This document shows positions 1 through 64,000 of a stretch of 64,000 bases of DNA, in pieces (position 1 is the first letter of the stretch; every line of letters begins with the position of its first letter). Below the pieces are notes generated by a model. That model was given only the letters and a program-made list of their open reading frames with translations. It made no database searches and was not told where the DNA came from. Source of the DNA: Polyangiaceae bacterium (lineage in GTDB: Bacteria > Myxococcota_A > Polyangia > Polyangiales > Polyangiaceae); contig JABTUA010000003.1 of assembly GCA_015075635.1 (NCBI GenBank), positions 682,001 to 746,000 of the forward strand. The letters are read 5' to 3'. The translations under genes were made by a program, and so were the position numbers.

Positions 1-2997
1 GAGTGGGGCTCGACGGCCTTCGAGTCGGTCGGGGCGGTGAGCAGCGAGGCCTCCGAGCACCCGACCCGCAGCGACGGCCGCGCGTCCGGGCAGGTCGTGC
101 GCGAAGCCCGCAAGGTGATCGCGCGCTTCGGCGGCAGGCTCGAGCCCCTGCGCAGCGGCTCGCTGGCGGTCTTGCTCACCGGCGCCGGGGGCTCGGCGAC
201 GGATCTGGGGACGCGAGCCGCGCGCTGCGCGCTGGACCTCCGGTTGCTACTGCCGAACGCGCCGATGGCGCTGGCGACCGGGCGCGGCGTCGTGGCCGGC
301 GCGTTTCCGGTGGGAGACGCCATCGATCGAGCAGCGGAGCTCTTGCCGACGGCGCCGAAGGCGTACGAAGGCATCGCTCTGGACGCGGTGACGCGCGGCT
401 TGCTCGACGCGCGCTTCGAGGTCGCCGGCGACTCGGGTCGCGCGGTGCTGCTCGGCGAGCGCGCGCTCGACGCCTCCCGCCGGCTCCTGGGCCGGCCCAC
501 CACCACAGTCGGTCGCGAGCGCGATCTGAAGTTCCTGGAGAGCCTGCTGGACGAGTGCCTCTCCGAGCCGGTGGCGCGCGCGGCGCTGGTGCAGGGGCCC
601 GCGGGGATCGGCAAGTCCCGCGTGCGCTACGACTTCGCGCGCCGCGTCGCCGAGCGGGACGAGGCGATCACGACCTGGATGGCCCGCGGCGATCCGATGA
701 GCGCGGGCTCGCCCTTCGGCCTCGTAGCCCAGGCGCTGCGTCGCACCTGGGGCGTGCAGGACGGCGAGCCCGCAGCCGAGAGTCGAGCCCGACTGACGGG
801 CTGGATCGCCGAGCGCTTCGGGGAGCCTGACCGCGCACGGCTCGGAACTTTTCTCGGGGAGCTCGCTCGCGTCCCCTCCGGCAGCGAAGACGACGAGCAG
901 CTCGCCGCTGCGCGCCGCGACCCCGTGCTCCTGGGTGACCAGCTCAAGCGGGCGTTCGAGGACGCCGTCCTGGCCGAGTGCCGGCGCGCGCCGCTGCTGC
1001 TCATCCTCGAAGACCTGCACTGGGGCGATCTGCCGAGCGTGAACCTGGTGGACTCGGCGCTGCGGGTGGCGAAGGAGCAGCCGTTCATGGTGCTCGCGCT
1101 CGGGCGCCCGGAGGTGCGCGACGCCTTCCCGTCGCTCTTCGAGCAGCGCGACCTGGTCGAGGTGCGCCTCGGCGCGCTGACACGCAAGGCGTCCGAGAGG
1201 CTGGTGACGGAGGTACTCGGCGATCGGGCCGAGCCCGAGCTCGTGGCGCGCGTCGTCGAGCGCGCGGACGGCAACGCCTTCTACCTGGAAGAGCTGATCC
1301 GTGCCGTCGCCGAGGGCGAGTCCGAGAAGCTGCCCGAGACGGTGCTGGCGATGGTGCAGTCCCGCCTCGAGGCGCTGCCGGAGGCGGCGCGGCGCGTGCT
1401 CCGGGCAGCCAGCGTGTTCGGCGGCGTGTTCTGGGACGGCGGAGTCGCCGCGCTGATCGGCGGCGAGCAGGACCCGACCGAGGTGGGCGACTGGCTGACC
1501 ATGCTCGCGGAGCGAGAGCTGGTCACGGCCCGTGCCCAGAGCCGTTTCCCCGGCGTGCGCGAGCACGTGTTCCGCCACGCGCTGGTGCGAGAGGCGGCGT
1601 ACTCCATGCTGACCCGGGAGGACGCCGAGCGCGGCCACCGCATCGCCGGCAACTGGCTCGAGGAGAACGGCGAGCCGGACGCGCTGGTGCTCGCCCAGCA
1701 CTTCGATCGCGGCAACGAGCGCGAGCGCGCGCTGACCTGGTCGCGCACCGCCGCGGAGGAGGCGTTCGCCGGCAACGACCTCGGCGCGGCCGCCAAGGCC
1801 GCGGCGCGTGCGCTGGAGATCGCCCGTGCGCTGCCCGTCGAGCCGCGGATCTTGGGCGAGCTCGTGCTGCTCGAAGGAGAGATCATCTACTGGCTCGGCA
1901 GGCACGCCGAGGCGCACACCCGGGGCGAGGAGGCCTTCGGGTTGCTCGTCCCGGGGAGCGACAGCTGGTACTCCGCGGCGTCGCTGCTCACGGTCTCGAG
2001 CCATCGCTCCGGCAACGTCGAGGCCGAGCGGGCGCTGGCCCGGCGCTTGTGTGACGAGGGCTGGTGCGACTGCCCGGGCGTAGCGGCCTTGATGTCCACC
2101 TGTCGCGTCGCGACGGCGATCCTCCAGATCGGCGACTACGAGCTGGCCGACCTGCTCTTTTCCCACATCGACGCCTGGGCGCCGACCCTGCCGAACGCGC
2201 CGGGCGCGCTCGCCCGCTGGCAGGCTAGCCGCGCGGCCCGCGCGCTGTTCAAGGGCTTCACCTGGGAATACCGCGAGCTCTCGGAGCAGGCGGCGGCGGC
2301 CTGCGAGGAAGCCGGCGATCTCCGGACGACGACCATCCACCGCCACAACGCCGGCCACGCCTGTCTCGAGCTCGGTCAGTTCGAGCAGGCGGAGGCCCGA
2401 CTGCGCGACACCGTGCGGCTCGGCCAGCGCCTGGGTATCAAGAACGTGACCGCCTCGGCCAAGAACAACCTGGGCGCCGCGCTCACCGCGCTCGGGCGCT
2501 TCGACGAAGCGAGAGCGCTCCTCTCCGAGGCGATCTCGGAGCTGATGACGCAGGGTGATCGCCGCATGGAGGGTGGCGCGCACAACCACCTGGCGGAGCT
2601 CCTGATCCTCCAAGGGGACGCCGAGGGCGCCGTGGCGGAGGCCGAGCGCGCCGTAGCGATGCTCGCGCACGTTCCGCCGACCCGCATTCACGCCATGGCG
2701 GTGCTGGCCGTCGCGCTCCGCGCCGCGGGTCGCCTCGAGGACAGCCTGGAGATGGCGCGGAGCGCCAACGCCGCGCTGAACGAGGTTGGCAGCATCGCAG
2801 ACGGCGAGGCGCTGGTGCGGCTCGCGCTGGCCGACGCGCTGATCGCGACCGGAGACGAGGACGCCGCGCGGGACGTCGCCCGGCGCGCGGTCGCGAGACT
2901 CCGGGAGCGCGCCGCCGCGATCGGTGACCCCGCGGTGCGAGCGAGCTTTCTCGAAAGCGTGACGGCTCACCGCCGCCTCGCTGAGCTAGTTGGCTGA
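1..2997 (+). CDS. Cyclase-like / AAA ATPase / TPR signalling protein, 5' truncated
   Basis: The reading frame is open from the first base, so the true start lies upstream. The visible 998 residues begin with a degenerate class III nucleotidyl-cyclase-like domain (about residues 25-165, counted from the window edge, with the ATGRGVVAG segment). An AAA_16-type ATPase follows, introduced by VGRERDLKFLE, with Walker A GPAGIGKS and a Walker B-like LLLILEDLHWGD. The last half is helical TPR-like repeats. Myxobacterial proteins of this plan often carry an N-terminal Ser/Thr kinase; that part would be outside the window and is only an inference. Likely a cytoplasmic signalling ATPase. The stop is 17 bases from the stop of the convergent lipoprotein gene. 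The architecture resembles the kinase-ATPase-TPR protein at 27452. Confidence 0.8.
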   Translation, partial: EWGSTAFESVGAVSSEASEHPTRSDGRASGQVVREARKVIARFGGRLEPLRSGSLAVLLTGAGGSATDLGTRAARCALDLRLLLPNAPMALATGRGVVAGAFPVGDAIDRAAELLPTAPKAYEGIALDAVTRGLLDARFEVAGDSGRAVLLGERALDASRRLLGRPTTTVGRERDLKFLESLLDECLSEPVARAALVQGPAGIGKSRVRYDFARRVAERDEAITTWMARGDPMSAGSPFGLVAQALRRTWGVQDGEPAAESRARLTGWIAERFGEPDRARLGTFLGELARVPSGSEDDEQLAAARRDPVLLGDQLKRAFEDAVLAECRRAPLLLILEDLHWGDLPSVNLVDSALRVAKEQPFMVLALGRPEVRDAFPSLFEQRDLVEVRLGALTRKASERLVTEVLGDRAEPELVARVVERADGNAFYLEELIRAVAEGESEKLPETVLAMVQSRLEALPEAARRVLRAASVFGGVFWDGGVAALIGGEQDPTEVGDWLTMLAERELVTARAQSRFPGVREHVFRHALVREAAYSMLTREDAERGHRIAGNWLEENGEPDALVLAQHFDRGNERERALTWSRTAAEEAFAGNDLGAAAKAAARALEIARALPVEPRILGELVLLEGEIIYWLGRHAEAHTRGEEAFGLLVPGSDSWYSAASLLTVSSHRSGNVEAERALARRLCDEGWCDCPGVAALMSTCRVATAILQIGDYELADLLFSHIDAWAPTLPNAPGALARWQASRAARALFKGFTWEYRELSEQAAAACEEAGDLRTTTIHRHNAGHACLELGQFEQAEARLRDTVRLGQRLGIKNVTASAKNNLGAALTALGRFDEARALLSEAISELMTQGDRRMEGGAHNHLAELLILQGDAEGAVAEAERAVAMLAHVPPTRIHAMAVLAVALRAAGRLEDSLEMARSANAALNEVGSIADGEALVRLALADALIATGDEDAARDVARRAVARLRERAAAIGDPAVRASFLESVTAHRRLAELVG

Positions 2998-3014
2998 GCC
3001 GGCGGCGCTGTCGG

Positions 3015-4277
3015 TCAGAAGCTCTGCCCCGCGTTCGGCTGTCCTGGCGTGGCAGCGACCGGACCGGTCCAGGTGAAGTCCGAGTACTTCTTGCCAGTGC
3101 CGGTGAGCTGGAGCGACTGGCCATCGGGCGTCGTGCTGAGCTCGCTCTTGCCGATGTCCACCGAGGCCGTGCCGCTGGCGGGGCCGTCGGTCGGAGTGAA
3201 TTTGCCCTCGTAGGACAAGAACTGCACGACCTTGCCGGCCTTGTCGACGAGCGCGACGCCATCGGGCTCCGGGGCGCCGTCGGCACCTCCGTTCTGGATG
3301 TTGGTGGCGGCGGTCCACACCGTGCCGAATCCGTTCTTCTGGTTTGGGATGGTGCCCGACAGCGTCTTCGACATGTACTGCTTCAGCTGGCCGGGCGCGC
3401 CGTTGTAGAAGACGAGCGTCCAACCGGTGAGATCGGCGCCGGCGCTGCCCGCCACCTCCACGCCTTCGCCGGCGTCGGTGCTGGCGTCGTCGTAGTGCAG
3501 CTCGTTGATCCAGACCACTGCGGTCGGCGGCGGCGTGGAGCCGCAAGTGCCGCAGCCGAGGCTCGAAATCTTCGACGCGCAGCTCGCGCTCCAGGTGCCG
3601 TAGCAGGCGGAGTCCGTGTCTCCGACGCACTCCACGACCGCGTCGCTGTTGCACTTGGTGCCCGCGCAGCAGTCTGCGGGTGTCGGGCAGGTGCCGCACT
3701 TGAGGAGCAAGGTCTCGCCGGCGCAGGTCGCATCCCACTCGACCTGGCAGCAGTACGGATCCTGCGCGCACACGCAGGCCTGCACCGTGGTGTTCGTGCA
3801 GCCGGCCGCGAAGGGGGTACCGGTGCAGCAGTCGCTCTTCGGTGCAGCGCCGCCGCTGCCGCCGCTGCTCGCGCCGCCGCTGGAAGTGGAGCCCCCGCTG
3901 CTCGCGCCGCCGCTGCTCGCGCCGCCGCTGGAAGTGGAGCCCCCGCTGCTCGCGCCACCGCTGGAGGTGGAGCCGCCGCCCGCAGTCGAGCCCCCGCTGG
4001 CCCCATTCCCCAAGCCACCGCTGCCGGGCGCGCCGCCGTCGCTGCTGCCACCCGCTGCGCCCGCTAGACCGGCGCTGCCGCCGCTCGACGTCGAGCCGGC
4101 CGCGCCGCTCTCGCCGCCGGAGAAGCCGCCGCTCCCGGAGGAGCTGCCGCCGCTGCCGCTGCCGCCGATGCTCGTGAAGGCGCCGGCGCCGGCGCCGCCG
4201 CCGACGTCCTGCGCCTGTGCACATGCGCCGAGCGTGACGAACCCCAAGCAGACGAACCCGTGGATCGCGTGCCGCAT
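3015..4277 (-). CDS. Lipoprotein with Ser/Gly linker, Cys modules and lamin-tail (LTD) domain
   Basis: 420 residues. I chose the start giving MRHAIHGFVCLGFVTLGAC, which places a signal peptide directly before a lipobox (LGAC); an in-frame start 13 codons upstream would only add residues before it. After the lipidated Cys comes a low-complexity Ser/Gly/Ala stretch (about residues 25-130) built from SSGGASSGG-type units. Next are two cysteine-rich modules with the CVCAQDPYCC pattern frequent in myxobacterial exported proteins. The C-terminal region (from VVWINELHYDD) reads as a lamin-tail domain, an Ig-like fold found in secreted bacterial proteins. Probably a surface lipoprotein; ligand unknown. 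It lies downstream of secA on the same strand but a strong hairpin separates them. Confidence 0.82.
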   Translation of the reverse strand: MRHAIHGFVCLGFVTLGACAQAQDVGGGAGAGAFTSIGGSGSGGSSSGSGGFSGGESGAAGSTSSGGSAGLAGAAGGSSDGGAPGSGGLGNGASGGSTAGGGSTSSGGASSGGSTSSGGASSGGASSGGSTSSGGASSGGSGGAAPKSDCCTGTPFAAGCTNTTVQACVCAQDPYCCQVEWDATCAGETLLLKCGTCPTPADCCAGTKCNSDAVVECVGDTDSACYGTWSASCASKISSLGCGTCGSTPPPTAVVWINELHYDDASTDAGEGVEVAGSAGADLTGWTLVFYNGAPGQLKQYMSKTLSGTIPNQKNGFGTVWTAATNIQNGGADGAPEPDGVALVDKAGKVVQFLSYEGKFTPTDGPASGTASVDIGKSELSTTPDGQSLQLTGTGKKYSDFTWTGPVAATPGQPNAGQSF

Positions 4278-4351
4278 GCGATCGAACTTACCGAAGCGCG
4301 CGCTCTTTACAAGCACGCGTCGAGTCGTTTCACAGTGTCGCGGAGTTGAGT

Positions 4352-4379
4352 CGCGTTGGACGCACGTGGGTCCAACGCG
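4352..4379 (-). terminator. Strong hairpin downstream of secA
   Basis: A perfect 10-base inverted repeat, CGCGTTGGAC and GTCCAACGCG, flanks an 8-base loop, 22 bases after the secA stop. There is no run of T after the stem on the secA strand, so it is not a textbook intrinsic terminator. It could end secA transcription or protect the mRNA 3' end. It separates secA from the following lipoprotein gene. Confidence 0.55.
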
Positions 4380-4400
4380 GGACCGCTGGGCGCACCATGA

Positions 4401-7526
<3,126 letters not shown>

Positions 7527-7723
7527 TCAGACTCTCTTTGGCGAGTCGAGCCGGCACCACTCTGGCAACCGGAGACCGCGAAAAGTCGGTGGAAACTAAT
7601 GCCTCGTGGGGGAGCACGCTAGGAGGAATGGGAATTCCCGCGTCCGGACAGCCACGGCCGGCATGGAAGGCACGTATTCCGAGGACTTAGCCGGAGCGCG
7701 GGGCAGGAGCTCCTGGCCGCGTC

Positions 7724-9556
7724 ATGGATTCGGCACCACCGAGCGGGCTCAGGCTGAGTACTATTGCGGGCTCCCCGAGGATGCAGTCCGACGACGAGCT
7801 TCTTACGCGCTGCGAGCGCCGGGTGGGCGCGGTCATCGACGGCACCTGGCAGCTGCGCCGGCTACTCGGGCTCGGCGGCATGGCGGCGGTCTACGCCGCG
7901 GTGGACGGGACGGGGCGCAAGGCCGCGATCAAGCTGATCCACTCCCACCTGGCCAAGAACCCGGCGGTGCGTGCGCGGTTCCAACGCGAGGCGTACATCG
8001 CCAACAAGGTCGATCACCCCGGAGTGGTCGCCATCCAGGGCGACGGCACCAGCCACGACGGCGAGCCCTACATCGTCATGGAGCTGCTCCGCGGGCAGTC
8101 GGTGGACCTGTTGCTCGACTCGCACCGCGGTCGCCTGACCATCCGGGACGCGCTGCACATCGCCGAGGGCGTGCTGGCGGTGCTGGTGAAGGCCCATCCG
8201 CTCGGCATCGTCCACCGAGATCTGAAGCCCGAGAACGTGTTCTTGACGTCCAAGGGCGAGGTCAAGGTCCTCGACTTCGGCATCGCGCGCATGCTGGATC
8301 AGGAGAAGGATCGCGGCCAGACCCGCACCGGCGTGATCATGGGGACGCCGTCGTTCATGGCGCCGGAGCAGGCGTTGGGGCGGTGGTCGGAGGTGGACGC
8401 GCGCACGGACCTGTGGGCGGTCGGTGCGCTGATCTTCCTGCTCGTCAGCGGACGCCTGGTCCACGGTTCGGGGACCGGCAGCGACATGCTGATCCGGGCC
8501 GCCACCCGCCCGGCTCCGTCGCTGGCCCGCGTGGCCAAGGCTCCGCTCTCCTTGGTGCGGCTGGTCGATCGTGCGCTGGCGTTCGACCCTCGCCGCCGCT
8601 TCCCAGACGCGGCGACCATGCTGGCGGAGCTGCGCGCGGTGCAGCAGGAGGTCGGCCACGGCGGCGTGGTCGAGCGCACCGACACGGGCTCGAAGCCGCC
8701 GCCGTCGCCCTACGAGGAGCCGACCATGGTCGGCACGCAGCCGGGGGCCTCGAGCCCCGAGGCGGCCCTCGCATCGGACGTGGAGGTCGAGCTCGGCGAA
8801 GAGATCGAGATCGACTCCGCCGAGATCCTGGAGCTCGAGCCCGTACCGCTGCCGCGCGCCGCCAACGGCCCGCCTTCGGCGCCGGAGATCGACTACCCGT
8901 CTCCCACCAGCAAGCCGATGTCGCGGCGCGTGAACGCCGAGTCGATCGTGGACGAACGCTTCGCCGAGTCGGTGGCGAAGGCCTATCGGCGCGCGCTGCC
9001 AAGAGGGACGACCGAGGACGTCACCGAGCCCATCCGCACGGGGCTCCGCCGCCTGGCGACCCGCGCTCCGGACGCGGCGCTGCGCCTCTTGCTCGCGCTC
9101 TGCAGCGCGATCGACGATCCCAAGCAGTCGGACAACGAGCAAGTGCGCGGCGCCTTCGCCAGCGCCATCGTCTCCACGCGCGCGCTGGGCGCGCTGATCG
9201 CCAGCTCCGCCAACCCCGGCGTCGACCGCGCGGTCGGCGCGGCGGCCATCGGCAAGCTCCTCGATTTCCTGGGCGACGCCCACGCCGGCGTGGTGCTCGA
9301 GAACCTGACCGCCGTTCCAGACGGCGAGCTGAAGGACCTCTTGCGCCGCTATCTGGCCCGCAGCAGCGCCGGCTACGAAGACCAGATCGGCGCGTTGTTC
9401 GCCCACGCGCCGGTGGAGCTCGGCGTGGAGCTGGTGCGCGTCCTGCGCAAGATGAACACCGACGGCGCGCGGGCTGCCCTCGGGCTGGCGCTCGACAGCG
9501 AGCACCTGGAGGTGCGCAAGGCGGCGGCGGCGACCCTGGGCGTGCGCACCCACTGA
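7724..9556 (+). CDS. Ser/Thr protein kinase with HEAT-like C-terminal region
   Basis: 610 residues. The Hanks-type kinase domain is complete: Gly-loop LGLGGMAAVY (about 48-57), ATP-anchoring Lys70, HRDLKPEN (164-171), DFG (184-186) and GTPSFMAPEQ. After an acidic, Glu-rich linker (about 340-400) the C-terminal 200 residues are regular amphipathic helices ending in a HEAT-like unit (SEHLEVRKAAAATLGV). No membrane segment is visible, so it is probably cytoplasmic, with the helical part as docking surface. A second in-frame ATG at 7781 would remove 19 residues with no predicted function and is also possible. It is followed, after 41 bases, by a membrane-protein gene and an FGE-like lipoprotein gene on the same strand. 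Confidence 0.93.
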   Translation: MDSAPPSGLRLSTIAGSPRMQSDDELLTRCERRVGAVIDGTWQLRRLLGLGGMAAVYAAVDGTGRKAAIKLIHSHLAKNPAVRARFQREAYIANKVDHPGVVAIQGDGTSHDGEPYIVMELLRGQSVDLLLDSHRGRLTIRDALHIAEGVLAVLVKAHPLGIVHRDLKPENVFLTSKGEVKVLDFGIARMLDQEKDRGQTRTGVIMGTPSFMAPEQALGRWSEVDARTDLWAVGALIFLLVSGRLVHGSGTGSDMLIRAATRPAPSLARVAKAPLSLVRLVDRALAFDPRRRFPDAATMLAELRAVQQEVGHGGVVERTDTGSKPPPSPYEEPTMVGTQPGASSPEAALASDVEVELGEEIEIDSAEILELEPVPLPRAANGPPSAPEIDYPSPTSKPMSRRVNAESIVDERFAESVAKAYRRALPRGTTEDVTEPIRTGLRRLATRAPDAALRLLLALCSAIDDPKQSDNEQVRGAFASAIVSTRALGALIASSANPGVDRAVGAAAIGKLLDFLGDAHAGVVLENLTAVPDGELKDLLRRYLARSSAGYEDQIGALFAHAPVELGVELVRVLRKMNTDGARAALGLALDSEHLEVRKAAAATLGVRTH

Positions 9557-9597
9557 ATTCGTCGTCCCACACGCACGATTGGTGCGAACATCGGCGC

Positions 9598-10278
9598 ATG
9601 CGGGATCGAATCAAGCGTGCGCTCGAAGGCTTCTACGCGTTCGTGGACGAGCCTTTGTACTTGGGATCGCGGCCGCTGCTCTTGCTCTTGCTGGTGCCGC
9701 TCGTCTTGGGGCTGATGCAGCCGCTCTGGCACATCGAGATGACGGCCCCGCAGTACCCGAAGGGCTTGTCGCTGCAGATCTTCGCCCACACCTTGGTCGG
9801 CGGGCACGACGGCGCCGACATCAAGGAGATCAACATCCTGAACCACTACATCGGCATGCAGAAGCTGGACCGAGCCCTGTTCACCGAGCTCGACTGGTTG
9901 CCGTTCGGCTTCGGTGCGCTGGCGCTGCTCCTGGTGCGGGTCGCGGCGCTCGGCAACGTGCGTGCGCTCATCGACCTGTCCGTGCTCGTGACCTACTTCG
10001 GCGGATTCTCGGTCTTCCGCTTCGTGCACAAGATGCATGCGTACGGCCACGACCTGTCGCCGGACGCCCCGTTCAAGGTGGAGCCGTTCATGCCCGCGCT
10101 CTGGGGCGAGAAACAGGTCGGAAACTTCATGACGCACGCTTACCCGGGGACCGGGACGTATCTCCTGGCGGTGTTCGCGACGGGGGTGGTGGCCGTCACG
10201 CTCTACCACCTGATCGTGGGCCGAGCGCGCGCGCAGCGCGAGAGCGCTGCTCGGTCGAGCACCCCCGTGGAGGACTGA
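9598..10278 (+). CDS. Membrane protein of unknown function
   Basis: 226 residues with about four hydrophobic segments (near 24-42, 102-118, 123-140 and 190-210). Between the first two is a periplasmic-looking stretch with a conserved-looking motif, EINILNHYIGM, preceded by PQYPKGL. From memory, similar segments occur in uncharacterised membrane proteins near nitrous-oxide-reductase (nos) accessory genes, but I cannot verify this and there are no nos genes here. The gene continues a longer open frame upstream that overlaps the kinase gene out of frame. The ATG at 9598 is the sensible start because it follows the kinase stop and opens just before the first membrane segment. Its stop abuts the next ATG (TGAATG), so the two are translationally coupled. 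Confidence 0.75.
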   Translation: MRDRIKRALEGFYAFVDEPLYLGSRPLLLLLLVPLVLGLMQPLWHIEMTAPQYPKGLSLQIFAHTLVGGHDGADIKEINILNHYIGMQKLDRALFTELDWLPFGFGALALLLVRVAALGNVRALIDLSVLVTYFGGFSVFRFVHKMHAYGHDLSPDAPFKVEPFMPALWGEKQVGNFMTHAYPGTGTYLLAVFATGVVAVTLYHLIVGRARAQRESAARSSTPVED

Positions 10279-11141
10279 ATGCGGGTGACGAAGTGGACCC
10301 TGCTCCTGGCGGTGCTCTCGGGCTGTCGCGGCTGCGCGGCGGAGCCCGCTCGAGAGAGCGCCGACGCCGCCGACGCAGCGGCGGCAGAGTGCGAGCCGCG
10401 CACCACCGAGAAGCTGGGGATCCCGTTCTCGAAGCTCTGCCCCCAGGACCTTCCGCTGGGCGGAGCGCGGTTCGAGCCGTTCTGGATCGCGGCACAGCCC
10501 CTCGGGTGCTCGGCGGGTGAGCACGAGACGCTGCGCTGCCCCAGGGTCACACCGCTCCACCACCCGGCCCCCGGCGAGGCGCGCGCGCCAGGTCCCGTCC
10601 CGTCGAGCCTGGCAGCGGTGCTCGACGCCAACACGGCGCAGGGCTGGTGCTACATGCGATTCGCGGGCCGCCTGCCCACCCGCGAGGAGCGCGCCCGCGC
10701 CGAGGTGACCCTGGGACTGGCCGCGGTGATCGTGGCGAGGTCTGCGGGTGAGCCGCTCCACTTCGAGCTCTCACGCCAGGCAGAGTGGGTGACCGAGACG
10801 CCCTGCGAGACACCGAACGTGGCCAACTGCTCCGTCGGCATGTTCCCGAGCGGCGCTCCACGCCCCATCCCCTGGGATGCGATGGTCGCGTGCAGCGGGA
10901 CGCCGTTCACGGGCGACGCCGGCCGGCCGCTGCTGAGCATCGGGGAGAGCTGTCCCGCGGCGGGCTTCGACTGGGACGCGAGCGGAGGCCTGCTCCCGTG
11001 CGCGGTGAGGGGGCCCGTGGAGCGCGGTCCGGTGCTCGGCTTCGCGCTCTCCTGCAAGCCGCCCGCTCCGCCGGAGCGGCACCCGGAGGACGACCCGGCG
11101 GCGACCGCCGCGGTGCGCTGCGTGATGCCGGGAACGCTGCG

Positions 11142-11145
<4 letters not shown>
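10279..11145 (+). CDS. Lipoprotein with degenerate formylglycine-generating-enzyme-like domain
   Basis: 288 residues. A short signal peptide ends in a lipobox (VLSGC). The body resembles a formylglycine-generating-enzyme/sulfatase-modifying domain: WCYMRFAGRLPTREER matches the family's 'C-W-x-G-K-RLPTEAEWE' region, and the protein closes with a VRCV motif like the usual 'GFRCV'. Several family features look eroded, and the central region is cysteine-rich and short. I infer a binding or structural role rather than catalysis, but this is not proven. It directly follows the membrane protein gene with no gap, and its stop overlaps by 4 bases the stop of the convergent activator gene. Confidence 0.72.
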
Positions 11146-12665
<1,520 letters not shown>

Positions 12666-12692
12666 ATATGAATCGCAATTAGAGCAGTATCA

Positions 12693-12708
12693 GTTGCACT
12701 AAAGCAAC
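12693..12708. promoter_or_regulatory. Candidate activator-binding site (inverted repeat)
   Basis: A perfect inverted repeat GTTGC-N6-GCAAC lies between the divergent activator and amidohydrolase genes, about 53 bases upstream of the -24 element. Position and symmetry suit an enhancer for the Fis-type activator, but binding is inferred. Confidence 0.4.
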
Positions 12709-12759
12709 ATGCCCCTCAGGCTTTCTGCGATTTCTTGGCCATTTCCGTCCGAGGAAGCT

Positions 12760-12776
12760 TTGGCACGGAGTCTGCG
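12760..12776 (+). promoter_or_regulatory. Sigma-54 (-24/-12) promoter of the amidohydrolase gene
   Basis: TTGGCACGGAGTCTGCG matches the RpoN consensus (TGGCACG-N4-TTGCW) except for C in place of T in the -12 element. The invariant GG (12762-12763) and GC (12774-12775) are exactly 10 bases apart. The predicted start of transcription (about 12787) is about 20 bases upstream of the ATG at 12806, and a ribosome site (AGGAG at 12794-12798) lies between. Confidence 0.75.
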
Positions 12777-12805
12777 TATGGGGCGGCGTCGTTAGGAGAC
12801 ACCCG

Positions 12806-15055
12806 ATGATCCGCACCCGCTCCCTCAGCCTGTTTTCCCTGCCCTTCGTGCTTTCCCTGGCGGCATGTGCCGCCGAGACGCGCGCTCCCGAGAGCGAGTC
12901 GGCGGAGCAGCAGGCCATGTCCGCCGGCGGCCTGGTGGTGAACGAGTGCTCGACCGGGAGCGGCGGCTTCATCGAGCTCTACAACGCGGGCACGGCGACC
13001 CTCGATCTGACGAACGATCCGACGAGCTGCTGGTTCGTCGACGACGTCGAGGGCGGCGGCGCCCCGAAGAAGATCACCGACAGCCTGGTGAGCCACGCGG
13101 CGTCGTCCACGACCTGCGCGGCGGCGGGACGCGCGGCGACCTGCGCGCTGGTCGCGCCCGGTGAGGTGGTCTGGGTCCCGTACTCCTACGTCAACTCGAC
13201 CACCGCCGACGCCTGCCGGCTGATCAGCTCCGCGAAGTCCGGTACGACCTGCTCCACGAGCTATGTCGCCGAAGACTCGGGCCCCACGGCGTCGAGCTCG
13301 GCCGGGCAGTGCTTCGGTCGGACCGCGGACGGCGGCAACTGGTCGTCCGCCGCGATCACCTGCAGCAAGGGTGCTTCGAACGGCCCCGCGTGCACCGCGG
13401 GCGCGGCTTGCGACGACGGGGACGCTTGCACCACCGGCGAGACGCTGTCGGCGAGCTGCGTGTGCACCGGCGGGAGCGCGCTGTCCTGCGACGACGACAA
13501 CCCCTGCACCGCGGACAGCTGCGACGCAGCCGCCGGCTGCGGCCACGCGCCCGTCGCGGACGGCACCAGCTGCGGCACGGCCATGAGCTGCTCCGCCGGT
13601 AGCTGCGTGCCCGATGCGCCTCCGCCCAGCGGCGACGCCCAGATCGTCCAGCAAGGCGCGGCCGACAAGATCCTGCTCCGGGGCACCGTGGTCACCGAGG
13701 CCGGCTTCTTCACCGGCGAGGTGCTGGTCGAGGGCGACACCATCACCTGCGTGGACGTGAGCTGCGACGGTGCCGTGCAGCAGATGAGCCCCGGGCCGAC
13801 GATCGTGGCCACGAACGGCATCATCATGCCGGGCCTGATCGACACCCACAACCACATCCTGTTCGACATCTTCGACGAGTCGGATTGGTCGCCGCCCAAG
13901 GTCTACACCAACCACGACCAGTGGCCGAACGACGCCCGCTACAAGGCGATGGTGGACGCCAAGCAGTGGCTGAACGCCGAGTACGGCTCACCGGTCAACG
14001 TCAACTGCGAGCTCAACAAGTACGGGGAGCTCAAGGGCCTGATCGCCGGCACCACCAGCATCGCCGGCGCGGCGAACCCCGCCAACAAGGCCTGCTACGG
14101 CTCGCTGGCGCGCACCATCGATCAGAGCTCGAACGACCTGGGCTACGACAAGGTCCAGGCCTCGACGCTGTTCCCGAACACCTCGAGCGCCGACGCCATT
14201 TGCAAGAACATCGCCACCGACAAGACGGACGCCTTCTTGATCCACATCGGCGAGGGCGTGGACCAGACGGCTCTGAACGAGTTCAACAAGCTCTGGACGG
14301 CGCCGACCACCGACGGCTGCCTGCACGCCCCCGAGACCTCCATCGTGCACGGCACGGCCTTCGGCGAGACCGAGTTCGACAAGATGGCCCAGCACGGCAT
14401 GGGCCTGGTCTGGTCGCCGCGCTCCAACGTGTTCCTGTACGGCTCGGGCACCGACCTCGAGAAGACCACCAACATCCCGCTGGCCCTCTCCAAGGGCATC
14501 AACGTGAGCCTGGCGCCCGACTGGTCCATCGGCGGCAGCCAGAACCTGCTCGACGAGCTGCGCTTCGCCAACCAGGTGGACGACGGGGCCTTCGGCGACA
14601 TCCTGACGGCGAAGAAGCTGTTCGAGATGGTGACGATCAACCCGGCCAAGAACCTCGGCCTGTCCAACGTCATCGGCTCGATCGCCGTGGGCAAGAAGGC
14701 CGACCTGCTGGTGATCGGCGGCGACGCCGCCGCCCCCTACGACGCGCTGCTCCAGGCCGAGCCCAGCACGGTCCGCCTGGTGATGGTCGGCGGGCGCACG
14801 CTGTACGGCGACTCGGCGCTGGGCGCCCTGGCGCCGGTCGGCCCTGCCTGCGAGGCCCTGCCGGTGTGCGGCGCGAACAAGTTCGTGTGCGTCGCCGAGA
14901 ACGGCGGCACCGCCAGCAACAAGCTCGGCCAGAGCCTCGCCGACATCGTCAGCGTCCTCTCCACGGAGCTCCAGAGCTACGACGACCAGAACCTGACCTC
15001 GTGGGACTTCTCGCCCATCGCTCCGCTGGTCAAGTGCGCTCCTTCCGGCGCGTGA
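12806..15055 (+). CDS. Secreted amidohydrolase with N-terminal lamin-tail-like domain
   Basis: 749 residues. A signal peptide ends in a lipobox (LSLAAC). The first 200 residues resemble a lamin-tail domain (VVNECSTGSGGFIELYN). A Cys-rich CDDGDACTTGE / CDDDNPCTADSC segment follows (about 210-265), typical of myxobacterial exported proteins. The rest is an amidohydrolase-superfamily barrel: metal-binding HxH in GLIDTHNHILFD (about 347-349), His in FLIHIGEG and SIVHGTAFG, and the catalytic-type Asp in SLAPDWSIGG, with the closing IGSIAVGKKADLLV motif of the ATZ/TRZ-like group. It probably hydrolyses a C-N bond of an external compound at the cell surface; substrate unknown. Expression is probably sigma-54-dependent. 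Confidence 0.9.
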   Translation: MIRTRSLSLFSLPFVLSLAACAAETRAPESESAEQQAMSAGGLVVNECSTGSGGFIELYNAGTATLDLTNDPTSCWFVDDVEGGGAPKKITDSLVSHAASSTTCAAAGRAATCALVAPGEVVWVPYSYVNSTTADACRLISSAKSGTTCSTSYVAEDSGPTASSSAGQCFGRTADGGNWSSAAITCSKGASNGPACTAGAACDDGDACTTGETLSASCVCTGGSALSCDDDNPCTADSCDAAAGCGHAPVADGTSCGTAMSCSAGSCVPDAPPPSGDAQIVQQGAADKILLRGTVVTEAGFFTGEVLVEGDTITCVDVSCDGAVQQMSPGPTIVATNGIIMPGLIDTHNHILFDIFDESDWSPPKVYTNHDQWPNDARYKAMVDAKQWLNAEYGSPVNVNCELNKYGELKGLIAGTTSIAGAANPANKACYGSLARTIDQSSNDLGYDKVQASTLFPNTSSADAICKNIATDKTDAFLIHIGEGVDQTALNEFNKLWTAPTTDGCLHAPETSIVHGTAFGETEFDKMAQHGMGLVWSPRSNVFLYGSGTDLEKTTNIPLALSKGINVSLAPDWSIGGSQNLLDELRFANQVDDGAFGDILTAKKLFEMVTINPAKNLGLSNVIGSIAVGKKADLLVIGGDAAAPYDALLQAEPSTVRLVMVGGRTLYGDSALGALAPVGPACEALPVCGANKFVCVAENGGTASNKLGQSLADIVSVLSTELQSYDDQNLTSWDFSPIAPLVKCAPSGA

Positions 15056-15112
15056 GCCCGCGAAGAGTTTGCGCGAATCCTTCGGCCCGGCGCGCGGCTC
15101 ACACCGCGTGCC

Positions 15113-15538
15113 ATGGAAATCACGCTCAGGTTCGCAGGAAACAAGCGGGTAGACGCGATCTTCGGTGATCGAGTGGTTCACACCGACCAGGGCCCCGAGC
15201 ACGGCGGGGAAGGCAGCGCGCCCGAGCCGTTTCAGCTCTTCCTGGCGTCCCTCGCGACCTGCGCTGGAGTCTACGTGCTCGGCTTCTGCCAGGCGCGCGA
15301 CCTCCCGACCGACGGCATCCAGCTGGTCCAGCGCCACGACTTCTCCGAAGAAGGACGCCTTCGGCGCGTGACCATGCAGATCAGCGTGCCCGCCGACTTC
15401 CCGAGCAAGTACGTCCCGGCTCTCGAGCGTGTCGCCGCGAAGTGCACGGTCAAGCGCGTGATCCAGGAGGCGCCGGAGTTCGTGATCGAGGCGAAGGCCA
15501 GAGGCAGCGAGACCGCGCTCGACAGAGCGGCGCTCTAG
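15113..15538 (+). CDS. OsmC-family thiol peroxidase-like protein
   Basis: 141 residues, a normal length for the OsmC/Ohr fold. The two cysteines expected for this fold are present: one in the long helix (SLATCAGVYVLGFCQ, about residues 50-64) and one in the C-terminal part (VAAKCTVKR). OsmC proteins reduce organic or inorganic peroxides with these cysteines in the cytoplasm. The sequence looks closer to the broader OsmC-like (YhfA-type) group than to Ohr, so substrate is uncertain. Start ATG at 15113. Its stop overlaps that of the convergent thioesterase by 3 bases. Confidence 0.88.
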   Translation: MEITLRFAGNKRVDAIFGDRVVHTDQGPEHGGEGSAPEPFQLFLASLATCAGVYVLGFCQARDLPTDGIQLVQRHDFSEEGRLRRVTMQISVPADFPSKYVPALERVAAKCTVKRVIQEAPEFVIEAKARGSETALDRAAL

Positions 15539-16020
15539 CCTGACTTCTTCTTGCGCTGCGCCAAGCGATTGGCCTGGCGATCGCGCGCGCCTTCCCAGCG
15601 GCGGCGGTCCTCGTCGGTTTCGAGCAGGAGCGGTGGGACAGCGCAGGGCTTCCCCGCGTCGTCGATGGCCACGTAGACCAGGTACGCCGAGTTGGTGTGC
15701 GTGACCTCGCCGGTGATGGGGTTCTCCGCGTGGACGTGCACGCCGACCTCGACGGAGCTCTTGCCCACGTAGTTCACGCTGGCCTTGCAGCAGAGCAGCT
15801 CGCCGACGTGGACGGGTGACACGAACGACATCTCGTCCATGGCGACGGTGACGCAGGGGCGCTGCGCGTGGCGCATGGCCGCGATGCCACCCGTCTCGTC
15901 CACCATCTTCATGATCAGCCCGCCGTGGACGTTGCCGTAGGCGTTGGCGTGCTCGGGGAGCATCAGCTGGCAGAGCTCGACCCGTGACGCGCTGACGGGC
16001 TTTTGGGGCTTCTCGCTCAT
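15535..16020 (-). CDS. Acyl-CoA thioesterase, hotdog fold
   Basis: 161 residues from the ATG at 16018-16020; an upstream in-frame start would add 28 residues with no family match. The sequence fits the cytosolic acyl-CoA hydrolase (YciA/BACH-like) group: the active-site region NAYGNVHGGLIMKMVDETGG holds the conserved Asn, His and Asp, and VTVAMDEMSFVSPVHVGE is the second family block. It hydrolyses acyl-CoA to free acid and CoA, probably helping to balance CoA pools. It ends in a basic tail (RQANRLAQRKKKSG). Divergent from rseP with 119 bases between. Confidence 0.9.
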   Translation of the reverse strand: MSEKPQKPVSASRVELCQLMLPEHANAYGNVHGGLIMKMVDETGGIAAMRHAQRPCVTVAMDEMSFVSPVHVGELLCCKASVNYVGKSSVEVGVHVHAENPITGEVTHTNSAYLVYVAIDDAGKPCAVPPLLLETDEDRRRWEGARDRQANRLAQRKKKSG

Positions 16021-16139
16021 GCCGCGCAGCCTAGCCGAAATCAGGGGAGTTTTCGCGACATCACCGCCAGCCCCCGCGCCCAGTTTGGCGTCGAGCCGCG
16101 GCATCGGCTAGAGCCGGGGCTTCGAGTGCGGCCCGGGCG

Positions 16140-17816
16140 ATGGACCTCCTCTACTTCGTCATCCTGATCAGCTCGCTGATCTTCGTGCACGAGCTCGGGC
16201 ACTTCGCTCTGGCCAAGGCCTTCGGCGTGAAGGTGCTCACCTTCAGCCTGGGCTTCGGGCCGAAGATCCTGAAGCTCAGGGGCCGCGAGACGGAGTATTG
16301 CATCAGCCTTCTCCCGCTCGGCGGCTACGTGAAGATGCTCGAGGCCTCGAAGAGCGACATCGTGCTCCCCGAGGACCGGCATCGAACCTTCGAGTCGCTG
16401 CCCGTCTACAAGCGCATCCTGGTCGTGCTGGCGGGGCCGGTGATGAACCTGGTGTTCCCGATCCTGCTCTACTTCTCCGTCTTCGTGACGGACGGACCGT
16501 TCCTGCCGCCGACGGTGGGCGTGGTGCTGCCGGGACACCCGGCGGCCGGCAAGCTCTTGCCGGGCGACCGCATCATGAGCGTGAACGGAGAGGACGTCGG
16601 CACCTTCGACGAGCTCAAGCGCATCATCGCCAAGAGCCCGGCACAGCCGCTGCGCTTCCGGGTGTTCCGCGACAACAAACACGTCGAGGTCGAGGTCACC
16701 GCGGAGGAGACCATCGAGCGGCGCGAGCTCGACCTCATCGAGCGGGTCGGGACCATCGGCATCCAGCCGAGCGCGCCGGCCGCGGTGATCGGCATCCCGA
16801 GCACCGAGTCGCCGGCCTATCGAGCGGGGCTCCGCACCTTCGACGTGGTGACCCACGTGGCGGGGCAACCGGTGCGTCGCTTCCGGGATCTCGACGCGGC
16901 CTTCGCCGAAAATCGCGGGGAAACGCTGCCGGTGACCTACCTCCGGCCCGTCACGCTCCCCGGCGCCCTCGGCGGCCTGGCCGAGATGGCCATCTACGAG
17001 GCCGGCGTGGTCGCGCTCACACCCGACCCAGCGGGCTCGGATCTGATGAGCCTGACGGGCATCGAGCTGGCAGACCTGTATGCGGCCATCGTCCCCGAAG
17101 ACAACTACCTGGCGAAGGCGGGGCTCCGGCCCGGTGACAAGATCCTGAAGCTGGACGACGAGGTGCTGCCCGCCTGGTCCACCTTCCGGGAGCGGCTGGT
17201 GGCCGCGCCGGATCGCCCGCATCGCATCGACTACCTGTCGGCGAAGGACGGCCGCGAGAAGAGCGGCACCTTCCAGATGCGGCGGGAGGACATCGTGGAC
17301 GAGCACGGGCAGGCCTTCGCGCGCTACGTGCTCCAAGTGAAGAACTGGCTGCCGCTCGCGCCGGAGGACTTCGTCGCGCACCCGTCCCCGTTCCGCTATG
17401 CGCTGTCGAAGGCCGTCGAAGAGACGATCGACGTGACGCGCTTCACTTTGGTCAGCATCGTGCGCCTGATCCAGGGACGCATGAGCCTGAAGACGCTGTC
17501 CGGCCCCATCACCATCTACGAGGTGGCGGGCGAGGAAGGCAGGAAGGGCCCCGACTTCTTCGTCTGGGTGATGGCGCTGATCAGCATCAACCTGGGGCTG
17601 TTGAACCTGCTGCCGATCCCCGTGCTCGACGGCGGGCACCTGATGTTCTTCACCATAGAAGGCGTGATGCGGCGACCCTTGCCGCTCAGAGTCCGGGAAA
17701 TCGCCCACATCGTCGGCATGGCGATCCTGTTCGGGCTGATGCTCTTGGCATTCAAGAACGACGTGGAGAAGCGCTGGGACGTGATCGTGGGGCAGATCCG
17801 CGACCTGGCGGGATGA
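16140..17816 (+). CDS. rseP: RIP metalloprotease RseP (site-2 protease), three PDZ-like segments
   Basis: 558 residues. An intramembrane zinc protease that cuts membrane-anchored anti-sigma factors and clears signal-peptide remnants. The HExxH site is in the first membrane segment (FVHELGHF, His17-Glu18-His21) and the second metal-ligand motif is LDG in NLLPIPVLDGGHL near residue 500. It is about 100 residues longer than E. coli RseP (450). Between the membrane parts I see three PDZ-like stretches instead of two: about 125-190 (PGDRIMSVNGEDV), 208-270 (RAGLRTFDVVTHVAG) and 305-385 (KAGLRPGDKILKLDDEV). Overlaps rsmB by 4 bases (ATGA), so the two are translationally coupled. Confidence 0.96.
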   Translation: MDLLYFVILISSLIFVHELGHFALAKAFGVKVLTFSLGFGPKILKLRGRETEYCISLLPLGGYVKMLEASKSDIVLPEDRHRTFESLPVYKRILVVLAGPVMNLVFPILLYFSVFVTDGPFLPPTVGVVLPGHPAAGKLLPGDRIMSVNGEDVGTFDELKRIIAKSPAQPLRFRVFRDNKHVEVEVTAEETIERRELDLIERVGTIGIQPSAPAAVIGIPSTESPAYRAGLRTFDVVTHVAGQPVRRFRDLDAAFAENRGETLPVTYLRPVTLPGALGGLAEMAIYEAGVVALTPDPAGSDLMSLTGIELADLYAAIVPEDNYLAKAGLRPGDKILKLDDEVLPAWSTFRERLVAAPDRPHRIDYLSAKDGREKSGTFQMRREDIVDEHGQAFARYVLQVKNWLPLAPEDFVAHPSPFRYALSKAVEETIDVTRFTLVSIVRLIQGRMSLKTLSGPITIYEVAGEEGRKGPDFFVWVMALISINLGLLNLLPIPVLDGGHLMFFTIEGVMRRPLPLRVREIAHIVGMAILFGLMLLAFKNDVEKRWDVIVGQIRDLAG

Positions 17817-19096
17817 GCGCCCCGAGCGGGCGCGCCATCGCCGGCCGCGTGCTCCTGCGCGTGGACAAGGACCGGGCCTACGCGGCAGCCGCGCTGAACG
17901 CCGAGCTGGCCCGGCACCCGCAGCTCGACCCGCGGGAGCGCGGGCTGGCCACGGAGCTGACCTACGGCACACTGCGCACGCAGAAGGTGCTCTCGGAGCG
18001 GCTTGGGGCGCTCGTTCCGCGGGGCATCGACAAGACCGACCGCACGGTCCGCGCGCACCTCTTGGTGGCCGCCTATCAGATCTTGATGCTCGATCGGGTG
18101 CCGCCCTTCGCCGCCGTGGACGCCGCGGTGAACCTGGTCCGCGCCGATCGCGGTGACAAGCTCGCCGGCTTCGCCAACGCGGTGCTGCGCAAGCTCGCCG
18201 CCGGCGGACCCCACCTCGACAAGGCTGCGGCGATCCTCGCCAGCGCCCCGGCGTGGCTCCGCGAGCGGCTCGCGCGCGACGTGGGTGAGGACGAGATGCG
18301 AGCGCTGCTCGGCGCCGCCGGGGACGAGCCGGCGGTGTGCGTGCGGATCCGCCCCGGGCGCTCGCTGCCAGACTGGCTCGAGCAGGCGGAGCGCGGCCAG
18401 GTCTCGCCGCTCGCTCGGCTCACGCGCGGCGAGGGTGATCCGCGCCGCCGCGCCGGCGGCTCCACGGGCTTCGTCGTGCAAGAGGAGGGCGCACAAGTGG
18501 TGGCGCTCGCGCTGGGCGCACGGCCCGGCGAGCGCGTGCTCGACGCCTGCGCCGGGCGCGGGCAGAAGACCACGCTTTTCGCCGAGCAGCTCGCCGGCAC
18601 CGGCGAGCTCTGGGCGAGCGACCTCCACCCAGCGAAGCTCGCCGAGCTCGCCGCCGAGCACCGCCGCCTCGGTCTGCCCGCGCCGAGCACGCGCGCCGCG
18701 GACCTGTCGGTGGGCGTGGGTGACCTGCCCTCGGACTTCGACCGCGTCCTGGTGGACGCGCCGTGCAGCGGCAGCGGCACGCTGCGCCGGCGGCCCGAGA
18801 TCGCGCTGCGGCTCGGTCCCGACGACCCGGAGCGGCTCGGCCAGCTTCAGACCCGCATCCTGCGCCACGCGGCGTCGCTCGCGCGCCCCGGCGGCCGCGT
18901 CGTCTACGCCGTGTGCAGCGTGTTTCGCGAGGAGGCCGAGGAGGTGGTCGCGCGCGTCGCCGACCTGCTCGCACCGGTGCCGTTCGACGCACGCGAGCTG
19001 GTCGCGCTCGCCGGCAGCGAGGCGACCAGCCTGCGCCTGACGCCGCTCCGGCACGGCACCGACGGCTACTTCGTGGCGTCGCTAGCGCGACGGTGA
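17813..19096 (+). CDS. rsmB: 16S rRNA (cytosine-967-C5) methyltransferase RsmB
   Basis: 427 residues. The N-terminal part (about 10-135) is the NusB-like RNA-binding domain usual for RsmB. The C-terminal part is an SAM-dependent m5C methyltransferase with the SAM loop VLDACAGRGQKT, the catalytic-motif DAPCSGSGTLRRRPE and the second cysteine motif VVYAVCSVF. It methylates C967 of 16S rRNA in E. coli. The linker between domains is somewhat diverged, so another rRNA position is possible. Cotranscribed and coupled with rseP. Confidence 0.94.
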   Translation: MSAPSGRAIAGRVLLRVDKDRAYAAAALNAELARHPQLDPRERGLATELTYGTLRTQKVLSERLGALVPRGIDKTDRTVRAHLLVAAYQILMLDRVPPFAAVDAAVNLVRADRGDKLAGFANAVLRKLAAGGPHLDKAAAILASAPAWLRERLARDVGEDEMRALLGAAGDEPAVCVRIRPGRSLPDWLEQAERGQVSPLARLTRGEGDPRRRAGGSTGFVVQEEGAQVVALALGARPGERVLDACAGRGQKTTLFAEQLAGTGELWASDLHPAKLAELAAEHRRLGLPAPSTRAADLSVGVGDLPSDFDRVLVDAPCSGSGTLRRRPEIALRLGPDDPERLGQLQTRILRHAASLARPGGRVVYAVCSVFREEAEEVVARVADLLAPVPFDARELVALAGSEATSLRLTPLRHGTDGYFVASLARR

Positions 19097-19720
19097 TCAG
19101 TCCGTCGTCGCGTCCGTCGTCGCGTCGGTCGCCGCGTCGGTCGTCGCGTCGCTGCCGGCATCGCTCTGTCCGGCGTCGCCGCACTTGCTCGACGAAGGAT
19201 CGACGTCCACGCCGACCTTGTGCGCCTCGCACTCGTTGCAGTAGCTCTTGCCGTCGCAGCCGCACACGCCGGGGCAGGAGGTGTCGCAGGTGGTCGGTTT
19301 GGCGGTGCAGTAGCCGGTCTTGGTCACGCCGCAGACGTCCGAGAAGTCGCAGAACTCGTTCGACTTGCAGAGCACCATCGACTCCAGGCTGCACCAGTTC
19401 TTCTGGCCGCCGTCGGTGCAGGCCTTGGGATCGGGGGGCACGGTGGTGGTCTTCCAGACGCCGCCGATGCAGGTGACGATGTCGCAGCCGACGCAGGCGT
19501 CGGCACACGTGCCGCAGCTCTGCCCGGCCACGCTGCAGCTCTGCCCTGCAGCCGACAGGGGATCCGCCGGGCAGTTCCCGCTGCCGCCCCCGCCGGTGCC
19601 GGCTCCCCCCGAGCCTCCCGCGCCGCCGGCGCCGCCGGTGCTGCTGCTGCCTCCGCCGTCGTCCGAGCCGCACGCGGCGACCAGTAGAAACGCTACCCCC
19701 AAGACTCCCCAGAGCTTCAT
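19097..19720 (-). CDS. Cys-rich lipoprotein with Kazal-like segment
   Basis: 207 residues from the ATG at 19720, which opens a clean signal peptide with lipobox (LLVAAC); a start four codons upstream is also in frame. A Gly/Ser linker (about 25-50) follows the lipidated Cys, then a region with about 20 cysteines. The segment CPGVCGCDGKSYCNECEA looks like the core of a Kazal-type protease-inhibitor domain ('CGxDGxTYxNxC'). The tail is an unusual Asp/Thr/Ala repeat (DATTDAATDATTDATTD). Probably a surface protein, possibly a protease inhibitor; the inhibitory loop cannot be judged by eye. Its stop abuts the stop of rsmB with no gap. Confidence 0.82.
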   Translation of the reverse strand: MKLWGVLGVAFLLVAACGSDDGGGSSSTGGAGGAGGSGGAGTGGGGSGNCPADPLSAAGQSCSVAGQSCGTCADACVGCDIVTCIGGVWKTTTVPPDPKACTDGGQKNWCSLESMVLCKSNEFCDFSDVCGVTKTGYCTAKPTTCDTSCPGVCGCDGKSYCNECEAHKVGVDVDPSSSKCGDAGQSDAGSDATTDAATDATTDATTD

Positions 19721-19810
19721 CGATCCCTCCAAACCCGAGTCCGCATACTACAGGACGCCCCGAGCTTCCACGGCTTGCGTCCGGCCCGCCCCGCGCGAAT
19801 AGTGCCCGCC

Positions 19811-20707
19811 ATGGCAGCGATCACCCTCTCCGGCGCGTTCACCGCCGTCGTGACCCCCTTCAACGACGACCTCTCCGAGATCGACTGGGCCGCCTTCGAC
19901 GGCCTGATCCAGGCGCAGCTCGCGGGCGGCATCTCCGGCATCGTGCCCTGCGGCACCACCGGCGAGGCGCCGACGCTGAGCGACAGCGAGCAGCGCGAGC
20001 TGGTGAAGCGGACCGCGAGCCTGGCCAAGGGCAAGGTCCCCATCTTCGCCGGCACCGGCTCCAACAACACCAAGAAGAGCATCGACGCCTCCAAGGCCGC
20101 GCTCGAGGCCGGCGCCGACGGCGTGATGATCGTGATGCCGTACTACAACAAGCCGTCGCAAGAGGGCATGGTGCGCCACGTCCAGGCCATCGCCAAGGAG
20201 GTCGGTGGCGCGCCCATCATCCTCTACAACATCCCGGGTCGGACCGGCATCGAGCTCACCGTGGAGAGCACGCTCAAGCTGCTCGACTCGAGCCCGAACG
20301 TGGTCGGCATCAAGGACGCCACCGGCAACGTGATGTGGTGCCAGGAGCTGTTGCGCCGGGCGGCGAGTCGCGTGACGCTGCTCTCCGGCGACGACCCGCT
20401 GACCTTGCCCATGATGGTGGTGGGTGCGAAGGGCGTGATCAGCGTCACCTCGAACCTGTTGCCGCGGGAGGTCTCGGACGTGTGCGCCGACGCCCTGGCC
20501 GGCCGCTGGGAGGAAGCGAAGAAGAAGCACCTGGCGCTCTTGCCGGTTCACCGCGCCATGTTCGTCGAGCCGAATCCGCAGCCGGTGAAGGCCGCGCTGG
20601 CGCTCGAGGGCCGCATGAAGCCGGGCGTGCGCTTGCCGCTGGTCGAGGCCAGCGCCGGCTGTCGCGAGGCCGTGTCCCGCGCCCTCGAGGAGTACCGGAA
20701 GAAGTGA
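19811..20707 (+). CDS. dapA: 4-hydroxy-tetrahydrodipicolinate synthase
   Basis: 298 residues, the normal length. Condenses pyruvate and aspartate semialdehyde, the first step specific to lysine and diaminopimelate synthesis. The aldolase barrel shows PCGTTGEAPTLS (pyruvate-binding Thr-Thr), the catalytic Tyr in ILYNIPGRTG and the Schiff-base Lys in VGIKDATGN. I chose ATG 19811 because it gives the usual MAAITLSGAFTAVVTPF start; an in-frame start 12 codons upstream adds only an Arg/Pro stretch. Followed by dapB with a 4-base overlap (GTGA). Confidence 0.97.
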   Translation: MAAITLSGAFTAVVTPFNDDLSEIDWAAFDGLIQAQLAGGISGIVPCGTTGEAPTLSDSEQRELVKRTASLAKGKVPIFAGTGSNNTKKSIDASKAALEAGADGVMIVMPYYNKPSQEGMVRHVQAIAKEVGGAPIILYNIPGRTGIELTVESTLKLLDSSPNVVGIKDATGNVMWCQELLRRAASRVTLLSGDDPLTLPMMVVGAKGVISVTSNLLPREVSDVCADALAGRWEEAKKKHLALLPVHRAMFVEPNPQPVKAALALEGRMKPGVRLPLVEASAGCREAVSRALEEYRKK

Positions 20708-21486
20708 AGCTCGCTCTCTTCGGCGCCACCGGGCGCATGGGGCTCACGGTGGCGCGCCTGGCGCACGCCGCCGGCGATCAGCTCGTGGGCGCCGTCGCGG
20801 CGGCGGACGACCCGAACCTGGGTCGCGACATCGGTGAGCTCGCTGGGCTCGGCACGCTCGGCGTCGCGGTCGGCGCGGACGCGGCGTCGGGCCTGCTCGG
20901 CGCCGAGGTGGTCATCGATTTCTCCACGGCCCGAGCCGTCTCGGGCCTGCTTGGCGTCGCGGCGCGGCAGAAGGTGGCGGTGGTCAGCGGGACCACCAAC
21001 ATCGACGCCACGGCCAAGGCGCAGCTCGAGAAGGCCGCGGAGAGCGTTCCGGTGCTCTGGGCGCCGAACATGAGCCTGGGCGTGCAGGTCCTGGCGGAGC
21101 TGGTGACGCAGGCGGTGCGCCGCCTGGGCGCCGACTACGACGTCGAGATCGTGGAGATCCACCACAAGAAGAAGGTGGACTCGCCGAGCGGCACGGCCAA
21201 GCGCCTGGCGGAGGCCGCCAAGCAGGCGCGCGGGGGCCTGAACGAGATCCACGGCCGCGACGGCGACGTGGGCGCGCGCCCCGCCGACGAGATCGGCGTG
21301 TTCGGCGTGCGTGGCGGCGACGTGGTCGGCGATCACACTGTGTACCTGCTCGGGCCCGGCGAGCGCATCGAGCTGTCGCACCGGGCATCGAGCCGCGAGC
21401 TGTTCGCGCACGGCGCGCTGCGCGCGGCGCGTTTCCTCGCCGGAAAGCCCGCGAAGCTCTACACCGTGGCGGACGTGCTGGGGTGA
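20704..21486 (+). CDS. dapB: 4-hydroxy-tetrahydrodipicolinate reductase
   Basis: 260 residues starting at GTG 20704, inside the dapA stop. Catalyses the NAD(P)H-dependent second step of the diaminopimelate branch. The Rossmann motif FGATGRMG is at the N-terminus, the cofactor-contact segment VVSGTTN follows, and the catalytic HHKKKVDSPSGTA carries the conserved His pair and Lys. Slightly shorter than many DapB proteins in the loop before the cofactor site. Translationally coupled to dapA upstream and to a lipoprotein gene downstream. Confidence 0.96.
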   Translation: MKLALFGATGRMGLTVARLAHAAGDQLVGAVAAADDPNLGRDIGELAGLGTLGVAVGADAASGLLGAEVVIDFSTARAVSGLLGVAARQKVAVVSGTTNIDATAKAQLEKAAESVPVLWAPNMSLGVQVLAELVTQAVRRLGADYDVEIVEIHHKKKVDSPSGTAKRLAEAAKQARGGLNEIHGRDGDVGARPADEIGVFGVRGGDVVGDHTVYLLGPGERIELSHRASSRELFAHGALRAARFLAGKPAKLYTVADVLG

Positions 21487-22478
21487 ACGCGGCGAGGGCG
21501 CTCCTCGTCTTCGTCGCCCTCGGGGGCTGCACACCGCCTGCGACCCGCAGCGAGCCCGTCCACGTCGCACCGCCCCCTCCGCGCACGCCGACAGCGCCGC
21601 CGGATCCGGCGCTCGCCAGCTTCCGCGACAACCTGGAGCACGCCAAGAGCGACGCCGAGCGCGCCGGCTGGGTGGTCCGCGAGGTCGTCGAGATCCCCGA
21701 CCACCACGCCGCGCTCGTGATCTACGACCCCTCGCCCGCCAAGGCCCCCGCGTACAAGCTCGCACGCATCGACGCCGTCGGAGCCGGCGCCTATCAGGTG
21801 GTCTCCAGCGAGAGCGGCATCGTGGACGTGATGAAGACGCGCTCGGGCTCGCTGCTCTGGGATCTGCGCGGCGACGGCTCGCGGTCCGTGATCATCCACC
21901 TGACTCCCTGCGGGGCCAACTGCGGGGTCGCGAAGCCCTTGGTCCTCGAGCTGGACGGCAACGCATTCAAGGCCGCCGCCGTCGCGCCGGAGTGCCCGAC
22001 CTGCCTGCGCGACGACGACAAAGACGGCGTGCCCGAGCTCGAGCTGCGCCTCGCGTCGCTCACCATCGCTCCCTGCTCGCGCGCCTCCTGCGGTCCGTCG
22101 AGCGCCCTCCTGGTCGAGGTGCGGGGGGTCGAGCGATGGAACGGCGCTCGCTACGCCAAGGATCTTGCCGTGCTCGCGCCGCTCTACGCCGAGCGCCGGA
22201 AGGCCGCGCAGAAGGACGCCGCTACCGTCAAGAGGACCGGCAACAGGTCCAGGATCTGCCCGCTCAATGCGCTCTCCGTCGCCGCGCGCCTCTACGTGTA
22301 CAGTCGCCTCACCGGCGAGAGTCGCGGCGACGCCCTCGTCCGCGCCGACGAGGTGATGCGCGGCTGGGACACCAAGGCCTGCTCCACGGAGTACGACCTG
22401 CTCGCACCGCCCAAACGCTGGGAGGAGCTCAAGAAGGAGCTCGAGGCTCTCCCGCTTCCCACCCTGGAAGCGAAGTAA
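21483..22478 (+). CDS. Lipoprotein of unknown function coupled to dapAB
   Basis: 331 residues from GTG 21483, overlapping the dapB stop by 4 bases. Signal peptide with lipobox (ALGGC), then a Pro-rich spacer (about 20-45). The remainder has no domain I recognise. It contains a central Cys-rich region (LTPCGANCG, CPTCLRDDDKDGVPEL; the Asp-rich part could bind calcium) and a basic C-terminal helical region. Its coupling to two diaminopimelate genes suggests an envelope function, but this is inference from position only. The gene runs into an array of 52-base tandem repeats after its stop. Confidence 0.8.
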   Translation: MNAARALLVFVALGGCTPPATRSEPVHVAPPPPRTPTAPPDPALASFRDNLEHAKSDAERAGWVVREVVEIPDHHAALVIYDPSPAKAPAYKLARIDAVGAGAYQVVSSESGIVDVMKTRSGSLLWDLRGDGSRSVIIHLTPCGANCGVAKPLVLELDGNAFKAAAVAPECPTCLRDDDKDGVPELELRLASLTIAPCSRASCGPSSALLVEVRGVERWNGARYAKDLAVLAPLYAERRKAAQKDAATVKRTGNRSRICPLNALSVAARLYVYSRLTGESRGDALVRADEVMRGWDTKACSTEYDLLAPPKRWEELKKELEALPLPTLEAK

Positions 22479-22589
22479 GGCGCACCGCGGAACCCGGCGC
22501 GCGGTGCGTCGAGGCGCGACGGAGCGCCCGCGGGGTGCGGCGCGGCGCGGCGCTCAGCCGCGCATGCGCTCGCGGAACCGAGCTCGGCC

Positions 22590-22750
22590 GACCGCGTTCC
22601 GGTCACGCGGGCAGGAACAGCCGACCTGTTCGGGGGCGGACGACCGCGTTCCGGTCACGCGGGCAGGAACAGCCGACCTGTCCGGGGGCGGACGACCGGG
22701 TTCCGGTCACGCCGACAGGAACAGCCGACCGCGTTCCGGCCACGCCGACA
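22590..22750. repeat. 52-bp tandem repeat array with hairpins (three copies plus a part)
   Basis: Copies start at 22590, 22642 and 22694, with a shortened fourth from 22727. Each unit can form a GACC-N7-GGTC stem, and the first contains GAACAG-N5-CTGTTC (22615-22631). The array fills the 297-base gap between the stops of the dap-linked lipoprotein gene and lgt. I see no gene in this gap. There are no spacers, so it is not a CRISPR. Confidence 0.8.
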
Positions 22751-22775
22751 CCCGCCGCCCACATCCGCTGCCGAG

Positions 22776-23987
<1,212 letters not shown>

Positions 23988-24073
23988 GGGGGCGCGTTTT
24001 ACCCCGAATCGAGCGCTCGAGATAGGGCGAGATTTCGGCCCAGACTGGGCTCCGCGAGACGGCGAAGCCCGAG

Positions 24074-26269
24074 TCAGTACCTCACCTTGCGGCTGACCAG
24101 CGTCTCGTCCCCGGCCTGAGACGGCTCGGCCCAAGCCGGTCGCGCGACAGCTAGCGGCGCGGCGCTCGGCGGCAGGCCCGGGCTGTGGTCCGAGAGCAGC
24201 GCGCTGCCGCTGCCGCTCAGCTCGAGCAGGGCGCCCTCGGGACCCACGCCGAGCAAGGTCAGCGAGCGGAAGCGCGCGCCCGGGCGCAAGGGAGCCGGCA
24301 GCCCGTGAAAGCCGACGACGGGAAGTCCCGACTCGGGCTCGAAGCGCAGGGTCAGCGTGCTCGCGCCCCGCTCGGAGCGCACGCGCACGCGCTGGCCTTC
24401 GCGCTCCCACGCGGGCGCCGGTAGCTCGACGGTTGGCGCGGCCGCTTCCAGCGCCTCCGCCCGCCAGCCGATGAAGCTCGGCGCGGAGTCGATCACCTTG
24501 GGTGCGAAGCGACCTGCCTCGACGAGCGCCCGCGGTACCGGACCCGACGAGGCATCGACGAGGTAGCGAGCGCGACCCGTGTCCGCGTCCAGGTGCAGCG
24601 CGAGGCTCAGCCGTTGCGGGCTCTCGGCGGAGAACACCGGCACGTTGGCAGCGACGACCGCCGAGAGCAGCGCCACCGAAGCCGAGAACCCGAGCAGGAA
24701 GCGCCGCGGGCGTGCCCCGAGCTGGGTGAGCGCCGGAGCGAGCCCGCCCGCGGCGAGCCAGGCGCAGGCCGCAAACAGCGCGGGGGCGGTCAGGCCGAGG
24801 GCATCGTGCGCGAGCAGCAACACCGGGAGCCACAAGAGCAGCGCGACCACGGCGGGCAGCAGCACGACGAGCCCGAGCCGACGGGGATCGCCCCGCGTGA
24901 CCAGTCCGCCGAGCGCCGCAGCGAGCCAGGGCACGAGGAAGAGGAAGCTCGCCTCGGGCAGCACGGCGAGCGCGCCCCATCCGGCGAAACCGACGCAAGT
25001 CCAACCGGCGAGCCATAGCTCCTGCCCGCCCGTCTCGACCAGCGTCAGCGCGAGCAGGCAGAGCGCGACGATGATCGCGGCCAGGCAGAGGAAGAACGGC
25101 TGGGGATGCGCCGGGAAGCCGGAGCCCAGCGCTCCTACCGCGGACAGGCTCGCGCCGAGCCCGTAGCCCAGGAGCGTGAGGACGCCGATGATGAGCGGCC
25201 AGAGCCCGAAGCTCTTCAGGAAGCGAGTCGCCCGCGCGCCTCGCCGGAAGGCGAGCCCGAGCGCGACCAACCAGAGCACCGTCGCGCCCGCGTGCAGCCA
25301 GACCGCGGACGACAGCGGGGCGCGCACCACGCCGAGGCCCAGGACGTCGAAGAAGAGCGCGGGCTGGGCGTCGGAAGACCGCGGGCCGAGCTCGGCAGCG
25401 AGCCCGAGCGCGGCGTCCCCGTGGTGCTGGAGCGTCCGGAGCGAGAGGTGATCCAGGTCGTCCTTCGGCGTGTGGTAGCGCCCGAAGCCGCCGATGTTGG
25501 CGAGGTTCACGCCAGGCACGCCGGCGCGTTTGAACACGCTGAGGTCGGTGTCGTTGGGCAGCCGCTCGTACACCGCCGGGAACAGCGAGCTCGTCACGGG
25601 GCGCCCGCTGGCTCGCGCGAACGCCCCCACCAGCCAGTCGTTCGGCCCGCTGGTCTCGAACAGCAGCGCGGCACCGGACGTGCCGCGGGCCTCGACGTTG
25701 ACCAACGCCGCGATCTCCTGGCGCGGCAGCTCGTCCCGCACGAAGGCCTCGGCGCCCAACAGGCCGGCCTCCTCGCCGTCGCTGAAGAGCAACATCACCG
25801 GCAGGCGCGTCGGCCGGTGCCCGAGAGCGCGGGCGACCTCGAGTAGCGCGGCGATGCCGATGCCGTCGTCCGAGGCGCCGGGGCCCGCCGGCACCGAGTC
25901 GTAGTGCGCGGCGAGCAGAACGCGCGGGCCGGGCGGCGCCGGGCGCTCCGCCAGGATGTTCTCGACGAAACCGCAGGCGCCGTAGCGACTGCAAACCGGC
26001 GCGCGCTGCACCCGGACGCTCCAGCCGAGCTCCGCGAGGCGCGCCTCGATGCGTTCGAGTACCCGCCGTTGGGCGGCGCTGCCCATCGGGTGTGGGGTCC
26101 TCTCGGCCAAGACGCGCTCGAGCACGGCGAAGGCCCGCTCCGCGCTGAACTCTCCGGGCGGAGCGCTGGCGGGCTTCGCTGCCGGTGGCGAGAGTCGCCA
26201 CTGAACGAGCACGAGGCAGGCGAGGAGCGCCGCGAGCGCTGCACCGGGGAGCCAGCGGAGCGGCGTCAC
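24074..26269 (-). CDS. Membrane-anchored M28 (aminopeptidase-type) metallopeptidase
   Basis: 731 residues from GTG 26269, which overlaps the stop of the upstream glycosylase gene by 4 bases; the open frame extends further upstream but only as a shadow of that gene. A signal anchor (about 8-27) is followed by an M28 peptidase domain: zinc ligands in AHYDSVPAGPGASDDG (about 120-135), catalytic Glu pair in SDGEEAG (about 162-168), and the ligand-type His in YHTPKDDLDH. The C-terminal half has about seven further membrane segments and a soluble end domain, as in the Fxna/ERMP1-like group. Probably trims peptides at the cell surface. Convergent to nothing; lgt lies downstream on the same strand after 86 bases. 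Confidence 0.9.
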   Translation of the reverse strand: MTPLRWLPGAALAALLACLVLVQWRLSPPAAKPASAPPGEFSAERAFAVLERVLAERTPHPMGSAAQRRVLERIEARLAELGWSVRVQRAPVCSRYGACGFVENILAERPAPPGPRVLLAAHYDSVPAGPGASDDGIGIAALLEVARALGHRPTRLPVMLLFSDGEEAGLLGAEAFVRDELPRQEIAALVNVEARGTSGAALLFETSGPNDWLVGAFARASGRPVTSSLFPAVYERLPNDTDLSVFKRAGVPGVNLANIGGFGRYHTPKDDLDHLSLRTLQHHGDAALGLAAELGPRSSDAQPALFFDVLGLGVVRAPLSSAVWLHAGATVLWLVALGLAFRRGARATRFLKSFGLWPLIIGVLTLLGYGLGASLSAVGALGSGFPAHPQPFFLCLAAIIVALCLLALTLVETGGQELWLAGWTCVGFAGWGALAVLPEASFLFLVPWLAAALGGLVTRGDPRRLGLVVLLPAVVALLLWLPVLLLAHDALGLTAPALFAACAWLAAGGLAPALTQLGARPRRFLLGFSASVALLSAVVAANVPVFSAESPQRLSLALHLDADTGRARYLVDASSGPVPRALVEAGRFAPKVIDSAPSFIGWRAEALEAAAPTVELPAPAWEREGQRVRVRSERGASTLTLRFEPESGLPVVGFHGLPAPLRPGARFRSLTLLGVGPEGALLELSGSGSALLSDHSPGLPPSAAPLAVARPAWAEPSQAGDETLVSRKVRY

Positions 26270-26994
26270 ACGCGCACACCGAGCGCCGAGAGCTCCTGGC
26301 AGACTGCCGCGGCCCAGCCGCGATTCGCCCGCGGGCTGGCCGGGCTCGGGTGCAGGATGGTCGCGACGCTGACGCCCGCGCCCGCGAGGGCACGAGCGGC
26401 TCGCTCTCTGGCGAACGCCCCGACGCCGATCACGAGCTCGGGCTCCAGCGCTCGGACCAGCTCCACCAGCGCCGCATCGCACGCCGCGTAGAGCGGAGCT
26501 CGCTCGCGCTCCGGGAGCTTGTCCGGCGTGCGGTTCTTCCCGCTCTCTTCCATGAAGGCCAACGGACAGTAGTTCGCCACGAAGTGCTCTCGGAAGAAGC
26601 GCTCCGGTGTGGCGAATTTGTCGCGGAAGAAGCCCCAGAGCCGCGCCCCGCTCACCTCCGAGCGCGGGCACGCGAACCCCTCGACCGGACGCTTCTCGTG
26701 CTCGCGCTTCGGCTTCTTCACGCTCGCCTCGATGCCGAGCCAGTCCTTGACCAGCGACACTTCGCCGAACGGCACGCCCGTCTGCGCCATGCCGAAGGGA
26801 CCCGGGTTCATGCCCAGGAAGACCACGCGCTTCTTCCCGCTGCCGTAGCGCTCCAGGTACTGCTCGTGGGGCAGGCGCGCGTAGGCGAGAGGGTTGTAGA
26901 CGTGGGTGACCGGAGCCGCGAAGGTGAGCCGGTCCACCCGGCGGCACAAGGTGCGACTGATCTCGAGCAGGCTCACGGCGGCGGAGTCTCTCAC
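26266..26994 (-). CDS. SMUG1-like uracil-DNA glycosylase
   Basis: 242 residues from GTG 26994. The uracil-DNA glycosylase fold is recognised by GMNPGPFGMAQTGVPFGE, the SMUG1 catalytic/pyrimidine-binding segment, and by HPSPASPRANRGW, which carries the catalytic His and the intercalating loop. SMUG1 enzymes remove uracil and 5-hydroxymethyluracil from DNA, starting base-excision repair. They are well known in animals and occur patchily in bacteria. The downstream M28 peptidase gene overlaps by 4 bases, so the two are cotranscribed although no functional link is apparent. Confidence 0.92.
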   Translation of the reverse strand: MRDSAAVSLLEISRTLCRRVDRLTFAAPVTHVYNPLAYARLPHEQYLERYGSGKKRVVFLGMNPGPFGMAQTGVPFGEVSLVKDWLGIEASVKKPKREHEKRPVEGFACPRSEVSGARLWGFFRDKFATPERFFREHFVANYCPLAFMEESGKNRTPDKLPERERAPLYAACDAALVELVRALEPELVIGVGAFARERAARALAGAGVSVATILHPSPASPRANRGWAAAVCQELSALGVRV

Positions 26995-26997
26995 ACT

Positions 26998-27453
26998 TCA
27001 GGGGCAGCCGAGCTGCGAGAGGCGAGTCGCCGCGAACTTCTCCCTGTCGGCGGACCCGTTGTCGCGGGCCATGTCGCGGGCCTGCGCGAAGAGCGAGCAA
27101 GCCCGCGGAGCGTCGCCGGAGCGCTCGGCGCAGGTCGCCAGGTTGAGCAGCGTGCCCAGCGCGGGGTCGAAGCGCATGCTCTCGGCGAACGCCTCGCAGG
27201 CTTCGGCGTACTTGCCCTGACCCATCAGCGCGCGGCCTTGCCGGAAGAGCTCTTCGGCGCGCGCGGCGTCGCTGGGGCTCGCTGGGGCAGGCTGCGCCTG
27301 GCGGCGCGGTGGCGCCTCGGGTGAAGGTGACGGGTCTGGGGACACCTCCGGCAAGACCACGGTGCTCGGCGCCGACCGGGCAGGATCGCTCGCACAAGCG
27401 AGGCCGAGCAGCGCTAGAACGAAGGCGCTGGCAAGTCTAGACTGAGTGCTCAT
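26998..27453 (-). CDS. Small TPR lipoprotein
   Basis: 151 residues. Signal peptide and lipobox (LLGLAC), a Pro-rich spacer (about 25-60), then two TPR units (about 60-125: FRQGRALMGQGKYAEACEAF and FDPALGTLLNLATCAERSGD). The same TPR pair, with the 'LDPGIGTLLYLADCYEKAG' wording, occurs in the protein encoded at 35116, so they are related. The start codon is needed for the signal peptide and overlaps by 2 bases the start of the divergent kinase gene. Its promoter must therefore lie inside the kinase gene unless that kinase starts further downstream. Probable partner of the kinase. Confidence 0.82.
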   Translation of the reverse strand: MSTQSRLASAFVLALLGLACASDPARSAPSTVVLPEVSPDPSPSPEAPPRRQAQPAPASPSDAARAEELFRQGRALMGQGKYAEACEAFAESMRFDPALGTLLNLATCAERSGDAPRACSLFAQARDMARDNGSADREKFAATRLSQLGCP

Positions 27454-30400
27454 GTCCGCGCGCCCCGGCGACGTCACCATCGTGACCGAGAGCCCGACGG
27501 TAGTCGAGTCGGGCCCGCGCTCGGCGCCGCGCCCGGACGAGCGGCTCTTCGCGGATGGAGACCGCATCGTCGGACGCTATCGAGTGGAGGCGCTGCTCGG
27601 CCAGGGCGGGTTCGGACAGGTCTACCGGGTGCAAGACGAGCTCGGGGACGGCCGCCCCCTGGCCCTGAAGCTGGCCCGCTTGCACGACGCCGGCTCCCGC
27701 GCCGTGGAGATCCTGAAGAGCGAGTTCGCGCTGCTCGCGAGCCTCAAGCACCCCAACCTGGCCGAGGTGCACGACTTCGGTCACGTCCGCCAGGACGTCG
27801 CCTACTTCACGCAGCAGCTCGCGCCCGGCGTGCCGCTCAACCAGACCGGGCTCCGCCCCGACGACCCGGAGGCCGTGCCGATCTGGGCGCAGCTGTGCCG
27901 CGCGCTCGAGTACCTCCACGGCCGCGGGATCCTGCACCGCGACGTCAAGCCGTCCAACATCCTGGTCGACCAGAGGGCCCGCCAGCTCACGCTGCTCGAC
28001 TTCGGCATCTCCCGCGCCCTGGGCACGGGGGAAGAGCGGCTCTTGGTCGGCACCTTCGCCTACATGCCGCCGGAGGCCATCTCCGGTGGACCGCTCGACG
28101 CCCGCTCGGATCTGTACTCGCTCGGCATCACGCTCTACCGCCAGCTCGCTGGGCGCGTGCCGTTCGAGGGGACGCACTCACAGATCTTGAGCGCGCACAT
28201 GGCGCGAGTACCCGAGCTGCCGTCGCCCGAGACGGTGAACCCGCAGGTGGCGGCGGTCGTGGAGCGCTTGCTCGCCAAGGAGCCCGGAGCCCGCTACGCC
28301 AGCGCGGCCGAGGTGGCGCGGGCCCTCGCCTCGGCCAACGGCAAGGAGCTCGAGGCGGAAGGTGCGGAGTCGCTGGCGAGCTACGTGCTCTCCGGGCGCT
28401 TCGTGGGTCACGCCGCGCTGCACGCGCGGCTGCTCGAGCTCGGCTTCGACCTGGAGCCGAGCGCGCACGTGCTCGTGCTCAGCGGCGAGGCGGGCAGCGG
28501 GAAATCGCGGCTCTTGCGCGAGGTGCGCCAGCGCGTGCAGCTCGCCTGGCGCACCTTCGTCGAGGTCGAAGTGCGTCGGACCTGGCTGTCCAAGGGCGTG
28601 CTCCCCGCCATCGCCCGGGCCGTGATCAACGACGACGTGGCCGCGCGGTTGGACGACGACGATCGACGCGAGCTGGCGCGAGCGCTCCCGGAGCTGCGCA
28701 AGCGCGGCGAGCGCATCACCGTCGCCGTCGATCCCGACCGCGCGCGCCAGGCCCGGATAGACGGCCTGGGACGCGCCATCGCGCTGCGCTTCGAGCGAGC
28801 GCCGGGTCTCTTGGTGGTCGAAGATCTGCACTGGGCCGACGCCGACGCGCTGGGCCTCATCGCGCAGCTGATCGGCGCGGCTCGACGCAGCAAGGCGCGC
28901 ACGGCGTTCGTGCTCGCGACCCGGCCGGGCAAGGCCGCCGACGAGCTCTCGAGCCTGCTCGGCGCGGAGCTCCTGACCTGCGACGCCCTCGAGCCAGGGA
29001 CCAGCGTGCGCCTGATCGAGTCGATGTTCGGGCAGAGCGACCTGCTCGCGGGAACCGAGCTCGGCAAGAGCCTGGCGCGGGCCTCGCACACGGCACAAGA
29101 GGTACAGGAGTCGCTGCGCCTCGCCCTCGACGCCGGAGCCATCGTGCGACACGAGGGGAAATGGCAGGTGGTCCGGCCAATCCCGGCGCTCCCGCTCGGA
29201 GAGGTCCTGGGGCAGCGGGTGAGCGGTCTGGACGAGGACTGTCGAGCGCTGGCGCTGGGCGTGGCCGTGTTGGGTGGCGAGGCCGTCGCGAGCGCGGCAG
29301 GCGCGGTGGCCGAGCTCGACGCGAGCCTGGCCGGCGCCGCCCTTCGGCGGCTGGTGCGCGCCGGCGTGCTCGAAGAGCGCTACGACCGTGAGGGGCGCGC
29401 CGCCTACGCCATGCACGACCGGTTCCGGGACGTGGTGCTGGCGGGCGCTCCGGAGCGCGAGCGTGCGCGCGCCTACCTGGCTGCGGGCCGGCACTTGCGC
29501 GGCACCGCCGAGGGTGACTTCCGCGTGTTGTTCGAGGCCGCCGACCACTTCGCCCGCGCGCGCGAGCTGAGATTGGCCATCCGTACGGCTGCCGAGGCCG
29601 CCAAGCTCGCCGAGAAGAGCGGGCGACCCGACCAGGCCGCGACGGCCGTGGCGCTCGAGATCGGCTGGCAGCGGAGCCTGGGGGAGGTCCCGGCCTCGAC
29701 CTGGCTGAGGCGCTTCGACCTGTGCCTGCTCGCCGGCATCAAGGAGGGCGCGGACGAAGCCCTGAACGCGCTGCTCGCGCGCCTCGGCGCGCTCGACGCC
29801 GCCGAGCGAGTCGCGACGCTGGTCCGCAAGGCTCGGCTCGCGCTCGACCGCGGAGAGGCCGAGGCGGCCCGGCGCGAGGCCGAGCAGGTTCTTGAAGAGG
29901 CCACGGCCCTCGGCGACGCCCGCCTGCTGTCCGAGCTGACCTGGGTCCTGGCTCGCGCGGACGAGGTCTACGGTCATCTCGATCGAGCCATCCTGTCCTT
30001 CGAGTCCGCGGCGGGTTTCGCTGAGCAGGCGGCCGACGCGCGGCTGGAGGCGCGGGCCTGGCTCGGAGCGTCGCTCTCGGCCATCTTCCTGGGCAAGGCG
30101 GGCCAGGCCGGAGGCTACGCGGAGCGCGCGCTGCGCGCGGCGCGCGCGGCACAGGACCCGGTGGCGATGAGCGAGTCCCTGCGCTGCATCGGCAACTCCG
30201 CGCGGGAGACCGGCGACATCCCGCGCGCGCTTCGCGTCTACCGCCGCGCGGTGCGCGCTGCGCGCGACGGCGGCAGCCCGGAGAGCGAGGCCAAGGCCTT
30301 GAACAACCTGGGCACCGTCTGCCACTGGGCCGGCCTGATCCCCGAGGCGGTGAGCGCGCTCCAGCGCTCGCTCACGCTGAAGGAGCGCCTGGGGCTCAGC

Positions 30401-31141
30401 GCTTCGGTGCTCCTCACCCGCAACAATCTGGGGGGTATCTACCTCTCGCTCGGGCGCTTCGACGAAGCGCAGCGCGAGCTCTCGGCGGTGATGCAGGTGG
30501 CCGGTCAGAACGAGCCGATGGTGGTGGCGCTCGCCCACTCGAATTCGGCGGATCTGCACGCCCTCCGCGGTGAGCTCGACTCGGCCGTGGAGCTGTACCG
30601 CTCCGCCCACCGCATGAACCGCTCTCGGTCCAACGCCATGGCGGACTCCCACGCGATGCCTGGCCTGGTGCGCGCGCTGGCGATGCGCGGCGGCCCCGGC
30701 GATCTGGAAGAAGCGGGGCGTGTGGCGAACGAGCTCGAGGCGCTCCACGCGGCGAGCGATCTGGCCGAGACTCGCACGCGGTATTTCACCTCTTCTGCCA
30801 TGCTCCTGGATCGCGTCGGCGATCCCGAAGCGGCGCTCGCCCAGGCGCGGCGCGCGCTCGACGTCGGCGAAGAGCGCCGCCAGCAATTCTCTGACCCGTT
30901 CGGCACCGTGCTGGAGGCGCAGTGGATGGAAGCCATCCTGCTCGCACGCCTGGGCCGCACCAGCGCCGCGAAGCGAGCCGCGCAGCGCGCGCGCCAGGAG
31001 CTGCTCAAGACCTCGAAGCACGCGGGGGACAAGGCCAGCGTCGCGATTTACCTGGAGGCCAACCCCTTGCACCGCGCCATCGTCGGCGGGCGGCTGGACA
31101 CGCCGCTGGGGTACACGTGGTTTCCGAGCGAGGTCCCATGA
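27452..31141 (+). CDS. Ser/Thr kinase - AAA ATPase - TPR protein
   Basis: 1229 residues from ATG 27452; a GTG two codons upstream and a GTG at about 27482 are alternatives. The kinase domain (about 40-300) has Gly-loop LGQGGFGQVY, Lys73, HRDVKPSN (162-169) and DFG (183-185). An AAA_16-type ATPase follows: Walker A GEAGSGKS (345-352), Walker B-like LLVVEDLHWADAD near 450. From about 690 the protein is TPR repeats to near the end (ALNNLGTVCHWAGLIPEAV, TRNNLGGIYLSLGRFDEA). No membrane segment, so a large cytoplasmic signalling protein, the type sometimes called tandem kinase/STAND in myxobacteria. Its stop overlaps the next ATG by 4 bases (ATGA). Confidence 0.95.
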   Translation: MSARPGDVTIVTESPTVVESGPRSAPRPDERLFADGDRIVGRYRVEALLGQGGFGQVYRVQDELGDGRPLALKLARLHDAGSRAVEILKSEFALLASLKHPNLAEVHDFGHVRQDVAYFTQQLAPGVPLNQTGLRPDDPEAVPIWAQLCRALEYLHGRGILHRDVKPSNILVDQRARQLTLLDFGISRALGTGEERLLVGTFAYMPPEAISGGPLDARSDLYSLGITLYRQLAGRVPFEGTHSQILSAHMARVPELPSPETVNPQVAAVVERLLAKEPGARYASAAEVARALASANGKELEAEGAESLASYVLSGRFVGHAALHARLLELGFDLEPSAHVLVLSGEAGSGKSRLLREVRQRVQLAWRTFVEVEVRRTWLSKGVLPAIARAVINDDVAARLDDDDRRELARALPELRKRGERITVAVDPDRARQARIDGLGRAIALRFERAPGLLVVEDLHWADADALGLIAQLIGAARRSKARTAFVLATRPGKAADELSSLLGAELLTCDALEPGTSVRLIESMFGQSDLLAGTELGKSLARASHTAQEVQESLRLALDAGAIVRHEGKWQVVRPIPALPLGEVLGQRVSGLDEDCRALALGVAVLGGEAVASAAGAVAELDASLAGAALRRLVRAGVLEERYDREGRAAYAMHDRFRDVVLAGAPERERARAYLAAGRHLRGTAEGDFRVLFEAADHFARARELRLAIRTAAEAAKLAEKSGRPDQAATAVALEIGWQRSLGEVPASTWLRRFDLCLLAGIKEGADEALNALLARLGALDAAERVATLVRKARLALDRGEAEAARREAEQVLEEATALGDARLLSELTWVLARADEVYGHLDRAILSFESAAGFAEQAADARLEARAWLGASLSAIFLGKAGQAGGYAERALRAARAAQDPVAMSESLRCIGNSARETGDIPRALRVYRRAVRAARDGGSPESEAKALNNLGTVCHWAGLIPEAVSALQRSLTLKERLGLSASVLLTRNNLGGIYLSLGRFDEAQRELSAVMQVAGQNEPMVVALAHSNSADLHALRGELDSAVELYRSAHRMNRSRSNAMADSHAMPGLVRALAMRGGPGDLEEAGRVANELEALHAASDLAETRTRYFTSSAMLLDRVGDPEAALAQARRALDVGEERRQQFSDPFGTVLEAQWMEAILLARLGRTSAAKRAAQRARQELLKTSKHAGDKASVAIYLEANPLHRAIVGGRLDTPLGYTWFPSEVP

Positions 31142-31569
31142 CGCGTGGGACTCTGCGAGTTGCAGTCTTCGTGCTCGGCGGCTTGCCCAGCAGTCTGGGG
31201 TGCGGTAGCGAGGACTGCAGCGGTGTCCTCATCATGGACACCGTCCATCTCGAGGTCGGAACCCCATTCGTCGCAGCGAGCAAGTGGGAGGTGACCGTTT
31301 GTCAGAACTCCAGCTGCGCGACCGCCGAGCTCACCGCCTCGAACCCGCACCACTTCGCCAACGGATTGACGCTCTCGTACGAGCAGGGAACCAGCGGCTG
31401 GCGGCTTGGCGTCACGAGGACCGCGGAGTCTCCGAAGGACGGTGACGTCTGGTCTCTCCGGATCGTCGATCAGGCCGGTGGCGTGATCTTCGAGGGTAGC
31501 CGCGCCGTGACCTACGAGACGCTGGGTGACGAATGCCAGTACTACAAGAGCGCGAGAGTGATCTTCTGA
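31138..31569 (+). CDS. Small lipoprotein of unknown function
   Basis: 143 residues starting inside the stop of the kinase gene. Signal peptide and lipobox (SSLGC) followed by a compact beta-rich domain with six cysteines after the lipidated one region (CGSEDC, CQNSSC, ECQYY). No family recognised. The sequence alternates hydrophobic and polar residues like an Ig-type sandwich. Translationally coupled to the kinase, so perhaps its external reporter or ligand; this is inference. The 186-base dispersed element begins exactly at its stop codon. Confidence 0.75.
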   Translation: MTRGTLRVAVFVLGGLPSSLGCGSEDCSGVLIMDTVHLEVGTPFVAASKWEVTVCQNSSCATAELTASNPHHFANGLTLSYEQGTSGWRLGVTRTAESPKDGDVWSLRIVDQAGGVIFEGSRAVTYETLGDECQYYKSARVIF

Positions 31570-31752
31570 CTCGACTTTCGCTGTCTTGGCACGAGCAGAT
31601 CGCGATCCGCCACTGAGACCAAGACCCACAAGAATACCGGCGAGGCCGGCGCACTCCCCCGTCAAGTGGGAATTTTCGCCTGGCGCTCCCCGAGTGCGTC
31701 TCGACAACAACCTCGACCGAGGTAGGGCGCGGCAGCAAACACGGGGCGCGAA
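31567..31752 (+). repeat. 186-bp dispersed element, copy A
   Basis: Starts at the TGA of the small lipoprotein gene (TGACTCGACT). About four in five bases match, by eye, the reverse complement of copy B at 46825-47010, and the two are the same length. A conserved hairpin CCGGC-GAG-GCCGG lies at 31637-31649. It fills most of the gap before the convergent Sel1 gene. No coding capacity of its own is evident. Confidence 0.85.
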
Positions 31753-31792
31753 TAGAGCGAAACCCGAGGCTGAAGCTGCGATCTCGGGGACC

Positions 31793-33031
31793 TCACTGTG
31801 ACGGCGCCTGCCCCAACCCCTTCAGCACCTCGCAGCTCGACGCGTGCCCCCCGCTGCACGCCTTCTCCAGCAGCGGTCGCGCCAGCGTGTCCTTGCCGGC
31901 GGCGACGTAGTGCGCGCCCAGCACGCCGCAGGCGTCGGCCCGCCCGGCGTCGCAGGCGCGCGAGAGCAGCGACGTGCCGCGGGCGTCGTCGCGAGGGATG
32001 CCGCGCCCCATGAGCAGCAGCGCTCCCAGCCCCGAGCACGCCAGGGCGTCGCCGCCGTCGCACGAGCGCTCGTAGGCCTTGGCCGCGCCCGGCTCGTCCC
32101 GGGGCACGCCCTTGCCTCCTGCCAGGATGGTGCCGAGCAGCGTGCAGCTCTCGAGCAGGTTCTTGGCGCAGCTCTGGCGCAGGAGCTCGACCGCGCGGGG
32201 CACGTCGCGGGGCACGCCGCTGCCTTCGTACAGGAGCGTGGCGAGGTACGCGCAGGCTGGGGTCTGCCCGCCGGAGCAGCCCTGCTCGAGGAGCTTCGCG
32301 CCCTCCGCGGGGTCGGCCTTCGCCAGCATCACCCCGAGCCCCGTGCAGGCGATGGCCACCCCTCCGTCGCAGGCCTTGCGGAACACTCGCGCGGCCCGCT
32401 CCGGATCTCCGGCGATGCCTTCGTCCCCGCCGAGCAGCGTCCCGAGCAGGCCGCAGCCGACGGCGTCGCCTTGGTCGCAGGCCTTCTGGTACAGCGCCGC
32501 TGCTCGTCCGGGGTTCTTCGCCTCGCCCTCGCCGTGGCGCGCCATGTTGCCGAGCTCGGTGCAGCTCGCGCCGTTGCCGCGATCGCAGCCGCGCGTGAGC
32601 AGGGCGCGCGCCCGGGCGGGATCCCGACTGGTGCCGCGGCCATTGCAAAGCATCTCGCCGGCCACCGCGCAGTCCGCGTCGCGGCCGAGCTCGCAGGCGC
32701 GGGTGAAAGCGGCCAGCGCCGCGCTCCGGTTGCGCTCGATGCCGAGCCCCTCGAGCAGCGCGGCGCCGAGCAGCCGGCAGCCGTTGGCGTCCTTCGCTTC
32801 ACAGCTCTCGGTCAGGCGCTCGTGCCCCTTCTTGGCGCTCTCCGGGCCAGCCTCCCCCCGCGAGTACAGGTAGAGGAGCGCGTAGCAGGCCGCGGGCTCC
32901 TCGACCCGGCAGGCGGCCTCGCACTCCTGCTCCGACCGACAGAGCCCCGCCTTGCCAGCGCCGGGGCCGGGGCTCGCGGGCCCGCACCCAATTGCCAGCA
33001 GGCAGAGCGCGGCGGCGAAGCTTCGGAACAT
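31793..33031 (-). CDS. Sel1-repeat lipoprotein
   Basis: 412 residues. Signal peptide and lipobox (LLAIGC), then about nine Sel1-like repeats of 35-38 residues covering most of the protein. Most repeats carry two cysteines spaced like C-x7-C (ACELGRDADC, KACDQGDAVGC), as in the Helicobacter cysteine-rich (Hcp) proteins, where they form disulfides between helices. Sel1 solenoids bind peptides or other proteins. It is divergent from a minimal Ser/Thr kinase with 72 bases between, and is a smaller relative of the 1010-residue protein at 41149. Confidence 0.9.
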   Translation of the reverse strand: MFRSFAAALCLLAIGCGPASPGPGAGKAGLCRSEQECEAACRVEEPAACYALLYLYSRGEAGPESAKKGHERLTESCEAKDANGCRLLGAALLEGLGIERNRSAALAAFTRACELGRDADCAVAGEMLCNGRGTSRDPARARALLTRGCDRGNGASCTELGNMARHGEGEAKNPGRAAALYQKACDQGDAVGCGLLGTLLGGDEGIAGDPERAARVFRKACDGGVAIACTGLGVMLAKADPAEGAKLLEQGCSGGQTPACAYLATLLYEGSGVPRDVPRAVELLRQSCAKNLLESCTLLGTILAGGKGVPRDEPGAAKAYERSCDGGDALACSGLGALLLMGRGIPRDDARGTSLLSRACDAGRADACGVLGAHYVAAGKDTLARPLLEKACSGGHASSCEVLKGLGQAPSQ

Positions 33032-33103
33032 GAGAAAAACTTAGAGCGGCCCGGGCAGGGACGACAAGTCAGCGCTCGGAAACTGAGCTATCGTTCGCGA
33101 TCC

Positions 33104-33967
33104 ATGGTCAAGGCTGGCGACGAGCTGGACGGCCGCTACCGGCTGATCTCGGAGATCGGCTCGGGCGCCTACGGCGTGGTTTACCGCAGCCGGGATCTCG
33201 AGACCCGGGCGGAGGTGGCCATCAAGGTCATGAAGCAGACCCCGGACCCGGAGCTCGCTCGCCGCTACGAGCGCGAGGCTCAGGCGCTGGCGCGCCTCAG
33301 GGGGACGGCCGCCATCTTCGTCCACGCCTTCGGGCGCACCCCCACCGGCGCTCCGTACATCGTGATGGAGCTTCTGACGGGTCAGGAGCTCGAGACCTTC
33401 TTGGCCGACGCCGAGGCCCGCGGCGGCCAGCTGAAACCGAGCAAGATGCTGGAGATCCTGCGGCCCGTCGCGGCGACGCTGACCGCCGCGCACCTTCAGG
33501 GCATCATCCACCGCGATCTCAAGCCCAGCAACGTGTTCATCGTGGACCCGCGCGCGGGAGGCGGAGTGCGCCTGCTCGACTTCGGCCTGGCCAAGATGCT
33601 CGGCATCGAGACCTTGACCGCGACCGGCATGGTCGCCGGAACCCCCAGCTACATCGCGCCGGAGGCCTGGCGCGGCAACAAGGACCTCGATCAGCGCATC
33701 GACGTCTACTCGCTCGGGGTGCTGGTCTTCCGCTGTCTCTCGGGCGACGTCCCGTTCCCGACCAAGAGCATGCTGGAGCTCTGTCGCTGGGCCACCACCG
33801 GCGAGCGGCCGAGCCTCAGGGCCCTCAGAAAGAGCTTGCCGCCGAGCATCGACGTCTGGGTCCAGAAGGCCCTGGCCGTCGATCCGGACGATCGCTTCCA
33901 GTCGATCCAGGCCATGTGGAGCTCGCTGGAGTCCATCCTCGCCGAGAGCACGTCGTCGCCGTATTAG
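33104..33967 (+). CDS. Minimal Ser/Thr protein kinase
   Basis: 287 residues: little more than the catalytic domain. Gly-loop IGSGAYGVVY (18-27), Lys41, HRDLKPSN (136-143), DFG (159-161), and GTPSYIAPEAW with the APE motif. There is no membrane segment and no partner domain, so it is cytoplasmic and presumably finds substrates directly. The gene ends with TAG; the frame then continues open for 31 codons to a TGA at 34061, with a sequence that does not look like kinase. Convergent with the Cys-rich lipoprotein gene. Confidence 0.93.
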   Translation: MVKAGDELDGRYRLISEIGSGAYGVVYRSRDLETRAEVAIKVMKQTPDPELARRYEREAQALARLRGTAAIFVHAFGRTPTGAPYIVMELLTGQELETFLADAEARGGQLKPSKMLEILRPVAATLTAAHLQGIIHRDLKPSNVFIVDPRAGGGVRLLDFGLAKMLGIETLTATGMVAGTPSYIAPEAWRGNKDLDQRIDVYSLGVLVFRCLSGDVPFPTKSMLELCRWATTGERPSLRALRKSLPPSIDVWVQKALAVDPDDRFQSIQAMWSSLESILAESTSSPY

Positions 33968-34063
33968 AACGACCGGCGCGACGACGGCAAGGGGAACGTG
34001 AGCTGCGTGGAACGAGAGCCGCGCGCGTTCTACCGCTGCGTCAAGCCGGACGCCTCGTGACGG
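33968..34063 (+). other. Open remnant after the kinase stop
   Basis: After the kinase TAG, the same frame reads 31 more codons to TGA, including VSCVEREPRAFYRCVKPDAS. The YRCV ending resembles the closing motif of formylglycine-enzyme-like proteins. It may be the debris of a lost gene or chance; I do not call it a gene. Confidence 0.3.
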
Positions 34064-35116
34064 TCACTGACACTCGCCGCCGCCCAGGGCGGCCGCGCAC
34101 GCGGCGGGTGTCTCGCTGGCGCGCGCGGCGTTGATGGCGCGGCAGCGCACGGTGTCGCCCGTCGTCGCCGTCTTGTTCCAGGTGTCGGCGTTCGCCCCCG
34201 GCAGCTTGCCGCACTCGGCCAGGCACTTGGTCGAGTCGCCGAAGGTCGCGTCGAACTCGGTCTTGCAGGTCTTCGACACCAGCTGGCAGTAGCCCTCGCA
34301 GTTGTCCTTGCCGCAGTGCCCGTCGCCTGCCGGGCCGGCATGCGGGCAGTGCTGGGCGGGGGCGGCGATGGAGTTGTACGAGTGGTACTTCCGGCAGCCG
34401 ACGGTGTCCTCCACCTGATCGGCGTTCGTGCCCTTGTCGAGGACCGCGCACACCGCCAGGCACTGAGCCTTGCTCTCGTAGACCTGGTTTCCGCCGGTGC
34501 AGGCCACGCCGACCAGCTCGCAGAAGTCCTCGCAGTCGGGCGCGTCGCCGGCCGGATCCGCGCAAGCGCTGCTCTTGAAGGCGGCCGCGGCGCAGTGCCC
34601 GGTCGGATCCTTGGCGGCGAGGGAGGCGTAGGCGATGCGGCACTCCAGGCTGTCCCCGCTCTTCAGCGTCCCGAGGTCGAAGACCGCGTCCGATCGGAGC
34701 CCCGCGCACGCGGCGGCGCAGTCGCTGATGCCCGTGAGCTTGTCCGGACACGCCGCGGAGAGGAGCGTGCAGTACGCTTGGCAGGAGGAGCCGCAGATCT
34801 CGGCGCCGAAGGGCCCGGCGGCCTTGCAGTGCGACGCCGGCTCGCCGCTCGAGCCGGCGAGCACGGCCTGCTCGGTGCGGCACTCCAACGAGTTGTCCGC
34901 CTTGGTCTCGCCGCTGGGCAGCTTGGCGCAGGTGGCGATGCAGGTCGGGCGATCGGGGTAGGCGGCGATCTTCCCGGTGCAGCTCTGCATCACCTCGTCG
35001 CAGTAGACCTTGCACTCCGCGCTCGCCTGCTCGGGCTCTTCGAAGCGGCGCTCCTCGATGCCGGCGATGCTCTGGCAGCCGAGCGCCAGGGCGGAGGCAA
35101 CGAGCAACCGGCGCAT
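34064..35116 (-). CDS. Cys-rich repeat lipoprotein of the kinase operon
   Basis: 350 residues. Signal peptide and lipobox (ALALGC). The mature protein is four related modules of about 75-85 residues, each with a Y-C pair, a TCxxxCA-type pair after a helical stretch (CIATCAKLP, CAAACAGLR, CLAVCAVLD, CLAECGKLP), a CR motif (SLECRTEQ, VRCRAIN) and in the first three an HC...C ending. I do not recognise the family by name; similar proteins appear restricted to myxobacteria in my memory. The start overlaps the stop of the TPR gene by one base. Last gene of kinase-TPR-lipoprotein operon. Confidence 0.82.
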   Translation of the reverse strand: MRRLLVASALALGCQSIAGIEERRFEEPEQASAECKVYCDEVMQSCTGKIAAYPDRPTCIATCAKLPSGETKADNSLECRTEQAVLAGSSGEPASHCKAAGPFGAEICGSSCQAYCTLLSAACPDKLTGISDCAAACAGLRSDAVFDLGTLKSGDSLECRIAYASLAAKDPTGHCAAAAFKSSACADPAGDAPDCEDFCELVGVACTGGNQVYESKAQCLAVCAVLDKGTNADQVEDTVGCRKYHSYNSIAAPAQHCPHAGPAGDGHCGKDNCEGYCQLVSKTCKTEFDATFGDSTKCLAECGKLPGANADTWNKTATTGDTVRCRAINAARASETPAACAAALGGGECQ

Positions 35117-36138
35117 CAGAAGTTGCCTCCGAGCCAGAGCCCGCCGGCGTTCTTGCCGACGCGAGGCGCGACGTGGATCGCGCTCCTTCCGCCGGAGGGG
35201 GCCGTCAGGTAGAGCACCGTCCCGCCGACCAGTGCCGCCAAGCCGACGCCGAAGGTGATGTTCGAGAGCGTGGCGGCGTCGCGGGCCTCGTCGGTGAAGG
35301 TCACGCCGCGGCGGTCGTTGCAGACGGCGCCGTCGCACAGCTCCTTCGCGTCGGAGTTCTTCGAGATGGCGCGGAGCCCGAAGTACGTCCCGAAGCCGAC
35401 GCCCACGAGGCCCACACCGCCGACCACGAGCCCGATGGTCCGCTGCGTCTCGCCGGCGGGCTCCTCGTCGGGGGCAGGCGAGGTGGGTGAGGGTGCCGGC
35501 GTCACCACCGGCTGAACCGGCGGCTGCTCCGTCGCCGGGGGCGGGACCGCCTCGGACTCCGCCTCGAGCGCGGGGATCTCCACGCTGACGGCGTCGCGCT
35601 CCGGACGGACCGTGACCTTCTTCGACCAGCTCCTGGCCCCGGGCGCGCTGGCTTCGATGGCCCACTCGCCGCCGTCCACCGGGACGGAGACGCTCCAGAG
35701 ATCCTTGGGTACGGGGTTGCCAGCGCGGCGCAGCACGAAGCCTTCGCGCGCGGCGTTCTCTGGCGCGACGCGCAGCTCCAGGCGCGAGAGCCGGTCCTCG
35801 AGCGCCGCGGCGCGCTGCTCCCCGGAGGTCGCGCGGTCCGCCTGCCCGGCGGCGCGGGCCTGCGAGGCGCCCTCGCGGAAGGTGGCCCAGGCGCTGGCGA
35901 AGCGTCCCGCCTTCTCGTAGCAGTCCGCCAGGTAGAGCAGGGTGCCGATGCCGGGATCGAGCCGCTGGCTCTGCTCGAACTTCGCGCAGGCCGCGCCGTA
36001 TTTGCCGTCGCTCACGAGCTTGCGCGCCTCGTCGAACAGCGCCTCGGCGGCGACTTTGTTGTCGGCGCTCTGCGCGCGCGCGACGCCGGCGAGCGCGAGC
36101 GCGGCGACGGCGAGCGAGCGACGCACCGAGCGGATCAT
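35116..36138 (-). CDS. TPR protein with two C-terminal membrane segments
   Basis: 340 residues. Signal peptide (MIRSVRRSLAVAALALAGVARA), a TPR pair (about 30-100), then a beta domain comparable to PEGA (about 125-185). A Pro-rich spacer (about 190-230) leads to two hydrophobic segments (about 235-258 and 295-318) separated by a charged loop with two cysteines. Same plan as the protein at 56380. It sits between a transmembrane kinase and a Cys-rich lipoprotein, each joined by few or no bases, so it may link the kinase's external tail to surface proteins; this is inference. Confidence 0.85.
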   Translation of the reverse strand: MIRSVRRSLAVAALALAGVARAQSADNKVAAEALFDEARKLVSDGKYGAACAKFEQSQRLDPGIGTLLYLADCYEKAGRFASAWATFREGASQARAAGQADRATSGEQRAAALEDRLSRLELRVAPENAAREGFVLRRAGNPVPKDLWSVSVPVDGGEWAIEASAPGARSWSKKVTVRPERDAVSVEIPALEAESEAVPPPATEQPPVQPVVTPAPSPTSPAPDEEPAGETQRTIGLVVGGVGLVGVGFGTYFGLRAISKNSDAKELCDGAVCNDRRGVTFTDEARDAATLSNITFGVGLAALVGGTVLYLTAPSGGRSAIHVAPRVGKNAGGLWLGGNF

Positions 36139-36145
36139 GCCGCGC

Positions 36146-37594
36146 TCAGCGACGGCCGCCGAACGGGGCGGAAGTGGGCTGCGTGGTCGGCTTGCTCGGG
36201 CGCTCGGAGGGGACGACTGCATGGGTGGGAGCACGTCTTGGAGTAGGGGGCGAGGGAGCTGCCACCGCCGCGTCGGCCGCGCTGTCGGCGGGCGCCGGGG
36301 CGACGGGTGCCGGCTCGACGGCAGGCGAGGGGTCTCGAGTCGCTGCCGCTGCGGGCTCGGCGACGCGCGGCGGCTCGCCGGCGGGCGCTGCGCTGGGCGT
36401 CGCGGTGGCGGTGGTCCGACTGACGCCCCAGGCCACGAGCCCGAGCGCGACGACGGCGCCGGCGGCGAGCGCGGCGATCGGGCGCGAGCGCCGCTCCGGC
36501 GGGCTGCTGCTGGAAGCGCCGGTCTTGCCCCAGGAATCCAGGGTCTTCTCCGCGGCTGGCTTGGTCGAGCTGGCCTCGGTCGGCTGGTTCTCGATGGACG
36601 ACTCGCTCGACACGGCCACCGAGACGTCGCTCGGCACAGGCGGGTTGGTGCGCTCGGTCGCCGTCGGCAGGGACGTCCCGAGCTGCGTGGCGAGCACGCG
36701 CCCCGCGCGATCGGCGTGGAGCTTGGAGCCCGGCGCGAAGGGCACCAGGGCGACGCAGAAGTCGGCGACGTTCTGCCACCGGACCCCCCGGTCCTTCGCC
36801 AGCGCCTTCGAGATCGCTTCCTGGAGCCCCGCGGGGACGTCATCGCGGAAGTCCGATAGGGGAGGGGGCGTGTCATTGAGCAGCGCGCTGCACAGCGAAG
36901 GAATGGACTCCGCCACGTACGGCGGGCGGTTCGCCAGGAGCTGATACAGGATCGCGCCCAGGGACCAGATGTCGGTGCGGGTGTCCACGCTCTTCGCGGA
37001 GTGCATCTGCTCCGGCGACATGTAGAGCGGCGAGCCGATCAAGGCGGAGGTCGCGGTCAGCGACAGGTCCGCTGCGGACCCACCCGAGACCGACTTCGAG
37101 ATCCCGAAGTCCAGCACCTTGACCAGGCGCGTGCCGTCGGCGCGCCGCGCCAGGAACAAGTTCGCGGGCTTCAGGTCACGGTGCACGATGCCGGCGGCGT
37201 GGGCCTCGGCCACCGCCTCGCAGGCCTCGAGCAGGTAGCGCACCGCTTCCTCGATGGGGAGCTGGCCGCGCTCACGCAGCTCGTCGCCGAGGTCGTGCCC
37301 CTCGAGGTACTCCATCACCATGTAGGGCACGCCGTCTTCGTTGCTGCCCACGTCGAGGACGCGCGCCACGTGCTCGCTCTTGATCTTCACCGCCGCGCGG
37401 GCTTCGCGCCGGAAGCGCTCGGCGGCGTCGTTGCGCTTGGCGATCTCCGGCAGCAGGAACTTCACCGCCACGCGCTGATCCAGCTCGAGGTGGCGGGCAG
37501 CGACGACGACCCCCATACCGCCCTCGCCGAGCACGCGCTCGACCTCGAACTTGCCGGCGAGCACGTCGCCTGCGCGGACCGGGGCGTTGTCCAT
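36146..37594 (-). CDS. Transmembrane Ser/Thr protein kinase
   Basis: 482 residues from ATG 37594; an in-frame start 14 codons upstream adds nothing recognisable. The kinase domain (about 16-285) is complete: Gly-loop LGEGGMGVV, Lys45, HRDLKPAN (138-145), DFG (162-164) and GSPLYMSPEQ. A Ser/Glu-rich linker leads to one membrane segment (about 373-393), then an external tail of about 90 residues rich in Ala, Pro and Thr. Start of the kinase-TPR-lipoprotein operon; the next gene follows after 7 bases. The plan mirrors the kinase at 57421. Confidence 0.94.
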   Translation of the reverse strand: MDNAPVRAGDVLAGKFEVERVLGEGGMGVVVAARHLELDQRVAVKFLLPEIAKRNDAAERFRREARAAVKIKSEHVARVLDVGSNEDGVPYMVMEYLEGHDLGDELRERGQLPIEEAVRYLLEACEAVAEAHAAGIVHRDLKPANLFLARRADGTRLVKVLDFGISKSVSGGSAADLSLTATSALIGSPLYMSPEQMHSAKSVDTRTDIWSLGAILYQLLANRPPYVAESIPSLCSALLNDTPPPLSDFRDDVPAGLQEAISKALAKDRGVRWQNVADFCVALVPFAPGSKLHADRAGRVLATQLGTSLPTATERTNPPVPSDVSVAVSSESSIENQPTEASSTKPAAEKTLDSWGKTGASSSSPPERRSRPIAALAAGAVVALGLVAWGVSRTTATATPSAAPAGEPPRVAEPAAAATRDPSPAVEPAPVAPAPADSAADAAVAAPSPPTPRRAPTHAVVPSERPSKPTTQPTSAPFGGRR

Positions 37595-37646
37595 GAGCCA
37601 GAGTACTTTACGCGAAGGTGCGCGGCCAGGGAACAACCCGACCCGG

Positions 37647-39233
37647 TCAACCGCCGAGAGGTGTCCGAAATTGGGTCACTGGCAGCATTCGCCCGGTTCC
37701 GAAGGACTTTTCGCTGAGCTTGAGCACGATGCCCGCCTGCCAGCGCTTGTGCTCGGCCGCGCGGAGCTGGCTCGCCAGGTGAGTCGCCTCTTCCGGCAGC
37801 GTGCCGGGCGGCAGGGGCGATCCCGTGACCAGCGCCTCCAAGATGGGAGAGACGCGGGCGTAGTCGAAGGGGTCGACCTGGTCCGGACGGAGCTCTGCGC
37901 TGGGCGCCCGCTCGAAGACGAAGGCCGGGATCACGCCGCGGCCCCCGTCGTAGTGGCGGGCCAGCCGATACACGTCCGGCTTGGTCACGTCGCCGATCAC
38001 CGCCAGCGTCCCCGCCATGTCGCCGTACAGCGTGCCGTAGCCCAGCGCGAGCTCGGTCTTGTTGCTGGTGTTCAGGAGCAGGCCGCCGCGGCGGTTCACG
38101 TGAGCCATCAGGATCATGGCGCGCAAGCGGGCCTGGAGGTTCTCGGCGACCAGCGAGTCGCGCTCTCCCATCACGGCGCCGAGGTCGTGCTCGAGCGCGC
38201 CGTGCAGCGACTCGATCGGGTGTGCCACGAGCTCGATGCCCAAGGCAGACGCGAGCTGCTCGGCGCATTGGGTGGAGCGGGGATCGCTGTAACGCGACGG
38301 CATCGCGATTGCCGTGACGCGCTCGGCGCCCAGGGCCTCCTTGGCGATGCAAGCGACGAGGCTCGAGTCGATGCCGCCGGAGAGCCCCAGGAACGCCCGT
38401 CCGAGGCCGTTCTTCCGCGCGAAACCTCGGACTCCGGAGACCAGCGCCTGGAACATCTCGTGCTCGACCGGTTGGGTCTCGACTTCCTCGGGCGGAGCGC
38501 CAGTGTCCACGACGGTGACGCTCTCCGCGAAGCGCGGCAGGCGCGTGAGCAGCTGGCCGTCGCGGGTGACGAAGCTCCCGCCGTCGAAGATCAGCTCGTC
38601 GTTGGCGCCGCAGGCGTTGACGTACACCACCGGTACCCGCCGCCGGCGCGTTTGCCCGAGCCTCTGCTCGAAGACCCCGACCCGATACGGGGACGCCGAG
38701 ATGCACACGAGCAGCTCCGCGCCCGCTGCCTCCAGCTCGGCGCCGGGCGACAGCGGATAGCCCTCGTCCCACAGATCCTCGCAGACCAAGAGCCCGAGCT
38801 TCCGGCCGCCGACCTCGACGGGCTCGCAGGGGGGACCAGGCACGAACCAGCGTGGCTCGTGGAAGACGTCGAAGGCCGGCAGCAGGCGCTTGGCGACCCG
38901 GTGCCGGACCCGGCCCCCCTCGAGCAGCAACGCCGCGTCGTGGAGACCGGGATGCCCCGGGGTCGCCTCGCCCGAGGCCAGCACGGAGCCGAGCACCAGC
39001 GGGACGAGCGCGCGGGTCGCCTCGGCCACCTCGGCGACTGCCGCCGCCGCCGCGTCCACGAACGCCGGATCGCAGAGCAGATCTCGCGGCGGATAGCCGG
39101 TGACCGACAGCTCCGGGAACACGCACAGCTCGGCGCCGGCTTCGCCGGCGATCTGAGACGCGCGCACGATGCGACGGACGTTGCCTCCGAAGTCGCCGAT
39201 GCGCGTGTCGATCTGGGCGATGCCGACGCGCAT
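37647..39233 (-). CDS. nadE: Glutamine-dependent NAD+ synthetase
   Basis: 528 residues from the ATG at 39233, which lies in the stop of the upstream gene (TGATG). The N-terminal nitrilase-type glutaminase has the Glu-Lys-Cys triad: CVFPELSVTGY, RVAKRLLPAFDVFHE and LLVCEDLWDEG. The C-terminal synthetase has the ATP loop SGGIDSS (about 285-291) and NTSNKTELALGYGTLYGD. It makes NAD+ from nicotinate adenine dinucleotide with ammonia from glutamine. Last gene of the VWA / pyruvate-kinase-like / nadE operon. Confidence 0.96.
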   Translation of the reverse strand: MRVGIAQIDTRIGDFGGNVRRIVRASQIAGEAGAELCVFPELSVTGYPPRDLLCDPAFVDAAAAAVAEVAEATRALVPLVLGSVLASGEATPGHPGLHDAALLLEGGRVRHRVAKRLLPAFDVFHEPRWFVPGPPCEPVEVGGRKLGLLVCEDLWDEGYPLSPGAELEAAGAELLVCISASPYRVGVFEQRLGQTRRRRVPVVYVNACGANDELIFDGGSFVTRDGQLLTRLPRFAESVTVVDTGAPPEEVETQPVEHEMFQALVSGVRGFARKNGLGRAFLGLSGGIDSSLVACIAKEALGAERVTAIAMPSRYSDPRSTQCAEQLASALGIELVAHPIESLHGALEHDLGAVMGERDSLVAENLQARLRAMILMAHVNRRGGLLLNTSNKTELALGYGTLYGDMAGTLAVIGDVTKPDVYRLARHYDGGRGVIPAFVFERAPSAELRPDQVDPFDYARVSPILEALVTGSPLPPGTLPEEATHLASQLRAAEHKRWQAGIVLKLSEKSFGTGRMLPVTQFRTPLGG

Positions 39234-40153
39234 CACACCTCGGCCGCGATGGCGCCCAGCAGGTTCAGGGCCGCCAGCACCGAGTCGCGGCGCAGGCATA
39301 CTTCGTCGCCCAGCATGAAGGTTCGGTAGCCGAGCCCGAGCAAGAACGCGACGTCGCTGACGTCGCTGGAGTCCGGCACGGTCCGGCGGGCCAGCGAGCC
39401 CAGGATGCGGGAGGCGACGATGGCGTCCGGGTCTGCTTCGGCGATCTGGCGCAGCGCGCCGAGCACCAAGTGCGGTCGCGGCACCTCCACGTAGAGGTCG
39501 CCGCGGGCCGCCATCAGCCGACCGTGGCGCTTGCCCTCCCTGGCGACGTAGTCGAGTCCTCGCTGCGACTCGATCTTGCAGACCAGCTCCGCGTCCGGCA
39601 GCAACGAGCGGACTTCCTCCGGATCCGAGGGCCGCTCCACGAACGACAGCATCACGCGCTGGAGGCCCACGCGCGCCATTGCGTCGAGGTAAGCGTGGTC
39701 GGCGGCGGTGAGCGTGCCCTCGATCTCGAGGGACGGGTCCACGATGTTGACGCTCTCGCCCGGGCCCACGTAGCGCCGGGGCGAGTCGGCCAAGATCAGC
39801 CGCTCGCCGTCCACCTCGAGCAGTCGTGCGTGCTCGCGACCGTCGTCGAAGTAGGCGTCGCAGGGGACGTTCACCTTCAGGCGATGGCTGACCCGCACTT
39901 CGGTGAACGGCGGCACGGCGCCGCCCACCACGCGCAGCTGCCGGCCCTTGAGATCGACCCAGAGCGGAGGGCCGAGGTCGGCGAGCCGAGCCAGTACGGG
40001 CTCGAGCGCCGGCGAAGTGTCGAGCGTTCCGTCGAAGCCGCGGATGGGCATCACGGTGTTCAAGCGGAGCCCGCCGACCAGCGGATGCCGCGCGACCTCG
40101 GCGGCGAAGTCGGCGTAGGGCGGGAGGGTGACGATGACGGAGAGCCCCGTCAC
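39233..40153 (-). CDS. Pyruvate-kinase-like single-domain barrel protein
   Basis: 306 residues from GTG 40153. The barrel resembles the A domain of pyruvate kinase: VDLKGRQLRV matches 'DTKGPEIRT', and SFVERPSDPEEVRSLL, CKIESQRGLDYV and AARGDLYVEVP match the core with the catalytic Lys-Ile-Glu and the Arg-Gly-Asp segment. The N-terminal ATP-contact block ('RLNFSHG') is altered to RLNTVMPIRG, and the B-domain is small. The whole C-terminal regulatory domain is missing (usual length about 470). A catalytic role is therefore doubtful; a phosphoenolpyruvate- or pyruvate-binding role is possible. Overlaps neighbours on both sides by 3-4 bases. Confidence 0.8.
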   Translation of the reverse strand: MTGLSVIVTLPPYADFAAEVARHPLVGGLRLNTVMPIRGFDGTLDTSPALEPVLARLADLGPPLWVDLKGRQLRVVGGAVPPFTEVRVSHRLKVNVPCDAYFDDGREHARLLEVDGERLILADSPRRYVGPGESVNIVDPSLEIEGTLTAADHAYLDAMARVGLQRVMLSFVERPSDPEEVRSLLPDAELVCKIESQRGLDYVAREGKRHGRLMAARGDLYVEVPRPHLVLGALRQIAEADPDAIVASRILGSLARRTVPDSSDVSDVAFLLGLGYRTFMLGDEVCLRRDSVLAALNLLGAIAAEV

Positions 40154-41130
40154 AGGTCGAGCGTCGCCTTGCAGTACTCGCACACCCAGCGGCCGAACGC
40201 CGTGGGCGGCAGGCTGGCCATGCAGTTCGGGCAGTGCAGGACCTTGGGCTTCACCTCTTCGACGATGCGCTTCGCGAGCTCGTCCACCTTCTCCTTGGCG
40301 TGGCGGGCGGCCATGTTCTTCTTGAAGTCCTCGAAGCGGCCCCAGGAGCGCGCGACGATGCCCAGCGCGTAGTCGATGGCGCGCTGCTCGTCGTGCACGC
40401 GGGCCACCTGCTGGGGGCCCAGGGCCTCGAACCACTGCTGATCCACCTCGTCGCCGGCGCTGCCGGTGGGGCGTCGCAAGAACCAGGTGTTGTACTTCTT
40501 GGCCAAGGCTCGCCAGAGCTCGATGGCGTTCTGATCCTGGCTCGCGACGCCGCAGACCTTCTCGATCTCCTTGCCGTGAACGGTCTCGTGCATCGGCGCG
40601 TCGCCATACACGATCAAGAAGGGCGGCTCGGCGGCGTTGGGGATGGAGACACGGTTCAACATGTACCAGGCGAACAGGCCATAACCCTCCGGCCCGTCAC
40701 CACCACCACCCTCGCCGTACAGGGCCTTGAGCTGCTGCTCCAGGTCGTAGCCCTTGGCGAAGCCCGTGACCTGGAGCGGGTAGCGGTCGTAGCGCGCGTC
40801 GCCGATGGCCGCGAAGCAGATCTCCAGATCCGGCCGGTACTGGTGCAGCGTCATGTAAAGGAGCGGCAGCCGGTCGAAGATCTCGAACGGCCACCGCGCC
40901 ATCGAGCCGGTCACGTCCACTGCGACGACGATCGGCGTCTTGCTCTTGCACTCGATGGCGCGCTTGGGATCGACCAGCGCCTCGAGCGGATTCTTCTTGT
41001 CCTCGTAGGTGCGGGGCCCGGCGGCCCCGGCGCGGGCCGCCTCGCGTTCGCGATCGGCCTTGTGCGCCGGGTCGAAGTCGTACTTGTCCGAGCCGTACCA
41101 GTCCGAGGTGTCCCCGCTCCAGGAGTACAT
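40150..41130 (-). CDS. VWA-type protein with C-terminal zinc ribbon
   Basis: 326 residues. The central von Willebrand A-like domain has an altered metal site (DVTGSM, in the 'DxSxS' position, about residue 72-77) and GDAPMHE as a possible later ligand. An acidic, Tyr/Trp-rich N-terminus precedes it. The last 35 residues form a zinc ribbon (CPNC-x16-CEYC). Bacterial VWA proteins commonly act with a metal-insertion or ATPase partner; none is adjacent here. First gene of an operon with a pyruvate-kinase-like protein and nadE. Confidence 0.82.
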   Translation of the reverse strand: MYSWSGDTSDWYGSDKYDFDPAHKADREREAARAGAAGPRTYEDKKNPLEALVDPKRAIECKSKTPIVVAVDVTGSMARWPFEIFDRLPLLYMTLHQYRPDLEICFAAIGDARYDRYPLQVTGFAKGYDLEQQLKALYGEGGGGDGPEGYGLFAWYMLNRVSIPNAAEPPFLIVYGDAPMHETVHGKEIEKVCGVASQDQNAIELWRALAKKYNTWFLRRPTGSAGDEVDQQWFEALGPQQVARVHDEQRAIDYALGIVARSWGRFEDFKKNMAARHAKEKVDELAKRIVEEVKPKVLHCPNCMASLPPTAFGRWVCEYCKATLDL

Positions 41131-41148
41131 GGGGAGCGAGGATAGCCC

Positions 41149-44100
41149 TCACATCTTCTGAGTTCCACCCACCGGGACGCCCGCACCGCCAGCCGGGGCG
41201 GGGCCCCCGAGCTTCTGGTTCAGCTTCTTCAGCGCGGAGCAGGACCAGACGTTCTTGACCTTCTCTTTGTCGTCCTTGTACCAGCGGCCGTAGTTGTTGC
41301 AGCCGTCGCGCAGCTTGGTGAGGCCCAGGGCGGTGTCCTTCTTGTAGTCGGCCGACCCGCGATAGATGAAGTACCCCATGTTGTAGCAGGCCTGGTAGTT
41401 GCCGAAGTTACAGGCGCGCTGGAAGAACTCGGCGGTCTTCTTGCCGTCCTGCTTCACCCCGTCGCCCTTCTCGTACATCAGCGCCAGCTCGTAGCAGTCG
41501 TTGTTGGAGCGCAGGTAGCAGGCCTTCTCGTGCAGCGTGGCCGCCGTCGCCGGGTCCTTCTTCTCCACGCCGACGCCCTCCTTGTACATCTTGGCCAGGC
41601 TGCGGCAACTCATGGTGTTGCCTCGCTCGCAGCTGCCCTTGCGGATGCGCGCGGCCTCTGCCGGGTTCGGCGAGACTCCTTGCCCGGTGGCGTACATGTC
41701 GGCCATCGCGTCGCAGGCGGACTCGAGCCGGCCGTTGCAGGCCCGATTGTAGTACTTGAACGCCTCTGCGTCGTTGCGCGCCATGCCGCTGTACCCGCTG
41801 CGGTACATCCCGGCGAGGTCGGAGCACGACAGGTAGTGCATCTTGTCGCAGCCCTTGCGGTAGAACTGCACGGCCTTCATCGCGTCCTTCTGGGTGAACG
41901 TGCCGTAGCGGTACCACGAGGCCAGCTTGCCACAGACGGTTGCGTCCCCCTTCTCGCACGACTGCGCGAACAGCTCGAGGGCGCGCTCCTTCGGCGAGCT
42001 CTTGCAGACCTCCTCCTGGATCAGCTTGCCCAGGTTGTCACAGGCCTTCGAGCTGCCCTGCTCGCAGCCGACCTCGTACAGCCCACACGCCTTCTGCTTG
42101 TCCTCCTTCACGCCCTGACCCTGAGCGTAGAGCGCGCCGGTGTCGTTGCAGGAGTCCGCGTAGCCGCCGGAGCACGAGTGCTGGAAGTGGGAGAACGCCT
42201 TGGCGTGATCCGTCTTCACTCCCTTGCCCCAGTAGAAGTCCTGTCCGACCTCGTAGCAGGTCCGCGGGTGGCCGGTGCGGCAGCCTCGCTCGAAGTACTG
42301 ATGAGCCCGGGCGTCGTCCCGGGCCACTCCCTCGCCGTTGCGGTAGAGCTGCCCGATCAAGCGGCAGCCTTCGCCTTCGAACAGGTTGCAGGCCTGCTCG
42401 AAGAACTCGAACGCCTTCACCGCGTCGCGCGCCCGGTAGACACCGGACTGGTAGATCTTCCCGAGCTCGACGCAGGCGTACCCGCTCCCTTCCTTGCAGC
42501 CCTTCTCGATCTTCACGACGGCGTTGTAGGTGTCCTTCTTGACGCCATAGCCGTAGAGCATCAGGTACCCGAGCCGCGCGCAGCCCTCGGCGCCACCCCA
42601 CAGATTGCAGGCCTTCTCGTAGAGCTTGGCGGCCTGCTCGTCGTTCTCCTTCTGCTTCTCGCGCTCCATTCCCGCGCCGCGGAAATAGGTGTTGCCGAGC
42701 TCCGTGCAGCCGAGCGCGCTGTTCTTCTCGCAGGCGCTCTTGAAGTACTCCATGGCCTTGACACGGTCGAGCCCGGCACCGCGCCCGTCGGCCGAATACA
42801 GGATGCCGAGGTGCGCGCAGCCGTCCGGGTTGTCGGCCTTGCAGGCGCGCTGGTAGAGGTTGAACGCCTTCTTGTAGTCCCGGGGCGTGGCCACCCCCTG
42901 CTCGTGCATCACGCCGAGCTCGACGCAGCCCTGCGAGAAGCCGCCGTCGCAGGCGCGCTTGAACTGGGCGAAGGCCGTGTCCACGCTCGCCTCGGGCGCC
43001 GTGCCCGAGCGGTGCATGCGACCCAGGTGCGAGCAGCCCAGAGCGTCGCCGGCCTTGCACGCCTTCTGGAAGGTCTCGAACGCCTTGAAGCGGTCGGCGG
43101 AGACGCCGATGCCGCTCAGGAGGTGTGAGCCGTACTCCGCGCAGGCCGACTCGTCGCCCAGGCCGCACGCCTTCTTGAAGAAGGCGACGGCCTGCATCTG
43201 GTCCTTGCCGGCGTTCCGGTAGATGACCGCGAGCTGGGCGCAGCTCTTGGGGTTGTTCTTGTCGCACTGGCCGCGGCACTCGCCCTCGTTCTTGCCCGAG
43301 CAAGCAAAGGCCTTGACCGTGGACTGCTTCGCGCACTTCGCGCCGTCCCAGACGAAGCCCGCGCTGCACTCCGGGATCTCGTCGGTCTTCGCGGCCACGC
43401 CTTGGGCGTCTTTGGCGGCCTTCTTGGGGGCGCCGAGCGGTCGGAGCTCGAGGCGCAGGAGCGAGCCGCAGCCCTCCGGTGCCTTCTGGGCCTCGGTGCT
43501 GGCGGTCTCGCACTTCTCGATGGACCCGTCCTTGTTGGAGACCGAGCGGCTACTCGAGGTCTTGGCTTCGACGCCGGCGCCGAACAAGCCGGCCACCGTG
43601 CCCATCTTCGAGCGTTCGCCGGTCTTCACCGCAAAGGCGCCGATGGTCGCCCCGCGCACGAAGTGAGTGGCGCCGTCGCATTCACCCTTGAGCTCGGCGG
43701 TGTCCGCATGGGTACGCACCGCCGTGCGCTTGCCGACGATGACCAGACCGATGTCGAGGGTGGTGCCCTTCTGCATGTCGGCGCCCAGCTTCGCGCCGCC
43801 CATCGCGAAGATGCCCGGCAGGTTCGCCGCGACCTCGTCCAGAGAGTCGTAGCGAATCAGCTGCTCCTTCTTGTTCACGCCGACGTAGCCGTAGCTGCCC
43901 TCGATCGAGCAGTCCTTCAGCATCTTGATGGCGTTCTTCTGGTAGCGGACGACGGCGATGCGGTCGCGGGTCAGGACCTCCAGGTCCGTGCGGTGATCCG
44001 GCTCCCAGTCGACGATGAGCGGTTCGGCGTAGGTCGAGACGACGTCTGCTGACTGCCGTCCGGGGATACCGGTGCCGTTGCCGTTCGGGCCCGGCTTGAT

Positions 44101-44181
44101 CCCGCCGCCACCGCAGCCATTCGCACCGACCATCGAGAGTGAGACAGCGGCTGTTGCCGCGAGAAGAACGAACCTCGACAT
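41149..44181 (-). CDS. Giant Sel1/Hcp-like repeat lipoprotein
   Basis: 1010 residues. Signal peptide and lipobox (VGANGC), a globular N-terminal domain (about 30-260) with no name I recognise, then a short Cys-rich linker. After that come about seventeen or more Sel1-like repeats of 36-40 residues to residue 990. Each repeat has the C-x7-C spacing of Hcp proteins ([22 protein letters not shown]), so the solenoid is probably stapled by disulfides outside the cytoplasm. A strong ribosome site, AAGGGAG, sits 5 bases before the ATG. It likely binds other proteins or peptides at the surface. Nothing in the sequence shows which. Confidence 0.9.
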
Positions 44182-44283
44182 TTGAGCTCCCTTGCCGAAA
44201 ATAGCCCCTCAACATAAACCGGCCGCGGTCCGGGCAACAAGAGCGTCGGCTGACCGGCGTCACCCGCGATGTGTGTGCTTTGG

Positions 44284-44832
44284 TCACCCGGGCATGACGG
44301 CCAAGGTCTTCAAGCCGAACTCGCGCACGAACCGCTCTCGAAGCCCCCGCTCTTCCAGGTAGTCCGCGACTCGATCTGGGACGAGGCTGCGCCAGTCGCT
44401 CCCGCGGGCCATGGCGAGCCGGACCATGGTGCCGGACACGCGCACCTGCTCGCCCGGTTCGAGGAGGCTGACCGGGTGGACTACTCCGTAGTCCTCCGCC
44501 ATGAGCCCCTTCACCCAGGCATTCGCGGTCACGAAGGCGTCGAGCGGACCCAGGAGCTCCCGCACCATCAGCCGCCAGCGCGGCGGATCGCCGAGGTCCG
44601 GGATGTCCACGATGGTCGCCCGGTCCGCGGAGCCCTCGAGCACCAGCTCGAGCATTTCCCGGGTCTCGGCGGCGCTGAACGGGTTGTGGACGTCGAGCTT
44701 GTTCGAGCTGCCGATCCCCAGGACGACCTGGTCGGCCGAGCGCAGGAGCGCCCGGATTACCGCGGCGTGCCCCAGGTGCACCGGCTTCCAACGGGCAACC
44801 ATCGCGATTTTCGCCCAGCGGCGGCGTTCCAC
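44284..44832 (-). CDS. Nicotinamide/nicotinate-nucleotide adenylyltransferase-like (NadM type)
   Basis: 182 residues. Nucleotidyl-transferase fold with the substrate motif [10 protein letters not shown] ('GxFxPxHxGH' type) near residue 13 and the second motif SGTMVR near residue 138, both as in archaeal-type NMN adenylyltransferase. Joins a mononucleotide and ATP to make a dinucleotide. It is divergent from the thiC riboswitch region. Together with nadE, 5 kb downstream, it puts two NAD-synthesis steps in this window, although unlinked. Substrate (NMN or NaMN) cannot be settled from sequence alone. Confidence 0.82.
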
Positions 44833-44887
44833 GGCCGAGAGCTTGGCACGACTGGCGGCCGCTCGGTTTCTCGGTTACGAGCTTCGG

Positions 44888-44981
44888 CGTCGCTCGGGGC
44901 GCGGCCCCCCACCTCGGTGGAGGGCAGCTGAGACGGACCCGCAAGACCTGATCTGGTTCGGACCAGCGGAGGAATGCGACG
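44888..44981 (+). promoter_or_regulatory. TPP riboswitch
   Basis: The thi-box core is present: GCTGAGA, GACCCG, and ACCTGATCTGGTTCG followed by GACCAGCGGAGGAA. The closing P1 stem is CGTCGC (44888-44893) with GCGACG (44976-44981). Located 55 bases upstream of thiC; binds thiamine diphosphate and represses in its presence. Confidence 0.95.
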
Positions 44982-44999
44982 ACCGGCGGCCCCGGCGTC

Positions 45000-45024
45000 C
45001 CTTCCACCACGAGCGACAGGAAGG
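45000..45024 (+). promoter_or_regulatory. Hairpin that covers the thiC ribosome site
   Basis: CCTTCC (45000-45005) can pair with GGAAGG (45019-45024), which is the likely thiC ribosome site 11 bases before the ATG. This suggests translational control as the expression platform of the riboswitch; the switch itself is inferred. Confidence 0.55.
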
Positions 45025-45035
45025 ACCGCTTCGAA

Positions 45036-46808
<1,773 letters not shown>

Positions 46809-46824
46809 AGGGAGCGCCGACCCC

Positions 46825-47010
46825 TTCGTTCCCCGCGTTTGCTGCTGCGCCCTGCCTCGTGCGGGGTTTCTGTCGAGACCCGCCCAGCGGCGCCAGGCGA
46901 CGACTCCCACCTGATGGTGGGGGCGCTCCGGCCTCGCCGGCGTTCTCGTGGGTCCCGGTCTCAGTGGCAGCCCGCGATCTGCTCATGCCAAGACAGTGAG
47001 AGTCGAGTCA
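46825..47010 (-). repeat. 186-bp dispersed element, copy B
   Basis: Reverse-complement partner of copy A (31567-31752), same length. Read on the minus strand it starts at the TGA of the small Stig1-like lipoprotein gene (TGACTCGACT). The hairpin CCGGC-GAG-GCCGG is kept, and a second one, CCACC-N4-GGTGG, is present in this copy. It fills the gap between the convergent thiC and lipoprotein genes. Confidence 0.85.
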
Positions 47011-47445
47011 GTCCGCCGCCGCGTCGGCAGGGCAGCTCGCCGCGGTGGCTTCGCAGCCGTCCAGCACGTTCTTGTTGCAGTCGGCGAAGCCGGGCTGGCA
47101 CTCGTTGGTGCACGTCCCCGCCTGGCAGACCGTGCCCGGGCAGGCGTTCGTGCAGCTCCCGCAGTGCGCCGGATCGGCGTTCTTGTCGGTGCAGACCTCG
47201 TCGCAGCAGATGAACCCGCTCGGGCAATTCGCGCACGGCGCGTCCGACTGCACGTCCGAGAGGCCGGAGTCCGTCCCGCCGTCGCCGGCCGGGACGCACT
47301 GGTTCTGCGCGTTGCACTCGTAGCCGTCGGCGCACTTGCCACTTGGACTGCAATCGCCGTGCGACAGCGAGCCGCCGAGCTCGTCCTCCGCGCAGCCCGT
47401 TGCCAGCGCGACCGCGAGCGCGACCGCCAAACGCCGCTCAGCCAC
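47008..47445 (-). CDS. Short Stig1-like cysteine-rich lipoprotein
   Basis: 145 residues from GTG 47445, overlapping the upstream gene by 8 bases. Signal peptide and lipobox (ALATGC), then the same head as the giant neighbours: an acidic stretch, CSPSGKCADGYECNAQNQC, then CANCPSGFICC...CGSC...CPGTVC and GFADCNKNVLDGCE. It stops after about one and a half modules, with a DAAAD end. It is therefore a mini-version of the three large paralogues and could be a decayed or an ancestral copy. The short open-frame extension before the GTG has no signal peptide, so I prefer GTG. Dispersed element B begins at its stop. Confidence 0.78.
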   Translation of the reverse strand: MAERRLAVALAVALATGCAEDELGGSLSHGDCSPSGKCADGYECNAQNQCVPAGDGGTDSGLSDVQSDAPCANCPSGFICCDEVCTDKNADPAHCGSCTNACPGTVCQAGTCTNECQPGFADCNKNVLDGCEATAASCPADAAAD

Positions 47446-50233
47446 AGCTCCCGTTCGGCATGCAACGCCTCCCCGGCGGGCACTCGGTAGAGCCGCAGAC
47501 GCAGTAGCCGCCGTCCAGGTTGCAGCTGCCCGGGCTGCCATAGTTGCAGTCGGCAGAGTTGTCGCACTTGCAGACCCCAGCGGAGCAGACGAAGCCGTCC
47601 GGACACACCCGACCGCAGGCACCGCAGTTCTGCGGATCGGTGGAGAGCGCGCGGCAGCCCGACGTGCAACACGTGGCGCCGAGCTGACACTTGTCGCCGC
47701 CGTTGCAGCTGCAGTTGCCGCTCTTGCAGGTCTCGCCGACCTGGCACTTGGTGGCGTTGCACTCGCAGCTGCGGGGGCCGGAAGCGGCGAGTGGGCACTT
47801 GCCGCCGGTCCCGCACTCGGCGTCCGCCGTGCAGCCGCACAGGCCCGTCACGCACGCCTTCAAGTTCGAGGCGGTGCAAGCGTTGGAGCAGGTCCCGCAG
47901 TTGTCGGGGTCCGTGGAGGTCGGCTTCTCGCAGCCGTCGTCCGTGACGGGTGGAGGCGGCTGCGAGCAGTCGTCGAAGCCGGACGAGCAGTACGGCGTGC
48001 AGAGGCCGTTGGTGCAGTCCAGGGAGAGCACCTTGGCGGTGCTGCAAGTCCGACCGCACAGGCCGCAGTTCATCGGATCCAGGTTGACGTTGGCCTCGCA
48101 GCCGTCCGTCTTGCTGCCGTTGCAGTCCCCGTACCCGGAGCTACAGGTGAAGCCGCAGGCGCCTCCGATGCAGGTGGGGACGGAGTTCTCGAAGACCGGG
48201 CAGCCGATGTTGCACCCGCTGCAGTGCTGCGGGCTCGTCTGGGTGTTCACGCACTGGCCGCCGCAGTTCACCAGCGGGGGGGTGCAGCTCAGGACGCACT
48301 GTCCGGCCTGGCACACCTTGCCGCCGGTGCAGACGGTGCCGCAGGCGCCGCAGTTGGAGTTGTCGGTCTGAGTGTTGACGCATGCGCTGCCGCACTTGGT
48401 GAAGCCGGAGTTGCACGCAAAGCTGCAGCTGCTCGACGTGCAGATGGGATACCCGTTCGCCGGCGCCGGGGTGCAGGCGTTGCCGCAGCCACCACAGTTC
48501 GGCAGCTGGGTCGGGTTCACGCAAGAAGCGCCGCACTTGAGCAAGCCCGCGTTGCAGGTGAACCCGCAGGCGCCGGCCGAACAGGTCGCCGTGGCGCCGC
48601 TGGGCGCAGCGCAGGCGTTGCCGCAGGCGCCGCAGTTCAGCACGTCGGAGCCCGTTGCCACGCATTGCCCGCTGCAGTTGGTGGTGCCGGTCGGGCAGCT
48701 CAGCGTGCACACGCCGTTCGAGCAGACCTTCCCCGACCCGCAGGCGGTGCCACACGCCCCGCAGTTGTTGTTGTCGGTCTGCTTGTTCACGCAGGCGTTG
48801 CCGCACAGGGAGAGGCCCGAGCCGCAGCTCGCCAGGCAGGTGCCCAGAATGCACGCCATGCTGCCGCCGACCGGAGCAGCCGGACATGCCTTGCCGCAGG
48901 CGCTGCAGTTCTCCTTGTCGTTCGAGGTGTTCACGCAGGCACCGTTGCACTTCGCGTAGCCCGTGCTGCACGAGAGGTCGCAAGCGCCGGCAGTACAAGT
49001 GGGCATGCCGTTCGCCACACCGGGGCAAGCCGTGCCGCAGCCACCGCAGTTGCTGGGATCGGTCTTCACGTCCACGCACTGGGCGCCGCACTGCGTGGTG
49101 CCGGTCGGGCAGATCGACACGCAGGCTCCAGCGGCGCAGAGATCGCCGCCCTTGCAAGCGTTGCCGCAGGCGCCGCAGTTGGTGGGGTCCACCTTGACGT
49201 CCACGCACTTGTCTCCGCACTTGGAGAAGCCGGTGTCACAGACGAAGCCGCAGGCGCTGCCGGAGCAAGTCGCCGTGGCGTTGGTTGGCGCAGTGCAAGT
49301 CGTGCCGCAGGCGCCGCAGTTTTGTGGGTCGGCCTTGGTGTCGGTGCAGCTCGCGCCGCACTGGGCGAAGCCGGCGTCGCAGGTCACGCCGCACTTGCCG
49401 GCGGCGCAGCTCGGCTTGCCGTTCGGCGGGTCGGGACAGGCGTTGCCGCAGCCTCCGCAGTTTTCGACGTCGGTCTGCGGCTCCACGCAGGAAGCGCCGC
49501 ACTGCGCGAGGCTGCCGCAGCTCGTCGAGCAAGCGCCTGCGTTGCAGACCTCGCCGGTGGCGCAGATCTTCCCGCAGCTGCCGCAGTTGCTCGGGTCGGT
49601 CTTGGTGTTCACGCAGCCGGACTCGCCGCACGCGGTGAACCCCGAGTCGCAACTCGCCGAGCACTTGCCGGCGTCGCAGGCGCGCGCGCCGTTGCTCACG
49701 GGCGGGCAGGCCTGGGCGCAGGCGCCGCAGTTCTCGGGGTCGCCGCTGGTGTTGACGCAGGTGACGTCACACAGTGTGGCGCTGGCGCCGCAGTCGAGCT
49801 TGCAAGCGCCGGCCTCGCAGCCCGCCTGTCCACCCACGGGCGCGCTGCACTCGGTCTTGCAGGCGCCGCAGTTCTTCGGATCTTGGGCGGCGTTCACTTC
49901 GCAGCCGTTGACCACGTTGTTGTCGCAGTCCAGAAACCCCAGCGCGCACTGGTTCGTGCACTTCCCGTTCGTGCAAGTGGTGCCCGGACACGCCGCTCCA
50001 CACGAGCCGCAGTTGAGGTCGCTGGTCTTCAGGTCCACGCACGCGCCGTCGCAGCACGTCTCGTCGGAGGCGCACGCGGCGCAAGGGTCGGCGTCGGTGC
50101 CCGCGTCCGTGCCGCCCACGCCGCCGGTGCCCGGCTTCTCTTGCAGCTCGTCGATGGAGACGAAGCAGCTCGCCAGAGCGAGAGCCACGAGCACAGAGAG
50201 CACATGGCGCAGAGGTGCGCGCCGCCCGATCAC
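47438..50233 (-). CDS. Giant Stig1-like cysteine-repeat lipoprotein (931 aa)
   Basis: 931 residues from GTG 50233. Signal peptide and lipobox (ALASC), a short Gly/Asp-rich spacer, then about seventeen modules of 40-47 residues with the NCGxCGxxC signature, each with about eight cysteines. The modules resemble the Stig1 domain (CCxGxCVDxxxDxxNCGxCG), known from plants and frequent in myxobacteria. Every module must fold by disulfides outside the cytoplasm. No enzymatic site is visible. The last module ends CPPGRRCMPNGSCG, as in the other two. Its role could be adhesion or surface layer; unknown. Third large paralogue of the kinase operon. Confidence 0.9.
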   Translation of the reverse strand: MIGRRAPLRHVLSVLVALALASCFVSIDELQEKPGTGGVGGTDAGTDADPCAACASDETCCDGACVDLKTSDLNCGSCGAACPGTTCTNGKCTNQCALGFLDCDNNVVNGCEVNAAQDPKNCGACKTECSAPVGGQAGCEAGACKLDCGASATLCDVTCVNTSGDPENCGACAQACPPVSNGARACDAGKCSASCDSGFTACGESGCVNTKTDPSNCGSCGKICATGEVCNAGACSTSCGSLAQCGASCVEPQTDVENCGGCGNACPDPPNGKPSCAAGKCGVTCDAGFAQCGASCTDTKADPQNCGACGTTCTAPTNATATCSGSACGFVCDTGFSKCGDKCVDVKVDPTNCGACGNACKGGDLCAAGACVSICPTGTTQCGAQCVDVKTDPSNCGGCGTACPGVANGMPTCTAGACDLSCSTGYAKCNGACVNTSNDKENCSACGKACPAAPVGGSMACILGTCLASCGSGLSLCGNACVNKQTDNNNCGACGTACGSGKVCSNGVCTLSCPTGTTNCSGQCVATGSDVLNCGACGNACAAPSGATATCSAGACGFTCNAGLLKCGASCVNPTQLPNCGGCGNACTPAPANGYPICTSSSCSFACNSGFTKCGSACVNTQTDNSNCGACGTVCTGGKVCQAGQCVLSCTPPLVNCGGQCVNTQTSPQHCSGCNIGCPVFENSVPTCIGGACGFTCSSGYGDCNGSKTDGCEANVNLDPMNCGLCGRTCSTAKVLSLDCTNGLCTPYCSSGFDDCSQPPPPVTDDGCEKPTSTDPDNCGTCSNACTASNLKACVTGLCGCTADAECGTGGKCPLAASGPRSCECNATKCQVGETCKSGNCSCNGGDKCQLGATCCTSGCRALSTDPQNCGACGRVCPDGFVCSAGVCKCDNSADCNYGSPGSCNLDGGYCVCGSTECPPGRRCMPNGSCG

Positions 50234-50280
50234 AGCGTTTCAGCGTACCACGTCGAGGGAGCGCGGCTCAATCGCGACGC

Positions 50281-53200
50281 CTACCGGCAAACGTTGCCGG
50301 GGAAGCAGCGCGCACCTTCTGGGCAGTAGGTCGAGCCGCACTGACAGACGTTCGTGGGCCCCTGCTTGGCGCATGCGACGGTCGAGCCACCCATCTGGCA
50401 GTCCGCCACTTGCGCGCACATGCACTTGCCATTCTCGCAGGTGAAGCCCGGCGGACACAGGCGACCGCAGGCACCGCAGTTCAGCGGGTCCTGTGCGAGA
50501 TCGCGACAGCCGACGGACGGGCAACACGTCGTCGCGAAGCTACCGGCCCCGCAGGGCGGGCCGCCGTTGCAGGAGCAGGCGTAGGAAACTTCGTTCCCTG
50601 CGTCCGCCGCCTGGGTGCCACCGGTCCCGGACGTGCCTCCACCGCCGGTTGTGCCCCCGACGCTGGTGCCACCACCGCCGACCGTGCCGCCTCCACCGGT
50701 GGTTCCCCCGCCGCCGGTGGTTCCTCCGCCGCCGGTGGTGCCACCCGTGCCGCCGGTTCCGCTCGTGCCGCCGGTTCCGCCTCCGCTGCCCACGGCTTTG
50801 CACACCTCACCGGGATTGCACAGGTTGCCACCGCACTGGCACACGCTGCCCACGCAGTCCTCTTCGGCGGTCTTCTCTGGAGCACACTGGTAGGCGCTCG
50901 CGCAACCGCACGCCTTGAGCGGCAGAGACTGCGGGTCGCAGACCAGGCCGGACGTGGAGTAGGCCTGCAGCGCGCAGTTCGCGCCACAGCCGCCGCAGGT
51001 GTTGTCCCCCAAGGCGGTCTCGCAGCCGTTGTCCGTGAAGCCCGTCGGTGGGAAGTTGCAGTTGCTGTAGCCGAGGTCGCAGGTCGAGTTGCAGCTGCCG
51101 TTCGAGCACGCGATCGACATCACGTGGTTGTCCTGGCAAGCACGCCCGCACGCGCCGCAGTGCAGCGGGTTGGTCTGGAAGTTTATCTCGCAGCCGTCCG
51201 TCAGGACGCCGTTGCAGTTCTGCCACGGGTACTGGCAGCTGATCCCGCAGGTGCCGCCGACGCATGTCGGCGTGCTGTTGGGCCGGTTCGGGCAGACGTT
51301 GCCGCAGGCGCCGCAGTTCTGCGGGCTCGTCTGGGTGTTCACGCACTGGCCGCTGCAGTTCACGAGCGGAGGGGTACAGCTCACCACGCACTGGCCGCTC
51401 TGACAGACCTTGCCGCTCCCACAGGCGTTGCCACAAGCGCCACAATTGGCGTTGTCCGTCTGCGTGTTCACGCACGCGTTGCCGCACTTGGTGAAGCCGG
51501 AGTTGCAGGCGAAGCTGCAAGCGCTGGAGGCGCAGACCGGGTAGCCGTTCGCAGGCGCAGGCGCGCAGTCGTTGCCGCAGCCCCCGCAGTTTGGAAGCTT
51601 GGTGGGGTCCACGCAGGCGTTGCCGCACTTGATCAGGGTGCCGGTGCAGTTGAAGCCGCACTGCCCGCCCGAGCAGAACGCCTGCCCGCCGGTCGGAGCC
51701 GTGCAGGCGTTGCCGCAGGCGCCGCAGTTGAACACGTCGGAGCCGGTGGAGACGCACTGCCCGCCGCAGTTCGTCGTGCCCCCGGGGCAATTCAGCGTGC
51801 ACACGCCGTTGGAACAGACCTGGCCGGAGCCGCAAGCATTGCCGCAGGCGCCGCAGTTGGCGTTGTCGGTCTGCTTGTTCACACACGCGCTGCCGCATAG
51901 CGAGAGCCCGGTGCCGCAGCTCGGCGTGCACGTCCCGCTGGCGCACGCCATGCTGCCGCCGGTGGGCGCGGCGGGGCAGGCGTTGCCGCAGGCGCCGCAG
52001 TTGCTCTTGTCGGTGGCGGTGTTGACGCAGGCGCCGTTGCACTTGGTGTAGCCGTTGCTGCAGGTGAAATCGCAGGCGCCGTTCACGCAGGCGGGGGCGC
52101 CGTTCGACACGCCCGGGCACGCCGTGCCGCAGCCGCCGCAGTTGCTGGCGTCGGTCTTGGTGTCCACGCACTGGGTTCCGCACTGGGTCGTGCCGGTGGG
52201 GCAGTTCGACACGCACGCCCCGTTGGCGCAGAGCTGGCCGGTGCTGCAAGCCGTCCCGCAGCCGCCGCAGTTGGCGATGTCCGTCTTGGTGTCCACGCAC
52301 TTGTCACCGCACTTGGCGAAGCCCGTGTCGCAGACGAAGCCACAGGCGCTGGCCGAGCAGGTCGCCGTCGCGTTGGCCGGCGCCGTGCAGCCGTTGCCAC
52401 AGCTGCCGCAGTTCTGCGCGTCGGTCTTGGTGTCCGTGCACGCGGTGCCGCACTTGGCGAAGCCGGCGTCGCAGGTCACCCCGCAGGCGCCGGCGGCGCA
52501 GCTCGCCTTGCCGTTCTGCGGCGCGGGGCAGGCATTGCCGCAACTTCCGCAGTTGCCCACGTCGGTCTGAGGGTTCACGCAGGAAGCTCCGCACTGGGTC
52601 ATGCTGCCGCAGCTCGTGGAGCAGGCGCCGGCGTTGCACACCTGCCCGGTGGCGCAGATCTTGTCGCAGCCGCCGCAGTGCGCCGGCTCCGTCTGCGTGT
52701 TGACGCAGCCGTCCTCGCCGCAGCCCGTGAACCCGGTGTCACAGGAGACGCCGCACGACCCTCCGGAACAAGTGCGCGCGCCGTTGTCGGCCGCGGGGCA
52801 CGCTTTGGCGCAACCCCCGCAGTTCTCCGGGTCGCCGCTGGTGTCGGTGCAGGTGACGTCGCAGAGCGTCGCTCCAGTCGCGCACTCCAGCGTGCACGCC
52901 CCTTTGGTGCATCCCGCTTGTCCACCCACCGGCGCGCTGCACTCGGTCTTGCAGGCGCCGCAGTTCTTCGGGTCGCTGGCGGCGTTCACCTCGCAGCCGT
53001 TCACCACGTTGTTGTCGCAGTCCAAGAACCCCAGCGCGCAGGTGTTCGTGCAGGCGGAGCTCACGCAGGTCGTGCCGGGGCACGGGGAGTCGCACGCGCC
53101 GCAGTGCTGCGGGCTCGTCTTCAAGCTCACGCACTCGCCGCTGCAGCAGGTCTCGCCCGCGGCGCAGTTGGCGCACGGGTCGGCGTCGCCGGCGTCGTTT

Positions 53201-53412
53201 CCGCCGCCGCTGCCGCCGGAGCCGAGCTTCACGCACTTGCCGCTATTGCACTCGAACCCCGGCGCGCACTCGCCGTTGTCGTCGCAAGCACCTCCCGCCA
53301 GGTACTCGGACAGGTCGTCGGCGGCGCAGCCGGTCTGGGCCAGGGCGTTCCAGAGCACGAACGCCGACAGCGCCGCCAGGAAACGCACGGTCGAGGTTTT
53401 GGTCTTGCTCAT
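50281..53412 (-). CDS. Giant Stig1-like cysteine-repeat lipoprotein (1043 aa)
   Basis: 1043 residues. Signal peptide and lipobox (AQTGC), DNGECAPGFECNSGKC head, then about seventeen Stig1-like modules in the same order as in its neighbours. It has an extra Gly/Thr/Val-rich linker (about 880-940, units like TTGGGG) near the C-terminus that the others lack, which probably makes a flexible stalk. The ATG at 53412 has a GGAG ribosome site and begins 10 bases after the stop of the preceding paralogue. A head segment of about 45 residues (around CALGFLDCDNNVVNGCEVNA) is nearly identical to the one in the 931-residue paralogue, suggesting recent duplication or gene conversion. Confidence 0.9.
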   Translation of the reverse strand: MSKTKTSTVRFLAALSAFVLWNALAQTGCAADDLSEYLAGGACDDNGECAPGFECNSGKCVKLGSGGSGGGNDAGDADPCANCAAGETCCSGECVSLKTSPQHCGACDSPCPGTTCVSSACTNTCALGFLDCDNNVVNGCEVNAASDPKNCGACKTECSAPVGGQAGCTKGACTLECATGATLCDVTCTDTSGDPENCGGCAKACPAADNGARTCSGGSCGVSCDTGFTGCGEDGCVNTQTEPAHCGGCDKICATGQVCNAGACSTSCGSMTQCGASCVNPQTDVGNCGSCGNACPAPQNGKASCAAGACGVTCDAGFAKCGTACTDTKTDAQNCGSCGNGCTAPANATATCSASACGFVCDTGFAKCGDKCVDTKTDIANCGGCGTACSTGQLCANGACVSNCPTGTTQCGTQCVDTKTDASNCGGCGTACPGVSNGAPACVNGACDFTCSNGYTKCNGACVNTATDKSNCGACGNACPAAPTGGSMACASGTCTPSCGTGLSLCGSACVNKQTDNANCGACGNACGSGQVCSNGVCTLNCPGGTTNCGGQCVSTGSDVFNCGACGNACTAPTGGQAFCSGGQCGFNCTGTLIKCGNACVDPTKLPNCGGCGNDCAPAPANGYPVCASSACSFACNSGFTKCGNACVNTQTDNANCGACGNACGSGKVCQSGQCVVSCTPPLVNCSGQCVNTQTSPQNCGACGNVCPNRPNSTPTCVGGTCGISCQYPWQNCNGVLTDGCEINFQTNPLHCGACGRACQDNHVMSIACSNGSCNSTCDLGYSNCNFPPTGFTDNGCETALGDNTCGGCGANCALQAYSTSGLVCDPQSLPLKACGCASAYQCAPEKTAEEDCVGSVCQCGGNLCNPGEVCKAVGSGGGTGGTSGTGGTGGTTGGGGTTGGGGTTGGGGTVGGGGTSVGGTTGGGGTSGTGGTQAADAGNEVSYACSCNGGPPCGAGSFATTCCPSVGCRDLAQDPLNCGACGRLCPPGFTCENGKCMCAQVADCQMGGSTVACAKQGPTNVCQCGSTYCPEGARCFPGNVCR

Positions 53413-53422
53413 GCCGTTCTCC

Positions 53423-56371
53423 TCACCCGCATCCCCCGTTCAGGACGCAGCGTTTCCCAGGGCCACAGAGCACGCCGGCGCAGCGGCACTTGCCCACCTC
53501 GCAGGTGCCGCCCGGCCCGCAGTCGGTGTTGCTGTCGCAGATGCAGAGGGAGTCCTGGCAGTCGAAGCCGATGGGGCAGGCCCGCCCGCAGCCGCCGCAG
53601 TGCGCGGGGTCGTGAGTCACCACCACGCAGCCAGCGCCGGGACAGCAGGCCGGGATCCCCTGGAAGATGTTGGTGTCGCAGGCGGGGCCACCGTTGCAGG
53701 AGCAGCTCTGCGTGATCGCCGTCGGGCTCGACCAGGCCAGGCCGCCGGTGACCCCCGACTTGCACACCTCGCCCGCCGCACAGAACAGGCCACCGCACTT
53801 GCACACGCCGCTCGAGTCGCAGCCGTTCACCAGCGCCGTCGGGCTGTCCGTGCAGGCGCTGTCCTGTTTGCAGCCGCAGGTGATGGGCGCCGGGCTGGCC
53901 GGGCTGCAGACCAGCGAGGTGCCACTGGTCGCTGCGCAGCCGGCCCCGCAACCCGCGCAGTTGGCGTTGCTCGTGTCGGCCTCGCAGCCGTTGTCCGGCA
54001 TCGGCGACGGCAGGTTGCCCGCCGCCGGCATCGTGCAGTTCACCTTCCCGAGCTGGCACGTCGAGGTGCAGACGCCGTTGTTGCACTCGAGGGACATGAC
54101 GCCGTTGTTCGAGCACTGTCGGTTGCAGCGACCGCAGTGGAGCACGTTGGTGTCCACCCGGGTCTCGCAGCCGGCGGCGTTGGGGTTGCAGTCGTCCCAG
54201 CCGCTCTCGCACTTGAACCCGCACACTCCGGCGGAGCAGCTCGGAATCGTGTGCGGAGGAGTGGGGCACTGGTTGTTGCAGGTCCCGCAGTGGTTCGGAT
54301 CGTTCTGCGGGTTCACGCACTGGCCGCCGCAGCTGACCAGCGGGGCGGTGCAGGTCGTGACGCACTGGCCGGCCTGGCACACCTTGCCGCCCGAGCAGGC
54401 GTTGCCGCAGGCGCCGCAGTTGTTGTTGTCGATCTGGGTGTTGACGCAGGCCGTGCCGCACTTGGTGTAGCCGCCGTTGCAGCCGAACGTGCACGAGCTC
54501 GAAGCGCAGACCGGGTACCCGTTGGCCGGGGCCGGCACGCAGGTGACCCCGCAGCCCCCGCAGTTCGGGAGCTGGGTCGGATTCACGCAGGTGTTGCCGC
54601 ACTTGATCAGGCCGGAGTTGCAGGTGAAGCCGCAGGTCCCTCCCGTGCAGGAAGCCTGCCCGCCCGTCGGGGCCGAGCAGACGTTGCCGCAGGCGCCGCA
54701 GTTCTGCGGGTCGGAGCCGGTGGCCACGCACTGACCGCTGCAATTGGTGGTCCCGGTCGGGCAGCTCACGGTGCAGGCGCCGTTCGAGCAGACCTTGCCG
54801 CTCCCGCAGGCGGTGCCGCAGGCGCCGCAGTTCATGTTGTCCGTCTGCGCGTTCACGCATGCGTTGCCGCACAGGGTGAGGCCGGCCGGGCAGGCCTTTA
54901 CGCAGCTCCCGGTCACGCACGTGACGGAGCCGCCGCTCGGCGGCGTGCAGGCGCTGCCGCAGGCGCCGCAGTTCTGGGCATCGCTCGAGGTGTTGACGCA
55001 GGCGCCGTTGCACTTCGTGAAGTTGGTCGCGCAGGTCACGTCGCAGGCGCCGTTCGTACACGCCGGCTGACCGTTCGGGGTGCCGGGACACGCCGTGCCG
55101 CAGGCGCCGCAGTTGGCCGGGTCGCTCTTGGTGTCGGTGCAGGCCGCCCCGCACTGGGTCGTCCCGCTGGGGCAGCTCGCCACGCACTTACCCGTCGCGC
55201 AGAGCTCGCCGGCGGCGCAGACGTTTCCGCACGCCCCGCAGTTCGTGACGTCGGAGGCAGTGTCCACGCACTTGTTGCCGCACTGCGCGTAGCCGGTGTT
55301 GCAGACGAAGCCGCAGCTCTTCGCGGAGCAGATCGCCTGCGCGTTGGCCGGCGCCGTGCACCAGAGCCCGCAGCCTCCGCAGTTGTTCGGGTCGGTGCTG
55401 ATGTCCACGCACAGGGCGCCGCAGGCCACGAATCCGGCGTCGCAGCTCCCGCCGCACTTGCCGGCGGCGCAGGTCGCCTTGCCGTTCTTCGGGGCGGGGC
55501 AGGCGTTGCCGCAGGCGCCGCAATGGTCCACGTCCGCCTGCGGGTCCACGCAAGATGCGCCGCACTGCGTGAGCGACCCGCAGCTCGTGTCGCACTTGCC
55601 CACGTTGCACACCTCGCCGGTCGGGCAGAGCGTGCCGCAGGTTCCGCAGTTCGCCGGGTCGGTCTTGGTGTTCACGCAGCCGTCGCTGCCGCAGCTCGTG
55701 AAACCTTGGTCGCAGCCGGCCCCGCACTGGCCCGAGGCGCAGGTCCTGAGCCCGTTGGCCACGGCGGGGCACTCGGTGGCGCAGTCCCCGCAGTTGTCGG
55801 GATCGCTGGCGACGTCCAGGCAGGAGACGTCGCAGAGCTTCGCCGGAGCGCTGCACTCGAGCGTGCAGACGCCGACCTTGCAGGCGCCGCTGCCGCCGAC
55901 CGGCGCGCTGCACGCCGCCTTGCAAGCGCCGCAGTTCTTCGGATCCGCCGCCGCGTCCACCTCGCAGCCGTTGGTGACGTTCTGATCGCAGTCCAGGCTC
56001 CCGAGCTTGCAGACGTTGGTGCAGGCGCCGCCCTGGCAGGTGGTGCCCGGGCAGGGCTTGCCGCAACCGCCGCAGTGCTCGGAGCTGGTGTTGACGTCCA
56101 CGCAGGCGCCGTCGCAGCACTTCTCGCCGGCGGCACAGCTCGCGCACGGATCGGCGTCTGCACCGGCGTCGGTCCCATCGGGGAGGCACAGGCCATCGAC
56201 GCAGTGGTATCCCGTTGCGCACTCCCCGTTCGCGTCGCACTCGCCCTCGGCGAGATAGCTCGACAAGTCGTCGCTGGCGCAGCCGGCCGGCGCGAGCAGC
56301 GCCGTCATCGCGAGCGCGAAGACGGCGCCGAGGACGCGGTGCAATCGAGAGGTGATGCGCGCCCGCCCCAT
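53423..56371 (-). CDS. Giant Stig1-like cysteine-repeat lipoprotein (982 aa)
   Basis: 982 residues from ATG 56371. The start is fixed by an AGGAG ribosome site 5 bases upstream, itself overlapping the stop of the PEGA gene; a longer open frame exists but lacks this site. Signal peptide and lipobox (APAGC), DANGECATGYHC head, then about seventeen Stig1-like modules in the common order. The late region is looser (VTGGLAWSSPTAITQ). Ends CGPGKRCVLNGGCG. Probable surface lipoprotein, made stoichiometrically with the PEGA protein and kinase because gene spacing is 8-10 bases. Confidence 0.9.
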   Translation of the reverse strand: MGRARITSRLHRVLGAVFALAMTALLAPAGCASDDLSSYLAEGECDANGECATGYHCVDGLCLPDGTDAGADADPCASCAAGEKCCDGACVDVNTSSEHCGGCGKPCPGTTCQGGACTNVCKLGSLDCDQNVTNGCEVDAAADPKNCGACKAACSAPVGGSGACKVGVCTLECSAPAKLCDVSCLDVASDPDNCGDCATECPAVANGLRTCASGQCGAGCDQGFTSCGSDGCVNTKTDPANCGTCGTLCPTGEVCNVGKCDTSCGSLTQCGASCVDPQADVDHCGACGNACPAPKNGKATCAAGKCGGSCDAGFVACGALCVDISTDPNNCGGCGLWCTAPANAQAICSAKSCGFVCNTGYAQCGNKCVDTASDVTNCGACGNVCAAGELCATGKCVASCPSGTTQCGAACTDTKSDPANCGACGTACPGTPNGQPACTNGACDVTCATNFTKCNGACVNTSSDAQNCGACGSACTPPSGGSVTCVTGSCVKACPAGLTLCGNACVNAQTDNMNCGACGTACGSGKVCSNGACTVSCPTGTTNCSGQCVATGSDPQNCGACGNVCSAPTGGQASCTGGTCGFTCNSGLIKCGNTCVNPTQLPNCGGCGVTCVPAPANGYPVCASSSCTFGCNGGYTKCGTACVNTQIDNNNCGACGNACSGGKVCQAGQCVTTCTAPLVSCGGQCVNPQNDPNHCGTCNNQCPTPPHTIPSCSAGVCGFKCESGWDDCNPNAAGCETRVDTNVLHCGRCNRQCSNNGVMSLECNNGVCTSTCQLGKVNCTMPAAGNLPSPMPDNGCEADTSNANCAGCGAGCAATSGTSLVCSPASPAPITCGCKQDSACTDSPTALVNGCDSSGVCKCGGLFCAAGEVCKSGVTGGLAWSSPTAITQSCSCNGGPACDTNIFQGIPACCPGAGCVVVTHDPAHCGGCGRACPIGFDCQDSLCICDSNTDCGPGGTCEVGKCRCAGVLCGPGKRCVLNGGCG

Positions 56372-56379
56372 GCGAACTC

Positions 56380-57411
56380 CTAGAAGTGCCCGGAGTAGGC
56401 GGCGCTGCACCCGCCCGGAAGACAAACGAAGCCGACGGACGGCGGCTTCTCGCTCTTGCTGCTGCCTTTCGACAGGTCCACGGCCAGGAGCACGCCTCCG
56501 GCCACCACCGCCACCGCGCCAACCCCGGCGAAGATGCGGGCCGTCGTCTGCTGGCTCTCCATCTTGTCGAAGGCATCGTGGCGCGCCAGCTGGGTCCGCT
56601 CGTTCTTCACGTCCTCCTCGGAGCTCGAGCGCATCATCTCGAACACGGCGGCGCCGCCCAGGGCTACCGCGCCGACCCCGAACGCGGTCCAGGTCATCCA
56701 GCTCACTCCGCCGCTCCCCTTGTCGTCCTGGCCGGGACGTGTCGGAGTGGTCGGTCCCGCGGGCTCTTTGGGACCTGCGGCCTCGGCCGCCTTCGGTTGC
56801 ATCTCCACCGATACGTCCATGGCGCGGTGCGCGGTCAGCTCGAACGACTGCTCAGCGTCCTGGTAGCCCTCGAAAGAGAGCTTCACCCGATGCGTGCCGG
56901 GGAGGATCTCGCCGGTCCAGGGCGCGACCCCGACCGGTTGGTCGTCGATGCGAACCGTCGCGCCTTCGATGTTGGAGAGGATGGTGACCTGCTGCCGGCC
57001 GCGCTCGGTCTGGAGCTTAGACTCCAGCTCGCCGACCCGCTTCTCCACGTTGGCGCGATCGCTGGCGTCGGTGCTCTGTCGCAGGTACTCGCGGTAGAAG
57101 CGCAGCGCGCCCGCCGTGTCCAGGAGCTTGTCGTAGGCGCGAGCGGCGTTGAAGCTCAGGGCCGGGCTCGGGTACTCGCGGTGCGCGTCGAGGAAGGCGT
57201 CCACGGCGTCCTTGAAGCGCTCGGCCTTGAAGGCCGCCACGCCGCGCTCGAAGTGCTTCTGCGCCCGGGCCTTGGCGTCCGCGTCGCGCTTCGGCTGGGA
57301 GGCGGCGGGCTTCGCCGCCGTTTGGGCGCCGGCGCTCGCCGAAGCCAGGGTCAGCGCGCCGGCGAGCGCGCACCACACGAATCGGTTACCCAAGAAAGCC
57401 CGCTCTAACAT
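56380..57411 (-). CDS. TPR/PEGA protein with two C-terminal membrane segments
   Basis: 343 residues. Signal peptide (about 1-29), a TPR region (about 45-130, FERGVAAFKAERFKDAVDAF), a PEGA domain (about 141-200, with VAPWTGEILPGTHRVKLSFEG) and a Pro-rich linker. Then come two membrane segments (about 236-257 and 290-312) with a charged loop between. PEGA domains are Ig-like surface modules. Gene follows the kinase gene after 9 bases. Same plan as the protein at 35116, so I infer an adaptor between the kinase tail and the surface lipoproteins. Confidence 0.88.
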   Translation of the reverse strand: MLERAFLGNRFVWCALAGALTLASASAGAQTAAKPAASQPKRDADAKARAQKHFERGVAAFKAERFKDAVDAFLDAHREYPSPALSFNAARAYDKLLDTAGALRFYREYLRQSTDASDRANVEKRVGELESKLQTERGRQQVTILSNIEGATVRIDDQPVGVAPWTGEILPGTHRVKLSFEGYQDAEQSFELTAHRAMDVSVEMQPKAAEAAGPKEPAGPTTPTRPGQDDKGSGGVSWMTWTAFGVGAVALGGAAVFEMMRSSSEEDVKNERTQLARHDAFDKMESQQTTARIFAGVGAVAVVAGGVLLAVDLSKGSSKSEKPPSVGFVCLPGGCSAAYSGHF

Positions 57412-57420
57412 GGCAAAAGC

Positions 57421-58926
57421 TCAGAAAGTCTTCAGTTGGTCGAGAGGATCTTTTTCCGGCGGCTTCGGCTTCTCCGCCGGCTTCGCGGTGGTCTCAACCG
57501 GCTTGACCGCGGGCTTGGACACCGGCGGCTTGCCCACCGGCTTCTTGCCCGTCGGCGTGGCGACGGGCTCCGCGCTGGCCACCGGCTCGGCACTCGCGGC
57601 CGGCTCCGCGCTGGCGGTGACGGCCGGCTCGACCTTGGGCTCGGTCGGCTTCTGCGTCAGCTCGGGTGCCGCGGTCGGCTGCGCCACGGTCGGCTTCTCG
57701 GGGGAGGGCGCGGCGGACGGGTTGCCGATGCTCTTCAGTATGACGCCGACGCCGATGCCCAGGACGACGACGGCGGCCACGGCGACGGCGATCCAGGTGG
57801 AGCGACCGCGGGCGGGCGTCGCGCCGGAGACCGTCGCGGAGAGCTGCGTCGCGCCGTGTCCGGAGCTGGCAGCAGCCACCGGCGCCGCGTTGACGGTCGG
57901 CATCATCGATTGACCCGCGGGGACCGAGTCCGCGGGCCGCTCGATCCAGGAGCTGTGGAGATTCGAGCCCGTGATGTCGTCGGCCACGCTGTGGGCCAGC
58001 GCCCAGCGGGCCAGCGCGCCGCCCAGCTCTCGCATGCTGGCCCAGCGCTGATCCGGGTCTTTCTCCAGGCCCTTCGCGATCACGCTCCAGAGCTCGCCGT
58101 CCCCGATGCCGAGCTCGGTGATCGGCTTGGGCTTGCCCTCCAGGATGGCGACGACCAGCGCCGTGTAGGTGTTGCCGTTGAAGGGCAAAAGGCCCGTGAG
58201 GACCTCGTAGAGCACCACGCACAACGCCCAAATGTCGGTGCGGTGATCGACGTCCAGACCGCGCGCCTGCTCGGGCGACATGTAGGCCGGGCTTCCCATG
58301 GCGGCGCCCATCTGAGTGATGCGCTGGTTGTCCTCGCGTTCCAGCTTGGCGATGCCGAAGTCCACGACCTTGGGCTGGGTCTTGCCGTTCTCTTCCTGAG
58401 TCAGGAAGATGTTCTCCGGCTTGAGATCGCGGTGCACGATCTTCTTGGCGTGGGCCACCGCCAGGGCATCCGCGATGGGCAGCAGCGTACGGACGGCCCG
58501 GAGCGCGGGCATCGGGCCCTTGCGCTTGATGACGGCGCCCAGATCCTCCCCGTTCAGCAGCTCCATCACGATGTACGGGTCGCCCGCCGGGGTCTTGCCG
58601 AAGTCCGAGACTCGGACGATGGCCGGGTGCCCCAGGCGGGCGGCGGCCCGGGCCTCCTGGAGCAGGCGGTTGGCCAGCCCCGCGTGCTGGAGCTCCGCGC
58701 GGATGAACTTGATGGCGACGTGGATGTCGAGCGCCTCGTTGTGCGCGACCCAGACACTCGCCATGCCGCCTTCTCCCAGCCGGCGCAGCAGGCGGTACTT
58801 CTCCCCGATGACCTGGCCCTCGGTATAGGGGTCGAGCTTGCTCGACGACGGCGACACCTTCTGGGTCTCGACCGAGATGGTTTCGGCCGAATCGAGCAGG
58901 TCTACTGGAGTCTTGGGCTCCGTCAT
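57421..58926 (-). CDS. Transmembrane Ser/Thr protein kinase, head of the Stig1 operon
   Basis: 501 residues. Kinase domain (about 42-310): Gly-loop LGEGGMASVW (50-59), Lys73, HRDLKPEN (165-172), DFG (189-191) and GSPAYMSPEQARG. After a linker comes one membrane segment (about 375-398, WIAVAVAAVVVLGIGVGVIL), then an external tail of about 100 residues rich in Pro, Ala and Lys with EPVASAEPVAT repeats. First gene of a six-gene run of the same strand. Its substrates are unknown; the tail is on the same side as the lipoproteins. Confidence 0.95.
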   Translation of the reverse strand: MTEPKTPVDLLDSAETISVETQKVSPSSSKLDPYTEGQVIGEKYRLLRRLGEGGMASVWVAHNEALDIHVAIKFIRAELQHAGLANRLLQEARAAARLGHPAIVRVSDFGKTPAGDPYIVMELLNGEDLGAVIKRKGPMPALRAVRTLLPIADALAVAHAKKIVHRDLKPENIFLTQEENGKTQPKVVDFGIAKLEREDNQRITQMGAAMGSPAYMSPEQARGLDVDHRTDIWALCVVLYEVLTGLLPFNGNTYTALVVAILEGKPKPITELGIGDGELWSVIAKGLEKDPDQRWASMRELGGALARWALAHSVADDITGSNLHSSWIERPADSVPAGQSMMPTVNAAPVAAASSGHGATQLSATVSGATPARGRSTWIAVAVAAVVVLGIGVGVILKSIGNPSAAPSPEKPTVAQPTAAPELTQKPTEPKVEPAVTASAEPAASAEPVASAEPVATPTGKKPVGKPPVSKPAVKPVETTAKPAEKPKPPEKDPLDQLKTF

Positions 58927-59027
58927 CCTCAGCCGTGCAAGGTAGCATGTAGGGTGGGAACCAGCGAGATTCGAGCCGGCTTCGAGGGCGCCCCATCGGG
59001 CATTTCCCTACATGCACGCGCGTGCCG

Positions 59028-60740
59028 TCAGTTTGGGCAACGAATCGGCCGCGGAGCTGGCAGCGAGAGGCGAGGCTGCTTCGGGTCGAGGAGCTTCGAG
59101 TCCTCACCGTCCAGGCTGCCGCCTCTCCTGCGAAGCTCTCCGGCGAGCGCGTCTCGCACGGTTTGCGTCGCAGTCTCTGCCCGCGGCGCGGGGCGCCCGG
59201 GTCCTGCGAAGAGCTCGTCCCCGCCCGTTGCCAGGTAGTCGCTGGTGACGATCGTGACCCGCTCGGCGTCGCCGATCGGCTTGCCGCTCTCGCGCTTCAA
59301 GCTCACCACCAGACGGCCACCGTAGCAGCGCGCCCCGACCCGCGCACCGGCGATCGAGATGATGCCGTGGCGCTCGCGCTCGAGGTGTAGAGCGATGACC
59401 CGGCCGAGCTCTGCTCCCGTCAGCTCCAGCCTGGTCACCAGGTTGTCGAAGGGCTGACTCTCGTAGAGCTGGCCGTAGGTCAGATCGCCCGCTGGCAGCG
59501 GCGCCCGGAGCCCGCCGCCGTTGACGATGGCGACGTCGCTGCCGGGCGCGGCGGCGAGCAGGAGGTCGGCGTACAGGTTGCCGAGGGGTGACTCCGCTGC
59601 GTAGTCCTGCCGCACCGCGCGCTTCACTTGCACGCCGAGTCTCTCTGCGCGCTGCGTGGCGGCCGCTTCTCGCCACCCGGCCACGCTGGCAGCGATCCGA
59701 GGGTCCTTCCGGGTGGCCACACCCTCGTACGTTCCGGGGACGCAGACCGGGGCTTCGCGGTCGGTGCAGACTTGCCGAGGCGGGAAGAGCTGTCCCGTCA
59801 CGCTCCGCTTGGCGTCCCCCGGCACCCGGAGGTCGATGCGAGAGAACGCTCGGCCGTAGGCGTACGCCTCCGCGACCGCGATCCCGGAGAAGAAGTGCGC
59901 GACCCCGGCGTGGGAGTGCCCGCCGATGATCGCGTCCACGCTTCCCGTCGGGAGCTCCCGCGCCACGCGATTCAGCTCTTGGTCGGCCTCGCAGGCCGTC
60001 TCGCTCCGCGGGTCGTCGAAGCGCTGGCAAACGCCCCCAGCATGTGCGAGCACGACTACCGCGCGCGCGCCGCGGGCGCGCAGGTCGGCCGCCTCTCGAG
60101 TGATCGCCACCGCCAGCGGACCGACGTCGAGGCCGTTGAAGTACGCGGGCATGACGATGCGCGGAGTCTCGTCGGTGAGCACGCCGACGAGCCCGAGCTT
60201 CACGCCGGCGACCTCGAGCAGCACCGAGGCGTGCAGGTTCTGCCACTCCGGGATGCGTCCAGTCCGGGTGTCGATCAGGTTGGCCGCCAGCACGGGGAAG
60301 CGCGCCTCGGTCAGCCTGGCCCGGAGCGCGCCCTGCGGGTCCGCGCCCGCGCCCGGCTCCGCGGACCCGGTCGGGCCGAAGTCGAACTCGTGGTTGCCGA
60401 GCGCCGCGGCCGAGTATCCCAGGGCGTTGAACGCGGCGATGACCGCGGCGCCTTCGCCCAGGTTCGACTCCAGCGTTCCCTGGAACATGTCGCCGGCGTC
60501 CACCAAGAGCACGCCGCCGTCGGCCCTCCGTAGCTCGCGCAGGCGCGCCACGTACCCCGCGAACGCGTCCAGGTGCTCCACGTGGCCGTGGAGATCGTTG
60601 GTGCCGACCACGCTGATGACCTTGTCCGCGGTGGCGGGCGCGCGCTCCGGTGCGCGGGCCTCGGGCGCCTTCGGCGGCGGTCCCTCCGCGCACGCCCAGA
60701 GCACGCCCAGAGCCAGCAAGGTGGAGCAGAGTGAACGCAT
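59028..60740 (-). CDS. Secreted metallophosphatase / 5'-nucleotidase (UshA-like)
   Basis: 570 residues. Lipobox (VLWAC), a Pro/Ala-rich spacer, then the calcineurin-type metal site: GTNDLHGH, DAGDMFQG, GNHEFD and IIGGHSHAG. The C-terminal substrate-binding domain of 5'-nucleotidases follows (QDYAAESPLGNLYADLLL and NGGGLRAPLPAGDLTYGQL). It probably strips phosphate from external nucleotides at the envelope. The sugar-specificity loop cannot be read by eye. Follows hslO after 10 bases, so likely cotranscribed. Confidence 0.92.
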   Translation of the reverse strand: MRSLCSTLLALGVLWACAEGPPPKAPEARAPERAPATADKVISVVGTNDLHGHVEHLDAFAGYVARLRELRRADGGVLLVDAGDMFQGTLESNLGEGAAVIAAFNALGYSAAALGNHEFDFGPTGSAEPGAGADPQGALRARLTEARFPVLAANLIDTRTGRIPEWQNLHASVLLEVAGVKLGLVGVLTDETPRIVMPAYFNGLDVGPLAVAITREAADLRARGARAVVVLAHAGGVCQRFDDPRSETACEADQELNRVARELPTGSVDAIIGGHSHAGVAHFFSGIAVAEAYAYGRAFSRIDLRVPGDAKRSVTGQLFPPRQVCTDREAPVCVPGTYEGVATRKDPRIAASVAGWREAAATQRAERLGVQVKRAVRQDYAAESPLGNLYADLLLAAAPGSDVAIVNGGGLRAPLPAGDLTYGQLYESQPFDNLVTRLELTGAELGRVIALHLERERHGIISIAGARVGARCYGGRLVVSLKRESGKPIGDAERVTIVTSDYLATGGDELFAGPGRPAPRAETATQTVRDALAGELRRRGGSLDGEDSKLLDPKQPRLSLPAPRPIRCPN

Positions 60741-60750
60741 CAGTCCAGGG

Positions 60751-61608
60751 TCAGCTCGTGCCCAGGAGCCCGCGCAGCTGGGCCGGCGCGATGCGGTACT
60801 CTTCGTTGCAGTAGTCGCAGGTGATCTCGAGGGTCTGTCCGTGGGAGACGAGCTCCTCCACCTCGGAGCGGTCCAGCGTCGCGAGCACCGAGAGCAGGCG
60901 GAGCTCGTCGCACCAGCAGTCGAAGCCGATCGCGCTCTCCTCGAGGCGCGTGTACTCCATGCCGTAGAGGAGCTGCTCGAGCAGCCACTCCGGGCTGAAC
61001 GCCGCGTCGCGGAGCTGAGCGTCGATGTTCTCGAAGTCGCGGAGCCGCTCCGTCATGACCATGAGCGGTCCGCGTCCGACCTCGGGCAAGAGCTGCACCA
61101 GGTAGCCCCCGGCGGCGTAGATGCCGGCGTCATCGAGGAGCGTGCCCACGGCGACCATGCTCACCACTTGCTCGGAGGTCTGCATGTAGGCCATCAGCGC
61201 GCGGGACACGTCGCCACCGGGTGGCATCTCCACCACACCTTGGTTGATGCGACCGCCGGGCAGCGTGCGCATGAGCTGAAGCAGCGCCCCGTCCCCAGTG
61301 TCCACCGCATCCTGTCCCTCCGGCAGCTGGATCAACCCGCGCGTCATCCCGGAGGGGTGCGAGTCGGCGACCAGGCTGCCGCGTCCGCCGACACCCTTGA
61401 GCACGCCTTGCACGCGCAGGTTGGGCGCCATGGTCTCGCGAAACAGCACCGAGCCCGTGATCAGATCGCCGAACGGCTGCGCGGTCGGGCCGCCGGCGTG
61501 TTGGGCCTCGAACACGCCGCGCACCGTCCTGGTGGTCTTTGCGACCACGACTCGGAACGCGCCGTCGTTGGTGATCGCGCGAAGCACGCTGTCGCCGCGT
61601 TCGGCCAT
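60751..61608 (-). CDS. hslO: Redox-regulated chaperone Hsp33
   Basis: 285 residues. Chaperone that switches on when its zinc center is oxidised. The zinc motif is split as in E. coli: DCWC near residue 230 and CDYC near residue 264. The N-terminal part matches the family (RVVVAKTTRTV, GPTAQPFGDLITGSVLF). Cytoplasmic. It lies between yacG (48 bases upstream) and the metallophosphatase, so oxidative stress and envelope genes share one operon. Confidence 0.95.
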   Translation of the reverse strand: MAERGDSVLRAITNDGAFRVVVAKTTRTVRGVFEAQHAGGPTAQPFGDLITGSVLFRETMAPNLRVQGVLKGVGGRGSLVADSHPSGMTRGLIQLPEGQDAVDTGDGALLQLMRTLPGGRINQGVVEMPPGGDVSRALMAYMQTSEQVVSMVAVGTLLDDAGIYAAGGYLVQLLPEVGRGPLMVMTERLRDFENIDAQLRDAAFSPEWLLEQLLYGMEYTRLEESAIGFDCWCDELRLLSVLATLDRSEVEELVSHGQTLEITCDYCNEEYRIAPAQLRGLLGTS

Positions 61609-61655
61609 CCTTGCCGAAGGAGTGTAGCGCCACCGGGAAAAATGGCGAGCTGGCT

Positions 61656-61847
61656 TCAGTTCAGCTTCTGCTTCGGGGGCTCTTCGCCGTCTGCCAGCGC
61701 GTCGATGGGCTCGGAGACTCGGTAGCTCTCGTTCAGCCAGTTACCGAGGTCGAGGAGCTTGCAGCGCATGGAGCAAAAGGGGCGCGGCTCGAAGTCAGCG
61801 GGCGCGTCGTCGATGAGCTTCTGGCAGGTCGGGCAGACGATCTTCAT
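61656..61847 (-). CDS. yacG: DNA gyrase inhibitor YacG
   Basis: 63 residues, the usual size. The zinc-binding pattern CPTCQ...FCSMRCKLLDLGNWL is complete: four cysteines in CxxC-x14-CxxxC form. YacG binds GyrB and limits gyrase activity. I chose the ATG at 61847 because it gives the family start (MKIVCPTC); the longer open frame upstream is a shadow of the next gene. It follows that lipoprotein gene's stop with one base between. Confidence 0.93.
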   Translation of the reverse strand: MKIVCPTCQKLIDDAPADFEPRPFCSMRCKLLDLGNWLNESYRVSEPIDALADGEEPPKQKLN

Positions 61848-61848
61848 C

Positions 61849-62847
61849 TCAGTTGGCGGCGCCCGGGGTGCGGGCACCGATGGCGAAATCGGCCGAGTTG
61901 ACGTTGGTGTCCGTCCCGTTGGGCTTGCGGGCCGCGGACTGGCTCTTGGGGATGTTCGCGACCGGTGTGGCGCCCTCCAGGAAGGGGTGCGTGGTCGCCG
62001 CGCCGCCGTAGGCCATGCTGTCCTTCTTGGTGGTGCCTTCGAACAGTCCGACGCCTCCACCCGCCGCGGCCAGCCCACCCGTGAGCGTGCCGTTCTTCGT
62101 GCCCGTGAACATGTCGCCGCCGAGCACGAAGTAGGCGCCCGCGGCGATTGAATCGGCCGCTCCCCCAACCCAGACGTTCGCGGGAGTGCTGCCCGAGGCG
62201 GACGAATACTTGAGCGTCCAGCCGCTCAGCGCGGCGGCGCAAGTCCCCTTGTTGTGGAGCTCGACGAGCTCGTCGCTGCCCGTCGTTCCGTCCGGCGACA
62301 CCTCGTTGATCACGACGCTCGCGCAAGTTGCGCCGCCGGTGCCGCCGGTTCCACCCGTGGCGCCGCCGGTTCCACCCGTGGCGCCGCCGGTTCCACCCGT
62401 GGCGCCGCCGCTTCCACCCGTGGCGCCGCCGCTTCCACCCGTGGCGCCGCCGGCTCCCCCCGTGGCGCCGCCGGTTCCACCCGTGGCGCCGCCGGTTCCA
62501 CCTGTGGCGCCGCCGGTTCCACCTGTGGCGCCGCCGGTTCCACCCGTGGCGCCGCCGGTGCCTCCCTGTGCGCCACCACTGCCACCGCTCGAGCCGCCGG
62601 TCCCCCCAGTGCCGCCGCTCCCTCCGCCTCCGCCGCTGGCGCCTCCGCCGCCCGCGGTCCCGCCCATGGCCCCGGTCGCGCCCGTGCCGCCGAAGCCGCC
62701 GAAGCCGCCGGCGCCCCCGCCGCCCTGCTGCCCGCCGTCCTTCAGCTTTTCGAATTCGTCCGCGGGGATGAAGTCGTGCTCGGGAAACGAGCACGCCGCC
62801 ACCACGAGGCCGAGGCCAAACAGCAGTGAGAATCGGGAGCGGGGCAC
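61849..62847 (-). CDS. Gly-rich lamin-tail lipoprotein
   Basis: 332 residues. Signal peptide and lipobox (VVAAC), acidic head, then a long Gly/Thr/Ala/Ser stretch (about 45-175) built from GGTGGAT heptapeptides. A lamin-tail domain follows (about 178-332, VVINEVSPDGTTGSDELVELHN). The stretch should act as a stalk that holds the domain off the membrane. Same plan as the lipoprotein at 3015 (stalk plus lamin-tail), but with no Cys modules. First gene of the operon with yacG, hslO and the metallophosphatase. Confidence 0.88.
   Translation of the reverse strand: MPRSRFSLLFGLGLVVAACSFPEHDFIPADEFEKLKDGGQQGGGGAGGFGGFGGTGATGAMGGTAGGGGASGGGGGSGGTGGTGGSSGGSGGAQGGTGGATGGTGGATGGTGGATGGTGGATGGTGGATGGAGGATGGSGGATGGSGGATGGTGGATGGTGGATGGTGGTGGATCASVVINEVSPDGTTGSDELVELHNKGTCAAALSGWTLKYSSASGSTPANVWVGGAADSIAAGAYFVLGGDMFTGTKNGTLTGGLAAAGGGVGLFEGTTKKDSMAYGGAATTHPFLEGATPVANIPKSQSAARKPNGTDTNVNSADFAIGARTPGAAN
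62331..62560. repeat. 21-bp tandem repeat (GGTGGAT stalk)
   Basis: About eleven units of 21 bases (GGTGGAT per unit on the minus strand), mostly with one-base variants at the codon for Thr/Ser/Ala. Repeat number may vary between strains and would change stalk length in frame. Confidence 0.85.
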
Positions 62848-62929
62848 GCGATTCGGAGCTTAGCGCGGCACTGCCGGGTCCGTCACGGCTACTCGATCCC
62901 GGGGCGCTGAGGTAGCTTCCCGCCTCCCC

Positions 62930-64000
62930 ATGGCCGAAACGCTGCTCCTGGAAATCGGGACCGAAGAGCTCCCCGCGTCGTTCGTCGCCGCCGGAGTCGA
63001 GGCCCTGCCCGCGCTGATTCGTACCAAGCTCGCGGAGCTCCGCCTCGCTCACGGGGAGGTGAAATCGGCCGGTACGCCGCGCCGGCTGGCGGTGTGGGTC
63101 GAGCAGGTGGCACTGGAGCAACCGGACCTCGACGAAGAGGTGCTGGGCCCTCCCGCGCGCGTCGCGTTCGACGCCGAGGGGAAGCCGACCAAGGCCGCGC
63201 AGGCGTTCGCGCAGAAGCTCGGCATCGAGGTCGGAGCCCTCGCGCGCAAGGACACCGAGAAGGGCGAGTACCTGGTCGGTCGCCGGCGCGAGAAGGGTGC
63301 GCCCGCACGCGAGCTCCTGCCGGCGGCGCTCGGTGAGGTGTGCGGGAAGATCCCGTTCAAGAAGTCGATGCGCTGGTCGGACGGCGAGGTCGCCTTCGGT
63401 CGCCCGGTGCGCTGGCTCTGTGCGCTGCTGGGCGCCGACGAGCTGGGGCTCTCGTTCGCCGGCGTGCGCTCGGGGCGCACTACCGCCGGGCATCGCTTCC
63501 TCGCGCCCGGCGTCCATGCCCTGACCGACGCCAAGTCCTACGTCGCCGAGCTCCGCCAGCGTCACGTGTTCGTGGAGCTGGACGAGCGCCGACGCACCAT
63601 GGTCGAGCGCCTGCACGCCGCTGCGAAGGCGGCGGGCGGCTCGCTCATCGAGGACGAGTTCCTGGTGGAGGAGAACCTGTCGCTGGTCGAGGAGCCGCAC
63701 ATCGTCACCGGCAGCTTCGACCCGGAGTTCCTGAAGCTGCCGGAGCGCGTGATCCTCGACGTGGCGAAGGGTCACCAGCGCTACTTCGGTGTGCGCGACC
63801 CGAGCGGCAAGCTCCTGCCCAAGTACCTGGCAGTGGTCAACACGGCTGAGAAGCCCGACAATGTGCGGCGCGGCAACGACCGCGTGATGCGCGCGCGCCT
63901 GGCCGACGCGAAGTTCTTCTACGAGACGGATCTCGCGCACCCGCTCGCCGAGCGGCGCGCGAAGCTCGATGGCGTGGTGTTCCACAAGCGCCTGGGCAGC
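62930..64000 (+). CDS. glyS: Glycyl-tRNA synthetase beta subunit, 3' truncated
   Basis: 357 residues visible; the gene runs off the window. The N-terminus MAETLLLEIGTEELPASFV is diagnostic for GlyS, with EVKSAGTPRRLAVWV and PFKKSMRWSDGEVAFGRPVRW following. GlyS pairs with GlyQ in an alpha2beta2 enzyme that charges tRNA-Gly. In many bacteria glyQ lies just upstream; here the upstream gene is a divergent lipoprotein, so glyQ must be elsewhere. Start ATG at 62930. Confidence 0.97.
   Translation, partial: MAETLLLEIGTEELPASFVAAGVEALPALIRTKLAELRLAHGEVKSAGTPRRLAVWVEQVALEQPDLDEEVLGPPARVAFDAEGKPTKAAQAFAQKLGIEVGALARKDTEKGEYLVGRRREKGAPARELLPAALGEVCGKIPFKKSMRWSDGEVAFGRPVRWLCALLGADELGLSFAGVRSGRTTAGHRFLAPGVHALTDAKSYVAELRQRHVFVELDERRRTMVERLHAAAKAAGGSLIEDEFLVEENLSLVEEPHIVTGSFDPEFLKLPERVILDVAKGHQRYFGVRDPSGKLLPKYLAVVNTAEKPDNVRRGNDRVMRARLADAKFFYETDLAHPLAERRAKLDGVVFHKRLGS

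Follow-up and report, generated by a model that had tools for sequence, protein, structure and literature searches.

Known GAF-containing activators

According to Francke et al. (2011, PMC3162934), a GAF domain is present in around 10% of sigma-54 activators (EBPs). Among described systems, E. coli NorR offers the nearest arrangement: it too is a GAF-AAA+-HTH activator encoded divergently from its target (K-12 record), which is a nitric oxide reductase. In norR-norVW, three enhancer sites are essential for activation, and the iron centre of the NorR GAF domain involves residues R75, Y98, D99, H111 and C113 (PMC2941729).

The locus described here lies in a 64-kb stretch of DNA, analysed as a whole and called the window below, and it shares much of this layout. 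Its EBP follows the class Ib plan, as judged from the translation and domain profiles: a sensory domain, an AAA+ domain with GAFTGA and an HTH. Domain order and GAFTGA are common to class Ib GAF sigma-54 activators; unlike these activators generally, the family of the window’s EBP is single-copy where found and has an operator of its own. The -24/-12 element of E. coli norV, TGGCACGCAATCTGCA, is almost identical to that of the window. Placed by the NorR motif GTCA-N3-TGAC, the centres of the E. coli sites fall about 61, 85 and 106 bp ahead of the T of TGGC; the two sites recognisable in the window are centred about 60.5 and 102.5 bp ahead of it, and congener G001 shows an additional one at about 80.5. 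Across the family, successive sites are 20–21 bp apart and keep helical phase with the promoter, a pattern resembling that of E. coli norR-norV.

There are also differences. The NorR site sequence is not GTTGC-N6-GCAAC, and the target here is a lipoprotein hydrolase instead of a nitric oxide reductase. On the number of sites the comparison is mixed: several relatives have three, as NorR does, and the window has one of 10/10, one of 7/10 and no recognisable middle site. The possibility that the EBP is NorR itself was rejected: it scores 304.4 bits against the 476-bit cut-off of the NCBIfam NorR equivalog, and the iron-site residues are missing. In an alignment read by column, R75, D99, H111 and C113 are kept in none of six EBP family members and Y98 in one of six. 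BLASTP against NorR gave a meaningful alignment in the AAA+ region only (47% over 243 aa) and none in the GAF domain. In a wider sense, the outputs of the EBP family are mostly lipoproteins, which agrees with the theme, set out by Francke et al. (2011, PMC3162934), of sigma-54 governing the exterior of bacteria; that theme is a general one and does not concern the specific circuit of the window.

The divergent control region

The EBP and amidohydrolase genes are divergent, and both control elements lie in the gap between them (Table 1). Domain profiles bear out the gene pair of the original prediction, giving GAF, Sigma54_activat, AAA lid and HTH_8 for the EBP and Amidohydro_1 for its neighbour. 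The predicted -24/-12 element is also present: its GG (12762-12763) and GC (12774-12775) are exactly 10 bases apart, and its span begins one base later than the 12760-12776 first given. The predicted inverted repeat, GTTGC-ACTAAA-GCAAC, is exact in position, and 52 bases (about 53 had been estimated) separate its end at 12708 from the element. Transcription from sigma-54 promoters starts about 12 bases past the GC, the rule used to place the start in Table 1. No sigma-70 promoter-like sites were found in 12500-15300.

Table 1. Features of the control region and the adjoining genes, in window coordinates
Feature	Position	Strand	Description
EBP gene	11142..12665	-	507 aa: GAF (about 15-155), sigma-54 activation AAA+ with GAFTGA, AAA lid, Fis-type HTH
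Distal site GTTGCCTAAAGACATA	12651..12666	+	Score 7/10; begins 110 bp upstream of the -24 element and overlaps the EBP start codon
Proximal site GTTGCACTAAAGCAAC	12693..12708	+	Score 10/10; begins 68 bp upstream of the -24 element; putative operator of the EBP
-24/-12 element TGGCACGGAGTCTGCG	12761..12776	+	10/12 consensus positions; GG-N10-GC
Predicted transcription start	12787	+	12 bases past the GC, by the spacing rule
Ribosome-binding-site-like AGGAG	12794..12798	+	Read by eye
Target lipoprotein gene	12806..15055	+	Lipobox LSLAAC (by eye), LTD-like N-terminal part, amidohydrolase domain 339-665

The control region had been called complete. The sigma-54 elements are indeed in place, but the repeat is one of the family’s phased sites and not the whole enhancer. 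A further site at 12651-12666, missed at first, belongs to an array that is plainer in relatives; its score of 7/10 is confounded by overlap with the EBP coding sequence, and its counterparts in the congeners, at 109 bp, score 8/10 and 7/10.

We read the region as a dedicated sigma-54 switch in which the GAF-EBP, acting on phased sites, would drive the lipoprotein amidohydrolase; on the sequence evidence we give this a probability of about 0.86.

An OsmC-like gene (15113-15538) on the same strand as the hydrolase gene starts 57 bp downstream of it. It was considered as an operon member and dropped because no OsmC was recognised by eye among the ORFs after the target in two congeners.

Rarity and conservation of the elements

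By single-sequence statistics neither the repeat nor the -24/-12 match is striking, and the repeat alone is not beyond chance. Of 2000 dinucleotide shuffles of the 140-bp region, 54% contain an inverted repeat whose arms are 5 bp long (p 0.54), and 0.8% contain a -24/-12 match that reaches 10/12 and keeps GG/GC exactly (p 0.008); seven matches of this latter quality occur on the two strands of the 64-kb window. The exact palindrome pattern, expected 0.10 times per window, and TGGCAC-N6-TGC, expected 0.74 times in it, were each observed once.

Comparison with other DNA carries more weight. In an alignment with two congeners the palindrome, the -24/-12 element and the leader are kept, and much of the DNA between them has diverged. 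The combined pattern, with 35-65 bases between its parts, occurs at a single place in the 9.47-Mb genome, and its reversed-pattern control at none. In relaxed form it occurs at three places, against nine in the control, and the two places outside the window have -24/-12 scores of just 7/12. Both elements are judged real because they are conserved in the congeners, because their combination is rare genome-wide and because the family evidence given below agrees. A dedicated EBP-target pair is the best reading because the only combined element found in the genome stands beside the EBP. The initial idea of an EBP beside its own target, forming a single circuit, is upheld as far as the dedicated pair goes; as a statement about the family it needs amending, since relatives of this EBP pair with other outputs. 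The extracellular substrate first suggested as its signal is a conjecture.

A wider regulon in the window’s own genome was considered and rejected: the strict and relaxed combined patterns leave the window site as the sole plausible one. Taken alone, the palindrome has at least eight exact places in the 9.47-Mb genome; an AT-rich copy at C2:1958415 (L051) showed no in-register -24/-12 within two mismatches.

The activator family

The GAF domain of the EBP was modelled with a mean pLDDT of 85.6. No ligand was called for it because Foldseek and VIA-align returned many GAF domains with similar scores, including cyclic-nucleotide, haem and methionine-sulfoxide types. A search with the GAF regions of nine EBPs matched the family in 47 of 317 class genomes, once per genome. 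A scan of named genomes gave 23 EBP loci, six of them outside the 47, which brought the members studied to 53. The recognition helix VT(L/M/F)Y(R/K)L is present in 46 of 47 EBPs longer than 430 aa.

Twenty of the 53 loci, selected by eye among the scan results, show a -24/-12-like element that faces away from the EBP gene, at 60-180 bp from the EBP N-terminus. In 16 of these 20 the best site reaches 8/10 or more; the others (G213, G063, G296 and L085) are divergent and have no site of 8/10, L085 carrying GTTGC-N7-GCAAC. In 23 further members a site of at least 8/10 and a -24/-12-like element precede a gene elsewhere: often a DUF1508 gene near the EBP gene and not divergent from it, otherwise a gene on another contig or some genes off. 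A GTTGC-N6-GCAAC-like site (at least 8/10) before a -24/-12-like element is therefore found in 39 of 53 members, a count for which G105, with GG as its -12 part, was accepted by eye; with the four weak divergent cases it becomes 43 of 53. The ten members in which no promoter was identified (G100, G101, G111, G112, G114, G115, G122, G264, G298 and G300) have contig ends, weak sites or no candidate gene, or were not followed. In genus group g105 (L228-L234, L236, L259), the -12 part is GT in 8 of the 11 DUF1508 promoters read, GG in one and GC in two.

Sites at genes away from the activator

The -24/-12 element could be a real sigma-54 promoter that is served by another EBP, its neighbour being incidental. 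Sigma-54 activation domains were matched 65 times in the genome, in some cases weakly or in split form, and the sigma-54 DNA-binding domain (rpoN) once; this leaves many candidates, and EBPs are able to act at promoters without nearby sites. We nevertheless hold this alternative to be unlikely: the HTH helix hardly varies across the family, and the palindrome tracks the family even at genes that are not divergent from it. Among the matches listed, a site of at least 9/10 stands at 14 of 25 DUF1508 genes in EBP-bearing genomes and at 1 of 16 in genomes with no EBP hit (Fisher p 0.002); with one vote per genus, among the same matches, the contrast is 5/8 vs 1/8 (p 0.12). None of the 25 genes is divergent from an EBP gene.

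The 41 genes of this contrast were picked by us from among the matches listed, with the addition of L186; G100 and G036, which have little upstream DNA, were kept in the counts, and G125 and G106 (9/10 each) were left out. The one gene with such a site in a genome lacking an EBP hit is that of G110, and in the genus group of G110 the EBP is present in 13 of 16 genomes. The DUF1508 genes at L250, L252 and L253 (G308-G310) show good -24/-12-like elements with no GTTGC palindrome and no EBP hit; they are perhaps run by another EBP.

Searched class-wide, the combined pattern has matches in 99 of 317 genomes. Most are taken as background because many genomes have as many reversed-pattern control matches (not summed). 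Five matches were picked for reading: G299, two in G262, G083 and G043. Three of them (G299 and both in G262) belong to lipoprotein genes in EBP-bearing genomes, and the one in G043 lies before a small-protein gene whose promoter is weak. In G083 (L189, G083:C860) an exact palindrome lies 67 bp before TGGCACGAGTACTGCA, ahead of an outer-membrane-like protein gene, and no family EBP was found in that genome.

Geometry of the binding sites

The sites form a helically phased array. All figures on this geometry treat related genomes as largely independent, and relatedness inflates them: across the 20 divergent regions, where the nearest genomes were weighted, the summed autocorrelation of site scores is 28.7, 45.2 and 62.8 at lags 20, 21 and 41, against 1.1 +/- 1.4, 1.0 +/- 1.2 and 0.8 +/- 1.0 in shuffles, and across a second, unweighted set of 23 promoters from 20 genomes it peaks at 174 at lag 20 (shuffles 1.85 +/- 1.93). 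The second set overlaps the 23 further members mentioned above without being identical to them; because none of its promoters is divergent from the EBP gene, its sites are free of overlap with EBP coding sequence. The averaged profile of the 20 divergent regions has a 10.5-bp component in phase with the -24 element, a level reached by none of 2000 rotations, and the 33 sites of the second set that score at least 9/10 yield R 0.78 at a period near 10.25 bp.

Measured from site start to -24 element, the ladder has rungs near 57, 68, 79, 88, 98 and 110 bp. The window occupies 68 (10/10) and 110 (7/10); its expected middle place, at 88-89, reaches 3 to 4 of 10 and does not stand out from the positions around it. 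Congener G001 has sites at 68, 88 and 109 that score 10, 8 and 8 of 10, and several relatives have three sites upstream of the promoter. Seen against this ladder, the proximal site of the window is one member of a family-wide phased array and the strongest site of that array here.

This geometry also bears on the idea that the palindrome belongs to another regulator, or serves only self-repression of the EBP, and is unrelated to activation. Such an idea draws on the divergent cases, in 14 of 20 of which a site of at least 6/10 covers the EBP start codon (start codons were chosen by hand and coding sequence is a confounder), and on G264, where the EBP gene is preceded by an exact palindrome that lacks a good adjacent -24/-12 (L118). 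It fits poorly with sites that are in helical phase with the -24 element at targets not divergent from the EBP, and we regard it as quite improbable. A mere coincidence of repeat and promoter-like match in the region, for which the p of 0.54 for the repeat would speak, is scarcely credible in view of their conservation, the genome-wide rarity of the combination and the fact that the DNA pattern by itself led to DUF1508 genes and further lipoprotein genes at other places.

Proposed circuit

In the dedicated switch that we favour, the GAF-EBP would bind GTTGC-N6-GCAAC-type sites upstream of the -24/-12 promoter. Its GAF domain would receive a signal, which we infer to be intracellular, upon which the EBPs assembled at the sites would hydrolyse ATP. 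This hydrolysis would open the sigma-54 RNA polymerase at 12761-12776, leading to production of the lipoprotein amidohydrolase. The EBP may also restrain its own synthesis through the distal site, a suggestion made because that site, like sites in most of the divergent relatives, covers the EBP start codon. The architecture of the switch is of a known type; the exchange of its output is the interesting part.

The amidohydrolase

The target protein has 749 aa and matches Amidohydro_1 at 5.8e-21. The metal pattern of the amidohydrolase superfamily consists of HxH, two further H and D, and it is found here as H348, H350, H480, H515 and D572; these residues and E402 do not vary among 12 homologues. 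By profile and fold the nearest matches are atrazine chlorohydrolase and deaminases of adenosine or guanine, the structure model being of modest confidence (mean pLDDT 61.4). Our best guess is that the enzyme would act on a small ring compound in the manner of a deaminase or chlorohydrolase. An LTD domain in the N-terminal part was not accepted, scoring 20.2 bits against the Pfam cut-off of 34.3. The product is probably a lipoprotein because a lipobox, LSLAAC, was read by eye; of the secreted hydrolase originally proposed, the hydrolase is confirmed by Amidohydro_1 and "secreted" gives way to lipoprotein.

Apparent exchange of the output gene

Within the window’s genus the amidohydrolase lipoprotein is the output in all three genomes, and DUF1508 was found in none of the three at E 1e-8, among the matches listed. 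Outside the genus, 22 of 27 amidohydrolase homologues were scanned (one without upstream DNA), and in no case do site and promoter occur together; seven show a -24/-12-like match (9 or 10 of 12) on its own, and in one a 9/10 site falls within the gene. EBP-owning genomes account for six of the 22 (G050, G022, G043, G007, G038 and G044). As the sequences compared indicate, the hydrolase is a lineage-specific output, restricted to the window’s genus, and not the usual one of the family.

Among the loci read, the commonest output of the family is a DUF1508 lipoprotein. With four DUF1508 repeats, it is the output at 8 of the 20 divergent loci; whole-protein Pfam scores are 170 to 193 bits for the five of these eight that were scanned (G043, G044, L070, L076 and L085), and G038, G213 and G296 were assigned through a DUF1508 search. 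A helix-hairpin-helix-like lipoprotein takes its place at 5 of the 20: Pfam HHH_3 is above cut-off in G245, G176 and G175 and below it in G050, and the label of G022 was given by eye, the part searched having matched P-domain. Short HicB-like proteins occur at 4 of the 20 (named by eye; no Pfam match in the three scanned), and in G059 the next gene after the HicB-like one encodes a lipoprotein that matches metallo-beta-lactamase below the cut-off. Non-divergent outputs elsewhere with a matching DNA element include DUF1508 genes, for instance in G299. Those of G262 and G095 are helix-hairpin-helix-like by eye, Pfam giving P-domain for G262 and nothing for G095; G262 has a second lipoprotein behind an element, without a Pfam match.

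In the EBP tree the divergent cases fall inside one 30-row group (100/99), with their outputs interleaved. Parsimony requires at least seven output changes among 43 labelled loci, some labels having been given by eye. The switch thus looks portable, its output gene apparently exchanged between lineages.

Two further observations concern individual lipoproteins. At L058:4185-5219 (G050), adjoining the EBP, a helix-hairpin-helix-like lipoprotein is fused to a tail like nuclease A inhibitor (NuiA-like). Faint matches to ricin-type beta-trefoil lectin, below the cut-off of 25.6 bits, occur in the DUF1508 lipoproteins at L085:5057-5842 (24.7) and L076:5067-5846 (19.8).

A broader picture, which we put forward tentatively and at somewhat less than even odds, is that of a cassette: the GAF-EBP and its phased enhancer may have been kept across Myxococcota-like bacteria while the gene they drive was swapped repeatedly. 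Each output could then be a different response at the cell surface to a signal that all of them share, for which extracellular nucleic acid or products of its breakdown are possible candidates. Extracellular nucleic acid is suggested because helix-hairpin-helix, NuiA-like, LTD-like and deaminase-like parts recur.

Biological meaning

Myxobacteria-like genomes hold dozens of EBPs, as the 65 domain matches in the window’s genome illustrate, and to our knowledge few of these have been assigned targets. One EBP family can now be tied, at the level of sequence, to a probable operator, a promoter geometry and a set of predicted surface-protein targets. In the PMC literature, which leaves most subscription papers out and so does not prove absence, we found no paper on this GAF-EBP family and no link between DUF1508 and Myxococcota. 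DUF1508, a domain of unknown function, gains a regulatory context. One enhancer placed before different output genes is a natural experiment in regulatory rewiring, and it raises the questions of which signal makes unrelated lipoproteins useful and of whether whole-turn shifts of the array are neutral and half-turn shifts are not.

Follow-up and report, generated by a model that had tools for sequence, protein, structure and literature searches.

The window (the whole stretch of 64,000 nt of Polyangiaceae bacterium DNA analysed here) harbours a predicted operon of six co-directional minus-strand genes, extending from position 58926 to 47008, in which a transmembrane Ser/Thr kinase and a TPR/PEGA protein are followed by cysteine-rich (CR) predicted lipoproteins. 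Judged by its arrangement in related genomes, the kinase-PEGA-CR gene set is a real, conserved unit. Families of the individual parts are known; new, as far as the literature searched shows, appear to be their assembly, the rhythm of module lengths in the CR arrays, and a motif at the end of the kinase tail. In this literature (most subscription journals are outside its coverage), no described system of this form was found, in accord with an earlier note on this DNA. Four sequence features support the view of a functional unit: the array rhythm, the even number of cysteines, the two-Cys end of the PEGA protein, and the peptide at the kinase end.

To our knowledge, neither signal nor partner is known for most eukaryote-like kinases of such kind. 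The genome contains more than a hundred eukaryote-like kinases. For the one considered here, the TPR/PEGA protein is suggested by the gene set as a partner and the last few kinase residues as a contact point, together with a class of outer components, the following lipoprotein.

Organization of the operon and its conservation in relatives

The kinase gene is followed by the TPR/PEGA gene, by genes of three giant Cys-rich lipoproteins (CR1, CR2 and CR3), and by a short one (CR4), with gaps of 9, 8, 10 and 47 bases, and finally an 8-base overlap. Gene coordinates and domain matches thus bear out the earlier description of six genes on one strand, with these gaps and overlap and in the kinase-PEGA-lipoprotein order. 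The genes are:

57421..58926, minus strand: transmembrane Ser/Thr kinase, 501 aa (Pfam PF00069, 1e-43; HRD, DFG and APE-like motifs; TM)
56380..57411, minus strand: TPR/PEGA adaptor, 343 aa (Pfam PEGA, 1e-12, and TPR; AlphaFold; gap of 9 after the kinase)
53423..56371, minus strand: CR1, precursor of 982 aa, 160 non-lipid Cys (lipobox LAPAGC; NF041328; gap of 8)
50281..53412, minus strand: CR2, 1043 aa, 160 non-lipid Cys (NF041328; gap of 10)
47438..50233, minus strand: CR3, 931 aa, 156 non-lipid Cys, GTG start (NF041328; gap of 47)
47008..47445, minus strand: CR4, one-module predicted lipoprotein, 145 aa, 18 non-lipid Cys, GTG start (overlaps CR3 by 8 bases)

The longest ORF of CR1 begins at a TTG at 56425, within the PEGA gene; the start was set at the ATG at 56371 because the signal peptide and the lipobox (...LLAPAGC) come after it. 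A consensus scan found no sigma-70-like promoter on the minus strand, the consensus saying little in this phylum. Genes of a 5'-nucleotidase and of Hsp33 are located 101 bases upstream of the operon, and those of ThiC (opposite strand) and of a Sel1-repeat protein downstream. Hsp33 and the 5'-nucleotidase were rejected as operon parts, as they adjoin it within the genus of the window only. The Sel1-repeat protein has 1010 residues (41149-44181), and both sister species likewise have a relative, with 4-4.5% Cys, downstream of the operon. The window also contains further Ser/Thr kinases (27446-31141 and 7724-9556), one of them fused to AAA and TPR regions. A match to Lgt, prolipoprotein diacylglyceryl transferase (Pfam E 2e-63), covers residues 812-1059 of a 1205-residue ORF at 22776-26393. 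This ORF either carries a long extension at its N-terminus or has its start set wrongly.

Two species of the genus of the window retain the operon together with its flanks. Other Polyangiaceae genera show the same kinase-PEGA-CR order, often with gaps of about 10 bases, in unrelated chromosomal surroundings, and two further cases (L214, L215) come from a second family of the order (f10). Named relatives are MAGs of Polyangiaceae, Myxococcales, and Deltaproteobacteria. As the same order and spacing are met with at unrelated sites in other genera, the arrangement is more than chance. According to the earlier note, a lack of conservation of the gene order in relatives would speak against its reading; with the order conserved in several genera and in a second family, this objection falls.

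A profile of nine PEGA proteins, compared with 183 genomes of the order, disclosed a distinct top group within the family, which forms a supported (starred) clade (99/97) in a tree of 61 PEGA proteins. A Cys-rich gene follows directly downstream of 25 of the 35 scorable PEGA genes in this clade, as opposed to none of the 21 outside it; the next gene is not a CR gene in 10 of the 35.

Cysteine-rich arrays: module lengths, pairing and fold

The arrays in CR1-CR3 match Pfam Stig1 (PF04885) with E-values of 3e-39, 4e-37 and 2e-45, respectively. The NCBIfam family NF041328, “MXAN_6577-like cysteine-rich protein”, is the tighter name (E 1e-108 to 3e-149). It shares with the operon proteins the repeat module itself, and CR1, CR2 and CR3 score far above its cut-off of 100 bits (491, 357 and 376 bits), with CR4 below it (25 bits). 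The previously noted figures of about seventeen modules in proteins of 931-1043 residues agree with the 17 module anchors found in each of CR1-CR3, the first 13 of them regularly spaced, but the designation Stig1-like is the broader label, the curated myxobacterial family being NF041328. No mention of MXAN_6577 was found in the literature searched, again with most subscription journals outside its coverage; the “Stig1” in PMC9839799 is part of peptide labels and not the domain. A PHROGs search in the operon analysis gave no match.

Lipoboxes LAPAGC, LAQTGC, LALASC and LATGC follow the signal peptides of CR1 to CR4, and on this ground all four are predicted lipoproteins; their location at the outer membrane or cell surface is assumed from the lipobox. 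CR2 carries in addition a Gly/Thr-rich insert near its C-terminus.

A regular module comprises eight cysteines. Consecutive modules in the window measure 47, 47, 48, 42, 47, 47, 43, 47, 48, 43, 46, 48 and 43 residues, so each third module is about four residues shorter. The regular nine-module stretches are:

54422..55651, minus strand: CR1, module lengths 42, 47, 47, 43, 47, 47, 43, 46, 48
51448..52680, minus strand: CR2, module lengths 42, 47, 47, 43, 47, 48, 43, 46, 48
48356..49588, minus strand: CR3, the stretch folded by AlphaFold

The 47-47-43 rhythm is kept in other genera, although modules there are ~ 30% identical to those of the window at non-Cys positions, which equals background. 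A sequence super-repeat of three modules was rejected: the identity of modules at a lag of 3 does not clearly exceed that at other lags, so the rhythm lies in lengths and not in recent copying. Recent expansion of the arrays was rejected as well, as CR1-CR3 can be aligned in register over their first 13 modules, which argues for duplication of whole genes.

In the genome of the window, with CR sequence as the sole criterion for choosing loci, the rhythm was confined to the three operon arrays. The other Cys-rich arrays of this genome are roughly uniform, with modules of about 43 residues, and stand alone, in contrast to the 47-47-43 arrays placed behind kinase and PEGA genes. Uniform module length is an observation of the present analysis and does not enter the definition of NF041328; the 47-47-43 lengths of the operon arrays mark a subtype and are compatible with membership in the family. 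Classification by length gave 40 rhythmic and 18 roughly uniform arrays. Of the former, 24 are located after a PEGA gene, 6 after another operon array, and 2 directly after a kinase, 6 are unlinked, and 2 lie at a contig edge; the latter comprise 12 unlinked arrays and 6 at contig edges, with no linked one. Without edges, the comparison of linked and unlinked arrays (32 vs 6 and 0 vs 12) gives a Fisher p of 1.5e-7, which is indicative only, given the kinship among rows and the retrieval of many loci through their PEGA gene. Fair samples for the rhythm are the genome of the window, surveyed by CR sequence, and the search with an array profile; the latter picked up unlinked rhythmic arrays as well.

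Within the order, six of the 47-47-43 arrays stand alone. Outside the order, such arrays were detected in families f50 and f26 (L266, L267, L268), with no kinase-PEGA operon around them, and this distribution indicates an array type of greater age or mobility than the operon. In two loci (L213, L216), rhythmic Cys-rich arrays follow directly after the kinase, a PEGA gene being absent in between. One Cys-rich ORF (G163, L227:3658-10161), 2168 residues long, comprises nearly forty consecutive modules of exactly 43 residues.

Cysteine makes up about 16% of the CR lipoproteins. Non-lipid cysteines are even in number in 32 of the 33 complete operon CR proteins, which are related and built of eight-Cys modules, and hence not independent. 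Counts are 160, 160, 156 and 18 in the window and in one sister species, and 159, 160 and 156 in another; eight CR proteins of other genera have exactly 100. The sole odd count, 159 in the first array of L062, is accompanied by a Cys-to-Gly change visible in the alignment. The lipobox rule used for counting is anchored on the operon start and scores hydropathy and lipobox letters, and not parity; it was written after the first counts. Parity supports full disulfide pairing, in which the lipidated Cys would be the only single one, and so favours the disulfide-bonded lipoproteins proposed earlier.

The AlphaFold model of nine CR3 modules is composed entirely of beta-hairpins (pLDDT 81) and shows a distant local resemblance to EGF arrays (Foldseek TM 0.14). 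The VIA structural search returned only weak EGF-, RSPO- and CCP-like matches (Z ≤ 4.7), and a PDB sequence search with the array profile gave no match. The arrays are similar to tandem EGF arrays (NELL, Notch, uromodulin) in being rows of small disulfide-rich beta-hairpin domains, but sequence kinship was not found, and TM is 0.14 and Z below 5. They are very large, apparently fully Cys-paired bacterial proteins with a three-module rhythm, for which no solved relative was found by sequence.

The kinase tail and the TPR/PEGA adaptor

The kinase domain (residues 44-296) is of intact Hanks type, with HRDLK, DFG and APE-like motifs. It is followed by one TM helix and a 104-residue Pro/Ala-rich tail, in agreement with the transmembrane kinase with an external Pro/Ala tail of the earlier note. 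Two features of this part are:

57736..57792, minus strand: TM segment, residues 379-397, IAVAVAAVVVLGIGVGVIL, the hydropathy maximum beyond the kinase domain
57424..57450, minus strand: C-terminal peptide DPLDQLKTF, end motif like L[KMLI]xP[YF], fitting its broad form only

With transmembrane Ser/Thr kinases of PknB/StkP type, the protein shares a cytoplasmic Hanks-type kinase, one TM helix, and an external tail. It differs from them in the lack of PASTA domains (no Pfam match in the kinase), in a low-complexity tail with a conserved end peptide, and in having the adaptor and lipoproteins in its operon; the match to the PASTA-type family NF033483 (284 bits, E 2e-84) is under the 450-bit cut-off.

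Tails of kinases beside clade PEGA genes are Pro/Ala-rich, of low complexity and about 80-155 residues long, and resemble each other at the C-terminus. The end motif is found near the C-terminus of 27 of 29 such kinases in its broad form and of 20 in the strict form, L[KMLI]xP[YF], compared with 0.5 and 0.02, respectively, for shuffled tails. The pattern was devised after tails were inspected, so the shuffle test is flattering and control kinases are the better comparison: the motif occurs in none of 16 kinases without PEGA and in none of 14 beside other PEGA genes in the genome of the window. It is also found where the kinase is transcribed divergently from the PEGA gene (L104, L106, L128, L129) and where no Cys-rich gene follows downstream (L067, L117, L122, L124, L125), and therefore tracks the PEGA clade and not the lipoprotein. 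This points to a putative contact of kinase and PEGA protein rather than of kinase and lipoprotein.

The L213 kinase, which has no PEGA gene between it and the array, ends in a Gly/Lys repeat without the motif. Second kinases near operons (L110:11795-13354, L126:5178-6833 and L216:2876-4465) end in LDLMAPEYAK, RDLIAPDYAR and NDLINPYPDMPLK, respectively; these end peptides are related, so further forms of the tail motif may exist.

The adaptor consists of a signal peptide, TPR, PEGA, two long helices (a probable TM hairpin), and a C-terminal beta-hairpin. PEGA (PF08308) is matched with 48.3 bits, against a gathering score of 20.8, and mean pLDDT of the AlphaFold model is 77, with about 89-98 in the TPR and PEGA region. 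Its parts are located as follows:

57001..57297, minus strand: TPR domain, residues 39-137 (AlphaFold; Foldseek)
56806..56994, minus strand: PEGA domain, residues 140-202, a beta domain (Pfam, AlphaFold)
56392..56439, minus strand: C-terminal beta-hairpin, residues 325-340, with Cys330 and Cys335 at the turn (AlphaFold, low confidence, pLDDT about 50-60)

PEGA proteins of the clade mostly end in a two-Cys motif like VGCxxxxCxxxxxGxF, the Cys pair being absent in some that have a CR gene (L108, L110, L123, L127, L132).

Foldseek matches of the TPR domain include peptide-binding TPRs (Hop, CHIP, Sgt2, Tom71) and designed consensus TPRs, the latter fitting as well as peptide binders do. Among 16 sequences, residues resembling a carboxylate clamp are frequent (N88 in 16, a basic residue at position 125 in 14, R107 and R111 in 15). 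N88 and basic residues are common in TPRs and designed TPRs match equally, so docking of the kinase tail is put forward here conditionally. The likeness to Hop, CHIP and Sgt2 lies in the TPR fold, which in those proteins holds the C-terminal peptide of Hsp70/Hsp90. Those are cytosolic, eukaryotic, and bind chaperones ending in EEVD, whereas this TPR would be periplasmic and face an end like L[KMLI]xP[YF], so the comparison is one of analogy.

Interpretation of the operon and kinase-PEGA cassettes in the genome

As the best explanation, held with some reserve, we suggest that the operon encodes an envelope-spanning signalling module. The terminal peptide of the kinase would dock in the TPR groove that the PEGA protein presents in the periplasm, much as Hsp70/Hsp90 tails do in Hop or CHIP. 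Array lipoproteins would be brought to the outer membrane as stiff rods similar to EGF arrays, with only the lipidated Cys unpaired, and the PEGA protein would link rod to kinase. Assembly of the rod, load on it or its contact might then alter kinase activity, to which the cytoplasm would respond. In the conjecture of the earlier note, the kinase would control or sense how a surface layer or an adhesin is assembled; the direction could also be the opposite, with the kinase acting on rod genes or on rod production without sensing the rods.

It is possible, albeit rather unlikely, that the CR proteins serve as surface rods for adhesion or recognition, in contact with prey or kin, and that kinase and PEGA protein govern how they are made or exported, with no sensing involved. 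A stalk would fit the lipoboxes, the nearly constant length of the rods, and the paired cysteines, and expression might be controlled through the shared operon. In TraA of Myxococcus xanthus, a kin receptor in outer-membrane exchange, Cys-rich tandem repeats were proposed to form a rigid stalk (PMC3325183). TraA is the closest studied myxobacterial protein with such a stalk, being likewise an envelope protein with Cys-rich tandem repeats. However, TraA has PA14, TIGR04201 repeats, and a MYXO-CTERM tag, and its partner TraB an OmpA-like domain, while the operon proteins differ in the predicted lipid anchor, NF041328 modules, and kinase and PEGA partners. CR1-CR4 show no Pfam match to PA14 at E ≤ 0.01, and an NCBIfam scan gave NF041328 only, with TIGR04201 and MYXO-CTERM (TIGR03901) absent. 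No ligand-binding domain (PA14, lectin) was found in CR1-CR4, and the way the kinase end peptide tracks the PEGA clade suggests a periplasmic contact of the kinase, beyond cytoplasmic output.

We consider improbable a monitor of redox state or disulfide stress in the envelope, in which the two-Cys tail of the PEGA protein would be a thiol switch and the 150-odd cysteines of a lipoprotein would report or buffer oxidising capacity to the kinase. The conserved Cys pair in the PEGA tail, the cysteine content of the lipoproteins, and the redox chaperone Hsp33 upstream of the operon are in favour of it, but even counts and the regular build of the modules fit disulfides that are structural and permanent, the tail pair is missing in several CR operons, and the Hsp33 neighbour was seen only in the genus of the window.

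The genome (9.47 Mb) is rich in all three gene families, with at least 150 kinase matches listed, 34 PEGA genes, and about 35 Cys-rich genes. Their abundance would allow common myxobacterial genes to adjoin by chance and to work separately, and Cys-rich genes are indeed not generally enriched near kinases in this genome (6 observed vs 4.2 expected, among the kinase matches listed). Nevertheless, we regard chance as very unlikely, as order and spacing recur in distant genera, and the PEGA clade, array rhythm, and kinase end motif go together. The least probable are lipoproteins that bind or store metal with cysteines as ligands under control of the kinase, a role suggested by the very high cysteine content but hardly compatible with even counts, regular 8-Cys modules, a model resembling disulfide domains, and lipoboxes that place CR proteins in the oxidising envelope.

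Among the matches listed, at least 21 of the 34 PEGA genes are found beside a kinase (≤ 2.5 kb), against 3.3 ± 1.7 expected and with no count as high in any of 500 shuffles, and nearly all of these pairs have the kinase first and on the same strand. This excess makes the kinase-PEGA pair a general cassette in the genome. The gene set singled out in the earlier note therefore recurs as a conserved whole, although its kinase-PEGA part is not special to the locus (21 of 34, among matches listed). Where another PEGA gene beside a kinase has a close gene downstream of it, this next gene encodes a lipoprotein in 5 of 14 cases by rule, and in 7 by eye, compared with 9 of 168 ordinary genes (5.4%; p 6e-4 for the 5 of 14). 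These downstream lipoproteins are diverse: three are Gly-rich (likely beta-helix), and the others include propeller-like proteins and one that is Cys-rich.

By these comparisons, the operon is one version, predicted to carry cysteine rods, of a general kinase-adaptor-lipoprotein cassette. Returning to the signalling module, kinase and PEGA protein would then form a general platform on which different lipoproteins are mounted. We further entertain, as a doubtful possibility, that plug-in signalling operates in Polyangiales, where a kinase with a peptide-ended periplasmic tail and a TPR/PEGA adaptor would form an unvarying platform, and its copies, each with its own tail peptide and lipoprotein, would give a single genome many insulated envelope sensors. 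That their lipoprotein types would be the cysteine rod of the operon, a Gly-rich, likely beta-helix form, and a propeller-like form is held with the same hesitation.

Cassettes with Gly-rich lipoproteins are located in the genome of the window at 3.05 Mb of C1 (L249), 2.46 Mb of C2 (L256), and 1.86 Mb of C3 (L263). In each of the three, the kinase terminates in KLP[AG]SGL, another tail motif that is cassette-specific. In the same genome, a lipoprotein methionine sulfoxide reductase (MsrA, Pfam E 4e-65; L265:1588-2232) is encoded directly after a PEGA gene.
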